The position numbers and the translations under genes are program-made. Below, one piece after another: positions 1 through 64,000 of a DNA stretch of 64,000 bases. The notes under the pieces are model-generated. The model worked only from the letters and a program-made list of their open reading frames with translations. It was not told the DNA's origin and made no database searches. Source of the DNA: Scilla litardierei (lineage: Eukaryota; Streptophyta; Magnoliopsida; Asparagales; Asparagaceae); contig CM061133.1 of assembly GCA_030789695.1 (NCBI GenBank), positions 91,549,248-91,613,247 on the forward strand, given 5' to 3'. The stretch's first letter is position 1, and each line of letters starts with the position of its first letter.

Positions 1-983
1 CTTGTGCCCTCGTATATTCTTTACATCTCTTATCCAGTCGTTATTCTTATAACCAGTTGATTCTATCTTATCTTGGATATATTTAATTTCACATGTCATG
101 CTGCAAAGAATAGAACTCCTAACTAATGCATGTGTTCAAATTTTTTGAATATAATAAGATTGGTTTTTTATCCAATTATATTCTTCCACTATTTTTGCGA
201 ACATTTTAAGCCATAATAATGAACGAATTTCAATAAAATTTAGTGGGAAATGGATCCAATCACCCTGAGTCTCACAACCTTGAGTTGACTCAATAAGTTG
301 CTTGACTCTGTGATCGGTAGATGACTCTTCATCAATTACATCGTATGTGATTCCCTAATCTGTTTTTACTCCTAATCACTTATGACCTTGAGTTTACTCA
401 ACAAGGCATAATGACTAGTCTAGTCTGACCCTTACTTTCTAGTCCAGTCCTAACTTACACCGACGTTCGGTTATGTTCACGATGCGACAGGTTGGGTTAA
501 GTTGAACTACATCATATGTTGGATGGAATTCGATTCCAAAGAAAAATCAGTTACAACTTGAGTTGACACAACAACCATAACATGAATTCCTGGTTTCCAA
601 ATTCCAAAAGTAAGGAGGGTTACGATTTTATCTTGTAAAAGATTTATTACCGTATTTGACTAGATATAGTCCAGGGTGTCATATAATCATGATTCGCGTC
701 ATTGCGGTCTAGCGGACACGGCCAGAGAATTGACTAAGCTATGATAACTTATCCATAGTATAGCTATGGTGATCAAACAAACTTAGCTAAGCATATTGAC
801 CGGATCATGGTCCATTGAATGAAACTTATCATTTTCATATGCGTGCCATAGACTAAAAGGCTTTTATTAGAACTAGTTAATCCTATCAACTAGTGAATCT
901 TTAAAATTCAAAATTTTATGGATTTGTTAATAACTTTTATTAAGTCATTACCAACGATAAGGAATGATTTATTGAGGTGCTAT
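1..983 (-). mobile_element. Left piece of element G, non-coding internal DNA
   Basis: No open frame longer than a few dozen codons is present. The piece ends at CCTAA (984-988), the target duplication of element A, and the sequence resumes at 12842. It therefore belongs to the same element as the primer site at 13063-13075 and the LTR at 13077-15324. Read on the minus strand it would be leader or degenerate internal sequence downstream of that primer site. It has three scattered TTGAGT/ACTCAA short palindromes (about 280, 386 and 553). The rest of G lies left of the window, so family and coding capacity are unknown. Confidence 0.5.
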
Positions 984-1346
984 CCTAATGATCGCTCCGG
1001 GACGTAACCCTAAAGAACGGTTGTAGTTTTACCGCAAGTGCACGGTGTAGCAGCGAGCGGGTTATCGAACACAGGGAGGACGAATGACCGTGCTTGCTCC
1101 AATCAACCTGGCTATTTAAGAAGAAAGATTTGCCTTTGGCGATCCTGTCACAATCGTCAGACAAAGTGTGGAAATATCAAATCAAATAAAGAACGTCTAG
1201 GGAATGGGGAATCCCCGCTACTCACCGTATTTCATGAATGTGGTTCATCGGCATCAAAATCGCTAGAATAAGATTTTGGATGTACTAGTTGCAACTGAAT
1301 GTAGAACTAAGCTCACGCTCTCGCGCTGTTGCCGGTCTATAGCTAT

Positions 1347-1646
1347 CCTAGGTTCGGGTCCAATCTCTTGCAAACCCTAGCCTAGGGAAGCTAGCATTAG
1401 GATCAACATCATCGTCCAATCGCGCACCGAGTCCAATCTCTTGCAAACTCAGCCCACGACCTAGATTGGGATAGTTCCTACCCGTCCAATCTCTTGCAAA
1501 CGGGTATTGGAACGGAATTGCAACCGGAAACCCTAGTATCGGCCCAATCTCTTGCAAACCGATACTACGGAAATTCGATTCCAACCCAATTCGGATTTCT
1601 AGGGTTTCCTATCGAATTGGGATCCAATCTCTTGCAAATCCCAATC
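1347..1646 (-). other. Five-hairpin cluster in the element A 3' LTR
   Basis: Five copies of TTGCAAGAGATTGG (minus strand), each flanked by a different inverted repeat. This is the same arrangement as in element B at 42702-43001. The middle hairpin keeps a perfect TACCCGT/ACGGGTA stem. One hairpin (ACCGAGT arm) is weakened here by an A for G change that the 5' LTR copy does not have. Confidence 0.75.
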
Positions 1647-2126
1647 GATGTGAACTCCTAGCCATCCGTAGTAAATTGATCCCAATCTAATCTCTAATAG
1701 CAATTCTAGCAAAATTCCTACCAATTCATCACAAATATGAAATTGGGCTTGTAGGGTTCATCCCCATGCCCCAAGACGTGGCGACTACTCACAATTCATA
1801 GCAAGATCACAAAAATAATCAATGAAATAAGCAATAGAATTCATCACAATATTGAGATATGCAATAAAAATAGAATTTTTAGAGAAGAGAAAGACAAACC
1901 AATGGAGTTCTTCAATTATTCCAACAAAAATCAAATTTTGTCTCTTCTCCAATCTCAAAAATAAAGCTAAAAAGTTAATCTAAAAGCTGCAAAAATCTAA
2001 GAAGAAGCTCTCCAAAACTAGGGTAAAAACAGGGGTTAAATAGCCTCCAAAATCGTCCAAAAACTGTGACCAAAATACCCCTGCGCAGCCTGTTTTCCGC
2101 AATTTTCGCTACAGGCAGCGCGTCGC

Positions 2127-2505
2127 ACTCGGCCGAGTGACAAAAGTCGCTCGGCCGAGTGAAAACCCTGTAAATTTCCAGTAAGTCTCGATCTTCAGGG
2201 GTCTTCACCTCGGGGGCGGCTCGGCCGAGTGAGTTGTCGTCACTCGGCCGATGGCTTCATAGTACTCGGGCGGTCGGGATTATCCACTCGGCCGAGTGGG
2301 TCTTCTGAAGCTCAGGCAGCCGAAAAACAGTAACTTGGCGATTTTTGAAGGGCTTCGTCTGGGCGCCACTCGGGCGGACAGGGTCTCGTCACTCGGCCGA
2401 TGTGGTCTCCGTCGCTCGGCCGAGTGCACATAGGAATCGTGTCTGATCTGGTCGGCCGAGCGGTGTCTCGCTGGTCGGCCGAGTGGCTCCTCCACTCGGC
2501 CGAGT
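2127..2505. repeat. ACTCGGCCGAGT palindrome array in U3 of the element A 3' LTR
   Basis: Complete 12-bp palindromes start at 2127 and end at 2505, with several shortened or one-base variants between. The array lies just upstream (sense direction) of the TATA-like box near 2037-2043. The copy in the other LTR is at 12167-12545. Confidence 0.9.
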
Positions 2506-2801
2506 GGGACACAAAAAATGCCCAATCTGCTTATTTTGGCCTCCTCGTCGCTCCTGCGACGTCCGTTCTTCTTCCGCTCCTCTCCAACTGCAAAATACCC
2601 CTCGGGGAGGTCGTCGGTGACCGTCTAGAGTAAGCGCATCTCGAGATCACTCCAAATCGCGCCAAATCACCTGAAATGCAACAAAAACAACAAATCGTGA
2701 AAAGCATCGCAATATCGTCGATATATCGTGAAAAACATGATTTGGGTGGTCTAAATGGCATGCAAACATGCGGGAAAAATGTGTAAAATAAGAAGTGATC
2801 A

Positions 2802-2817
2802 AAATCCCCCAAGCTTG
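2802..2817 (-). other. Polypurine tract of element A
   Basis: Minus strand AAGCTTGGGGGATTTT lies immediately upstream of the 3' LTR. This is the expected plus-strand primer site, and element B has the same sequence before its 3' LTR. Confidence 0.85.
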
Positions 2818-4756
2818 CCTCTTACTCGTCCTCGAGGAAAATAAGTAAAAGGCGAACCTGGTGGATTCGGAAAACGAAAACGGCGGAAAAAAATGAAAAA
2901 TGAAGAACGGAGAAGAATGAAAAAACGAAATAAAAATAAAGAAGAAAGAAAGAAGCGATGAGGTAGGCTGCTAGATCATTTTCTCAGGACGTGGGTTCCG
3001 CTTACTCATATAGCATGCACTGAATGAAAAACACATGTCAAAGAGTTTTATTTTGATATCATAGTATAATAGTGCAAATAGAAATAGAAAATCCACGAAC
3101 AATAATATGATCATGAAAAACGGAATAATTTTATAATTAACATCGTCTGAATCATTTAAAGCGGTATACAAATCACAGATCACACACTTTTCAATTGAAT
3201 GCTTTCTATCAGGAGTATAAGAGTATCACACTATAGAATAGAGAGAATAGAAAAGTATGGATTTCATGAAATGAGTGCTAGGCTTAGATTTCTAGATTTC
3301 TTAAAGCTAGAAATAATCTCATCGAGTATAGAATATTACTTAGCCTAGGTTGTCGTGCAACGTCAAGTAGTCACTCTCTCACACATCAATGGATCCCCTC
3401 CCCCAAGCTTATCTATAAGCGTGGTGGCATAAAAAAATATTTACATCCCCATTTTTTATAAAGCTCCAAAAGTAATGAAAAGAGAAGAAGAAAGGAAGAA
3501 AGTGAGATGGGATCTTTTATTGAGGATTTTTCCTCTTTTCTTTTGTTTTTTTTTGTTTTTTTGTTTTTTTTTTGATGCAAAAGCATATATACACAACGAT
3601 CCCAACTCAAAGAGAGATAATGATATACAAGAATATTTTCTTCTTTCTCCCCTTTTTTTTGAATAAGAAATTTGGAGCTAGGAATTAATAGCGGGGGAAA
3701 TGCCATATAATAGAATCGCTAAGGGGAGATTCACCAATGATTTTAAAAGTAGAGAAATGATGTTCATGATTTGTGGAGAAAGAAATAAATATATCACTCG
3801 GTTCACTCTATAAGACATGCACGACAACTTCAGCAGGGTAATCTAATCTACTCAGTTTCGATCACAAAAAAGCTAACTAATCCAGATTTATCATGGCTAA
3901 CATCATTCAATCATCCTGAAGTGAAATGTACAATTCATGCATATAGAAGTGATATATGAAAAGAAATCAGTACTCCAGATATAAGCATTCAATGCGTGAA
4001 TCTTGGTGTGTTTTCTGTGATAGCATACATATGAATATTCAGACTAAGCTAATAATAAAATTTCATCCATTTTCATGTGGAAAAAGTGTGGGTTACTATC
4101 TCTAGATGCAAGGCAAGTCATAGCATATGATATCAGAAATAAATTCTAAGACATGACAAATATAGCATGCATATAGAATAAGCTAACTCCACGTCATCAT
4201 CATCACAGAAAAGTCATCTCTAGCATGAGATGAAAAAGAAAGAAATAAAGATAAAGGGAAAATAGAACTATTTACAATGCGGCACACAGAAAAATAAGAA
4301 AAACGTGATGCATGGTAAAATAAAAGAAAAATGATGAAAAATAAGTGCAAAAGCGAAGAATGGCGTGAAAAACTAAAAGTAAAGGTGGCAAACCGAAAAA
4401 GAACGTGAGAACTCACTCCCCCAAGCTAAATGGCACAGTGTCCTCAATGTGAAAAGTGGGGCACACCGAGAATCAAGAAATGTGAGGGGCAAGTGAGGAT
4501 GCATGCATGAGGAAAAAGTGAAAAGAAAAATAAATCATGAAAAATATGATGCGGACATGATGCATGCAGGAAAGGAGTGATACAGATATATATGTGGCAC
4601 CATAAACTCTCCCTCTCTCCAAGAAAAGATATATAAAGATACGGTCAAAATGAGAATCCCAAAATAAGTGAGGGGAGGGGGGTGGACAAAAATGCAACAG
4701 GACCCAGCAGAAACGGGTAGCACAACGGCATGAATAATCGATGGCATCAAGGGTGC
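2818..4756 (-). other. Element A 3' non-coding region
   Basis: About 1.9 kb between ORF2 and the polypurine tract with no credible reading frame. It holds two more CTTGGGGGAG-like tracts (minus strand, near 3400-3412 and 4417-4427) and a T-rich low-complexity stretch at about 3530-3570. It is collinear with 49704-51724 of element B. Confidence 0.8.
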
Positions 4757-6878
4757 CTAAGAAGGTGGTGCTGCACCGTCTCCGTCCTGAGGCGGAAGTG
4801 GTGGTGGTGGATGGACAGGCCGCTGAGCGGGTGTGGGTGTGGAAGTGGTAGCAGGCTGAGTGTGTGTGGAAGTGTGGGTGGGAACCTGCTGTGTGGGTGG
4901 GGGTACGCGGGGGAGACGCTCCAGGACCTGGGTAAGACAGTAGTGAATCTGGGGGATCAGGCCGAAGCGGTCAACCATTGCAGAGACGGTGGAGGACAGG
5001 GTCCTAAGGTCGCCTCTGAGGCCACTCACCGCCCCCTCTAGAGCACGAATGCTCTGAAGTACAGTGTCAGGGGGAGGTGGTGCAGAGGGACGCACCGGTC
5101 GGGGCTGTGCAGGGCGTGGCTGGCGTACTCGGGTCGCGTATGTGACAGGCTCAGCGGGGAAGGGAAAGAAAGGCGGTGCGCTCGCAAATGTGGGCCTGGC
5201 CTCAGTGTGAGGCCGGGGCACCGGTTGGTGAGAAGTGGATGCAGCGGCGACGAAAGAAGAGTGCAAAAGAGGCAGCGAGGTGGCCAGAGAGGTCAGTGGC
5301 ACAGAAGTGTGGACAGACGACATGACACTCTCGAAAAATACAGCAGCAGTGGAGACAGAGGCGGAGACAGAGGTCTCAACGACCGTGGCAAAAGAGGGCT
5401 CGCCGCACTCAACTACGGTCGGCGGGCGCTCGGGTGGTGCAGAAGAAACAGGCTCAGCAGACAGAGGGCCAGTGGTGGTGGTGGTGACAGCCGCGGAAGC
5501 AGTGGAGGGGGGCTCAGCTAAGGTACTCGCGACACCGGCAGAGGTGGGGACAGAGGTGTCAGGAGCAGCGGAAACATTTGGTATAGGCTGAGGGGCCACA
5601 GGGTCAACAGGGGCGGCAGGCTCGGCAGGGGCGGCAGGCTCGGCAGGGGCAACAGGGTCTGCGGGGGCAGCGTGGGCCTGCTCGGCCTCCTCCGCGTCGA
5701 GCACGAAAGCAGCGGGGATGAGAAAATCCATCGCAGGGAGCCAGTCAACGTGGGCAGGTGCAATCTGAGTCCGAGCTGGGCTCGGGAGAATCATGTAATC
5801 GGCACCGTAAGGGCCGTGCAACCAGACCCAGTGACGCTCACTGTGCAGACGAAGCATCTTCATCCGGGCCATAACATCGATCGACAAAGAAGTGGGGCCC
5901 AAAACTCGCCGCAGGTCGTCAGGGAAGTCCTCGCCGGTCATAAAGGCAAGCAAGGTGATCAGGCCGCCGCAGCATATCGGTGAGCGAGCGCCCACCGACA
6001 CGATGATGCGGTCCAAAAACCAAGCCGCGACATCAATCACGACGGCGGGGACAAGCTCATCGCCATCCCTAGATAGAGCTCTGGGACATGTCATCGTGTA
6101 GAGCATGTAGATCTTTGGCGTAGACATCGTGCCCGGCTCATATCTGGCCAAAAAGGTCGTCGCCATAAGGCGCTGAGCCATACGGAGGCAGGGATGGACA
6201 ATGGCCGAGGCCTTGGCCCTACTAGGGTCAAAGGCAGCGGGAAGACCCGTAATCCGGGCCCAGAAGGCACCGACGTCGAAGGAGGTGGGGGATATGGGTG
6301 GGGCCGTAACCGCGATCGGCTCCGGGGACAGCGGGCCACGAGAAAAATGCTCTCATCATATCGAGAGTGACCTGTCACTCCCGGTCCATGAACCGAAACG
6401 AGCATCCCTCGTCGGTCCGGGCGATCGAACTCAGTACCTCAAGTTTCAGACGGGTAAACGTGTCCGCCGACACCTGAAAGAAATCTCGCCAGCCCACGTT
6501 GTCGTACAACGTGAGCATCCCCTCTAGAACCCCCAGGCGTCCTAGGTCAGCAAGGTGTGCAAACCTGGAGGGTACGATCGAGCGCTGGGAGATACGCTCG
6601 AAGACAGCGCGGTGTGCATCGTCTCGGAACGTAATCCCGAGCGGCCCGACCAGTGGAGCCGGAGGTGGTGGCTGTGGAGCGGCAGGGAGTGGCTGTGCGG
6701 GCTGTGCGGGCACTGCAGGCTGTGCGGGGTGTACGGGGCATGCAGGCTGTGCGGGGTGGATGGGGTGTGCGGGAGAAGGCGGAGGAGAGTCCTCGAACTC
6801 GTGGGAGGGGCCGGCGTCATCCGACCGCTTCCGCTTGGCGGAAGCTCTCCTCGACCGCGGCCGTGTCGGGGGCGGCAT
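4757..6878 (-). pseudogene. Broken ORF2 of element A (Athila ORF-1/env-like protein)
   Basis: This is the counterpart of the intact ORF2 in element B. The first segment (6878 to 6375) starts with a short Pro/Arg/Lys-rich region (MPPPTRPRSRR) and runs to DEGCSFRFMDRE, where a TGA at 6375-6377 replaces the Cys codon of the sister. A net 2-bp loss near 6280-6295 shifts the frame. The second segment (6181 to 4757) carries the SPICCGGLITLLAFMTGEDF block typical of Athila ORF-1 proteins, then Ala/Pro/Thr-rich sequence and a C-terminal coiled-coil-like segment. The Ala/Pro-rich middle is shorter than in B. One nonsense and one frameshift make it non-functional. The family name comes from the GGLIT block and the position in the element. 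The protein's role is unknown. Confidence 0.8.
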
Positions 6879-7424
6879 ATGGGCCCCGAGCGCGAGCCGA
6901 AAAGTGTAAAAAAATGCGGCGTGTGCAAAAGAAAGGAAAGAGTGTACCCCGACACGCCGCGAGTGCTAAGCAATGGAAGAGTGCGAAGATAGCGCCTCCG
7001 CGAAGCCCAAATCAGTCCGTAGAAGCTCCCCTGGGCTCCCCTAAGCTCCCAAAAACAACCTGCGCATGAAATGGCGATATCAGCGGGTAATATTCAAAAC
7101 GTATGGAGCATTAGGGGTATAATAGACAGATATAGAAATCAATTTGGGTTTGGGGTTCGTTCATCGCATGGATCCTCGAAAAACACACGAAATGAGGAGA
7201 AAAAGGCGAAACGGGTGATACCAGAGGTGGTCGGAGCGGCGGCCGCCGGCGGCGACTCGGGCGAGGCGCGGCAGGTGGTCGGCCGACGGTGGCTGGCCGA
7301 GCGGCGGCGCGAGGTGGCCGGTCGGGCGAGTGTGGACGCGAGCGAGGCGAGCGGGCGAGGGGAGCTGAACAGTCGGGCGAAATTGGGTTTTTTGCGTTTC
7401 GAAAAACGTGCCCCCCCTCGCCCC

Positions 7425-7432
7425 TTATATAA
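7425..7432 (-). promoter_or_regulatory. Candidate internal TATA box upstream of ORF2, element A
   Basis: TTATATAA lies about 12 bp downstream (sense) of the last ACTCGGCCGAGT palindrome and about 550 bp before the ORF2 start. Element B has TATAAAA at the matching place. This suggests a separate promoter for ORF2, by inference only. Confidence 0.45.
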
Positions 7433-7443
7433 TAAAAGTTACG

Positions 7444-7768
7444 ACTCGGCCGAGTGACTAGGTCACTCGGCCGAGTGGGATCAATGTAAAATCCTCATCG
7501 CTTACGCTTCGGCCGAGTGGCCTTGCCAGCCTCGGCCGAGTGGAGTAAGTCCAGTCGGCCGTGTGGCTCAAGCTACTCGGCAAGACTCGCCCTAGGAGCG
7601 TATCCGTTTTACTCGGCCGAGTGAAAATATATACTCAGCCGAGTAGCAGTTATACTGAAATCAAGAAAATAAACAGAGAGTTGGGTACAGCAGACTTCCC
7701 CCGTTCGTGAGCGGCTCGGCCGGACGAACTTGTGTACTCGGCCGAGTGACTAGTATACTCGGCCGAGT
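7444..7768. repeat. Internal ACTCGGCCGAGT palindrome array, element A
   Basis: The same 12-bp palindrome as in the LTR U3, with complete copies at 7444-7455 and 7757-7768 and several near-copies between. It lies between gag-pro and ORF2, as in element B (46639-46963). Confidence 0.9.
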
Positions 7769-8034
7769 GAGCCTTGTTTTCTGCTGTTTGTCTTCGTTTG
7801 GGCTCTAAACTCCGTCTTTCTTCCTCCAGTCGATTTCATCTTACTCCTAAGCATCGAGCGTCTTCCTGGGGCGCTCTTTGTCGTCTCGTTCATCCTCCTC
7901 ATGATGGATTTACCTATCTCCTCTCCTGTCAAGAAAAATAGGACCCGTTATCACAAAATTTTTGGGCGAACGACTCAAAACACTAAAAATTTCTAAAACA
8001 AAAACAAAGAAAAAGTAAAAAGAAAGCAATAACC

Positions 8035-8052
8035 GTCGGGTTGCCTCCCGAC
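8035..8052 (-). other. Stem-loop downstream of gag-pro, element A
   Basis: GTCGGG, a 6-nt loop, CCCGAC; element B has the same stem at 46353-46370. I recall similar GGGAGGCAACCC motifs after the gag-pro frame of plant Athila/Tat elements. Its role is unknown. Confidence 0.6.
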
Positions 8053-8169
8053 AAGCGCTCGTTTAAGGTCGTGAGCTCGACCCCCTATGATTTTCAATTA
8101 ATGCGGGATGTTTGGTGCATATGAGATGCACCCATCAAACTTTCCGGGGAGAACGCTTGGATTTGGAAG

Positions 8170-10866
8170 TTACGGCGTGTTCTCCCTCGGTGGTCTCTCG
8201 TCTCGAATTGTGTTGGGGGGAGGCTCCCCCAAGCTAGCGTTTGCTCCGGTCAACGGCTTCACTGGTGACGCCGATTTCTGTATCGGCGGAGCTTTCTTTG
8301 GAGACTTTAATTTCGAGAGCTTGCAGAGCTCTCGAATCCTTGCGACATCAGCGTCGCCTTCATCATTTTCAGTGGAGTGGTCGGGGGAATAATCTATCTT
8401 CTCATCTTGGCCTAAATCCGGGCCTTCCTCGAAATCCTCATCGAAAAGAGCGCCAATCGAGTGGGGGATCGCCTCTTCAATTACCTCATCGAGGAGGTCC
8501 ATGTAGTCAAGCTCCTCTTGGTAAGGCATGTGTTTCATTGCCTTAGGAATGTGAAGCTCCACCTCGATGTTGCCGACATTTAAAGTTAGTGTACCTTCTC
8601 GCACGTCGACAATCACACCGGCGGTGGCGAGGAACGGGCGTCCAAGTATCAATGAAGTATCTCCCTCCTCCTTAACGTCCATGATGACGAAGTCACATGG
8701 CAAGCATATTCCCCCCGGGACTTGTAGCGGGATGTCTTCGGCGATCCCTACCGGCCTTGTTATTCGCCCATCGGCCAATTGAATGCGCATGTCAGTAGGT
8801 TTCAACTTTGTCCCGGTGTTTAGCCTTAAGAACATGGAGAGAGGCATGAGGCTCACACTAGCCCCAAGATCTACCAACGCCTTTTGAAGAGGGACGCCGC
8901 CCAAGGTGCAAGGAATCCGAAAACTCCCCGGGTCTTTAAATTTGGCCGGCTCCTTCTCTCTCTTGGTGAACCAAGAGCCCTCCTCGGCTAGCATAATCTT
9001 CTCCTTCCTCTTTCTCCCCGAAATCAAGTCCTTTAAGAATTTAGCATACGTGGGGATCTCCACGATGGCGTCGAGGAAGGGAATATTGAGGCTAACACCT
9101 CTAAGATACTCGAGAAACTTTGCTAGCCTTTTCTCCATTTTCGCTCTAGCAAGCCTTTGGGGAAATGGGACCGGTGGCATGAAGCGCCTTTCCTCAATCA
9201 ATTGCTCCGCTCTAGATTTCTCCTTTTCTTGTGGCTCTTTCTCCTTATCAACTTCGACTACCGGCTCAATTGGCTCCAAGCTTTCCTCCACGGGCTCCTC
9301 GGTAGGAATCATGGCGGGGGTGGTATCCTTTCCGCCTCTAGTAGTAACGGCAACTACGGCATTGATGTGGCCGGTGTTGCCCCGTGGGTTTTGCTCGGGT
9401 TGCGCCGGCAATCGTTGAGTGTTCCGATTGAGCAACGCCAATTGCTCCGATATTTGAGCCACAACGGTATTAAGAGAGTCTTGCCCCGCCTTCAAGGTAG
9501 CATTGACCTTATTTTGCTCGACCATAAACGCCTCCACTCTAGCTTCGAAGTCGGATCGTTGTTGAGCTTGTGGAGGGTTTTGATTTTGATTCCTCCACCC
9601 TTGATTATATCCGGGCGGCCTATATGGTGGAACTTGTTGCTTCGGTTGGAAATTTTGTTGTGGAGGCCCCCTCGGCGGATAGTGTTGTTGTTGGGGTGGT
9701 GGTGGTCGAGCTTGTTGAGGTGGTTGTTGGGGCGGGTTCAAAGCTCCTTCATTGTTGGCGTAAGAGAATCCGGGATGATTTCTTGCGGCCGGATTGGCCC
9801 AATATCCTTGGTTCCCCGCGACATATTGTACTTGCTCCAAGGATCCTTCTCCTTGCTCTCCTCCCACATACATGACTTGGGATTGGTCTTGCCAATCACT
9901 CATTTGGTTCGTTGGAGCGGAGGTGGAAGTGGTTCCTTGGGGCTCCGTGATAAACTTCTCCAGTCTCTCCACTGCCTTGTGGAGAGAGTCAAACTTGCTT
10001 GTAAGCTCCGCTACGGCCTTCGCTTCATAGATACTAGTCGGCTTCAAGGAGGACGTAGAGTGTCCTCGCTCATCGCCCCATTGTTGGTTGTTTGAGGCCA
10101 TCTCCTCAATTAGGGCCGTAGCTTCCTCGAGAGTCTTTGACAAGATAGCACCATTCGCTGCGGCATCAATAATTTGTTTGGTCCCCGGTTGGAGACCGTT
10201 GTAGAAGCTATGAACTAGCTCCCAATCTTCTATGCTATGGTGCGGGCATTGGTGCTGTAGATCCTTAAAACGCTCCCAAGCCTCATAGAGCGTCTCTTGG
10301 GGTCCTTGCTTGAAGGACATGAGAGCACTCCGGATCTTCACCGTCTTGGATGGTGGATAGAACTTGTCAATGAATGCACTTGCCAACTCGTCCCAAGAGG
10401 TGAAAATCCCCTCAGCCTGCGTCCTCAACCAATAGAGTGCCTTGTCCTTTAGAGTGAAGGGGAAGAGACGCAGTCTGATGGCATCGATGGAGACCCCCGG
10501 CATTTGGAATGTGGCGCACTTCGACAAGAATAATTGGATGTGGTAGTGAGGATTTTCATGGGCATTCCCATGAAATGGATCCTGCTGCATCAGAACCACT
10601 AGTCCAGTTTTTAGCTCGAAGTTCTTGTCCGCCGCCAACTCCGGCATGGCAATGGAAGAGGTCGTAGAAGAGGTCTTAGGCCGAAGCCTATCTCGAATAG
10701 AAATTATCCTCGCCATCCTTGCCGCTAATTGGTCCGCAGTTTCCGGGTTGGTCATAAACCTCCCTTCAGGATTTTGTCTCCTTTCCGTTCTAAGTCTTCG
10801 CGCGGTACGTTCGATCTCGAGATCAAATAATATAGCTTCGGGGTCCGCCGTAGATCTCGTGTACAT
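8170..10866 (-). CDS. gag-pro: Gag-protease polyprotein of element A, 898 codons
   Basis: Open from ATG at 10866 to the stop at 8170. It encodes the particle protein plus a pepsin-like protease. In order: a basic N-terminus; a retrotransposon gag domain at about residues 70-230 (LRLFPFTLKDKALYWLRTQ, FIDKFYPPSKT); a Pro/Gln-rich linker at about 340-430 without any Cys-His zinc knuckle; a Glu-rich segment; then the protease with ALVDLGASVSLMP and, further on, ILGRPFLATAG. The active-site motif is Asp-Leu-Gly-Ala, not the usual Asp-Ser/Thr-Gly, a variant I associate with Athila-type proteases. It ends soon after the protease and no polymerase follows. The C-terminus differs from B after a C-run near 8216-8230. 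The frame is intact although ORF2 of the same element is dead. Confidence 0.9.
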   Translation of the reverse strand: MYTRSTADPEAILFDLEIERTARRLRTERRQNPEGRFMTNPETADQLAARMARIISIRDRLRPKTSSTTSSIAMPELAADKNFELKTGLVVLMQQDPFHGNAHENPHYHIQLFLSKCATFQMPGVSIDAIRLRLFPFTLKDKALYWLRTQAEGIFTSWDELASAFIDKFYPPSKTVKIRSALMSFKQGPQETLYEAWERFKDLQHQCPHHSIEDWELVHSFYNGLQPGTKQIIDAAANGAILSKTLEEATALIEEMASNNQQWGDERGHSTSSLKPTSIYEAKAVAELTSKFDSLHKAVERLEKFITEPQGTTSTSAPTNQMSDWQDQSQVMYVGGEQGEGSLEQVQYVAGNQGYWANPAARNHPGFSYANNEGALNPPQQPPQQARPPPPQQQHYPPRGPPQQNFQPKQQVPPYRPPGYNQGWRNQNQNPPQAQQRSDFEARVEAFMVEQNKVNATLKAGQDSLNTVVAQISEQLALLNRNTQRLPAQPEQNPRGNTGHINAVVAVTTRGGKDTTPAMIPTEEPVEESLEPIEPVVEVDKEKEPQEKEKSRAEQLIEERRFMPPVPFPQRLARAKMEKRLAKFLEYLRGVSLNIPFLDAIVEIPTYAKFLKDLISGRKRKEKIMLAEEGSWFTKREKEPAKFKDPGSFRIPCTLGGVPLQKALVDLGASVSLMPLSMFLRLNTGTKLKPTDMRIQLADGRITRPVGIAEDIPLQVPGGICLPCDFVIMDVKEEGDTSLILGRPFLATAGVIVDVREGTLTLNVGNIEVELHIPKAMKHMPYQEELDYMDLLDEVIEEAIPHSIGALFDEDFEEGPDLGQDEKIDYSPDHSTENDEGDADVARIRELCKLSKLKSPKKAPPIQKSASPVKPLTGANASLGEPPPNTIRDERPPRENTP

Positions 10867-11003
10867 GCACAGGGGAAACCGAGTTTCAAAGGAATGATTA
10901 GTAACGTGGAAGGGTTAGGTAAGAATAAAGAAATAGAAATAATAATAATAATAATAATAATAATAAAGAAATAGCTAGGGTGGTAAGATCAAACGCAATC
11001 GCC

Positions 11004-11021
11004 TCCCCGGCAACGGCGCCA
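11004..11021 (-). other. Primer-binding site of element A (tRNA-Asp type)
   Basis: Minus strand TGGCGCCGTTGCCGGGGA, complementary to the 3' end of plant tRNA-Asp (as remembered), begins 6 bp inside the 5' LTR boundary. Confidence 0.85.
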
Positions 11022-11385
11022 AAAACTTGATCACGCCGGGACGTAACCCTAAAGAACGGTTGTAGTTTTACCGCAAGTGCACGGTGTAGCAGCGAGCGGG
11101 TTATCGAACACAGGGAGGACGAATGACCGTGCTTGCTCCAATCAACCTGGCTATTTAAGAAGAAAGATTTGCCTTTGGCGATCCTGTCACAATCGTCAGA
11201 CAAAGTGTGGAAATATCAAATCAAATAAAGAACGTCTAGGGAATGGGGAATCCCCGCTACTCACCGTATTTCATGAATGTGGTTCATCGGCATCAAAATC
11301 GCTAGAATAAGATTTTGGATGTACTAGTTGCAACTGAATGTAGAACCAAGCTCACGCTCTCGCGCTGTTGCCGGTCTATAGCTAT

Positions 11386-11685
11386 CCTAGGTTCGGGTCC
11401 AATCTCTTGCAAACCCTAGCCTAGGGAAGCTAGCATTAGGATCAACATCATCGTCCAATCGCGCACCGAGTCCAATCTCTTGCAAACTCGGCCCACGACC
11501 TAGATTGGGATAGTTCCTACCCGTCCAATCTCTTGCAAACGGGTATTGGAACGGAATTGCAACCGGAAACCCTAGTATCGGCCCAATCTCTTGCAAACCG
11601 ATACTACGGAAATTCGATTCCAACCCAATTCGGATTTCTAGGGTTTCCTATCGAATTGGGATCCAATCTCTTGCAAATCCCAATC
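11386..11685 (-). other. Five-hairpin cluster in the element A 5' LTR
   Basis: Same five loops and stems as in the 3' LTR. Here the ACCGAGT arm has its pairing partner ACTCGG. Relative to B, the second hairpin has GAGA for GAAA in the loop, and a U-G closing pair where B has U-A, with the reverse exchange further out. Confidence 0.75.
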
Positions 11686-12166
11686 GATGTGAACTCCTAG
11701 CCATCCGTAGTAAATTGATCTCAATCTAATCTCTAATAGCAATTCTAGCAAAATTCCTACCAATTCATCACAAATATGAAATTGGGCTTGTAGGGTTCAT
11801 CCCCACGCCCCAAGACGTGGCGACTACTCACAATTCATAGCAAGATCACAAAAATAATCAATGAAATAAGCAATAGAATTCATCACAATATTGAGATATG
11901 CAATAAAAATAGAATTTTTAGAGAAGAGAAAGACAAACCAATGGAGTTCTTCAATTATTCCAACAAAAATCAAATTTTGTCTCTTCTCCAATCTCAAAAA
12001 TAAAGCTAAAAAGTTAATCTAAAAGCTGCAAAAAATCTAAGAAGAAGCTCTCCAAAACTAGGGTAAAAACAGGGGTTAAATAGCCTACAAAATCGTCCAA
12101 AAACTGTGACCAAAATACCCCTGCGCAGCCTGTTTTCCGCAATTTTCGCTACAGGCAGCGCGTCGC

Positions 12167-12545
12167 ACTCGGCCGAGTGACAAAAGTCGCTCGGCCGAGT
12201 GAAAACCCTGTAAATTTCCAGTAAGTCTCGATCTTCAGGGGTCTTCACCTCGGGGGCGGCTCGGCCGAGTGAGTTGTCGTCACTCGGCCGATGGCTTCAT
12301 GGTACTCGGGCGGTCGGGATTATCCACTCGGCCGAGTGGGTCTTCTGAAGCTCAGGCAGCCGAAAAACAGTAACTTGGCGATTTTTGAAGGGCTTCGTCT
12401 GGGCGCCACTCGGGCGGACGGGGTCTCGTCACTCGGCCGATGTGGTCTCCGTCGCTCGGCCGAGTGCACATAGGAATCGTGTCTGATCTGGTCGGTCGAG
12501 CGGTGTCTCGCTGGTCGGCCGAGTGGCTCCTCCACTCGGCCGAGT
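12167..12545. repeat. ACTCGGCCGAGT palindrome array in U3 of the element A 5' LTR
   Basis: Copy of the array at 2127-2505 with a few base changes (for example one CGGCCG changed to CGGTCG near 12494). Confidence 0.9.
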
Positions 12546-12841
12546 GGGACACAAAAAATGCCCAATCTGCTTATTTTGGCCTCCTCGTCGCTCCTGCGAC
12601 GTCCGTTCTTCTTCCGCTCCTCTCCAACAGCAAAATACCCCTCGGGGAGGTCGTCGGTGACCGTCTAAAGTAAGCGCATCTCGAGATCACTCCAAATCAC
12701 GCCAAATCACCTGAAATTCGACAAAAACAACAAATCGTGAAAAGCATCGCAATATCGTCGATATATCGTGAAAAACATGATTTGGGCGGTCTAAATGGCA
12801 TGCAAACCTGCAGGAAAAAGGTGTAAAATAAGGAGTGATAA

Positions 12842-13076
12842 CCTAATCGTCCATTAGGCATTTAAAATAATTTTAAATCATAGTAGAAGCAATCTAAAAT
12901 TATGTTATCGAATAAGCAAGAATAAACATAGGCATTTTAAAATTTCAACTTAATAACATCACATGAATTAAGTTCGTAATTATCACATAATTAATTTTAT
13001 GTTTCTAACAAACATAACATGCAAATCATATTAATTTTGTAGCATTAGATCATCGTTGATATGGCTCTGATACCAA
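12842..13076 (-). mobile_element. Element G leader, right of the element A insertion
   Basis: Starts with the right CCTAA copy of the element A duplication. AT-rich and non-coding. At 13063-13075 the minus strand reads TGGTATCAGAGCC, the initiator tRNA-Met primer site, one base from the LTR end at 13077. Element A thus landed about 230 bp downstream of the primer site of G. Confidence 0.7.
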
Positions 13077-15324
13077 TGTTGAGGTTTTCAAGGACCCTTA
13101 GGGCAAAAATAATGCACGTCCTAAGTCGGACAAACATTAGAATCAAAAAGATGCAGCGGAAACTTTATTAAACACTTTAATAAATCTTAACCCTAAGAAT
13201 CATGCATCATAGCCAGGATAATCTACTAACTCGGGTTGGGTCCGACCAATCCGAAGAAAGATCTAACCTACTGCAAAATGTAAAAAACACAAATAAAGTT
13301 GACTAACCTGAAACTTTGCTTGCATCGACAAAGTCTTCCAAACCATTTCCCGAGCCGCACCGTGCCCGAGCTGAGCCGCTTCCCAAACCACACCGTGCTG
13401 CACCTCGCCCCGAGCTGAACCGCTCCCGAGTCGCACCATGCCTCCGAGCCAATCACTCGCCGAAGAAGATTTCACTTGAACAGATCCACGTAAGAGACTT
13501 CTGGATCAGATCTAAGCCTCCTCGCCGTCTTGCTAGGACTCGACTGGAGGATAGGAAAAAATATAAGAGGAGGAATAACTTAAGTCGTCGATCGAGCTTG
13601 CTCAAAAATTTGGATCTTCTCGAATCTAAGACTTGGTGCACTTTTCAATGAGGAGGGCTATCCTCTATTTATATAGGGAGCCGGCCCCTCATCCTTTACT
13701 ACGAGCAATGTGGGACTATCAAATGGGTATTTGGGATTGATTTTAATAGAAGTTCCAACTTCTAAAATCAACCATAAATCCATTTCTGAGTTTCGACTTT
13801 GACACAACCTGTCAAATCGAAGATCTCCAGACAACGATCGAATAAAAAACGGCGTCGAATTCCGATATCATTTGACCCCTCAAATGTCGAAATTAGACTT
13901 ATGAAAACATTTTTCGCACAAATAGCAAATGCACACATCCTGAGAGGGTTGGGCTGATCGTGCCACGTGGCGCGATCTGCGAGTGCCACATGGCACGTAC
14001 AGGAGCTCTGCTGCCGACACTCAAAGGGTGCAGGCCCCGCTGCGGGCCCACTATGGGCCCCACGCAGGCTCAGTCCGTGTGGTGTGCATGAGGTTTGCCA
14101 CTGTGGTTACCTCCTAGCATGTCTGACCTGCCAAGTGCGGGACAGCCCACAAGCCCACTTAGTGCCTTATAATGCTATTGTCGCATTTCCAGGCTCGTTT
14201 TAGCTCCGATTTGAACGCGGTTTCTTCCTGTGGATTTCCAAGGAAGTCCACTTTGATCCCATGCATCTTTGTTAAGTTAATACCAAGTGTTAATTAGTCC
14301 CAGATGCTAAACTCTTTAGCTTTAATCTCATAACTCACTTGTGTGCTCAATTTACTTCATTGCATTAAATGAATTCATCTTAACATTCTTCCTATTACTA
14401 AGACGTGAATACTGCTCGGTGTGAGACCCTACAGCCTGACCCTAATACAGGTTGGGACTTGAAATCCCTAGACAACAGTAACCACGAGCAACAGGTATTG
14501 TCCATGTTTCGGTATCATAATTACGTGGTTGACTTGTCAACAAAAGTGTTACCGGGATCATTCAGACTATGTCTGTGAAGAATACCACAGTTTTAGTCCC
14601 TTCGTCTTAACTATGTCATATGCATAGCCTAGGGTATGGAAAACTGTCAACCCCACTAGCTAGCACTGGCCAGTATCTTTCGGTCTCGGGTATATACATG
14701 TTGTACTTTCTACAACATACATTGACAAAGGTTTTACCAAGAACCGTACTACGCCTACGACACTAACTTCCCATTAACGCAACAAACGAATCCTCTCTTG
14801 ATCACTACTCACCTCGTACGCTTCAAGTGTCACCCAACCTAAGACCTTTCACGCACAGATTCGTACAATGATCTCAAGTCCTAAGGACCAACTTTCCTAT
14901 CATCACTAGAGAGTTATTAATGATAGTTAGTTAATGTTTGGCCATTAGATAACTCTTTATTGGGTTGTTCAGTGGACTCATTCTCTAATGAGCACATGTG
15001 TCTTGTCTCCGTCTTCACTAAGTCGCACGATTATGAGATCATCAAAACAAAGAAACAATGGTCTGTCTGATGTGCCGATATCCCTATTTCGACGCATCTT
15101 TGACCATGAACGCTTTAAGAATCGAGCTCCTATCGATCATACATTTCTCATAATCGCGATCTCTATCTCGAAACATGTAAGACCTTACTATGAGTCTAAG
15201 GAAATTATCTAAGCAACATATCAATACAAAATTAATCGGAAAATTGATACCAGAAAGCATACTTGCATACATGAAAAAAATGTTTACATAGATAAATTGC
15301 CTCGAGGGCATACATCACTCAACA
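13077..15324 (-). repeat. 5' LTR of element G (2.25 kb)
   Basis: The boundaries are the matching ends TGTTGAG (13077) and CTCAACA (ending 15324), with the tRNA-Met primer site directly next to the inner end. The partner LTR is outside the window, so the outer boundary rests on the inverted ends only. A TATA box on the minus strand (13665-13676) gives a U3 of about 1.65 kb. Its tRNA-Met primer fits a Copia element but no coding region is visible, so the class is not certain. Confidence 0.6.
13665..13676 (-). promoter_or_regulatory. TATA box of the element G LTR
   Basis: Minus strand CTATATAAATAG in an otherwise GC-balanced context, placed about 590 bp before the end of the LTR. A start site would be expected around 13635-13645. 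Confidence 0.6.
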
Positions 15325-15965
15325 GAGACAAGCCAAACCCAATGGAAATAGAAGAAGAGCTGCAAGGTCGAAGCCAGCCAATGCAATTGACAGATCATGA
15401 CAAAGCCAACCAAAGAAAGGATCGAATACGGGGTCAGCTGACACATGGATGCCTGTAAGGAGGTCAAGGCTTAGACAAGGAAGGCGTGAAGACGAAAATG
15501 GAGCCCCAGCCGAAACACTCGGTATAAACCCCAATCTCATGGGCCCCAGGAAAGCATATTGTTTTGTCGATAAATGGGACGTGGACCCCGTACGGATAAT
15601 AGAGGCATTCTGTCCTGATCTTCTCGACTGTAGAATAGGAGACAGAAGAGACCACGTCGATAATCACGATATGGATGCAAGATCCCTCTGCCCTAAACGG
15701 ACCCATCTACCGGATCAAATTATCAAAGAGCAGACTTTTTCCCTTTGTAGGAGGCGCGGGTGCACCCTCAGACTCAGGAATTGGGGGTACTTCAACCGCC
15801 ACGGTGGAATCATCAGCTTTAGACGTGTTCCCAATCATCAATACCATCTTCATATATAGAAACAGAAATGAAGGTGAGAGAAGCAATTACCTTGCACGAA
15901 CTAAGAAGAGGATGTCGAAGGCAAGACAAGCAAAAGAATTCTCCAACGATGGGGAAGAACAAGAG
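15325..15965 (-). mobile_element. Unclassified transposon-like sequence H, left piece
   Basis: Continues at 53658 beyond element C, whose AAGAG duplication marks the break (15961-15965 and 53658-53662). Read on the minus strand across the gap, a TATA box (53714 to 53707) is followed by about 40 bp and then this stretch. A short frame at 15847 to 15707 (46 codons, starting MVLMIGNTSKADD) is preceded by a splice-donor-like GCAAGGTAATT near 15890. I recognise no domain. It could be an LTR with leader of an unidentified element, or less likely the first exon of a host gene. Confidence 0.35.
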
Positions 15966-16306
15966 TGTCACGTCGCGCTTCCCAAAACAACGGAGGCGAT
16001 GCGTGACTAAGGCCCGCTTAGGCCGGAGCTGTGAAGCTCAGACCCAATAAGCGTCCGTGTGGTACTCCAAGACGAAGGAACAGGTCCCTGCAGGTTAGTA
16101 TGGAACAACAAAAGTACTAAAAAGGAAACATTCATTTTATTCCAAAATATTCATCCAGAGTACTGAGAGTCTAACAAAGCCTGACTCGGCTACAACAACT
16201 AAAAAGTAAACTACTGGTGCAAGCACCCAACATAGACATAAAGTAAACGGTGCTACGCACCCAACTAAACTGCAGTGAGACATCTGGATCGGCAACACGA
16301 AGACCT

Positions 16307-16400
16307 CTAGCTCTGGTCCTCCTCGGGCACGTACTCAGGATCGACGTCCTCCGACTCTACGTCCTCTGGCTCCACACCTGACGTACAACACCCAAATGAA
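16307..16400 (-). other. Conserved acidic reading frame in the Tekay LTR
   Basis: Minus-strand frame with FGC, then a run dominated by Glu and Asp, ending EEDQS and a TAG at 16307-16309. The D-type LTRs encode the equivalent FGC...EPE...GDQS plus stop at 57290 and at 63642. Conservation of frame and stop across subfamilies hints at coding. No full-length gene or start is clear. Confidence 0.35.
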
Positions 16401-16417
16401 CGGAACTGTACGTCAGG
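16377..16417 (-). other. CACCCAAA-loop hairpin in the element C 3' LTR
   Basis: CCTGACGTACA (16377-16387) pairs with TGTACGTCAGG (16407-16417), 11 bp, around a loop containing CACCCAAA on the plus strand. The same loop with a different stem occurs in D-type LTRs (57391-57430, 63743-63781). Confidence 0.7.
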
Positions 16418-16759
16418 TAAAGTCTACAAAAAGGGTTAGACTCTACTGCAAGTGTACCGAACTATTAAACAACAGTTTATTGGTTGATTAGCATGCTGAG
16501 GTTATAACAGAGTATCAAAAAGGAAGTAAACGCTGCAGGAAAGTAAAGCGTAGCAAGCAGTAGTCGTAGCGTGTGCTACCGATTACGGGACAAACCTAAA
16601 CGGGTCGTGACAAGACGTGACAAGACAAGAAAGACAGGACATGACATGACATGACAAGACACATGTGACTCGAAGGGTTCACGCCTTACGGTTCGAGGGG
16701 GATTAGCCCCTCTCCTCGTGTGCATGCTCAACCCTACCCCAACCCAAGTGCACAAGACA

Positions 16760-17045
16760 AGTCCGTACAAGGTATCACTCACTCTAGCTTGGTGAGTGCC
16801 CTATTTTTCGCAGGCTGTGTGTCCGTACAAGGGATCACTCTAGCTTGGAGAGTGCCCTATTGCCCGCGGACTGTGTATCCGTATAAGGGATCACCCACTC
16901 ACTGGTGAGTGCCATATTGCCCGCAGGCTGTGTATCCGTACAAGGGATCACCCACTCACTGGTGAGTGCCCTATTGGCCGCAGGCTGTGTATCCGTACAA
17001 GGGATCATCCACTCACTGGTGAGTGTCCTATTGCCTGTAGGCTAT
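16760..17045. repeat. Tandem repeat of about 57 bp, five units, in the element C 3' LTR
   Basis: Units begin GTATCCGTACAAGGGATCAC and contain CACTCAC/GTGAGTG inverted arms. The other LTR carries the matching array at 31105-31400. Confidence 0.85.
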
Positions 17046-19178
17046 GCAAAACAAGACACGACGTGACATGATAGGGATGGTTCTTCTAGGGGGTCCACAT
17101 GCACGCACACACAAGATAACCCAACGGTGTCAAAAGTTGTTGTTGAGCTTAGACTTCGTCGTCAAGTCTAAGCCGTCAAGGGGTGTCCCAGATGCTATCA
17201 TTTCATGTCTGGTTCTCTTTGTTCATAGTTTAATAGTTCTAGCAGTCTAAGGCCTAGGCACGCCAAAAGTGCCAGTGAGTACACTTACCTGCGGTGGCGA
17301 GTGTGTCGTCCGTCCGGAGCGTCCCGTCCAAGCGTCTCGTCTGTGGTAGTCCGTCTGAAACTGGGTCACGGCGACGGTGTCATGTCACGTTTTTCAATAA
17401 GTCATATTAGGGTTTGTTCCTAGATTGGCGGGACTACCATATTCGTCAAAAGTCACATTTTGGTGTTTCGTTCAACCTAGATCGACTTCTACCCTATGTG
17501 CGCAGAAAAGTTGTCCGATTGTCGATCTTTCCTACGGTGGGCAGTCATTTTACAGAAGCTGAAAATAAATTTAGTTTGAGTTGTCCAATTTTAGTTTTGG
17601 TTTTGGTTGAACTACGGTGTGGGTTCGCTACGAGTTAGGGGGACCAACCTCTCCGGTGTTTGACGTAGAACAGAAGTAGGGTCTGAACGGTGGAAGCTCA
17701 TCGTCGTACACGGTGTCTTGGCTACTGGTAGCGTAGCCAGACACGTCCTGGCAGCATACTGAACGTGAGGTAGTGGATAGGTATTGGACAGCGAGCGGGG
17801 AAACAGATCTGTGGGCATCGGGCATCGTGAAGGCGTCTAATGGCGACGGGGAGAGTAGACAGCGAACTGGAAACAAAAACAGTGAACGAGGGCTGCCGTC
17901 TTGCGAAGACAACCACCGGCTGCAGTTTTAGGCGGCGCGGAGGAGTCTGGGGGCGGTTGGTGCGGTGGCACGGCTGTCGAAAAGATCGCAGCAGCTGTTT
18001 CAGGGTTGCGTGCTTAGCTGCGGAAAGGAGAAGGCCGCACAGGGTGCCTTGGCAGCGCAAAGGGCTGGAGGAGTGCTCTACGGCGATCAGGGGTGGTGCA
18101 GGGGTATTCGCCGACGATTGGGGCAGTGTTTTATCGTCGAGCGATGGTCAGAAAATGAGCAGCAGCCGCTCGGGCTGCTGCTGCGTGAAAAGCCGTCGGC
18201 AGGGGCTGTTTCAGGTGGTTGAGTCGGCGCTGGGGTCTCGCAGATGCGGGCGGCGTAAAGGCCGGCCGGCGCCAGCCGTGAAGGGCAGCAGCAGCTCGGT
18301 TGTTGCTGTGTGCGGGAGGAGAGGACAGCTCACGGCTGTCTTTACAAAGGAGAGAGCAGGCCGGAGATGCTGTTGTCGACGGGGATCATCGTGGAGGAGG
18401 CCGGTGATGGGAGGCTTCGGGCTAGGGTAAGAGGTACATGGTGACGGCTGGGAGAGTTTGAAACTTTAGGGCTTTGCACGGGGGAGGTAAATGTGACGGC
18501 TGGGAGAGTAACCAAAAATAAACCTAGCCTTAGTTTTAATTAAATAATAAAGGGAGGGTGTAACGTGCGGCTGAGATTTGGGTAGGCCTAGGTTTGTTTT
18601 TAATGTGAAAACATGTGCTAAATAGCTATAGGATTATTGGTTAAAGGGGGAGAGATATAGAGATAGAGGGAGTAGAAAGAGGGGAAAGTTTAGAGAACAA
18701 TAGAGGGAGAATAATTGGAAGGATATACACGATAATATTTAGGGATATAATTAGATTCCAATCAGATTTGAATTTCAAAAAGATTCAGGGTTAATTAAAG
18801 GTTGGAAATTGATTAGGGGATAAGTTCCTCCACGTGCATCGGAAAAATAATCCGAAAATATCGGAATGATCGTGGAGGCGAGACGTAAGGGGCTACGGGG
18901 TCTGATCGCACGCTACGCCTACCAAAAATTAATGTAAAATCGGGAGCTGAATATTAAGGCCAAAAGACCAACACGCCCCTTCCATTCCAAGCTGTTTTGC
19001 GAGAAAACGAGCCGTGAAATGACGTTCCCAAAAATTACTATAAAATTCTACACTCTCATACGATCACAACGGCATATCACATCAGATATACCGGAATCCA
19101 GAAAGAGCAAAATAAAGTACGTGCACGACAAAGCACGTGCACGTAGAAAATCCATAAGGTCGGGAAGCGACCGTTACA

Positions 19179-19190
19179 TTCTTCCCCACT
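19179..19190 (-). other. Polypurine tract of element C
   Basis: Minus strand AGTGGGGAAGAA directly precedes the TGTAACGG start of the 3' LTR. Confidence 0.75.
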
Positions 19191-19223
19191 AAAATAAAGA
19201 TTACGTCCTCGGAATCAACAACA

Positions 19224-20113
19224 CTAATCAGCAACCAGAAAGGGGAACCGCTCTCTCATCTCCTCCTCGCGCTCCCAAGTGGACTCTCCAGGTGATCCAT
19301 GACGCCACATCACTCTCACCAGGTCGACTACCTTATTCCTCAATTGCTTCTGTCGACTGTCCAAAATCTGCACAGGCTGCTGGTCATATGTCAGGTCCGG
19401 ACGGACCGTTATCTCCGAGAATACAATTGATCACTAACATACCGACGTAATTGGGATACGTGGAATACGTCGTGAACTCCCTCCAAATATGGTGGCAGAG
19501 CAAGGCGGTATGCCACTGCTCCCACACGCTCCAGCACGTCGAATGATCCAATATACCTTGGACTCAGCTTTCCCTTCTTCCCGAAACGAATAACTCCGCG
19601 GTTCGGAGAAATCTTCAGGAAGACGTGATCTCCTGGCTGAAACTCCAAAGGTCTCCTCTTGGCATCTGCCCAATGCTTGAAATGATCTTGTGCAACTCTG
19701 AGCTTCTTCCTGATGTCTCTCACGACATCCACTGCTTCCACTATCATCTCTAAACCCAACAGCTCCCGATCTCCGATGTCATCCCAGCTCAGTGGCGATC
19801 GACATTTCCTCCCATATAAGGCAGCAAACGGCGCCATGCCAATGCTCGCCTGGTAGCTGTTGTTATATGAAAACACCACCAAGTGAAGATGGTCCTCCCA
19901 CGATCCCTTCAAATCGAGCGTACAAGCTCGCAGCATATCCTCCAGAATCTGAATTGTCCTCTCGGACTAGCCATCGGTCTGCGGGTGGTACGCCGTGCTG
20001 AAACTCAGACTCGTGCCCAAATTCTCCTGCAGACTTCTCCAGAACTGAGATGTGAACCTCGAGTCTCTGTCAGACACGATGCTCACAGGGACTCTGTGTA
20101 AGCGTACGATCTC
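19224..20113 (-). pseudogene. Element C integrase 3' part and chromodomain-like tail (exon 3)
   Basis: Continues the integrase after a 74-nt intron. The first codons (GAG ATC GTA ...) restore the frame and lead to the second catalytic Asp in the SDRD motif. A TAG near 19968 replaces a Gln codon beside the catalytic Glu region. Beyond it the frame stays open (19936-19409) through the SYNNSYQASIGMAPFAALYG block and the DVFHVSQLRRYV motif, then becomes degenerate. The C-terminus near 19224-19400 matches the chromodomain-like tail of element D (STWERE then MRERF). Dead by nonsense and later frame loss. Confidence 0.8.
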
Positions 20114-20187
20114 CTGCACGTACACGGTCTACGTCACAACTATCTCAAAGAGGAAAAAATTTAAAGAGAAGTAAAATGAAATTTTAC
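20114..20187 (-). other. Intron inside the element C integrase (74 nt)
   Basis: Sense GAG|GTAAAATT... to ...CGTGCAG|GAGATC. It is phase 0 between two frames that otherwise do not connect, and has an in-frame stop at 20161 if not spliced. Element D has the same junctions around a 70-nt intron (60717-60786). Removing it gives the normal integrase block (E-I-V-R-L-H) that leads into the second Asp. Splicing is inferred from sequence. Confidence 0.7.
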
Positions 20188-20961
20188 CTCTAGGTATTTC
20201 CTCGCCAAGACTTCCGTAGACTGTCCCACTCGGAAAGGGATGAAGTGCGCAGATTTGGTTAATCGATCAACGATCACCCAGACTGTGTCGTTCTGTTTCA
20301 GGGTCCGAGGTAAACCAGTCACGAAATCCATCGTGATATATTGCCACTTCCACTCCGGAATAGGAAGCGGTTGTAGCAAACCAGTCGTACGATGGTGCTC
20401 AGCCTTCACCTGTTGGCATATAAAACACTTGGCAACGCTCCGTGCCACACTCCTCTCCATGCCAATCCACCAGTAATTCAGATGGAGGTCCTTATACATC
20501 TTGATGCCTCCAGGATGTATAGAATATGGCGAGCTATGAGCCTCGCTCAAAAGCTCCTCCCGAACATCACCTGTAGATACGCAGAGCCTACTGCCGTACC
20601 GCAGCGAATCATCCTCATGGATCACGAACTCCGTCCATAGACCAGCTTCAACATGCCTCATGATCCTTTGCAGCTTCGGATCTCCTGCCTGTGCTACCTT
20701 GATCCAATCCACGATCGTGGACTAAATCTGCAAATTCATGAATAAAAGAACCACACCAGGTAGGACGACCTCTAAATCAATCTCTCTCAGCTCCTGTTGT
20801 ATCCTCCAGTCGACATTATGCATCATCGCAGTAAGAAGTCTACTCAGGGCATCTGACACTACGTTCACCTTCCCTGGGTGATACATCAAGTCTATCTCAT
20901 AGTCAGCTATGAGCTCTAACCATCGTCTCTGACGCATGTTGAGCTCCTTCTGCGTGAAGAT
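20188..20961 (-). pseudogene. Element C RNase H end and integrase N-terminus (exon 2, left of E)
   Basis: In sense direction: the RNase H end with [17 protein letters not shown] and DALSRL (catalytic-Asp region), the integrase zinc-binding His/His/Cys/Cys block with [11 protein letters not shown], then [10 protein letters not shown] with the first catalytic Asp. It is split near 20715 by a frame break (two overlapping frames, 21123-20722 and 20712-20161). It is cut at 20961 by element E, with AAGAT duplicated, and resumes at 28185. Confidence 0.85.
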
Positions 20962-21481
20962 TGTTGGATATGGACGACATGTATACACCCATGAGGGGAT
21001 GTATGAGGGTATACGGACCTCTGATGTCGCGTGCATGAAAGCATGTGCGAAGGGAACCTTTTCATGTGTGAAAAGGACCACTCGATAAGTTGAAAAAGTC
21101 ACTTTATAAGTGCAAAAAGGCACTTGATAAGTGCATAATGAAGAGGATAAGGAAATGTGCTAATATAGGCTAATAAGCTTATATATGGTTATTTTCTACA
21201 ATAACTACCCCTAAAGCCTATAAATAGGACCCAAGGGTAAGGATTTTAAGGGTAATCCTTCATGCCATAAGTTTTGCATAAGGCAAACTTTTCCTCTTCT
21301 CCCTTCCATTTTGTTCTTCTTCTAAATAAAGATTTAGACGGTGTAAACTCTGCTTCGATCCTCTGTGACGAAGTACTGGCCGTTGTGGCGAATCCAAGGG
21401 AAAAGTTTAGAGACTACAGCGCAGCGTACGCTAAAGTAAGTTCTCTTTCGATTATCCGTCCTCGCACGACGAGATCCTACA
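20962..21481 (+). repeat. 5' LTR of element E
   Basis: TGTTGGATATGG...CCTACA, TATA box TATAAATA at 21219-21226, GTAAGT donor-like site at 21436-21441. Confidence 0.95.
21219..21226 (+). promoter_or_regulatory. TATA box in the element E 5' LTR
   Basis: TATAAATA, conserved at 27922-27929 and in both LTRs of F (33583-33590, 41082-41089). Confidence 0.7.
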
Positions 21482-21482
21482 T

Positions 21483-21495
21483 TGGTATCAGAGCC
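21483..21495 (+). other. Primer-binding site of element E (initiator tRNA-Met)
   Basis: TGGTATCAGAGCC starts one base after the LTR end. Confidence 0.9.
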
Positions 21496-21895
21496 ATACG
21501 GGTTCGCTCCGGTCTCACCAATGAACGAGGCGTTGTATTTTTCATGAATGAGTTTCCTACCATTATGGATATGGTAGGAGCGCATCGTAACGGAGAGAAT
21601 CGCAGCAGTTGTTCTTTTCACGTTGTGGTCTTCTGTCATTACGGATCTGGCAGGAACTCTCCGTGACGGGAAGAACTGACCGTTCATCTCGCCAAACTCG
21701 CACTCTTCATGGATGCTGAGTCTCCATTCAATAGGGAATGTGAACTCTCTTCATGTGGAGCGTGAAGTTTACGGTCGTGAAGGTATGTTATTTTTTTAGC
21801 ACACAGCCATTGAAACATAACTACTTTCTCGATGAATGTGTGTCTCATCGGAAAAGATGGTAGTTATTCTCAACGGAGAAGATGACCCCAAGGAA

Positions 21896-22320
21896 GGGGA
21901 TGCCGGCCATGGCCAAGGGGCCATGGCCGGCATGCACAAAGGCCGGCCTGGCCGGACCTGGAAGCGGCGAGGGCCAGGCCCTGGCCGACCAGGGCAGAGT
22001 CCCTGGCCGGAGGGCCAGGGCCCCCTGGCTGGCCCTGGCCGGCCTCGGCCAGGGCAGAGTCCCTGGCCGGCCTCGGCCAGGGCAGAGTCCCTGGCCGGGG
22101 GGGCCAGGGCCCCTGGCCGGCCTCGGCCAGGGCAGAAGCCCTGGCCGAGGGGACATGGCCACGCCGAGGAGCCCTACGGTGCCGTCGGTTTCGGCCCCGG
22201 CCACCTACATGGCCGGCCCATACGGGACCGGCTGCAATTGCATACGGTAAAACCCCACGAAAGGGGGAATCAGGCCTTGGCACGGCCACAGCTCGACCCC
22301 GGCAATGGCCGGTGCAAGCC
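21896..22320. repeat. GGCCGGCC/CCATGGCC palindrome array in the element E leader
   Basis: Dense short words GGCCGG, CCATGGCC and CTCGGCCAGGGCAGAG recur on both strands. Long apparent reading frames here on both strands result from the stop-poor GC composition and are not genes. F has a matching array at 34376-34730. Confidence 0.85.
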
Positions 22321-22449
22321 AACACCTCCCGCTGCAAAATACGTTTGCAAAATACGTTTGAAAAATACGTTTTCAAAATACGTTTTTCAAAAATGCTTTT
22401 TCGCTGCAAAGTACTATAAGAGTACTGTTATTTGATAAAGTGATGGGGA

Positions 22450-22524
22450 AATATTGAAAGTTGTTCTAGATGGTGATTGGGATCGTAATGACTTTTCTGA
22501 TTCTAGAACAACATGTTCATTATT
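22450..22524 (+). other. TCTAGA-stem hairpin in the element E leader
   Basis: Left arm 22450-22470 ends GTTGTTCTAGA; right arm 22502-22524 begins TCTAGAACAAC. F has two such hairpins, one with different but still pairing bases. Confidence 0.6.
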
Positions 22525-22854
22525 TTTCGAAAGTAACTTATCAAATATAATAATATCATTCCAAGTGGGATTTTCCAAGTGTGAGTGATATTAAACTAGT
22601 CTGAAATTTCCAATTCGATTGATTCAGCGTCTCAAAGGATCATGATTCGGCCAGTGGTCTTTGGACTAGTTTGTGGGACACCTCGGCTCTGTCTGGGGGT
22701 AGTGCACCATGGACTAGCCATTCCCCTGGTCGGTCCGCTAGCCGAGACTGCTGAATTATGAAAATGTCTAAAATAATGACTATAAATATGAAATTTATGC
22801 AATGTTTTTGATCGAACCTTCGTTTTATGTCTTTTGCAGCATTTTAAAGCTAAA

Positions 22855-25800
22855 ATGTCTTCTGTCGCTAAGAACATCGTCGCTGAGTTAAACAAAGGTG
22901 AAAAACTCAACGGCGATAATTACAAACTATGTTCCATGAAGATACAATATGTTCTAGAGGAGCAAGATGTGCTCGAAACTCTGAAGAACATAATGATTGA
23001 ACCTGAGTTGGGCACTACGGCCCAACACAGAAGAGACAAGGAAGCTTTTGATGCTTGGTCTCGGAAGAACAATATTGCTCTCATTACGTTGTTGTTAAAT
23101 ATGGCAGACGACATAATGCGAATCTTCTGAGAACATGACCTAGCCATGGACATATGGTCCAAGCTAGAGGAGAAGTTTGGTGGCACCTCGGTGTCCAAAC
23201 TTCGTTCTTTAACTATAAGATTCGATTCGTACAAGAAACATCCAGATCATTCCATGGGGAAGCATCTGCGACATATGGCGAATCTCATCTCAGAGTTAAA
23301 GGATGCAGGTCATGTGCTCATTGATGGGCAACAAATCCAAGCAGTCATACATTCCCTACCAAATGGGTGGGACCAAATGAAGATGCATCTCACTCATAAT
23401 GAGAGCATCAAGAACTTCAACGATGTTTCTAAGCACCTCGTGTTAGAGGAAGAGCGGCTTGCGGCCGCCAAGCCAAGTGCAGAAGTGCACATGGTTGGAT
23501 AATTGATTCAGGTGCCACCGACCACATAGCGAGGGACAGACGGTCCTTTGTGGAGTATCACTGGATACCCCAAGGAACAAAGTGTTTATATGTAGGAAAC
23601 AACACACGTGTTGAAGTGAAAGGCGTTGGGACGTGCAAGCTAGTCTTGGACAACGGCCGCACTATCTTACTACATGATGTCCTCTTCGCTCCAGATATTC
23701 GAAGGAATATTATATCTGTGGTCGTTTTAATGGGTCTTGGTTATAGTTGGTGCTTTCATGGTTGTAAAGTGGACTTGTCTTGTAATAATTCTTTAATTGG
23801 TTCTGGGTATGTTTTCAAAGATTTGTTGTGTTAAATACAATGTATGATTCCTCATTTTATAATGAAAATTTCCTTATTGGAAATTCATAAAATTATGAGT
23901 CAGATGTAATTTGTTGGCATGTAAGGCTTGGTCACATTGGACCAACACGAATGGATAGACTTGCCAAACGTGGGCTTCTATCCAATGTTTCAAAGGTCGA
24001 AATTTCGACTTGCGAACATTGCCTTGTTGGGAAATCCTGTCGCAAGCCGGTTGGAACTGGCACAAGGACCGAGGTTCCATAACAGCTTATCCATTCGGAC
24101 ATATGTGGTCCAATGAATGTCAAGACAAGACGCGGGAAGTCCTATTTCATCACTTTTATTGATGACTTCACCCGATGCGGTCATATCTATTTGATATCCC
24201 ACAAAAGTGAAGCATTAACCTGCTTTAAAAACTATATGAGTTTGGTGGAAAATCAATTTGATCGCGGTGAATACCAATCAACAAGTTTTAAGGAACTTTG
24301 TGATGAAAAAGGCATATTTCATCAGGTAACTATGCCTTATACTCCACAACAAAATGGTCTTGCAGAAAGGAGGAATATGACTTTAATGGAAATGGTCCGT
24401 TCAATGATGGCGCACGCCAACTTGCCAATCACCTTTTGGGATGATGAATTATTGACGGCCATTTTCATTTTAAACCGCGTACCCTCGAAATCAGTTAGCT
24501 CCACTCCTTATGAGTTGTGGAACCAAAAGTCTCCTGACTTAAGCATATTAAAACCTTGGGGGTGTGCATCCTACGCACATATTTCCTCCCATAAGTTTGG
24601 CAAACTTGGGCCAAGGGGGAGGAAATGTATCTTTATACGATACGCAGAAAACTCCAAAGGTTATGTTTTCATTGGTCAGGAAGACAATGGAGGACTAATT
24701 GAATTTGAGTCGAGGGATGTCACTTTCTTGGAAAACGAGTTTCCAAGACAGGGCGAGATAAGTCAGGACTTATCTCTATTTGAGATTTATGATCAAGAAG
24801 GATTACCTCATTCGAGTGGGAGAATTCTTGGTGAAGACGAAAATACGTTTTGACCTTCACCAATGGATGATACGAATGATGCGAATCATATTCCATATGG
24901 GAATAATGATCCAAGTGGGAGCATTTCTAACGACGTTCCAAGTGGGAGTGATATTAGAATTGATCTAAATTCGAGTCAACAAGGACTTGAAGAATCTCAA
25001 ATATGACGTAATAGTCATACAAGGTTAGCTCCTCTAAGATTTGAGGATGAATTCCCACAAACCTTTATGACTTTACTACAAGAAGATGACGAGCCTGCTA
25101 CTTTCAAACAGGCCGTATCATGCCATGTAAAAGACAAATGGATAGAAGCGATGAAGGAGGAATTAGAATCCATGAAAGTTAACCAAGTCTGGGACTTGGT
25201 TGACTTACCCAGAGGACGTAGAGCTATTGGGAACAAATGGGTTCTCAAGATCAAGCATAAGGCTGATGTCTCTATGGACAGATATACAGCTCGCCTTGTC
25301 GTGAATGGTTTTACGCAACAGGAAGGGATAGACTACGAAGAGACCTTCTCACCTGTTGTTTGTTTTACCTCGATTCGCTTGATTCTGGCTTTGGTAGCTT
25401 GCTTAGACCTAGAATTACATCAAATGGATGTAAAGACTGCCTTTCTCAATGGAGAATTGGACGAGGATACTATATGGAACAACCAACAGGGTTTGTAAAA
25501 GAAGGAAACGAACATAAGGTTTGTAAACTTCGTAAGTCCATATATGGTCTTAAACAATCCTCGAGTCAATGGTATATACGATTTCAAGAAGTCGTCTTAT
25601 CAAATGGTTTTACCAAGCTTGATGAAGATAACTGTGTATATATCAAGAGGATCAAAAGCAAGTATGTTATTATGTCTCTATATGTAGATGACATTTTAAT
25701 AGTCGGAAATGACAAGGGCTTTGTGATGGATATCAAGGCTTGGCTTTCATCAGTATTTGAGATGAAAGACATGGAAGAAGCCGCATATATCCTTGGAGTT

Positions 25801-26651
25801 ATGATTTCAAGGAATCGTTCGAAGAAACTTCTTTCTCTTTCACAAGAGACTTATATAAAGAAGGTTCTAGAACATTTTAATATGCAGGACTGTAAGTTCA
25901 TTGATACTCCAATAAGCAAATGCGATAATTTATGTCTGAAGATGTGTCCTAAGAACTAAAAGGAAAAGGAAATTATGGAAAAAGTTCCATATTTCAGTGC
26001 AATTAATAGTCTTATGTACGCTATGATGTGTACAAGACCGGACATCTGTTTTGCCATTGGAATGGTAAGTCATTACCAATCCAATCCAGGGCAAGCACAC
26101 TAGAAAGCGGTTAAGAGGATAATGAGGTATCTTGAAGGGACTGCGGACTATGCTTTATGCTATCAATGAAATGCCTTGAGGCTCGAAGGCTACACTGATG
26201 CTGATTGGGCGGGTGATCTCGATGAGCGACGATCAACCTCAGGACATGCTTTTCTACTCGGATCTGGTGCAATATCCTAGAGTAGCAAGAAACAATCCTT
26301 CATCGCACTTTCAACTATGGAAGCCGAGTTTGTAGCATTTAGCATGACAGTCCAAGAAGCTGTTTGGCTTAGGAAGTTCTTAGACAAGCTAATTGATGCA
26401 AGTGACTCAAATGTTGTACCAATATACAGTGACAGTCAAGCATCTATAGCCTATGTCAAAGATCCAAAGTTCCATTGTAAGACCAACCACATTGATATCC
26501 GCTACAAATTTGCAAAAGACTATGATAAGAATAAGAAGGTAGAGATTAGATACATATTTACGCATGAGATGATAGCGGATCCGCTTACGAAGGCGATCCC
26601 CAGAGATGTGTTTACAAACACTTATCTTCTCAAGGATTGCTTAAGAGCTGA
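22855..26651 (+). pseudogene. Element E Copia Gag-Pol polyprotein, degenerate
   Basis: The start is the ATG at 22855, just after the TTTTGCAG site. Gag has a UBN2-type core (LNGDNYKLCSMKIQYVLEE, DIWSKLEEKFGGTS). A TGA near 23128 breaks gag. At about 23500 gag is joined directly to the protease DSGATDH by a 277-bp deletion that removes the CCHC knuckle and shifts the frame. The integrase keeps DDFTR and PQQNGLAERRN but a 30-bp in-frame deletion (near 24265) removes the TDRGGEY catalytic Asp. The reverse transcriptase keeps SLYVDDILIVGND. RNase H has TMEAEFVAF and IYSDSQASIAY. Further stops are near 24852, 25004, 25957 and 26167. Clearly dead, and older than F. Confidence 0.9.
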
Positions 26652-27649
26652 GTTGTATCAATGTATATTCCCATATCTGTGAAAGATCAAATTTAATAAA
26701 AGAATAAGTTCTTTTTGACATTGCATATGAGTTTCTTGAAAATGTTTGTGTACATTTCTTTTAATCTCAGCTGTTTTTTTGTATGTCGGACAGATTGAGG
26801 TTGGCTCTCTCACATGAGCAACCGCCTTTATTCTATCAGATGGATAAAATAAAGATGAGACATGTTTAAAGTCAAAATCATCAGACGGATGATTTAGAGT
26901 CATGACTTGAACAAAACGGTCGTATGAAAGATCTGCATCATATGGATGCTTACAAAAGATCTAAGAAGATTTTTAGAAATCTTATCTGTCTTATGCGGGA
27001 TGTGGGTCCAGGAGATCAATGAGTAGTAAAAGGGACACAAAGTCAGACATTGTGATGTCTGATCATCATCCTTAGAACATCATTAAGACATACGCTCCCT
27101 GGGAAAGGAGTGATGTTGTAACATGTATTCATACTACGTATGCATTTGACCATTGGGTTAGAATAGTGATTTTGTTACTATTATGTGAGACCCAAAGACC
27201 ACATGGGTCTTAACTACTTACCCTTATGGACTCTAATTTGTTCCTTTAGATTTGACTGGATGATCTCTATCTTAGCATGTTGCTTATGGACTACGGCTAA
27301 TTCTGTCCGGCGGGGCATGTTAGAAAAGCAAGTCAAGTCAAGATCGAAAGGATCGCAAGAAGAGGAAGATTAATTTGATGTTCACATTTGGACTTTAGAG
27401 ATTCAAAGCTGGCCAGCCAATTGTAATCCAGATGGGATTCAATTGTTGAATATAAAGTATAAGAAATGTGAAGAAACAATCTAGGGTAAAACATGCATTG
27501 ATCTACTCAACTTTGCACCCTAAAGAGTGTTGTGTATCTCTAACAAGTGCACAACAGCGGACTCTATGCGCATGACGGTCACACGGTCTATTTCTCGGTA
27601 TGATAAATTGAAGAACTAAATAAAAATATGTTTCCTTATAATCCCCTCA
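26652..27649 (+). other. Element E 3' non-coding region
   Basis: About 1 kb between the end of RNase H and the polypurine tract (27650-27664, ending GTGGGAGA). No credible frame. Collinear with 39720-40750 of F. Confidence 0.75.
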
Positions 27650-27664
27650 AGTGTGTGTGGGAGA

Positions 27665-28184
27665 TGTTGGATATGGACGACATGTATACACCCATGAGGG
27701 GATGTATGAGGGTATACAGACCTCGGATGTCACGTGCATGAAAGCATGTGTGAAGGGAACCTTTTCATGTGTGAAAAGGACCACTCGATAAGTGGAAAAA
27801 GTCACTTTATAAGTGCAAAATGGCACTTGATACGTGCATAATGAAGAGGATAAGGAAATGTGCTAATATAGGCTAATAAGCTTATATATGGTTATTTCCT
27901 ACAATAACTACCCCTAAAGCCTATAAATAGGACCCAAGGGTAAGGCTTTTAAGGCTAATCCTTCATGCCATAAGTTTTGCATAAGGCAAACTTTTCCTCT
28001 TCTCCCTTCCATTTTGTTCTTCTTCTAAATAGAGATTTAGACGGTGGAAACTCTGCTTCGATCCTCTGTGACGAAGTACTGACCGTTGTGGCGAATCCAA
28101 GGACAAAGTTTAGAGACTACAGCACAGCGTACTCTAACATAAGTTCTCTTTCGATCCTCCGTCCTCGCGCGATGAGATCCTACA
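27665..28184 (+). repeat. 3' LTR of element E
   Basis: Same length as the 5' LTR, about 4.4% diverged by eye. Followed by the AAGAT duplication at 28185-28189 and then element C pol. Confidence 0.95.
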
Positions 28185-28900
28185 AAGATTTACTTCAAGC
28201 TCTTGTGATCGGTGAAAATCTTCACGCTCTCACTTAGCAAGAAGTGCCTCCAGATCTTCAGTGCAAATATCACCGCTGCCAACTCCAGATCGTGCGTAGG
28301 GTAATTCTTTTCATGATTCCTCAACTAACGAGAGGCGTACGTGACCACGTGGACATGCTGATGCAAGACACATCCAAGGCCCTTCCCTGATGCATCACAA
28401 TATATCTCAAAACCTCCGCTCTGATCCGGTACTGCCAAAACCGGTGTTGTGGTCAATCTCGCCTTCAAGATACTGAAGGCCTCCTCACAAGCATCTGACC
28501 AATGGAACTCCACATCCTTCCTCGTCAGCTTCGTCATCGGCCCTGCATTCCTCATGAACTCGAACTTAAGATGGCCCGGAATCCTGAATACCACCTTCTC
28601 ACTGTGGCATTCAAACAGAGCATGGAAGTCGCCCAGCAATTTGGTGCCAAGAACGACATCGAAAAAGCGATGGATCATGGACACTGAAATTTAATAGTTC
28701 ATGTCCACTGACCACCTAGGGAATCCATCGACAGCCCAGATTCACTGTCACCACTCCGTTTCCTGTGGCGATATCCCAACACTTAGGAAGTGTGTAGGTG
28801 GGAATGGAGTGTCTTGTTACAAATCTCCGGGATAAGATGCACATGGATGCACCGGAGTTGAACAAGGCCAAGGCCAGGTGAGAGAACACTAGAATGGTGC
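28185..28900 (-). pseudogene. Element C protease and RNase H start, reverse transcriptase deleted (exon 2, right of E)
   Basis: Sense start at 28900 with G-T-I-L-V, then a protease with NSGASM (the usual catalytic Asp is changed to Asn) and CWDIATGNG. The frame passes into the protease end (VVFRIPGHLKFEF), then directly into MTKLTRKDVEFHWSDACEEAF and the RNase H start (FEIYCDASGKGLGC). Compared with element D, about 310 codons holding the whole reverse transcriptase core are missing. The fragment ends at element E in the RNase H domain. Confidence 0.8.
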
Positions 28901-29014
28901 CTAGGATATGAAAGAACTACGGTCAAACCAAGCTACTCTAACAAAAAAGGCAAACAAACAAAGCTAACAATAAGATCTACACTATGAGATGAAAGACTAG
29001 ATCCGAAGTAATAC
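28901..29014 (-). other. Intron between gag and protease, element C (114 nt)
   Basis: Sense TTGCAG|GTATTACT... to ...ATATCCTAG|GCACCATT. Phase 1: the split codon becomes Gly and the joined product reads A-G-T-I-L-V, the usual start of the plant Gypsy protease segment. Unspliced RNA would stop after about 12 codons. Element D has the matching acceptor at 63204. Inferred, no transcript seen. Confidence 0.65.
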
Positions 29015-30161
29015 CTGCAATAACTCCATCCAGCTCCTCAGTCTCTACGGCTGTCATGGTGTAAGCTGGCCTCTGGGGTTGCACTGCCCGCTGAAACATC
29101 TGCCTCTGTGGCGCCAAGGGTGGTCCACAGACAGCATCTCCTCTCAGAACCGGGGCATGCGCTCAACTCTGTAGCGGGGCTGGTGCTCCGACTATGGCAT
29201 GACGCACTCTCGGACAATGCTTAGCTGCGTGCGAAGAATCTCCACACACCAAGCACAATCCCATCTTCCTCCTACAATTGGCCTGAACATGACCTGGCTT
29301 GCCGTAGAAGTGGCATGGCCCCTTATTCTGACTCTGCATGGGTGATCCAGGCCTCTTGAAAGGCACTGTCTGAACTGATCTCATCACAGGCCTAGCAGGT
29401 GGCCGGTATTGCTCCATGGGACGCTTCCCTCTATCAGCTGGAGGGTCAGGTAGACGCGATATGGTCTCATAGTTCCTCACGGCATTCAGCACCGCTCCCA
29501 TGGTCGAGAAATCCACCGAAGACATAGAAGCCTGAATCTTCGGACGCAGTCCCTGACGAAACCGATCAGCTCTTTTCTCCTCCTTCCTCACCATATGTGG
29601 GGAAAAACGACTCAGCATCTCAAACTCCGCCTCATACTCATCGACGGTCATATCCCCCTACTTCAGATCTATAAATCTGCTCAACAGCTCCCTCCTAGCA
29701 GCCTTGGTGAAGTACTTCTTCTTGAACATCGATCGGAAGGTCTTCCACTCCACTGGCTTCTGCAGGCGCCTCTCCTCAATGCGCCACCAGTTCCTAGCAT
29801 TCTCGGTCAGCTGCATCTTCGCTATCTCAACTTGGGTATCATCAGGAATCTTCGCAGCAATCTGCTTCTCCTCAGTACTCAGAATCCACTCATCAGCACC
29901 TAACGGTCCTCCCTTCCCAGAAAATGTCTTCGGCTAAAGCTCATTGAACTGCTTCACTCCCGGAGCAGCTCGAGGGACAGGCAGAGGCGGAGGTGGTGCA
30001 ACTGGAGGAGCCTGGGCAGCACGGTGGGACTGCTAAACCAACTGATGCTGTACGTCCAACATCTCTCTCATCACGCCCAGAAACTGGCGAAACTCTCCGC
30101 CCTGGTCTTTCCGAACTCCATCGCCTGAGCTCCCGGATCGGGTGACACGTCGTCCTGTCAT
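29015..30161 (-). pseudogene. gag: Element C gag (exon 1), broken
   Basis: Starts with ATG at 30161 (MTGRRVTRSGSSGDG). It has the retrotransposon gag domain (MTVDEYEAEFEMLSRFSPHM, RFRQGLRPKIQ), then two zinc knuckles. The second, CLVCGDSSHAAKHC, is intact. The first, CHFYGKPGHVQANC, has its second Cys changed to Tyr. Stops at about 30035 (Gln to TAG), near 29935 and at 29163-29165 break it. The last codons lead in frame to the intron donor at 29014. It packaged the element's RNA when active. Confidence 0.8.
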
Positions 30162-30726
30162 CCTATTGACAAGAAAGACACAGATTAGACTCGTACAAAT
30201 TTCTGGATAACAATAAAATGAATGTCAATACTTCTATTGTTTCGAACTTGCAGAAAGGATGGGACCTGCATGGGCCACCACTAAAACCTGTCATGCCCCG
30301 CTTCCCATAATAACGGAGGCGAAGCATGACTAAGGCCCGATTAGGCCGAAGCTGTGAAGCTCGGACCCAATAAGCAGCTGTGTGGTACTCCAAGACGAAG
30401 GAACAGGTCCCTGCAGGTTAGTACGGAACAATAAAAGTACTAAAAAGTAAACATTCATTTTATTCCAAAATATTCATCCAGAGTACTGAAAGTCTAACAA
30501 AGCCTGACTCGGCTACAACAACTGAAAAGTAAACTACTGGTGCAAGCACCCAACATAGACAGAAAGTAAACGGTGCTACACACCCAACTAAACTGCAGTG
30601 AGACCTCTAGATGAGCAACGCGAAGACCTCTAGCTCTGGTCCTCCTCGGGCACGTACTCAGGATCGACGTCCTCCGGCTCTCCGTCCTCTGGTAGCTCCG
30701 CCTCATCAACGTACTCTGGCTCCACA

Positions 30727-30767
30727 CCTGACGTACAGCACCCAAAAGAAAGGAACTGTACGTCAGG
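30727..30767 (-). other. CACCCAAA-loop hairpin in the element C 5' LTR
   Basis: CCTGACGTACAG (30727-30738) pairs perfectly with CTGTACGTCAGG (30756-30767), 12 bp. The loop starts CACCCAAA. Confidence 0.75.
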
Positions 30768-31104
30768 TAAAGTCTACAAAAAGGGTTAGACTCTACTGCA
30801 AGTGTACCGAACTATTAAACAACAGTTTAATGGTTGATTAGCATGCTGAGGTTATAACAAAGTATCAAAAAGGAAGTAAACGCTGCAGGAAAGTAAAGCG
30901 TAGCAAGCAGTAGTCGTAGCTTTTGCTACCGACTACGGGACAAACCTAAACGGGTCGTGACAAGACGTGACAAGACAAGCAAGACAGTACAGGACAAGAC
31001 AAGACAAGACACGTGTGACTCAAAGGGTTCACTCCTTACAGTTCGAGGTGGATCAGACCCTCTCCCCGTGCACACGCTCAACCCTACCCCAACCCAAGTG
31101 CACA

Positions 31105-31400
31105 AGACAAGTCCGTACAAGGGATCACTCACGCTAGCATGGTGAGTGCCCTATTACATGCAGGCTGTGTATCTGTACAAGGGATCACTCTAGCTTGGAG
31201 AGTGCCCTATTGCCCGTAGGCTGTGTATCCGTACAAGGGATCACCCACTCACTGGTGAGTGCCATATTTCCCACAGGCTGTGTATCCGTACAAGGGATCA
31301 CCCACTCACTGATGAGTGCCCTATTGCCCGCAGGCTGTGTATCTGTACAAGGGATCACCCACTCACTGGTGAGTGCCCTATTGCCCGTAGGCTGTGCAAA
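31105..31400. repeat. Tandem repeat of about 57 bp in the element C 5' LTR
   Basis: Same array as 16760-17045, with small differences between units. Confidence 0.85.
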
Positions 31401-33267
31401 ACAAGACACGACGTGACATGACAGGGATGGTTCTTCTAGGGGGTCCACACGCACGCACACACAAGATAACCCTACAGTGTCAAAAGTTGTTGTTGAGCTT
31501 AGACTTCGTCGTCAAGTCTAAGCCGTTAAGGGGTGTCCCAGACGCTATCATTTCATGTCCGGTTCTCTTTATTCACAGTTTAATAGTTCTAGCAGTCTAA
31601 GGCATAGGCACGGCCAAAAGTGCAAGTGAGTACACTTGCCTGCGGTGGCAAGTGTGTCATCCGTCCGGAGCGTCCCGTCCAAGCGACTCGTCTGTGGTAG
31701 TCCGTCTGAAACAGGGTCACGACGACGGTGTCAGGTCGCGTTTTTCAATAAGTCCTTTTTGGGTTTGTTTCTAGATTGGCGGGACTACCATATTCGTCAG
31801 AAGTCACATTTTGGTGTTTCGTTCAACCTAGATCGAATTCTACCCTATGTGCACAGAAAATTTGTCCGATTGTCGATCTTTCCTACGGTGGGCAGTCATT
31901 TATAGAAGCTGAAAATAAATTTAGTTTAAGTTGTCCAATTTTAGTTTAGGTTTTGGTTGAACTGCGGTGTTGGTTCGCTACGAGTTAGGGGGACCAACCT
32001 CTCCGGTGTTTGACGTAGAACGGAAGTAGGGTCTGAACGGTGGATGCTCCTCGTCGTCTACGGCGTCTTGGCTACGGGTAGCGTAGCCAGACACATCCTG
32101 GCAGCAGACTGAACATGAGGGCCGTAGCTAGGGACTGGACAGCGAGCAGGGAAACAGATCTGTGGGCGTCGGGCATCGTGAAGGCGTCTAACGACGACGG
32201 GGAGAGCGAACAGCGAACTGGAAACAAAAACATCGAATGAGGGTGGCCGTCTTGCGAAGACAACCACCGGCTGCAGTTGTAGGCGGCGCGGAGGAGTCTG
32301 GGGGTGGTTGGTGCGGCGACACGGCTGTCGGAAAGATCACAGCAGCTGTTTCAGGGTTACGTGCTCAGCTGCGGAAAGGAGAAGGCCGCACATGGTGCCT
32401 TGGCAGCACAAAGGGCAGGAGGAGTGCTCTACGGCAATCAGGGGCGACACAGGGGTGTTTGCCGATGATCGGGGCAGAGTTTTATCATCGGGCGATGGCC
32501 AAAAAACAAGCAGCAGCCGCTCGGGCTGCTGCTGCGCGAAAAGCTGTCGGCGGGGGCTGTTTCAGGCGGTTGAGGCGGCGCTGGGGTCTCGTAGATGGCG
32601 GGCGGCGCAAAGTCCAGCCGGCGGTGACCGTGAAGTGCTGCAGCAGCTCGGCTGCTGTCGTGTGTGGGAGGAGAGGACAGCTCACGGCTGTCTTTGCGGC
32701 GGAGAGAGCAGGCCGGAGATGCTGCCGTCGACGGGGATCATCGTGGTGGAGGCCGGTGATGGGAGGCTTCGGGCTAGGGTAAGAGGTACATGGTGGCGGC
32801 TTGGAGAGTTTGAAACTTTAGGGTTTTGCACGGGGGAGGTAAATGTGATGGCTGGGAGAGTAACCAAAAATAAACCTAGCCTTAGGTTTAATTAAATAAT
32901 AAAGGGAGGGTGTAACGTGCGGCTGAGATTTGGGTAGGCCTAGGTTTGTTTTTAATGTGAAAACATGTGCTAAATAGCTATAGGATTATCGGTTAAAGGG
33001 GAAGAGATATAGAGATAGAGGGAATAGAAAGAGGGGAAATTTTAGAAAACAATAGAGGGAGAATAATTGGAAGGATATACATGATAATATTTAGGGATAT
33101 GATTAGATTCCAATCAGATTTGAATTTCAAAAAGATTCAGGGTTAATCAAAGGTTGGAAATTGATTAGGGGATAAGTTCCTCCACGGGCATTGGAAAAAT
33201 AATCCGAAAATACCGGAACGAACGTGGAGGCGAGATGTATGAGGCTACGAGGTCTGATCGTGCGCTA

Positions 33268-33873
33268 TGTTGGATATGGAAGACGTTTGTACACCCTTGT
33301 GGGGTATGTACGAGGGAATACGGACCTCGAACGTCGCGTACACGAAGTCGTGTACAAAGGGAATCTGTTCCCTTGCGGAGAGGATCTCTGGATGAGTGGG
33401 AAAGTCACATTATATATGCATAAGTGCATGCGACATATGGCTAATAAAGGGGGAATATCTTAAGCTTATGTTGTACCATGCATATGGTACAACTTAAGCT
33501 TATAATGTGCCATGTATCATGGTACACCTTAATTAAGTTGTTCCAAAAGAACAACTTACCCTAAAATAACTACCTTGGGGGCTATAAATAAGACCCAATG
33601 GTAAGTCATTTCTTACACCTTTTGCATGAAATTCATGCATGCAACTTCATCATAGCGAAGCTCTGCAGAAATCCTTTCTCTTCCTCTATCCAAGTTCTTA
33701 ATCTAAAGTAGAGATTTAGATTGTGGATTAGTAGCCTTACTCCGTTCGTGAGAAGACTCGATCCGTCGTGGCGAATCCGAAGGCGAAGTTCGTAGACTAC
33801 CGCGCCGCATACGCAAGCGTAAGTCTAAACTTCATATTATCGATCCTAACTCTGTTTTGGACGGGATCCTACA
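33268..33873 (+). repeat. 5' LTR of element F
   Basis: TGTTGGATATGG...CCTACA, TATA box at 33583-33590, GTAAGT donor-like site at 33819-33824. Confidence 0.95.
33583..33590 (+). promoter_or_regulatory. TATA box in the element F 5' LTR
   Basis: TATAAATA about 285 bp before the LTR end. A start near 33615 would give a first exon of about 200 nt up to the donor at 33819. Confidence 0.7.
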
Positions 33874-33874
33874 T

Positions 33875-33887
33875 TGGTATCAGAGCC
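33875..33887 (+). other. Primer-binding site of element F (initiator tRNA-Met)
   Basis: TGGTATCAGAGCC one base after the LTR end. Confidence 0.9.
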
Positions 33888-34375
33888 ATAAGGGTTCGCC
33901 CCGGTCAAACCGCCGCCCCGTCGAAACTATGAACGAGTCGTTGTCTTTTTCACGAATGGGTCTCCTACTATTACGGATATAGTAGGAACGCTTCGTGACG
34001 GAGAGAACGCAGCGGTTGTTCTTTTCACGTTAGGGTCTCCTATCATTACGGATATGGTAGGAACTCTCCGTGACGGGAAGAACTGACCGTTCACGTAGTA
34101 TGTTATTTTTCATTTTTGGCACACGGCCATTAGGAAATAACTAATTTCTCGACGAACGGGTGCTTCATCGACGAACGGGTGCTTCATCGAGGAAGATGAT
34201 GGTAGTTATTTCCATCAGGTAAGAGGAAATTTGGTGCATGTGCACCATGGCCAAATGGGCTATGAAGTCTATGCACCCCCCTCCCCAAGCGGAGGGGGTT
34301 GGCTACGGCCAATAACCACCGGCGACCACCCCATCAAGGGGGAGGAATGTGTGTGGCAACCCCATTCAAAGGGGG

Positions 34376-34730
34376 TGGCCGGCCATGGCCAAAGGGGCCA
34401 TGGCCGGCCAATGCCAAATGGCCTTGGCCATGACCGGCCATGGCCAAGCCATGGCCGGCCATGGCCAGGCCGGCAGTGGCCGGCCAAGGCCAGGCCGGCC
34501 TTGGCCAAGGCCTGCCGGCCTGGCCGGCCCTGGCCGGCCTGGCCTGCCCTGGCAGTGGCCAGGGCCAATGCCCTGGCCTCGGCCAGGGCCTGGCCGGCCT
34601 TGGCCGGCCTCGGCCAGGGCAGAGGCCATGGCCAAGGTGGCCAAGGCCCCTGGCCGGCCAGGGCAGAGGCCCTGGCCGGCCCTTGGCCAAGCCCCGGCCA
34701 GGGCAGAGGCCCTGGCCGGGAAGAAGTTGC
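34376..34730. repeat. GGCCGGCC/CCATGGCC palindrome array in the element F leader
   Basis: Repeated GGCCGGCC, CCATGGCC and CTCGGCCAGGGCAGAG words, as in E. Open frames on both strands here are compositional. Confidence 0.85.
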
Positions 34731-35159
34731 GACCAAAAAAAAATTGGTCGACCAATTTGGTGTTTTTGGTCGACCAATTCGACAGAAGGTCTGGGTCGAT
34801 TGCAAACTTGCCAAATGACCCATACGGGGTAACAAAAGGCCTTGGTCAAACTCAAATGTGTCGATTAGTCCATACGGGGCTAACCACAGTGCCGACTAGT
34901 TCATACGGGACTAACGTTTTAATGAAGTTTTTTTTGGGCTCTACTCCTTGAAGACTAGCCATAGTGCTCTACTTCATGCGAGATTAGCCAAATCATTGTG
35001 CTCTACTCTACGGAGATTAGCCAATGTACTTATGACGTTGTGCTCTACTCTACGGAGATTAGCCAATGTATTTTGAATTTTTGAAAAATACGTTTTTCAA
35101 AAATGCTTTTCCGCTGCAAAGTACTATAAGAGTACTAACATTTGATAAAGTGAGGGAGA

Positions 35160-35234
35160 AATATTGAAAGTTACTCTAGATGGGGATTGGAAACATGGTG
35201 ACCTTTCCGACTCTAGAGTAACATTTTCAATATT
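35160..35234 (+). other. TCTAGA-stem hairpin 1 in the element F leader
   Basis: Left arm 35160-35180 ends GTTACTCTAGA; right arm 35212-35234 starts TCTAGAGTAAC. The pairing is preserved although three stem bases differ from hairpin 2. Confidence 0.6.
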
Positions 35235-35414
35235 TTTCGAAAGTAACTTATCAAATTATGAATATCATTCCAAGTGGGAGTTGATTTTAGAACTATCCAT
35301 ATGGGATATTCTATTATCATTTCAAGTGGGAATTATATTTGAAAAATACGTTTTCAAACTCGTTTTTTCGCTGCTAGTACTATAAGAGTACTATTGTTTG
35401 ATAAGTGATGGGGG

Positions 35415-35489
35415 AATATTGAAGGTTGTTCTAGATGGTGATTGGAATCAAAGAGACCTTTTCGATTCTAGAACAACATCTTCAATATT
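35415..35489 (+). other. TCTAGA-stem hairpin 2 in the element F leader
   Basis: Left arm 35415-35435 ends GTTGTTCTAGA; right arm 35467-35489 starts TCTAGAACAAC. A partial duplicate of hairpin 1 with compensating changes. Confidence 0.6.
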
Positions 35490-35615
35490 TTTTGAAAGTA
35501 ACTTATCAAATATAATATAATTTCAAGTGGGAGTTATATTTTTAAGAATTTTTATGCAATGTGTTTTTGATCGAACCTTCGGTTTTTATGTCTTTTGCAG
35601 CATTTTAAAAGTAAA

Positions 35616-38600
35616 ATGTCTTCCGCTTCAAAGAATATCGTCGCTGAGTTAAACAAAGGTGAAAAACTCAACGGCAATAATTACAAACTTTGGTCCATTA
35701 AGATACAATACGTTCTAGAGGAGCAAGAAGTGCTCGAAACTCTAAAGAACGTTATGATTGAACCGGAGTTGGGCACTACGGCCCAACACCGAAGAGACAA
35801 GGAAGCTTTTGATGCTTGGTCTCGGAAGAATAAGATAGCGTGCATTACGTTATTAAGCAGTATGGCTGATGACATAATGCGCATCTTCCGAGAACATGAC
35901 CTAGCCATGGACATATGGTCCAAGCTAGAGGAGAAGTTCGGTGGCACATCGGTGTCCAAACTTCGCGCCTTAACTATAAAGTTCGATACATATAAGAAAC
36001 GTCCAGATCATTCCATGGGGAAACATCTGCGACATATGACGAACCTTATCTCAGAGTTAAAGGACGCAGGTCATGTGCTCACGGATGAGCAACAAATCCA
36101 AGCAGTCATACGTTCCCTGCCAAATGGGTGGGACCAAATGAAGATGCATCTCACTCACAATGAGAGCATCAAGACCTTCAGCGATGTTTCCAAGCACCTC
36201 GAATTAGAGGAAGAGCGGCTTGCAGCTGCCAAGCCAAGTGCAGAAGTGCACATGGTTGCCAGTTCCTCACACGGAGGAAAGAAACGGAAAAATCGTTCGA
36301 AGTTCACTAATGAACGTAATAAGCAACCTGAGTCTACCAAGAAACCCAAACATAAGGGTGGGCACAAGAAATGGCACAAGAAGAAAGACTTGAAGAGGAT
36401 CAAGTGCTTCAAGTGCAACAAGCTCGGTCACTATGCTCGTTCGTGTACGAGTGGAGGCGACGAGGTAACTTGTAAATATACTAGTTACATATGTGTTTCT
36501 AGTTCAATATTTCTTGTGGAATCTAATCCATTTTGGATAATTGATTCAGGTGCCACCGACCACATAGCAAGGGACAGACGGTCCTTTGTGGAGTATCACC
36601 GGATACCCCAAGGAACGAAGTGGATCTATGTAGGAAACAACACACGTGTTGAAGTGAAAGGCGTTGGGACTTGCAAGCTAGTCTTGGACAACGGCCGCAC
36701 TCTCCTACTTCATGATGTCCTCTTCGCTCCAGATATTCGAAGGAATATAATTTCTGTGGTTGTATTAATGGGTCTTGGCTATAGCTGGTTTTTTCATGAT
36801 TGTAATGTGGACTTAAGTTGTAATAATACTCTTATTGGTACTGGGTTTGTATTTAAAGGATTTATTGTAATGAGTACAATGTATGATTCCTCATGTAATG
36901 AAAATTTCCTTGTTGCAAATTCTAAGACTTATGAGTCTGATGTGAATTGTTGACACGCAAGGCTTGGTCATATTGGACCAACGCGTATGGATAGACTTGT
37001 CAAACGTGGCCTTCTATCCAATGTTTCAAAGGTTGAAATGTCGACCTGCGAACATTGCCTTGTGGGGAAATCTTGTCGCAAGCCGTTTGGAACCGGCACA
37101 AGGGCCGAGGTTCCATTATAGCTTATCCATTCGGACATATGTGGTTCGATGAATGTCAAGACAAGACGCGGAAAGTCCTATTTCATCACTTTTATTGATG
37201 ATTTCACCCGATTCGGACATATCTATTTTATATCCCACAAAAGTGAAGCTTTGGCTTGCTTTAAAAACTATATGAGTTTAGTGGAGAATCAATTAGATCG
37301 CAAGATTAAGGTCTTGCGAACTGATAGGGGCGGTGAATATCAATCAATAAGTTTTAAGGAACTTTGTGATGAAAAAGGCATAGTACATCAGGTAACTATG
37401 CCTTATACTCCTCAACAAAATGGTGTTGCAGAAAGGAGAAATAGGACTTTAATGGAAATGGTCCGTTCAATGATGGCGCAAGCTTACTTGCCAATCACCT
37501 TTTGGGGTGATGCATTATTGACGGCCACTTTCATTTTAAACCGCGTACCCTCGAAATCAGTTAGCTCCACTCCTTATGAGTTGTGGAACCAAAGGTCTCC
37601 TGACTTAAACATTTTGAAACCTTGGGGTTGTGCATCCTACGCACATATTTCCTCCCATAAGTATGGCAAACTTGGTCCAAGGGGAAGGAAATGTATCTTT
37701 ATACGATACGCAGAAAACTCCAAAGGTTATGTTTTTGTTAGTCAGGAAGACAATGGTGGGATAATTGAGTTTGAGTCGAGGGATGTCACTTTCTTGGAAA
37801 ACGAGTTTCCAAGACAGGGCGAGATAAGTCAAGACTTATCTCTATTTGAGATTTATGATCAAGAAGGATTACCTAATTCGAGTGGGAGAATTCTTGGTGA
37901 AAATGAAAATACGTTTCAACCTTCACCAATGGATTATACGAATGACGATTATCCTATTCCATACGGGAATAATGATCCAAGTGGGAGCAATTCTAACGAC
38001 ATTCCAAGTGGGAGTGATATTAGAATTGATCTAAATTCAAGTCAACAAGGACTTGAAGAATCTCAAATACGACGTAGTAGTCGTACAAGGTTGGCTCCTC
38101 TAAGATTTGAGGATGAGTTTCCGTAAACCTTTATGACTTTACTACAAGAAGATGACGAGCCTGCTACTTTCAAACAGGCCGTATCTTGTCCTGCTAAAGA
38201 CAAATGGATGGAAGCGATGCAAGAGGAATTAGAATCCATGAAAGTTAACCAAGTCTGGGACTTAGTTGACTTACCCAGAGGACGTAGAGCTATTGGGAAC
38301 AAATGGGTTCTCAAGATCAAGCATAAGGCTGATGGCTCTATTGACAGATATAAAGCTCGCCTTGTCGCGAAAGGTTTTACGCAACAGGAAGGGATAGACT
38401 ACGAAGAGACCTTCTCACATGTTGTTCGTTTTACCTCAATTCGCCTGATTCTGGCAATGGTAGCTTGCTTAGACCTCGAATTACATCAAATGGATGTAAA
38501 GACTGCTTTTCTCAATGGAGAATTGGACGAGGAGATCTATATGGAACAACCAACAGGGTTTGTAAAAGAAGGAAACGAACATAAGGTTTGTAAACTTCTT

Positions 38601-39719
38601 AAATCTATATATGGTCTTAAACAATCCTCGAGGCAGTGGTATATACGATTTCAAGAGGTTGTCTTATCAAATGGTTTATCCATGCTTGATGAAGATAACT
38701 GTGTATATATCAAGAGGAATAAGAACAAGTATGTTATTATGTCTCTATATGTAGATGACATTTTAATAGCCGGAAATGACAAGGGCTTTGTGATGGATAT
38801 CAAGGCTTGGCTTTCATCAGTTTTTTGAGATGAAAGACATGGGAGAAGCCGCATATATCCTTGGAGTTAAGATTTCAAGGAACCGTTCAAAGAAACTTCT
38901 TTCTCTTTCACAGGAGACTTATATAAAGAAGGTTCTAGAACGTTTTAATATGCAGGACTGCAAGTCCATTGATACTCCAATAAGCAAGTGCGACAATTTA
39001 TGTCTGAAATCATGTCCAAAGAACCAAAAGAGAAGGAGATTATGGAAAAAGTTCCATATTCCAGTGCAGTTGGTAGTCTAATGTACGCTATGATGTGTAC
39101 AAGACCGGACATCTGTTTTGCCGTTGGAATGGTAAGTCGTTACCAATCCAACCCAGGGCAAGTACACTGGAAAGCGGTTAAGAGGATAATGCGGTATCTC
39201 AAAGGAACTGCAGACTTTGCTTTATGCTATCAAGGAGATGCCTTGAGGCTCGAAGGCTACACTGATGCTGATTGGGCGGGTGATCTCGATGAGCGAAGAT
39301 CGACCTCAGGATATGTTTTTCTACTCGGATCTGGTGCAATATCCTGGAGTAGCAAGAAACAATCATGCATCGCACTTTCAACCATGGAAGCCGAGTTTGT
39401 AGCATTTAGCATGGCAGTTTAAGAGGCTGTTTGGCTTAGGAAGTTCTTAGACAGGCTAATTAATGCAAGTGACTCAGGTGTTGTACCTATACACAGCGAC
39501 AATCAAGCATCTATAGCCTATGTCAAAGATCCGAAATTCCATTGTAAGACCAAACACATAGATATCCGCTACAAATTTGCAAAAGACTAAGATAAGACCA
39601 AGAAGGTAGACATAAGGTACATATCTACGCATGAGATGATAGCGGATCCGCTTACGAAGGCGATCCCCAGAGATGTGTTTTACAAACACTTATCATCTCA
39701 AGGATTGCGTAAGAGCTGA
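35616..39719 (+). pseudogene. Element F Copia Gag-Pol polyprotein with point defects
   Basis: ATG at 35616. Gag (UBN2-type core), knuckle CFKCNKLGHYARSC at about 36405-36446, protease DSGATDH at about 36543, pre-integrase RLGHIGPTRMDRL and CEHCLVGKSC, integrase DDFTR, RTDRGGEY and PQQNGVAERRN (all three catalytic positions present), reverse transcriptase with YVDD at about 38750, RNase H with TDADWAGD, TMEAEFVA and SDNQASIAY. Defects: TGA at 36951-36953, TAG near 37120, TAA near 38124, an extra T in a T-run at about 38822-38827, TAA at about 39420 and TAA near 39587. All domains are present, so it looks recently inactivated. Confidence 0.9.
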
Positions 39720-40750
39720 GTTGTACCAATGTAAATTCACATGTCTGTAAATGATCAAAATTAATAAAAGAATAAGTTCTTTTTCAAACATTGCATATGA
39801 ATTTCTTAAGAAATGTTTGTGTACATTTTTGAAATCTCAGCTGAATTGTGTGTATGTCGGATAGATTAAGGTTGGCTCTCTCACATGAGCAACAGCCTTA
39901 TCTTATCAGATGGATAAGATAGAGATGAGACTAGTTTAAAGTCAAAATCATTAGACGAATGATTTAGAGTCATGACTTAAACAAGATAGTCGAATGAAAG
40001 ATCTGCATCATATGGATGCTTACAAAAGATCTGAGATCTGTATCACAAGGATATTTGAAAGAGATCTCATAGGATTTTTTCCTATCTGTCTTATGCAGGA
40101 TGAGAGTCCGTGAATATTTCACGAGTAGTAAGGGGACTCAAAAAGATAGTCACTGTGGTGTCTGATCTTTTCATCCGTACAACATCATTAAGACATACTC
40201 TCCCTGGGAAAGGAGTGATGTTGTAATACGTGTCCATACCACGTATGCATTTCGACCACTGAGTTAGTAGCAATAGTGTTTGCTATTATGTGAGACTCAA
40301 AGGCCATATGGGTCTTAACTCTTACCCTCAAGGACTCCAATTGGTTCCTTTAGATTTGACGAAATGATCGCTATCTTAGCGTGTTACTTATGGGCTATGA
40401 TAATTCGGCTCGGCGGGGCACGTTAGAAAAGCGAGTCTAGTCAAGATCAGAAGGTTCGCAAGAAGAGGAAGATTGATTTCATATTCGCATTTGGACTTTA
40501 ATGATTCAAAGCTGGCCAGCCAATTGTAATCCAGATGGGATTCAATTGTTGAATATAAAGTATAAGAAATGCGAAGAAATAATCTAGGGTAAAGCATGCG
40601 TTGAACTACTCAACTTTGCACCTTCGAGGTCGTTGTGTATCTCTAACAAGTGCACAACAACAGACTCTACGTGCATGACGGTCGCACGGTCTATTTCTCG
40701 GTATGATAGATGAAAGAACTAAGGGAAAGACGTTCTCTTACAGTCCCCTC
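39720..40750 (+). other. Element F 3' non-coding region
   Basis: About 1 kb without a credible frame, collinear with 26652-27649 of E. It ends at the polypurine tract AAGTGTGAGTGGGAGA (40751-40766). Confidence 0.75.
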
Positions 40751-40766
40751 AAGTGTGAGTGGGAGA

Positions 40767-41372
40767 TGTTGGATATGGAAGACGTTTGTACACCCTTGTG
40801 GGGTATGTATGAGGGAATACGGACCTCGAACGTCGCGTACACGAAGTCGTGTACAAAGGGAATCTATTCCCTTGCGGAGAGGATCTCTGGATGAGTGGGA
40901 AAGTCGCATTATATATGCATAAGTGCATGCGACATATGGCTAATAAAGGGGGAATATCTTAAGCTTATGTTGTACCATGCATATGGTACAACTTAAGCTT
41001 ATAATGTGCCATGTATCATGGTACACCTTAATTAAGTTGTTCCAAAAGAACAACTTACCCTAAAATAACTACCTTGGGGGCTATAAATAAGACCCAAGGG
41101 TAAGCCATTTCTTACACCTTTTGCATGAAATTCATGCATGCAACTTCATCATAGCGAAGCTCTGCAGAAATCCTTTCTCTTCCTCTATCCAAGTTCTTAA
41201 TCTAAAGTAGAGATTTAGATTGTGGATTAGTAGCCTTACTCCGTTCGTGAGAAGACTCGATCCGTCGTGGCGAATCCGAAGGCGAAGTTCGTAGACTACC
41301 GTGCCGCATACGCAAGCGTAAGTCTAAACTTCATATTATCGATCCTAACTCTGTTTTGGACAGGATCCTACA
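40767..41372 (+). repeat. 3' LTR of element F
   Basis: About 98.8% identical to the 5' LTR by eye. Followed by CGCTA (41373-41377) and the continuation of the element C LTR. Confidence 0.95.
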
Positions 41373-41377
41373 CGCTA

Positions 41378-41544
41378 CGCCTACCAAATATTAATGTAAA
41401 ATCGGGAGCTGAGTATTAAGGCCAAAAGACCAACACGCCCCTTCCATTCCAAGCTGTTTTGCGAGAAAACGAGCCGTGAAATGACGTTCCCAAAAATTAG
41501 TATAAAATTCTTGACACTCATACGATCACAACGGCATATCACAT
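41378..41544 (-). repeat. 5' LTR of element C, middle piece between F and B
   Basis: Matches 18914-19090 of the other LTR. Ends with CACAT (41540-41544), the duplication made by element B. Confidence 0.9.
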
Positions 41545-41840
41545 TGATCACTCCTTATTTTACACCCTTTTCCCGCATGTTTGCATGCCATTTTGATCGC
41601 CCAAATTATGTTTTTCACGATATATCGACGATATTGCGATGCTTTTCACGATTTGTTGTTTTTGTCGCATTTCAGGTGATTTGGCGCGATTAGGAGTGAT
41701 CTCGAGATGCGTGTAATCTAGACGGCCACCGACGACCTCCCCGAGGGGTATTTTGCTATTAGAGAGGAGCGGAAGAAGAATGGACGTCGCCGGAGCGACG
41801 AGGAGGCCAAAACGACCAGTTTGGGCATTTTTTGTGTCCC

Positions 41841-42220
41841 ACTCGGCCGAGTGGAGGAGCCACTCGGCCGACCAGCGAGACACTGCTCGACCGACCCGTT
41901 CAGACACGACTTCCATGTGTACTCGGCCGAGCGACGGAGACCACATCGGCCGAGTGACGCTACCACGTCCGCCCGAGTGGCGCCCAGACGAAGGCCCTCA
42001 AAAAGACCGAAGTTACTGTTTTTCGGCCATCTGAGCTTCAGAAGACCCACTCGGCCGAGTGGCGAATCCCGTCCGCCCGAGTGAAGTGAAGCCATCGGCC
42101 GAGTGACGACAACTCACTCGGCCGAGCCACCCCCGAACTAAAGACCCCTGAAGTCCCCGACTTACTGGAGAATTTACAGGGTTTTCACTCGGCCGAGCGA
42201 CTTTTGTCACTCGGCCGAGT
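41841..42220. repeat. ACTCGGCCGAGT palindrome array in U3 of the element B 5' LTR
   Basis: Complete 12-mers at 41841, 42049 and 42209. The 10-mer CTCGGCCGAG also occurs at 41922, 42116 and 42188, with near-copies at about 41862, 41944 and 42095. It ends about 85 bp upstream of the TATA-like box. Confidence 0.9.
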
Positions 42221-42304
42221 GCGATGCGCTGCCTGTAGCGAAATTTGCGGAAAACAGGCTGTGCAGGGGCGTTTTGGTCAGGATTTTTGGACGATTTTTG
42301 GGGC

Positions 42305-42311
42305 TATTTAA
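42305..42311 (+). promoter_or_regulatory. TATA-like box in the element B 5' LTR
   Basis: TATTTAA after a T-rich stretch. A start near 42335 would put the hairpin cluster about 370-670 nt into the transcript. Confidence 0.45.
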
Positions 42312-42701
42312 GCTCTGTTTTTACCCTAGTTTGAGAGCCTCCTCTCAGATTTTTTGCAGCTTTTTGAGTCTACTTTTTAGCTTTATTAATTGTGATTGGT
42401 GAAGAGAAAAACTTGGATTTTTGTTGGGTTGATTGAAGATCTACATTGGTTTGCACTTCTCTTCCACAAAAACTCTATTTTTATTGTTTATATCATTGTT
42501 GTGATGAATTCCATTGTCTATCTCTTTGCCAATTATTGTGCTATTGCTATGATTAGTGAGTAGTCTCCACGTCTTGGGGCGTGGGGATGAACCCTACAAG
42601 CCCAATTTCGTATTTGTGTTGAATCGGTAGAAATTGAGCTAGGATTGTTATTAGGGATTAGATTGGGATCGAATTACTACGGATAGCTAGGTATTCGCAT
42701 C

Positions 42702-43001
42702 AATTGGGATTTGCAAGAGATTGGATCCCAATTCGATAGGAAGCCCTAGAAATCCGAATTGGGTTGGAGTCGGATTTTCGAAGTATCGGTTTGCAAGAAA
42801 TTGGACCGATGCTAGGATCTCCGGTTGCAATTCCGCGCCGATACCCGTTTGCAAGAGATTGGACGGGTAGGAACTATCCTAATCTAGATTGCGGACCGAG
42901 TTTGCAAGAGATTGGACTCGGTGCGCAATTGGACGATGATGTTGATCCCAATGCTAGCTTCCCTAGGCTAGGGTTTGCAAGAGATTGGACCCAAGCCTAG
43001 G
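42702..43001 (+). other. Five-hairpin RNA-like cluster in the element B 5' LTR
   Basis: Five copies of a 14-nt apical sequence TTGCAAGAGATTGG (GAAATTGG in copy 2), each closed by a different stem: AATTGGGAT/ATCCCAATT (42702-42733), GTATCGGT/ACCGATGC with one U-G (42783-42812), TACCCGT/ACGGGTA (42842-42869), ACCGAGT/ACTCGGT extended by GCG/CGC after a mismatch (42891-42926), and CCTAGGCT-A-GGGT/ACCC-A-AGCCTAGG (42962-43001). Inside each, CAA/TTG closes a GAGA or GAAA tetraloop (GNRA class). The shared loops and unrelated stems argue for a structure kept at RNA level. Confidence 0.8.
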
Positions 43002-43367
43002 ATAGCTATAGACCGGCAACAGCGCGAGAGCGTGAGCTTGGTTCCACATTTAGTTGCAACTAGTTCATCCAAATTCTCATCCTAGCGATTTCGATACTGG
43101 CGAACCACAATTGTGAAATATGGTGAGTAGTGGGGATTCCCCATTCCCTAGGCGTTCTCTATTTGATTTGATATTTCGCACTTTTGTCTGACGATTGTGA
43201 CAGGATCGCCCAAGGCAATTATCCCTCTAAATAGCCAGGTTGATTAGGAGCAAGCACGGTCATTCGTCCTCCCTGTGTTCGATACCCGCTCGCCGCTATA
43301 CCGTGCGCTTGCGGTAAAACTACAACCGTCGCCTCGGGACGTGTACGCCGGGGCGCGACCAAGTTTT

Positions 43368-43385
43368 TGGCGCCGTTGCCGGGGA
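43368..43385 (+). other. Primer-binding site of element B (tRNA-Asp type)
   Basis: TGGCGCCGTTGCCGGGGA, 6 bp after the LTR end. Confidence 0.85.
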
Positions 43386-43536
43386 GGCGATTGCGTTTGA
43401 TTCTTTTTCACCTAGCTATTTCTTCCTTTTATTTTCTTTTTATTTTATTTCTTTTACCATTATTATTTCCTTTGCTATTTTTACCTAACCCTTCCACGGT
43501 ACTAATCATCTCTTTGAAACTCTGCTTTCACTGTGC

Positions 43537-46311
43537 ATGTATACGAGATCTACGGCGGACCCCGAAGCCCTATTATTCGATCCCGAGATCGAACGTACCG
43601 CGCGGAGACTCAGAGCGGAAAGGAGACAATATCCGGAAGGGGGGTTTATGACCAACCGGGAAACTCCTGAAGAATTGGCGGCGAGAATGGCGAGAATAAT
43701 ATCTATTCGCGATAGGCTTCGGCCTAAAACATCTTCTACTACGTCATCCATCGCCGTGCCGGAGTTGGCGGCCGACAAGAACTTCGAGCTAAAGACAGGG
43801 TTGGTGGTTTTGATGCAACAAGACCCCTTTCATGGGAACGCTCACGAGAACCCCCACTACCACATCCAATCTTTCTTGTCGAAGTGCGCCACTTTCCAAA
43901 TGCCGGGGGTCCCGATTGATGCCATCAGACTGCGCCTCTTCCCCTTCACGCTAAAGGACAAAGCACTCTATTGGCTGAGGACGCAAGCTGACGGAGTTTT
44001 CACCTCTTGGGACGGGTTGGCGGATGCATTCATTGATAAATTCTATCCACCATCCAAGACGGTGAAGATCCGGAGCGCTCTCATGTCCTTCAAGCAAGGA
44101 CCACACGAGACGCTCTATGAAGCTTGGGAGCGATTTAAGGATTTGCAGCACCAGTGCCCGCACCACAGTATAGAAGATTGGGAGTTAGTGCACAGCTTCT
44201 ACAACGGTCTCCAACCGGGGACCAAACAAATTATTGATGCCGCGGCGAATGGTGCAATCTTGTCAAAGACTCCCGAGGAAGCTACGGCCCTAATTGAGGA
44301 GATGGCCTCTAATAACCAACAATGGGGCGATGAGCGAGGACACTCTACGTCCTCCTTAAAGCCGACTAGCATCTACGAGGCAAAGGCCGTAGCGGAGCTT
44401 ACGAGCAAATTTGATTCTCTCCACAAGGTGGTGGAGAGATTGGAGAAATTCATCACGGAGCCTCAAGGAAGCCCTTCCACCTCCACGCCGGCAAGCCAAA
44501 TGAGTGATTGGCAAGACCAATCTCAAGCCATGTATTCGGGAGGAGAGCAAGGAGAAGGATCCTTGGAGCAAGTGCAATATGTTGCGGGGAACCAAGGGTA
44601 TTGGTCTAATCCGGCCGCAAGAAATCACCCGGGATTCTCCTACGCCAACAATGAAGGAGCTTTGAACCCGCCACAACAACCGCCTAATCAAGCTCGACCA
44701 CCACCACCCCAACAACAATACTATCCGCCGAGGGGGCCTCCACAACAAAACTTCCAACCAAAGCAACAAGTCCCACCTTATAGGCCTCCCGGATACAACC
44801 AAGGGTGGAGGAATCAAAACCAAAACCCTCCACAAGCTCCACAAAGATCCGATTTCGAAACTAGAGTGGAGGCGTTCATGGTCGAGCAAAACAAGGTGAA
44901 TGCTACTTTGAAGGCGGGACAAGATTCTCTCAATACCGTAGTGGCTCAAATTTCGAAACAATTAGCGGTGCTCAACCGGAACACTCAAAGATTGCCGGCG
45001 CAACCGGAGCAAAACCCACGGGGCAACACGGGCCACATCAACGCCGTAGTTGCCGTCACAACTAGAGGCGGGAAGGACACCACCCCCGCCATGATTCCTA
45101 TTGAGGAGGCCGTGGAGGAAAGCTTGGAGCCGGTTGAGCCGGTAGTTGAGGTCGATAAGGAGAAGGAGCCACAAGACAAGGAGAAATCTAGGGCGGAGCT
45201 ATTAATTGAGGAGAGGCGCTTCATGCCACCGGTCCCATTCCCCCAAAGACTAGCGAAAGCGAAAATGGAGAAAAGGCTAGCGAAATTCCTCGAGTATCTA
45301 AGAGGAGTTAGCCTAAATATTCCCTTCCTTGACGCCATCATCGAGATCCCCACATATGCCAAATTCTTGAAGGACTTGATTTCGGGGAGAAAGAGGAAGG
45401 AGAAGATCATGCTAGCCGAGGAGGGCTCTTGGTTCACCAAGAGAGAAAAGGAGCCGGCAAAATTCAAAGATCCGGGGAGTTTTCGGATTCCTTGCACTTT
45501 GGGCGGTGTGCCTCTTCAAAAGGCGTTGGTAGATCTTGGGGCTAGTGTGAGTCTCATGCCCCTCTCCATGTTCTTAAAGCTTAACACCGGGACAACGTTG
45601 AAACCCACCGACATGCGCATTCAATTAGCCGATGGACGGATAACAAGGCCGGTGGGGATCGCCGAAGACATCCCACTTCAAGTCCCGGGAGGAATATGCT
45701 TGCCATGTGACTTCGTCATCATGGACATTAAGGAGGAGGGAGACACCTCATTGATACTTGGGCGCCCATTCCTCGCCACCGCCGGAGTCATCGTCGACGT
45801 GCGCGAAGGTACCTTAACCTTAAACGTCGGAAACATCGAGGTGGAACTCCACATTCCCAAGGCAATGAAGCACATGCCTTACCATGAGGAGCTCGATTAT
45901 ATGGACCTCCTTGATGAGGTGATAGAGGAGGCGATTCCTCACTCAATTGGTGCCCTTTTTGATGAAGAATTGGATGAAAGCCCGGATTTAGGCCATGAGG
46001 ACAATAATGATGATTCCCCAGACTTCTCCGCTGATGAAGATGAAGGCGACGCTGATGTCGCAAGGATTCGAGAGCTCTGCAAGCTCTCGAAATCAAAGTC
46101 TCCAAAGAAAGCTCCGCCGGTACGGAAATCGGCATCGCCGGCTAAGCCGTTGACCGGGGCAAATGCTAGCTTGGGGGAGCCTCCCCCAACACTATTCGAG
46201 ATAGGAGACCTCCGAGGGAGACCGCTACGCCGTCACGTCCGAATCCAAGCGCGCTCCCCGGAAAGTTTGACGGGTGCATCTCATGTGCACCAAACATCCC
46301 GCATTGATTGA
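43537..46311 (+). CDS. gag-pro: Gag-protease polyprotein of element B, 924 codons
   Basis: ATG at 43537, 151 bp after the primer site. Gag domain at about residues 70-230 with LRLFPFTLKDKALYWLRTQ and FIDKFYPPSKT, Pro/Gln-rich linker (about 360-430), no Cys-His knuckle, acidic segment, then the protease with D666-L-G-A-S and ILGRPFLATAG near 738. The Leu in place of Ser/Thr in the catalytic motif is shared with A. It forms particles and processes itself if the variant protease is active. After GEPPP the tail reads in another frame than in A because the C-run has five C here and six in A. Which is ancestral is unknown. It ends without joining a polymerase, unlike full Athila elements. Confidence 0.92.
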   Translation: MYTRSTADPEALLFDPEIERTARRLRAERRQYPEGGFMTNRETPEELAARMARIISIRDRLRPKTSSTTSSIAVPELAADKNFELKTGLVVLMQQDPFHGNAHENPHYHIQSFLSKCATFQMPGVPIDAIRLRLFPFTLKDKALYWLRTQADGVFTSWDGLADAFIDKFYPPSKTVKIRSALMSFKQGPHETLYEAWERFKDLQHQCPHHSIEDWELVHSFYNGLQPGTKQIIDAAANGAILSKTPEEATALIEEMASNNQQWGDERGHSTSSLKPTSIYEAKAVAELTSKFDSLHKVVERLEKFITEPQGSPSTSTPASQMSDWQDQSQAMYSGGEQGEGSLEQVQYVAGNQGYWSNPAARNHPGFSYANNEGALNPPQQPPNQARPPPPQQQYYPPRGPPQQNFQPKQQVPPYRPPGYNQGWRNQNQNPPQAPQRSDFETRVEAFMVEQNKVNATLKAGQDSLNTVVAQISKQLAVLNRNTQRLPAQPEQNPRGNTGHINAVVAVTTRGGKDTTPAMIPIEEAVEESLEPVEPVVEVDKEKEPQDKEKSRAELLIEERRFMPPVPFPQRLAKAKMEKRLAKFLEYLRGVSLNIPFLDAIIEIPTYAKFLKDLISGRKRKEKIMLAEEGSWFTKREKEPAKFKDPGSFRIPCTLGGVPLQKALVDLGASVSLMPLSMFLKLNTGTTLKPTDMRIQLADGRITRPVGIAEDIPLQVPGGICLPCDFVIMDIKEEGDTSLILGRPFLATAGVIVDVREGTLTLNVGNIEVELHIPKAMKHMPYHEELDYMDLLDEVIEEAIPHSIGALFDEELDESPDLGHEDNNDDSPDFSADEDEGDADVARIRELCKLSKSKSPKKAPPVRKSASPAKPLTGANASLGEPPPTLFEIGDLRGRPLRRHVRIQARSPESLTGASHVHQTSRID

Positions 46312-46352
46312 AAATTATAGGGGGTCGAGCTCACGACCTAAAACGAGCGCTT

Positions 46353-46370
46353 GTCGGGAGGCAACCCGAC
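46353..46370 (+). other. Stem-loop downstream of gag-pro, element B
   Basis: GTCGGG (46353-46358), loop AGGCAA, CCCGAC (46365-46370), followed by a T-run. The stem is conserved in A. Confidence 0.6.
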
Positions 46371-46638
46371 GGTTTTTGCTTTATTTTCATTCGTTTTTCT
46401 TTATTTTCGTTTTAGAAATTTTTAGTATTTTGAGTCACCCGACCAAAAATTTTGTGATAACGGGTCCTATTTTTCTTGACAGGAGAGAAGATAGGTAGAT
46501 CATCATGAGGAGGATGAACGAGACGATGAGGAGCGCCCCAAGAAGGCGTTCGACGCTTAGGAGGAGCATGAAATCGACTGGAGGAAGAAAGACGGAGTTT
46601 AGAGTCCAAACGAAGATAAACAGCAGAAATTAAGGCTC

Positions 46639-46963
46639 ACTCGGCCGAGTATACTAGTCACTCGGCCGAGTCAAGAAGTTCGTCCGGCCGAGCCGCTCAC
46701 GAACGAGGGAAGTCTGCTGTACCCAACTCTCTGTCTATTTTCCTCATTTCATAAGAACTGCTACTCGGCCGAGTACATATATTCACTCGGCCGAGTAAAA
46801 CGGATACCCTCCTAGGGCGAGTCATGCCGAGTAGCTTGAGTCACTCGGCCGAATGGACTTACTCCACTCGGCCGAGGCTGGCAAAGCCACTCGGCCGAAG
46901 CGACTTCGGGGAGAAATTTTTAATTGCCTCGCTCGACCGATTGAGTAAAGTCACTCGGCCGAG
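46639..46963. repeat. Internal ACTCGGCCGAGT palindrome array, element B
   Basis: Five complete 12-mers (46639, 46660, 46763, 46785, 46952) plus several one-base variants, ending 15 bp before a TATA box. Confidence 0.9.
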
Positions 46964-46978
46964 TCGTAACTTTTTTAA

Positions 46979-46985
46979 TATAAAA
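46979..46985 (+). promoter_or_regulatory. Candidate internal promoter TATA box for ORF2, element B
   Basis: TATAAAA directly downstream of the palindrome array and 534 bp before the ORF2 ATG. The array-then-TATA order repeats that of the LTR U3, suggesting an independent ORF2 transcript. Confidence 0.5.
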
Positions 46986-47519
46986 CCGAGGGGGGGCACG
47001 GTTTTCGAAAACAAAAAAAACCCTTCGCCCGCGCCCCCTCAGCTCTCCCTCGCCCGATCTCGCCTCGCCGCTCGCCCACTCGCCCGCGCGCGCCGCCGCT
47101 CGGCCTGCCGTCGCCGGCCGCCCGTCGCCGGACTCCGCCCGAGTCGCCGCCGGCCGCCCCGCCTCCGATCACCTCCGGTTCGCTTATTTTCACCGTTTTC
47201 TCCTCTCCTCGTGTATATTTTGAGGATCCATGTGCTAAACGCCCCCCTAACCCAAATCAATTCCTATATCTATCTGTTATACCCCTATTGCTCCATACAT
47301 TTTGATTATTACTCGCTGATATCGCTTTTCCATGCGCAGGTTGCTTTTTTGGAGCTTAGGGGAGCTCAGGGGAGTTTCTACGGGCTGCTCAGGACTTCGT
47401 GGAGGCGCGGACTTCGCACGCTTCCACTACTTAGCACTCGCGGCGTGTTTGGGTAAACTCTTTCCACTCTTGTGCACACGCCACACTTTTCACTTTTTCG
47501 GCGCGCGCTCGGGGCAGAT

Positions 47520-49703
47520 ATGCCGCCCCGGACACGGCCGCGGTCGAAGAGAGCTTCCGCCAAGCGGAAGCGGTCGGCTGATGCCGGCCCCTCCCACGAG
47601 TTGGAGGACTCTCCTCCACCGTCCCCCGCACACCCCGCACAGCCTGCAGGCCCCGCACACCCCGCACAGCCTGCAGCGCACCCACAGCCCGCACAGCCTC
47701 TCCCCGCCGATCCACAGCCACCACCACCGGCTCCACTGGTCGGGCCGCTCGGGATTACGTTCCGAGACGACGCACACCGCGCCGTCTTCGAGCGTATCTC
47801 CCAGCGCTCGATCGTACCCTCCAGGTTCGCACACCTCGCTGACCTAGGACGCCTGGGGGTACTTGAGGGGATGCTCACGTTGTACGACAACGTGGGCTGG
47901 CGAGATTTTTTCCAGGTGTCGGCGGATACTTTTACCCGTCCGACACTTGAGGTTTTGAGTTCTATCGCCCGGACCGATGAGGGATGCTCATTCCGGTTCA
48001 TGGATCGAGAGTGCCAGGTCACTCTCGATATGATGAGAGCATTTTTCTCTTGGCCCGCAGTCCCCGGAGCCGATCGCGGTTATGGCCCCACACATATCCC
48101 TCCACCCTCTTTCGACGCCGGTGCCTTCTGGGCACGTATCACGGGTCTACACGCCGCCTTTGACCCTAGTAGGGCCAAGGCCTCGGCCATCGTACATCCC
48201 TGCCTACGCATTGCCCAGCGCCTCATGGCGACTACCTTTTTGGCCAGATATGAGCCGGGCACGATGTCTACGCCAGAGCTTTACATGCTCTATGCGATGA
48301 CACGTCCCAGAGCTCTGTCTAGGGATGGAGACGAGCTTGTCCCCGCCGTCGTGATCGATATCGCGGCATGGTACTTAGACCGCATCATTGTATCGGTGGG
48401 CGCTCGCTCACCGATATGCTGCGGCGGCCTGATTACCCTGCTGGCTCTTATGACCGGAGAGGATTTCCCCGACGACCTGCGACGCGTTCCGGGCCCCACT
48501 TCCTTGTCGATAGACGTTATGGCCCGGATGAAGATGTTACGTCCGCATGGTGAGCGTCACTGGGTCTGGTTGCACGGCCCCTTTGGGGCCGATTACATGA
48601 TTCTCCCGAGCCCTGCTCGGACCCAGATTGCACCGGCCCACGTAGACTGGCTCCCAGATATGGATGTCCTCATCCCCGCCGCCTACGTGCTCGAGGCCGA
48701 GGAGGCCGAGCAGGGCCACGCCGCACACGCTGCCCAGGCTGCTCCCGCAGACCCTGCTGCACGCCCTGCCGAGCCCGTTGCCGCCTCTGTGACCCCTCAG
48801 CCCACACATGTCGTTTCTGCTGCTCCTGACACTTCTGTCCTCACCACTACCAGTGTCGCGAGTACTTTTGCTGAGCCCACTTCCACCACTGTCACCACTT
48901 CCGAGGCTGTCCCCACCACTCCCTCTGCCACCTCAGGCCCTCTGTCCGTGGAGCCCCTTTGCTCCGCACTCCCCGAGCGCCCGCCGACCATAGTCGAGTG
49001 CGGAGAGCCCTCGTTCACTTCGGTCGTGGAGACCATGGTTAGCATGATCTCCGCTGGGGTTACACCTTTTGGACCGCACACTTCTGCCCCAGCGGGAGAT
49101 TCCTCTGTCTCCACCGCCGCCTTATTCTCCGAGAGCGTCGTGGCGTCTGTCCACACGTCTGTGCCACGGACCTCTCTAGCCACCTCGTTACCTCTTTTGC
49201 ACGCCTCCTTTGCTGCCGCTGCCTCCACTTCTCGCCAGCCGGCGTCCCGGCCTCACACCGAGGCCAGGCCCACTTTTCCAGGCGCGGCCCCTTTTGTCCC
49301 ATTCCCTGCTGAGCCCGTTACATACTCCACACGCGTACGCCAGCCTCGCCCTGCACAGCCTAGACCGGTGCGTCCCTCTGCACCACCCCCGCCCGACACT
49401 GTACTGCAGAGCATACGTGCTCTTGAGGTGGCGGTGAGTGGTCTTAGAGGAGACCTTCGGACCATGTCCTCCACCGTCTCTACGCTGTCTGGACGCTTTG
49501 ACCTGATCCCTCAGATCCACTACTGCCTGACACAGATCTTAGAGCGTCTCCCGCGCGTACCCCCACCCACCCCGCAGGTTCCCACACACACACCCACACA
49601 CGCTCGACCTGCTTCCACTCCCACGCCCACCCTAGCTCAGCAGCCTACACCACCACCACCACCTCCGCCTCAGGACGGAGACGGCGCGGCACCGCCTTCT
49701 TAG
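47520..49703 (+). CDS. ORF2 of element B (Athila ORF-1/env-like protein), about 727 codons
   Basis: The start chosen is ATG 47520 (MPPRTRPRSKRAS), because it is the start shared with element A; an in-frame ATG at 47472 exists upstream. In order: a basic cluster (residues about 5-18, possible nuclear signal), a Pro/Ala-rich stretch, a folded domain at about 65-370 with DDAHRAVFERISQRS, FRFMDRECQVTLDMMRAFF and PICCGGLITLLALMTGEDF, a long Ala/Pro/Ser/Thr-rich part (about 390-620), a predicted coiled coil (VLQSIRALEVAVSGLRGDL, about 630-690) and a Pro-rich tail. I see no signal peptide or membrane segment, so env-like refers only to position in the element. The conserved block fits the Athila ORF-1 family. 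Function unknown. Confidence 0.85.
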   Translation: MPPRTRPRSKRASAKRKRSADAGPSHELEDSPPPSPAHPAQPAGPAHPAQPAAHPQPAQPLPADPQPPPPAPLVGPLGITFRDDAHRAVFERISQRSIVPSRFAHLADLGRLGVLEGMLTLYDNVGWRDFFQVSADTFTRPTLEVLSSIARTDEGCSFRFMDRECQVTLDMMRAFFSWPAVPGADRGYGPTHIPPPSFDAGAFWARITGLHAAFDPSRAKASAIVHPCLRIAQRLMATTFLARYEPGTMSTPELYMLYAMTRPRALSRDGDELVPAVVIDIAAWYLDRIIVSVGARSPICCGGLITLLALMTGEDFPDDLRRVPGPTSLSIDVMARMKMLRPHGERHWVWLHGPFGADYMILPSPARTQIAPAHVDWLPDMDVLIPAAYVLEAEEAEQGHAAHAAQAAPADPAARPAEPVAASVTPQPTHVVSAAPDTSVLTTTSVASTFAEPTSTTVTTSEAVPTTPSATSGPLSVEPLCSALPERPPTIVECGEPSFTSVVETMVSMISAGVTPFGPHTSAPAGDSSVSTAALFSESVVASVHTSVPRTSLATSLPLLHASFAAAASTSRQPASRPHTEARPTFPGAAPFVPFPAEPVTYSTRVRQPRPAQPRPVRPSAPPPPDTVLQSIRALEVAVSGLRGDLRTMSSTVSTLSGRFDLIPQIHYCLTQILERLPRVPPPTPQVPTHTPTHARPASTPTPTLAQQPTPPPPPPPQDGDGAAPPS

Positions 49704-50959
49704 GCACTCTTGATGCCTTGATCCATTCCTGTCGTTGTGCTGCCCGTCTCTGCTGGGTCCTGATGCACTTTTGTCCACCCCCCTCCCCTCACTTATTTTG
49801 GGATTATATTTCTGATCATATCTATTTGTGCATATCATATCATATCTACTTGGGATTCTCATTTTTGATCACATCTATATATATCTTTTTTGGGAGAGAG
49901 GGAGAGTTCTGGGTGCCATATTTATTTTCGTATCACTCCTAGCTTTGCATGCATCATTTCCGCATCATACTTTCATTTCTTTTTTTTGTCTTTCTTTTTA
50001 TTTTTCCATGCATCCATCCTCACTTGCCCCTCACATTGCTTGTCTCTCTATGTGCCACACTTTGCACATTGAGGACACTGTGCCGTTTAGCTTGGGGGAG
50101 TGAGCTTTCACGCTCTTTTTTCGATTTGCCACCTTTATTTTCAGTTTTTCACACCGCTTTTCACTTTTGCACTCATTTTTCGTTATTTTCCTTTTGTTTC
50201 GCCATGCATCACGTTTTCCTTACTTTCCTGTGTGCCGCATTGCATAGTTCTATTTTCCTTTTATCTTTACTTCTTCCTTATTTTTCATCTCATGCTAGAG
50301 ATGAATTTTCTGTGATGATGTCTACGTGGAGTTAGCTTATTCTATATGCATGCTATATTTGTCGTGTCTTAGATTTCATTTCTGATATCATATGCTATGA
50401 CTCGCTTGCATTTAGAAATAGGAGCCCACACTTTTTCCTCATGAAAATGGATGAAATTTTATTATTAGCTGAGCCTGAATATTCATATGTATGCTATCAC
50501 AGAAAACACACCAAGATTCACGCATTGAATGCCTATATCTGGAGTACTGACTTCTTTTCCTTTATCACTTCTATATGCATGAATTGTACACTTCACTTCC
50601 GGATGATTGAATGATTGTTAGCTATGATATATCTGGATTAGTTAGCTTTTTTTTTGCGATCGAAACTGAGTAGATTAGATTACCCTGCTGAAGTTGTCGT
50701 GCATGTCTTATAGAGTGAGCCGAGAGTTATATTTATTTCTTTCTCCACAAATCTTGAACAACATTTCTCTACTTTTAAAATCATTGGTGAATCTCCCCTT
50801 AGTGATTCTATTTTATGGCATTTCCCCCGCTATTAATTCCTAGCTCCAAATCTCTTATTCCAAAAAAAAAAAAGAAAAAAAATATATATAATAAAAGAGA
50901 GAAGAACATTCTCGTATATCATTATCTCTCTTTGAATTGGGATCATTGTATATATAATA

Positions 50960-50990
<31 letters not shown>

Positions 50991-51724
50991 AAAAAGGAGA
51001 AAAGAGAAAAAAAAAAAAATCCTCAGTAAAAGATCACATCTCGCTTATTTTCTTTCTTTCTTCTTTCTCTTCTTTGCCTTTGGAGCTATATAAAAATGGG
51101 GATGTAAATATTTTTGTGCCACCACGCTTATAGATAAGCTTGGGGGAGGAGATCCATTGATGTGTGAGAGAGCGACTACTTGACATAGCACGACAACCTA
51201 GGCTAAGTAATATTCTATACTCGGTGAGATTGTTTCTAGCTTTACGAAATCCAGAAATCTAAGCCTAGCATTCATTTCATGAAACCCATACTTTTCTATT
51301 CTCTCTATTCTATGATGTGATACTCTTATACTCCAGATAGGAAGCGTTCAATTGAAAAGTGTGTGATCTGAGACTTGTATACCGCTTTAGATGATTCGGG
51401 CGATGTTAATTTTAAAATCATTCCGTTTCTCATGATTATACCGTTGTTCGTGGGTTTTCTATTTTCTACTTGCACTATTCTACTATGATATCAAAATGAG
51501 ATTCTTTGACATGTATTTCTCACTCGGTGCATGCCATAAGAGTAAGTGAACCCCACGTCCTGAGAAAATGATCTAGCATCCTACCTCTTCTTTCTTTCTT
51601 CCTTTATTTTCGTTTGGTTTTCATTCTTCTTCGTTTTTCATTTTTTTTCGTTTTTCGCCGTTTTCGTTTTCCGAATCCACCGGGTTCGCTTTTTACTTAT
51701 CTTCCTCGAGGACGAGTAAGAGGC
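49704..51724 (+). other. Element B 3' non-coding region
   Basis: About 2 kb. It holds two internal copies of the polypurine-like AGCTTGGGGGAG (near 50090 and 51136) and A/T low-complexity runs (50864-51020). The frames here are low-complexity artefacts. Confidence 0.8.
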
Positions 51725-51739
51725 AAGCTTGGGGGATTT
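51725..51739 (+). other. Polypurine tract of element B
   Basis: AAGCTTGGGGGATTT, immediately before the TGATCACT start of the 3' LTR. Confidence 0.85.
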
Positions 51740-53556
51740 TGATCACTCCTTATTTTACACCCTTTTCCCGCATGTTTGCATGCCATTTTGATCGCCCAAA
51801 TTATGTTTTTCACGATATATCGACGATATTGCGATGCTTTTCACGATTTGTTGTTTTTGTCGCATTTCAGGTGATTTGGCGCGATTAGGAGTGATCTCGA
51901 GATGCGTGTAATCTAGACGGCCACCGACGACCTCCCCGAGGGGTATTTTGCTATTAGAGAGGAGCGGAAGAAGAATGGACGTCGCCGGAGCGACGAGGAG
52001 GCCAAAACGACCAGTTTGGGCATTTTTTGTGTCCCACTCGGCCGAGTGGAGGAGCCACTCGGCCGACCAGCGAGACACTGCTCGGCCGACCCGTTCAGAC
52101 ACGACTTCCATGTGTACTCGGCCGAGCGACGGAGACCACATCGGCCGAGTGACGCTACCACGTCCGCCCGAGTGGCGCCCAGACGAAGGCCCTCAAAAAG
52201 ACCGAAGTTACTGTTTTTCGGCCATCTGAGCTTCAGAAGACCCACTCGGCCGAGTGGCGAATCCCGTCCGCCCGAGTGAAGTGAAGCCATCGGCCGAGTG
52301 ACGACAACTCACTCGGCCGAGCCACCCCCGAACTAAAGACCCCTGAAGTCCCCGACTTACTGGAGAATTTACAAGGTTTTCACTCGGCCGAGCGACTTTT
52401 GTCACTCGGCCGAGTGCGATGCGCTGCCTGTAGCGAAATTTGCGGAAAACAGGCTGTGCAGGGGCGTTTTGGTCAGGATTTTTGGACGATTTTTGGGGCT
52501 ATTTAAGCTCTGTTTTTACCCTAGTTTGAGAGCCTCCTCTCAGATTTTTTGCAGCTTTTTGAGTCTACTTTTTAGCTTTATTAATTGTGATTGGTGAAGA
52601 GAAAAACTTGGATTTTTGTTGGGTTGATTGAAGATCTACATTGGTTTGCACTTCTCTTCCACAAAAACTCTATTTTTATTGTTTATTTCATTGTTGTGAT
52701 GAATTCCATTGTCTATCTCTTTGCCAATTATTGTGCTATTGCTATGATTAGTGAGTAGTCTCCACGTCTTGGGGCGTGGGGATGAACCCTACAAGCCCAA
52801 TTTCGTATTTGTGTTGAATCGGTAGAAATTGAGCTAGGATTGTTATTAGGGATTAGATTGGGATCGAATTACTACGGATAGCTAGGTATTCGCATCAATT
52901 GGGATTTGCAAGAGATTGGATCCCAATTCGATAGGAAGCCCTAGAAATCCGAATTGGGTTGGAGTCGGATTTTCGAAGTATCGGTTTGCAAGAAATTGGA
53001 CCGATGCTAGGATCTCCGGTTGCAATTCCGCGCCGATACCCATTTGCAAGAGATTGGACGGGTAGGAACTATCCTAATCTAGATTGCGGACCGAGTTTGC
53101 AAGAGATTGGACTCGGTGCGCAATTGGACGATGATGTTGATCCCAATGCTAGCTTCCCTAGGCTAGGGTTTGCAAGAGATTGGACCCAAGCCTAGGATAG
53201 CTATAGACCGGCAACAGCGCGAGAGCGTGAGCTTGGTTCCACATTTAGTTGCAACTAGTTCATCCAAATTCTCATCCTAGCGATTTCGATACTGGCGAAC
53301 CACAATTGTGAAATATGGTGAGTAGTGGGGATTCCCCATTCCCTAGGCGTTCTCTATTTGATTTGATATTTCGCACTTTTGTCTGACGATTGTGACAGGA
53401 TCGCCCAAGGCAATTATCCCTCTAAATAGCCAGGTTGATTAGGAGCAAGCACGGTCATTCGTCCTCCCTGTGTTCGATACCCGCTCGCCGCTATACCGTG
53501 CGCTTGCGGTAAAACTACAACCGTCGCCTCGGGACGTGTACGCCGGGGCGCGACCA
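51740..53556 (+). repeat. 3' LTR of element B
   Basis: About 99.8% identical to 41545-43361 by eye. Palindrome array at 52036-52415, hairpins at 52897-53196 (third hairpin weakened by one G to A change). Followed by CACAT. Confidence 0.96.
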
Positions 53557-53561
53557 CACAT

Positions 53562-53657
53562 CATATATACCAGAATCCAGAAAGAGCCAAATAAAGTACG
53601 TGCACGACAAAGCACATGCACGTAGAAAATCAATAAGGTCGGGAAGCGACCGTTACA
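53562..53657 (-). repeat. 5' LTR of element C, outer end
   Basis: Matches 19091-19178. Contains the CGTGCACG pair (about 53596-53626) and ends CGTTACA, then AAGAG. Confidence 0.9.
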
Positions 53658-53755
53658 AAGAGCAAGACCAATGAGTGCGAAGAAGACCCCCCTGTAAACC
53701 CTGCCATTTTATATGGGTGGAGACTTCAAATTCAGACAATCTAAGAGGGGGTACG
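53658..53755 (-). mobile_element. Unclassified sequence H, right piece with TATA box
   Basis: Begins with the right AAGAG copy. Minus strand TATAAAA at 53713-53707 implies transcription leftward into the 15325-15965 piece. The boundary with K is uncertain (53755 to 53763), because TGTCAACA could end H or start K. Confidence 0.4.
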
Positions 53756-54167
53756 TGTCAACAACCCTAATGTAATGACCCTAGTGCCTATATACCTAGG
53801 GTATGTATATTAATAGATGTGTGTATAATACTTGTACTTGTTTGCTGATGAATGTTGAGTAGTGTGCATAGCAGCAAGAGGGAGCATTTTTTAACCCTGA
53901 TTGTTTGGATCTCTCTACTAGTGGAATCATTTTGGATTGGATTGCTGGACGTAGGTTGTTTACAACCGAACCAGGGTAAATTCTCTTGTGTATGCGATTG
54001 ATTTATTTGTTGCTGTGATTAGTTTGCTACTTTCTATTCCAAGTTCATTTGGGAATTTTGTTGGGTCATTGGGATTAGATTTTTTCTATCTCTATATTTC
54101 TGAGCAGTTTATTATGGTTGGTTTCCGCATTGATCCCAAGGCGTTTTCGATTTTCACCCCCAATAAG

Positions 54168-54179
54168 TGGTATCAGAGC
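54168..54179 (+). other. Primer-binding site of element K
   Basis: TGGTATCAGAGC, complementary to initiator tRNA-Met. Confidence 0.85.
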
Positions 54180-54221
54180 TTGTGGTTTTTTATTGCAAAG
54201 GAAGTTAGTGGCGAAGGAAAG

Positions 54222-54908
54222 ATGGTGTATTTGGCAACTTTGAACATTGAGAAGTTCACTGGCCGAAATGATTTTCGAATTTGGCAGACGAAGGTGAAGA
54301 ATGTTCTTATGCAGATGGGGTGTTACCAAATCGTATTCGATGTCTCGAATATAGATTAGGAGGTAACTGCATCCGCTAGGGCGGAGATGGAGAGGAAGGC
54401 ATACAACGTGATTCAGGTGTCGTTATCAGATAATGTACTGAGGGAAGTCCTGTATGAGGCTACGGCATCTGATATCTGGAAGAAGCTTGAGGGACTATAC
54501 ATGAAGAAATCCTTCACGAGTCGCCTATATTTGCTTCAGCAGCTGTATATTCTCAAGATGAAGTCTGGTTCAGCGGTGAAGAATCATATGGATAAGTTGA
54601 ACAGGATTGTACTAGAGTTGCATGGTATGGATGTGAAGATTGAAGATGAGCAGCAAGTGGTTATCTTATTATGCTAATTGATTAAAGAGTATAATCAGTT
54701 TGTTCGGTCGATGATTTACAACCGGACTACTCTCACCGTGGAAGACGTAAAGGCGACGCTTCACATAGAGCAACTATGTGGCAACGTTCAAGGTAGAGAT
54801 CATGTGAGTAACCGCGAAGAGGCATTGCATATGAGGGGTCGACAAGAAAGGAGAGGAGGCTTCAGAAAGAATAATGAATGCTCTAAGCCGAGACACTCGC
54901 AGGATAGG
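54222..54908 (+). pseudogene. gag: Element K Copia gag, broken and truncated
   Basis: ATG 54222 (MVYLATLNIEKFTGRNDF). A UBN2-type Gag: FRIWQTKVKNVLMQ, DIWKKLEGLYM, LYLLQQLYILKMKSG, MDKLNRIVLEL. One reading frame throughout with two nonsense codons (TAG at 54357-54359, TAA at 54675-54677). It stops at CSKPRHSQDRC, just where the zinc knuckle should follow, because LTR J is inserted there (from 54909). Confidence 0.85.
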
Positions 54909-55117
54909 TGTAACGACTGGTTTTTATCTATGTTTTGGCTATTATATATATATATTATGGTTGTTCTCTTCCTTGTGTGTTTTCCCGGTTGGACGTTCTT
55001 CTTAGCATCCATATCTTAGAGCGAGGTTGATCCTAGAAGCCATAGGAATCTTTCCGAAGCTTCGCGCTTCATTTCGAGACTTTTCGTGCATCTTAATTGG
55101 TTCAAGAAGGAGAACCA

Positions 55118-55621
55118 ACCGACTAGATTGCAATCTAGTCGGTCGACGACTCTTCAGAAACCGACTAGTTCATCTTGATTATTTCAACTGAGTTACTGTT
55201 TACACTTAGTCGGTCTAAGCACATCCATCGACCGACTAGTTCCCAAGCTAGTCGGTTAAAACTTGTTCTCAGACCGACTAATTCTGAGATCTTTCTGACA
55301 GCCGAGTTACTGTTTACAATTAGTCGGTCAAAGAACGACTATCGACCGACTAGTTGAGAAACTAGTCGGTTAGAGTTTCTTCTCAGACCGACTAACTCTC
55401 ATTACTTTTTGTCTACCATATTCAACCCTTAGTCGGTCAATGAATATTCACCGACCGATTAATTTCTAAACTAGTCGGTTGACGAGCCTTCACAGACCGA
55501 CTAAATCTGTCTACCCTGTGTTGACCCTGTTCATTGTTTGCCTTTTAGTCGGTCTCAGTTGGACGACCGACCGACTAATTCCCAAACTAGTCAGTCGATC
55601 ACTCTTCACTGACCGACTAAT
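55118..55621. repeat. ACCGACTAG/CTAGTCGGT inverted-repeat array in LTR J
   Basis: About a dozen ACCGACTA or TAGTCGGT half-sites. The pair at 55118-55143 is a perfect 26-bp palindrome, and others form hairpins with 8-nt loops. The array ends about 45 bp upstream of the TATTTAA box. Confidence 0.85.
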
Positions 55622-55666
55622 ATGTCCAGAAACCCTAGGTTAAGTCGTAGCCGCCGCTTTTTATTC

Positions 55667-55673
55667 TATTTAA
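55667..55673 (+). promoter_or_regulatory. TATA-like box in LTR J
   Basis: TATTTAA after a T-rich stretch, downstream of the palindrome array. This is the same order as in the Athila-type LTR. Confidence 0.4.
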
Positions 55674-57390
55674 ACCCTATACGTTTTCACTTCTCCTCTC
55701 ACTTTTGCTATCCGATTTTCTTCCCCAAACATCCCCCAACCTTCCTCCTACCCTTTCTCATCATCCCGTGCTCCCTCTCACCCCCCATTGCGCCGGCACC
55801 ACCCCGCGAGCCGCTTACCGACCCCAAAACCCCCCAAATTCTCTTTTGCTCCAGTTTTCCCCTATATTCTCCATTCTCCAGATCCATTATATATCAGCCG
55901 CAGGAGATCCCTTTAGCCGCAACTTCTTCCTCGGATCGCTCTTCCGTTGCCGTGCTAAGCTCAGATTTGGCGATGGCAATCCGGATACGACGAGATCTTC
56001 GCCTACCTGCAAATTCATAGGCTTCTTGATCATCGTTCTTCCGCTTCGTATACGGTTAGTAACCTGTCCTTAATCAACTTGTAACCCACACCGTAATTTA
56101 GAAAATCTAATAAAAATGGATTACTAGACGTTATAGGATTCCAATACAAATCCGGATTAGATCTTTCAATTCTAATTTTCTGTTTTGCCATAACAGTGAC
56201 CCATCCCCGTAGAATAGCGAACTCTCGTCGACCGTCATCGCCGGAACCAGGCAAGTGAAACTTGCCAACCTTGTTTAGGCTATGCTCTAGGCCATTTCCT
56301 TGCTTTAGCGTGAAAGAGACTAGACCGTGAAATGATAGCGGTCTAGGCGCAATTTCCAAGTTCTAGCTTGACAACGAAGCTAGAATTGCCTTTTGTCATG
56401 CCATGTCATGCATTTGCCTGTCACGTTTACTTTCTCTAACGGTACGCATTTTTAATCGAATATCTGCCATGCATTGCATTCTTACATGCCATTTGATTTG
56501 TATGTTGCATCGTAGCACACGCTACAAAATACTTGTACAATCCGTGTTTCCGGCTAGGCACCTGCTATGTGGGCATAACCCTACGCCATACTTGTTAAAA
56601 ATACTTCCTGGCTTGTGATCCAGAAGAGAGCATTTCGTGTTCGGGGGTAAGGCCCTGGCTCGATACACGTGGAGGGGTAGGGATAAACGGTCACTTGAGC
56701 GTAAGAGTTGGCCCGTACAGCCTCTCTAGCCAAAGGGCGGAATCTCTGTGCACGACGTGCTTACTATACTTGTACTTGCCCTTGTGAATGTTCTTGCAAA
56801 ACTTGACATCCATGACATTCCATGCTTGTACCTTACTTTACTTTTCTTCACTTGTTGCACTCTTATTTTAAACTGCCATGTCATTGCATCATGCTAGAAT
56901 TGCTAGGTTGCTTTTACCTTTCTTTTAGTTTCATTGCACAAAGTCTGTCACGCCCCGCTTCCCAAAAACGTGGAGGCGAAGCGTGAGAAGGTCCACTCAG
57001 ACTTGAAGCTACAAAGCTGCAAGTCCGATAAGCGTCAATTAACTTTAACTGCAGGTCCTTGCAACGCGAAACGAAACAAAGAGAATAATAAGGAAATGAG
57101 ACAAAAGAGAAATCTCAGAATATCCATAATAATAAATTTCAACATCGCAGAAAAGCCACCAGGCTAAAATAAAAGAGTCTAAAAGAGGCCCAGCATGGCC
57201 AACAAAAGTATAAGGTACAAAAGCAAAGTAATGGTGCTACACACCGACAACTAAACATAAACCTAAAGCAAACGTAACTCAAACAGTCTCTAAGACTGGT
57301 CTCCGGTGTCCACCAACTCCTCGTCAAAAGTAGGCTCTGGCTCAGCGTCAGCAAACACCACGTCCTCAGCTACGAACTCTGGCTCAGGGT

Positions 57391-57430
57391 CTAACATGTG
57401 ACACCCAAAAGAGCAAGGGGCACATGTCAG
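57391..57430 (-). other. CACCCAAA-loop hairpin in the element D LTR
   Basis: CTAACATGTG (57391-57400) pairs with CACATGTCAG (57421-57430), ten pairs including one wobble on the minus-strand transcript. The loop contains CACCCAAA as in C, although the stem sequence differs. Confidence 0.7.
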
Positions 57431-58599
57431 CAAGTCTACAAGAGACTTGTGCAAGGAAACTGAAAGTATGTGAAGTAAAGCAACCTAGCAGTTCTGGCAT
57501 GATGTAATGACATGGTAGTTAAAGTAATGAGTGCAACAAGTAAAGTAAAGTACGAGCAAGGCATTTAAACATGGCATGGATGACAAGTTTTACATGAATC
57601 ATTCACAAAGGCAAGTACAAGTCAGGTAAGCACCACGTGCACAGAGATTACGCCATTTGGCTAGAGTGGCTGCGCGGTCCAACTCCTAAGCTCAAGTGAT
57701 CGCTTATCCCTACCCCTCCACGTGTATCGGGTATTGGCTTTTGACCAACACATGAGGCATGCTTCTGGATCACGAGCCAGGAAGTGTTTTAACATGATTG
57801 CATAGGGGTGCACCTAGCCGGTTAAGGAAGTACAAGTATTGTAGCGTGTGCTACGAATGCAACAATCAACTTGGGTGACATGTAGAATGCAATGCATGGC
57901 AGTTAAAGTACGTATAGATAAGGAATTTAAACGTGACAGATATCAATGCATGCATGACATGGCAGGGTGACGGATCTAGCTTCATTGTCAAGCTAGACCC
58001 TAAAGTTGCATCTAGACAGCTATCATTTCACTGTCTAGTCTCTTTTACGCTAAAAACAAGGAAGTGGCCTAAAAGCATGGCCCTACACAAGAGTTGGCAA
58101 GTTTCACTTGCCTGCAAGTATCACGTCAGAGAAACACCGTCCAACGAGTCCAAAGTCACAATATCCTACGTGCACAAGTCCACCGGCCTACATCCGTTTT
58201 ATTAATCTTGATTAGTGAATTCTAAAACATTTAAAATACTTTTAAAACGTGGATTTTAGTCTTGATTAGCATGCATTGGGTTGGGGGTCCTAATGGTGCA
58301 AAGCGTTACCTCAACATGACGCGAAAGCTACACTGGCGTCGGGTAGCGACGCCAGGAGTTGGAATAAAAAGATCGCGCTCCAAGTCCTGATTTCAATATA
58401 GATTCCTCGCTGGAAAGTTCAGAACAGCAACCGGGGCAACGAATCCAGATTCCAAAGCTAGCACGTGCGATGACGGGCTACGACGTGTCGCAACATCGTA
58501 CGCGGCAAATCGTCGGAGAGAAAGCACCTAGGTGGGGCCCACAGTAGTCCTAGGGACCAATACGGGACCCACAATACCTCTGGAGAACTTGGGGGGCCC

Positions 58600-59060
58600 A
58601 CGGTGGCAAGTGGTGCGACGAGTGCAGGGTTGCGACGATTGCTCTCGGTCGGACACAGCCAAATGCGGGAGATTGGCTCGGTCGGACACTGGGGGCGGGC
58701 TTGCACAACGCAGCGGGTCGGTGCGGCCTTGGTTCTATCGGTCGGTGCGGGGCAGTGTCTCGGTCGGGTGCCTTGGATGCGGGAGAACGGAGCGCTGCAA
58801 CGTTGCAACCATTGCAACATTGCGGGCTTCGGTCGGTGCGAAGATGCGGCTCGGTCAGACACGGGCCTGAGTGGGCGACATGAGCGGGGGTCGGTGCTGT
58901 GCAGCGGCTGCGGGCGTGAGCGGGCCAAGCTCTCGGTCAGACCGAGGGCTGGTCTCGGTCGGAGCGGAGGAACGGAGCGGGGTGCGATGCAATGGCTGTG
59001 GGCGAAGCTTGGTGCGGGGCGGCTAGCGGTCTGTGCGGGGGTTTTGGCGTGTTTTCCTCG
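58600..59060. repeat. CTCGGTCGG-rich stretch in the element D LTR
   Basis: About ten dispersed CGGTCGG or CGGTCAGAC words in a GC-rich segment downstream of the TATA box in sense direction. The open frames here are compositional. Confidence 0.6.
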
Positions 59061-59174
59061 GTCGTGCGGGGAGATGGCTGTCGCAACATTGCGACGATTC
59101 ATCGCAACGTCAAATTTGAGTTTTGGAAGCAGCAAGGGTTATTTTCTTGCGAAAATAGGTCTTCCTAGAGGTTG

Positions 59175-59182
59175 TTTATATA
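59175..59182 (-). promoter_or_regulatory. TATA box of the element D LTR
   Basis: Minus strand TATATAAA, about 590 bp from the start of U3. Confidence 0.6.
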
Positions 59183-59769
59183 GTGTAGATGGGTTGACTA
59201 AGTCTAGGGCTAATCCTAATTGGATTAGGAGTTTAAAATAATTTAAAATTCAAATCTCACCATCTCCAACTCACCCAAGGCTTGGGTGCGGCCCAAATGA
59301 GCTGGAATTTGGCTCAAAAATTCTTTAAAACGTTTTAAACTCAAATACATTTTCTTTGGCTGAAATTAATTTAAAACCTAGCTTTTAAAAAAATTTTAAA
59401 CCTTGCTAAAAATATAAAGTAGGACAAATGAACTCCAAAAATTATAAAATAAATATCGTGGTAATCGTGATGATGAAAGAAAGCTAACTAAGAAGACGGA
59501 TCTCAAAGTCGACGTCAGACGACGAAACTAAAAATAGAAACGTCTCCCGTCAAAAGTGAAAATCGCCACATCTCATCGAGTAAGATTAAATTGTGGGAAA
59601 ACGACTCGAGAAATGTCGTTCACAGATAGTGCCACTATTTAATACTCTCAGAGACGTTCACAACGGCATATCACACAAAAGTGTTCACAAATAAATAAAG
59701 TCTAAAATAAACACGTGCACGGCCAAAAGCACATGCACGAACAAAGTACAACGAAAATAGACCGTTACA

Positions 59770-59780
59770 TCCTCCCCACC
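59770..59780 (-). other. Polypurine tract of element D
   Basis: Minus strand GGTGGGGAGGA just before the LTR start TGTAACGG. Confidence 0.75.
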
Positions 59781-59810
59781 TTAGAAATGATTCCGTCCTC
59801 AGAATCAACA

Positions 59811-60716
59811 TCAAGCACTGCTCGGGAAAAGGTGCGAGAAGCGCTCTCTCATCTCATCCTCACGTTCCCAGGTAGACTCACCAGGGGAACCGTGACGCCA
59901 CTGCACTCGAACCAAGTCGACGGTCTTATTCCTCAGCTGCTTCTGTCGACGATCCAGAATCTCAACTGGCTGCTGATCATAAGACAGATCCAGACAACCC
60001 GTGATCTCCGAGAAATCCACAGCGTGTGACGGATCACTAACGTATCGGCGTAACTGGGATACGTGAAATACGTCGTGAACTCCCACCAGCGATGGTGGCA
60101 ATGCCAAGCGATAAGCCACAGCTCCAACTCTCTCCATAACATCAAACGGTCCGATGAACCTCGGACTCAGCTTGCCTCTCATCCCAAATCGAATAACTCT
60201 GAGGTTCGAAGAAATCTTCAGAAAGACATGATCGCCAGGCTGAAACTCCAAAGGCCTCCGTTTAGCATCGGCCCAATGCTTGAAATGGTCCTGCGCAATC
60301 CTCAGCTTCTTCCGGATGTTCCTCACAACATCCACGGCCTCCACAATCATATCCTGTCCTAACAGATCCTGATCTCCAATGTCATCCCAGCTCAGTGGCG
60401 ATCGACATTTCTTTCCATATAGCGCGGTGAAAGGCGCCATTCCAATACTCGCCTGGTAGCTGTTATTGTAGGCAAACTCAACGTGATGGAGATGATCCTC
60501 CCAAGATCCCTTAAAGTCCAACATGCACGCACTCAGCATGTCCTCCAAAATCTGAATCGTCCTCTCGGACTGGCCATCCATCTGCAGGTGGTACGCCGTG
60601 CTGAAACTCAGACTCGTACCCAAGCTCTTCTGCAGACCCTGCCAAAACTGAGACGTGAATCTCATGTCTCTGTCCGACACGATACTCACAGGGACTCCGT
60701 GAAGTCATACGATCTC
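59811..60716 (-). pseudogene. Element D integrase 3' part and chromodomain-like tail (exon 3)
   Basis: Follows the 70-nt intron in phase 0. It carries the second catalytic Asp (SIVSDRDMRF), the catalytic Glu region (MDGQSERTIQIL), a C-terminal DNA-binding part (GPFDVMERVGAVAYRLALPP, VFHVSQLRRYV) and a chromodomain-like end (PVEILDRRQKQLRNK, then RVQWRHG and STWERE) typical of Tekay/Del chromoviruses, thought to steer integration into heterochromatin. A TGA at 60705-60707 (from CGA) lies four codons into the exon, otherwise it is open to 59811. Confidence 0.85.
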
Positions 60717-60786
60717 CTGCACGATTCACGTTACATCACTATCTAAACTAGGAAAGGAAATAAAAACGGAGAGTAAAAGAATTTAC
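60717..60786 (-). other. Intron inside the element D integrase (70 nt)
   Basis: Sense ATGGAG|GTAAATT... to ...CGTGCAG|GAGATC, phase 0. Homologous to the 74-nt intron at 20114-20187. Read through, translation would stop at 60748, after the first catalytic Asp only. Confidence 0.7.
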
Positions 60787-63203
60787 CTCCATATATCTCC
60801 TCGCTAGCATCTCAGTGGACTGTCCTACTCGGAAGGGAATAAAGTGTGCGGATTTGGTCAATCGATCTACGATCACCCAAATCGTGTCATTCTGCTTCGG
60901 AATCCGAGGTAGTCCAGTCACAAAATCCATAGTGATGTGTTGCCACTTCCACTCCAGAATCGGAAGCGGTTGCAACAACCCTGCCGTACGCTGATGCTCC
61001 GCCTTTACTTGTTGGCAAACCAAACACTTGGCTACACTCCGAGCCACACTCCTCTTCATACCATGCCACCCAAAGTTCAGGTGAAGGTCCTTGTACATCT
61101 TGGTGCCACCAGGATGTACAGAATACGACGAACTGTGTGCCTCCACCAATAATTCCTCTCTGATATCTCCAGCTGTCACACACAACCTGGCTCCAAATCT
61201 CAACAAACCATCCTCGTGTATTAAAAAGTCAGTCCGCAGACCGGCTTCCATATGCTCCCGAATCTTCACCAGCTTAGCATCTCCAGCCTGTCCAGCCTTG
61301 ATCCTATACACGAGCGTCGACTGTATCTGCATGCTCATCAACGAAGAAGTCTCGCCAGGAAGAATAATCTCGATACCAGTCTCGCAAAAATCCTGCTGCA
61401 ATCTCCACTGCGAAGTCAACATCATCACCGCTGGAAGTCTGCTCAGTGCATCCGGAACTACATTCACCTTACCAGGGTGATACTGCAAGTCAATCTTATA
61501 GCCTGCCATGAGCTCCAACCATCGACGCTGTCGCATGTTGAGCTCCTTCTGCGTAAAGATATACTTCAAGCTTTTGTGATCGGTGAAGATCTTCACCTTC
61601 TCACTCAGCAGGAAGTGCCTCCAAATCTTCAGCGCAAACACGACTGCAGCCAACTCCAAATCATGTGTCGGGTAATTCTTCTCATGAGCCTTATGCTGAC
61701 GAGAAGCATACGCAACCACATGCCCATGCTGATGCAACACACATCCAATACCCTTGCCAGAAGCATCGCAAAAGATCTCGAATCCTCCACTCCGATCAGT
61801 CACAGCAAGTACAGGGGCATTCGGCAATCTCTCCTTCAGAACATCGAAAGCCTTCTCGCAATCATCAGACCAAACATAAGGTACATCCTTCCGCGTCAGT
61901 CTGGTCATCGGCTCAGCAATCCGGGAAAAGTCCTTAATAAAACGTCGATAATATCCTATAAGTCCAAGGAAACTCCAGATCTCAGACGCTGACTGCAAAA
62001 CAGGCCACTCTCTGATAGCCATAATCTTCTCGGGATCCACTGAAATCCTATCACCTGACACCATATGCCCGAGAAAAGCAACTCTATCCTGCCAAAACTC
62101 GCACTTGGAATACTTAGCATACAAACGATGCTTCCTCAGAATCACCAACACTGTCCTCAAGTGCGATGCATGCTCTTCCTCCGACTTTGAATAGATCAGA
62201 ATGTCGTCAATAAAGATAACGACAAACTTGACTAGAAATTCATAGAAGATCAGATTCATTAGGTTCATAAAAACTGCAGGCGCATTGGTCACACCGAAAG
62301 ACATAACCACGAACTCGTAGTGACCATATTTCGTCCTGAACGCTGTCTTCGGGATGTCCTTCATCACCTTAAGCTGATGGTAACCACTCCTCAAATCCAA
62401 CTTAGAGAACACCCTCGAATCTCCAAGCTGATCAAAGATGTCATCTATACGTGGCAAGGGATATTTATTCTTGATAGTCATAGCATTCAGCTCCCGGTAA
62501 TCCACGCACATGCGATGCGAACCATCCTTCTTCTTCACCAGCAACACCGGTGCTCCCCACGGAGACACACTAGGATTGATGTAACCCTTCTGTAAAAGCT
62601 CATCCAGCTGCCTACGCAACTCCTCCAACTCTGCTGGAGCCATCCGATACGGCGCCTTCAAAATAGGCTGCGCTCCCTGAATAAGATTGATCGAAAACTC
62701 GAGAGCTCGATCGGGTGGCAGTCCAGACATCTCCTCGGGGAAGACGTCGTCGAATTCACGTACCACAGCTGGTCTATCCTGCTCCATCTGCATAGCAACA
62801 ATCTCCACTGCCTTGGCCCGAAACCTGACAGGGCCAAGCGAACTACTACCTCGACTGAACTCAAACACAGGATGTCCATGGATCTCGAACACCACCTTCT
62901 TCCTTCGACAATCGATCGTAGCATAGAAACTCGCTAGCCAATCCATCCCAAGCACTGCATCGTAGTTGATGATGTCGTGGACAATAAAATCAGCGTAAAG
63001 CTCATGTCCACAGACCACCAAAGGGCAAGAATTGCTCCCGAGATACACCGAGATCACGCCATTTCCTATAACGATATTCCAACTCTTGGGAAGAGGGAAA
63101 GTCGTCAAGGAATGCTTCTCCACGAAGCTCCGAGAAGTAATGCACATCGATGCACCAGAGTCAAAGAGGACTCGTGCAGGCAATGTGCAAACCAAAATCA
63201 CAC
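60787..63203 (-). pseudogene. pol: Element D protease, reverse transcriptase, RNase H and integrase N-terminus (exon 2)
   Basis: One open frame of about 806 codons from the intron acceptor at 63204. Counting residues from 63222: protease DSGAS 21-25, reverse transcriptase from about 185 with [12 protein letters not shown] and FIDD 337-340, RNase H with CDAS (D486), E523, D548 and D591, integrase zinc block (H696, H703, C733, C736) and the first catalytic Asp D766 in [10 protein letters not shown]. All enzymatic motifs visible here are intact. Upstream gag is missing, there is no ATG near the start, and exon 3 has a stop, so the element as a whole is inactive. The split of integrase between exons is the notable point. 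Confidence 0.88.
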
Positions 63204-63300
63204 CTAACAAACAATCTAACAATCAAACCCTATTCTAACAAACAATCATATGCAATCAAACAAACATCAAAACTATCTAAGGAAGGAAACAACTAGTTTG
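63204..63300 (-). other. Remnant of the gag-protease intron of element D
   Basis: The sense acceptor TTGTTAG|GTGTGATT at 63204 gives the same split Gly codon as in C. The donor side is missing because another LTR starts at 63301. Confidence 0.5.
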
Positions 63301-64000
63301 TGTCACGCCCCGCTTCCCAAAAACGTGGAGGCGAAGCGTGAGAAGGTCCGCTCAGACTTGAAGCTACAAAGCCGCGAGTCCGATAAGCGTCAATCACTTT
63401 AAACTGCAGGTCCTTGCAACGCGAAACGAAACAAGGATAATAATACGAAAGAGACAAAAGAAACATCTCAGAATATCCATTATAATAAATCTCAACAACG
63501 CAGAAAAGCCACCAGGCTACAAATAAGAGAGTCTAAAAGAGGCCCAGCATGGCCAACAAAAGTACAAGGTACAAAATAAGGAAAAGGTGCAAGCACCGAC
63601 AACTAACAGCAACCTAAAGCAAAAGCAAGTAAAATCAGTCTCTAAGACTGGTCTCCGGTGTCCTCGAACTCCTCGACGAACGTAGGCTCGGGCTCAGCGT
63701 CAGCAAACACCTCGTCCTCAGCAACTGTCTCTGGCTCAGGGTCTAACATGTGGCACCCAAAGAGAAAGGGGCACATGTCAGCAAGTCTGGAAGACTTGTG
63801 CAAGTGAAACTGAAAGGTGGTAAAAGTAAAGCAACCTAGCAGTTCTAGCATGATGCGTTGACATGGTAGTTTAAAGTAATGAGTGCAACAAGTAAAGTAA
63901 AGTAAAGTAAAGTACGAGCATGGTATGACATTCACAAGACAAGTACGAGACAAGAAAAGTAAGCACCTCGTGCACAGAGTTCACGCCTTACAGCTAAAGA
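63301..64000 (-). repeat. Tekay-family LTR, partial, at the window edge
   Basis: Homologous to 56946-57640 but with roughly 9-10% differences by eye, more than expected if it were a young pair. It begins at the exact LTR end TGTCACG, and contains the hairpin CTAACATGTG/CACATGTCAG (63743-63781) and the acidic frame ending at 63642. It may be the 3' LTR of another element inserted in the D intron, or the 5' LTR of D next to a deletion. Confidence 0.75.
63743..63781 (-). other. CACCCAAA-loop hairpin in the edge LTR
   Basis: Ten-pair stem with one wobble and a loop with CACCCAAA, as in the LTRs of C and D. Confidence 0.65.

Follow-up and report, generated by a model that had tools for sequence, protein, structure and literature searches.

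The stretch of DNA analysed here (the window) comprises 64,000 nucleotides of Scilla litardierei, from position 91,549,248 to 91,613,247 on the forward strand of contig CM061133.1 (assembly GCA_030789695.1). It contains two related LTR retrotransposons, element A on the minus strand and element B on the plus strand:

about 989-2799 and 11028-12839, minus strand: LTRs of element A, target duplication TTAGG
41545..43361, plus strand: 5' LTR of element B, TG...CA ends, target duplication CACAT
51740..53556, plus strand: 3' LTR of element B
43537..46311, plus strand: Gag-protease ORF of element B, 924 aa
47472..49703, plus strand: ATHILA ORF (PF03078) of element B

LTR identity is 99.78% within B, 98.84% within A, and about 89% between the two elements. 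Both have Gag and protease in a single ORF (PF03732, PF13650) with the ATHILA ORF (PF03078) downstream, and this predicted order of Gag, then aspartic protease, together with the ATHILA ORF, would class them as Athila-type. Within the scanned ORFs of A and B, there is no Pfam match for reverse transcriptase (RT), RNase H or integrase, and tblastn of both elements with the pol frame of a relative described below matches nothing except the last 138 residues of that frame. Two other retrotransposons are present in the window. A third LTR element, at 33267-41372, has copia-type Gag and integrase and LTR-like ends that are 98.8% alike; element B begins about 170 bp beyond its end, in sequence that recurs at 18909-19082. 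A Gypsy element on the minus strand (59811-63222), which served as RT query, contains domains of RT, RNase H and integrase and weakly matches a chromodomain.

Inside the 5' LTR of B, TTGCAAGARATTGG occurs five times on the plus strand, starting at 42711, 42791, 42849, 42902 and 42975. These five hairpins make up an array spanning 42699-43008, which is found in all four LTRs:

42699..42737, plus strand: hairpin 1, core 42711-42724, tetraloop GAGA
42782..42813, plus strand: hairpin 2, core 42791-42804, tetraloop GAAA in B and GAGA in A
42842..42869, plus strand: hairpin 3, core 42849-42862
42888..42929, plus strand: hairpin 4 with its outer helix, core 42902-42915
42955..43008, plus strand: hairpin 5, core 42975-42988, A x A mismatch in the stem
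52906..53183, plus strand: array cores, 3' LTR of B
11399..11676, minus strand: array cores, 5' LTR of A
1360..1637, minus strand: array cores, 3' LTR of A

Each LTR of A and B carries five copies within about 280 bases, and when the window is scanned for TTGCAAGARATTGG with up to two mismatches allowed, there are 20 matches, 20/20 of them exact, while 100 shuffles average 1.29. The sequence-only reading that preceded this analysis had described five copies within 300 bp on unrelated stems, all repeated in element A, and this is borne out: the copies on the plus strand of B are exact, the stems of different hairpins have only 1-5 of 7 letters in common, and both LTRs of A repeat the five on the minus strand. 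It had also called the stems fully paired. This is true of hairpins 1-4, whose flanking arms in B5 form 9, 9, 7 and 7 contiguous pairs free of gaps, but not of hairpin 5, where 4 pairs are followed by the A x A mismatch and then by 8 more pairs.

The arms belong to their own hairpins. When each is paired with its own partner, 32/35 positions match (binomial tail 2.6e-10), and the real assignment alone of 120 reaches this figure. The control is provided by viral contigs, in which there is no array and only 68 single core matches; 64 of these chance occurrences are flanked by no more than 3 pairs and 3 by 5 or 6, with a single one reaching 10. The 300-nt array stretch folds far better than its shuffles do (z = -6.4, with 0/200 as good). 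When the window is searched for loops of 10-20 nt carried by stems of at least 6 pairs, no second loop on three or more distinct stems appears, and 5 mononucleotide shuffles yield no such loop at all. Superposing the five hairpins of A and B upon one another shows two-sided changes at 7/12 pairs, in 19 cells as compared to 5.9 after shuffling (0/500), with slid controls giving at most 3. Rfam 15 at gathering score assigns no family over the array. Its sole match in the window lies elsewhere, at 10232-10338 on the plus strand, where snoR71 (a plant C/D snoRNA) is above gathering score, antisense inside the Gag ORF of element A.

The differences between A and B leave most of the pairing in place. 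Nine substitutions fall in stems, and 7/8 altered pairs remain paired, one of them, 42890/42927 in the outer helix of hairpin 4, through a two-sided change that turns T-A into C-G. In hairpin 2, the exchange of U-A and U-G pairs seen by the sequence-only reading is confirmed, U-G becoming U-A at 42811 and U-A becoming U-G at 42805. The two-sided change had escaped that reading, as had two broken pairs, at 42847 in the 3' LTR of B and at 42995 in A. Monte Carlo probabilities for so few breaks are 0.04, 0.02, 0.03 and 0.00001 under four null settings, and on the four window copies a simple pair counter finds no excess over shuffles (86/500 for cells paired).

The Athila-type family carrying the array is a very abundant plant retrotransposon family. 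An exact 16-base core is found 141,286 times in the 3.68 Gb genome (71,115 forward and 70,171 reverse), while the reversed core, used as control, has 0 occurrences in the same sequence. Outside plants, a two-core pattern gave no match in prokaryote genomes, and a Gag query none in viral contigs. Two alignments were made from the genomic copies. The first combines A and B with 31 distinct copies located within the initial 1.9 Mb of C1, whose identity to B is 74-97%, for a total of 33. For the second, 64 matched loci yielded 39 distinct segments, 38 of them lying in the first 2.4 Mb of C1 and the other, L076, on C5446, and the addition of A5 and B5 brings the total to 41. Because the arrays were located by exact core, every one sampled on C1 has at least one intact core, a bias that is corrected in the leave-one-out divergence and uncorrected in the parsimony rates per site. 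The latter are 1.48 changes per site in stems, 1.44 in spacers and 0.60 in cores; in the former, the cores stand at 5.7% versus 22.2%.

While stems change as fast as spacers do, they remain paired. Among the 41 copies, 119/2,909 stem cells are unpaired, compared to a mean of 413 and a minimum of 301 in 300 runs of a tree-based null in which the same substitutions are reassigned randomly among stem columns along the tree. Ten two-sided events keep a pair, as against a null mean of 1.86 and maximum of 6 (300 runs). In the 33-copy alignment, 113 cells show two-sided change versus a shuffled mean of 41.6 (0/500), with slid controls at 24 or fewer, and the number of pairs with such change is equalled or exceeded in 14/500 shuffles; further pair types are no higher than in shuffles (468/500). 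The sequence-only reading had proposed a covariation test across genomic copies, and the outcome depends on its form. The tree test on the whole structure gives strong support, but a pair-by-pair G-test on the 33 copies, similar to R-scape with a tree null and of little power here, gives just 2/78 structure pairs at E<0.05, and 0 significant pairs when extended to all 92,665 column pairs.

Several individual pairs alternate between two states in the 33 copies. Pair 42787/42808 in hairpin 2 is CG in 17 and TA in 16, 42845/42866 in hairpin 3 is CG in 19 and TA in 14, 42844/42867 is CG in 17, TA in 14 and something else in 2, and 42896/42921 is TA in 17 and CG in 15, with one gap. The most telling switches are those of the loop-closing pairs, at a site that is invariant among the five hairpins of the window: 42907/42912 in hairpin 4 is CG in 23, AT in 8 and TG in 2, and 42980/42985 in hairpin 5 is AT in 25, CG in 7 and TG in 1. 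Since these pairs switch from A-U to C-G, the conserved unit is best written UU-UG-CAM-GARA-KUG-G-R, a module whose small helix is intact. Over the 41 copies, 198/205 loops are GNRA, and all three inner pairs are standard in 198/205. A few pairs are weakly kept, such as 42784/42811 (paired in 17 of the 33), 42785/42810 (22), 42893/42924 (23) and 42968/42995 (15). In a table of element classes (gag-type, pol-type and short), for which 20 of 22 planned rows were scored, hairpins 1, 3, 4 and 5 retain all or all but one of their counted pairs in 20/20 rows, and hairpin 2 lacks 1-3 of its 13 pairs in 12/20, including all 8 rows from short elements.

That the array is an RNA structure under selection is thus strongly supported: pairing is kept while the stem letters change. 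The sequence-only reading had taken conserved loops on covarying stems as the mark of such a structure, and the whole-structure tests on genomic copies give this strong support. Chance, or the recent duplication of one hairpin, can practically be dismissed. Duplication could yield identical loops, yet the stems differ and each pairs with itself, no comparable loop turns up in the window or the shuffles, and the tree test refutes both. It is also very improbable that the repeats act as DNA, as transcription factor sites or as hotspots of silencing or small RNAs. Their location in an LTR would suit this, and the palindromes in Sirevirus LTRs are such small-RNA hotspots (PMC5311732, PMC10760457). 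Here, however, the stems vary freely as long as they pair, G-U is tolerated, and the GNRA is on one strand only. Maize Sirevirus LTRs resemble ours in having clusters of inverted repeats in a plant LTR, but the palindromes, as the same excerpts present them (cited in PMC5311732, PMC10760457), have a constant stem, CACCGGACNNNGTCCGGTG, and a variable centre. The array is the reverse of this, with a constant loop on variable stems and no constant stem sequence.

Folding of the alignment by RNAalifold, with no structure supplied, recovers the five stems. The inner helix is drawn in hairpins 2-5, and the apex of hairpin 1 is drawn otherwise, with that helix absent. The energy is -93.1, whereas none of 100 tree simulations goes below -70.5; two-sided changes affect 20 pairs, as compared to at most 18 in the simulations. 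The fold also points to further helices:

43023..43034, plus strand: sixth small hairpin predicted by RNAalifold, loop AGAG at 43027-43030
42760-42779 / 42815-42835 (span 42760..42835), plus strand: long helix beneath hairpin 2, equalled in 0/300 null runs, its pairs having been picked from the alignment tested
42659-42669 / 42876-42886 (span 42659..42886), plus strand: possible long-range helix around hairpins 1-3, weaker, equalled in 3/300 null runs

The sixth hairpin has 12 one-sided changes that keep its pairing and 1 that breaks it, equalled by 2/300 null runs. A register shifted by one base, which would give it a GAGA loop, pairs less well (28/33 at one pair), and AGAG is the loop predicted. 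The outer helices X, Y, W and V are equalled in 3, 6, 24 and 2 of 300 null runs, and helix Z in 0, the pairs of all five having been selected from the same alignment as the one tested.

The array is flanked by two landmarks that situate it in the RNA:

42305..42311, plus strand: TATA-like TATTTAA, upstream of the array
43368..43385, plus strand: primer binding site (PBS) TGGCGCCGTTGCCGGGGA, downstream of the 5' LTR array of B

The PBS is of a kind that we take to be tRNA-Asp type. A TATTTAA or TATATAA lies 300-520 nt before hairpin 1 (mostly 360-410) in 17/17 arrays with at least 520 nt of upstream sequence. Where detected, the PBS lies 646-694 nt past the first core, and it is present after 5' LTRs. 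The order of promoter, array and PBS is therefore conserved, and with a TATA word upstream and a PBS downstream the array is predicted to lie in the first ~700 nt of the RNA, before the PBS. This supports the placement in the transcript leader that the sequence-only reading had predicted. The predicted leader (42335-43537, ~1.2 kb) has eight upstream ATGs ahead of the Gag ATG. It may also contain a short intron at 43122-43204, with GGTGAGT at 43122 and ACAGG at 43200, both words being present in A and B.

A leader of this length with 8 upstream ATGs could control translation of the first ORF, through ribosome shunting, reinitiation or an internal entry site. The structured leaders of plant pararetroviruses, which contain short ORFs, do so (PMC5902531). 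We consider this improbable for the array, however, as shunting has no need for several identical GNRA modules, and the first ORF behind this one leader can be any of three: gag, pol or a short frame of unknown kind.

The leader is also rich in the palindrome TTGCAA, found seven times in A and B (42711-43059 in B), twice outside the hairpins; in B, one copy sits within a 12-nt palindrome at 43051-43062. These repeats recall an RNA dimerisation signal, acting by TTGCAA kissing or by the docking of GNRA loops in receptors, and the RNAs of Ty1 and Ty3 are reported to dimerise via complementary or palindromic 5' stretches (PMC5454406, PMC11381356). But TTGCAC...GTGG or a near variant takes the place of the palindrome in hairpin 4 (23/33 copies) and hairpin 5 (7/33), which keeps helix and GNRA while destroying self-complementarity, and both copies outside the hairpins are missing from divergent members of the family. 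The conserved self-complementary loop of a retroviral dimer initiation site is not found here. Because the palindrome is lost from so many copies of hairpins 4 and 5 while pairing is retained, the dimer signal suggested by the sequence-only reading is unsupported as far as a loop palindrome is concerned, kissing through TTGCAA is largely refuted, and dimerisation through the loops has little probability.

The leader is shared by elements of different coding content. Thirty elements with the array were classified: A, B, 14 on C1, and 14 further insertions viewed by short windows only. There are 18 of Gag-type (A and B included), 7 of pol-type, 5 short, and 0 with both Gag and RT/integrase. The sequence-only reading had proposed that the element depends on the proteins of another, and this count both supports and extends it. 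The 14 elements on C1 are bounded by pairs of array-bearing LTRs and comprise 7 with Gag-protease like B, 2 of pol-type and 5 short ones; the intervals 33517/40173 and 191762/196755 were left out because their ends, 88% and 79% alike, are not an LTR pair. The main non-Gag representatives are as follows:

G000:C1:1478008-1489301 (L117, L127, L128, L118): pol-type, with neither Gag nor protease
G000:C1, L137, L140, L141, L148 and L149: short elements, 5-6 kb between arrays, with PBS
L164-L167 and L176: pol-type members of the further insertions

Both pol-type elements on C1 have RT, RNase H and integrase and no Gag or protease. In the intact one, the pol frame (L127) stays open without a break for 1,336 codons from just past the PBS, between LTRs 99.65% alike; the other is interrupted by stops. 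The pol and Gag-protease frames end alike, the final 138 residues of the former matching the end of the latter. From this match to the end of the internal region, the intact element is 91-93% identical to B. Gag-type and pol-type elements thus look as if they derive from one ancestor by complementary deletions. The five short elements have no Gag, protease, RT, RNase H or integrase domains. Right after their PBS comes the frame of unknown kind, weakly related in 4/5 to the N-terminal part of the pol frame. In L140 it is 442 aa long and matches nothing in Pfam, and a protein search brings up no relative at E<=0.001.

The 14 further insertions, whose arrays are at least 99% identical to that of B, were read in 741-nt windows (plus 1,201 nt in one). 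Nine of them show Gag and 5 show pol. All matched stretches are free of stops, and a frame shift divides one of the pol windows (L166). Several are on short unplaced contigs, so some could be one insertion assembled twice. LTR spacing in the Gag-type is 10.15-10.20 kb in 8 of 9, like B, which leaves no space for pol, and 13.45 kb in the ninth, where the ATHILA ORF is placed as in B. This longer element (G000:C13:458917129-458930580) probably received a later insertion past the start of its ATHILA ORF. Four of the five pol-type insertions have a spacing of 11.27-11.30 kb, and one of 9.35 kb. With arrays at least 99% identical to that of B, the Gag-type copies are nearly uniform among themselves, and the pol-type likewise.

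From this distribution, a model of what the array does can be proposed. We favour, on balance, a multivalent cis-acting tag, most likely one for packaging by Gag in trans, although the packaging step is inferred. The leader RNA would fold as an ordered domain whose working parts are the five hairpins with their common apical module, made of U-U, a bulged UG, a 3-bp helix CAM/KUG, a GNRA (GAGA) tetraloop and G-R. One protein would read the GNRA module in its setting of bulge and small helix, and the presence of five copies would confer avidity and selectivity. The reader would most likely be Gag from Gag-type elements, since all three kinds need packaging and the pol-type and short kinds cannot supply it. 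This Gag would gather all tagged RNAs into the same particles, and elements with complementary gene losses could thereby multiply together. In A and B, neither a strict nor a relaxed pattern finds a CCHC zinc knuckle in Gag, so a contact like that of retroviral nucleocapsid is not indicated and Gag would have to bind in some other way. However, shared leaders can arise by recombination or template switching without any packaging role.

The same anatomy would serve a host protein that binds the array for some other RNA step, such as nuclear export, stability or storage. The retroviral constitutive transport element, with its paired identical loops, offers a comparison: here too, identical recognition modules are repeated on a conserved structure, and the array is present regardless of coding content. 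We regard a host reader as unlikely, although nothing specific stands against it; a signal linked to Gag accounts better for an array shared across complementary gene losses.

Packaging through a 5' leader structure has precedents. Retroviral and Ty leaders hold packaging and dimerisation elements (PMC7599994, PMC4974528, PMC11381356, PMC5454406). Like SL-B/C/D of MoMuLV and the core encapsidation signal of HIV-1, the array consists of several stem-loops in the predicted 5' leader, upstream of gag, with conserved structure, and in MoMuLV tight nucleocapsid binding requires several stem-loops jointly (PMC7599994). In contrast to these signals, ours is made of five GNRA modules on unrelated stems, lies inside the LTR and upstream of the PBS, has no conserved loop palindrome, and goes together with a Gag lacking the CCHC pattern in A and B. 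Ty1 and Ty3 likewise have a structured 5' RNA end with packaging and dimerisation elements that work in trans, as mini-elements with a helper show (PMC5454406, PMC11381356, PMC4974528). As outlined there, however, Ty1 uses a pseudoknot with kissing hairpins and Ty3 one palindrome, rather than a repeated GNRA hairpin array.

Plant elements offer closer parallels in gene content. Athila elements with gag and without pol are already known in Arabidopsis, where Gag or Gag+env elements have intact ORFs and mobilisation in trans was inferred (PMC2410132). In the available sections of that paper, all potentially autonomous pol-bearing elements also have gag, and no leader structure is described; here the pol-type is without gag and protease, and Gag-type and pol-type share a near-identical leader. 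The partners BARE1/BARE2 of barley (PMC3735527) and Cereba/Quinta of wheat (PMC11302176) share packaging signals or supply Gag: BARE2 is packaged in BARE1 particles (PMC3735527), and in wheat an element supplying Gag to an autonomous partner is known (PMC11302176). One partner is autonomous in both pairs, and the portions of these papers at hand describe no hairpin array. In the open-access literature searched, we found no description of the five-hairpin array, although one may exist outside open access, and in the literature examined no plant LTR retrotransposon had a packaging or recognition signal that structure and covariation defined. Plant LTR retrotransposons account for a great part of large plant genomes, and packaging in trans is a necessity for many of them. 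With a repeated hairpin whose register and loop are known, the choice of RNA by Gag in plants becomes testable with short RNAs.

A further step, which we put forward tentatively and hold to be less probable than its converse, is that Gag-protease and RT-integrase elements form a two-component LTR retrotransposon, neither part of which is mobile alone, with the identical GNRA array as their common packaging ticket, carried by the short elements as well. If the split between Gag-type and pol-type holds genome-wide, this would be a bipartite retrotransposon with no autonomous part. Among the best 120 of 7,944 protein matches to the pol frame, many are plant relatives of ~1,700-1,900 aa with Gag and pol together. 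Others among the same 120 are ~1,200-1,400 aa long and have no Gag domain, so pol-only frames may occur beyond this genome.
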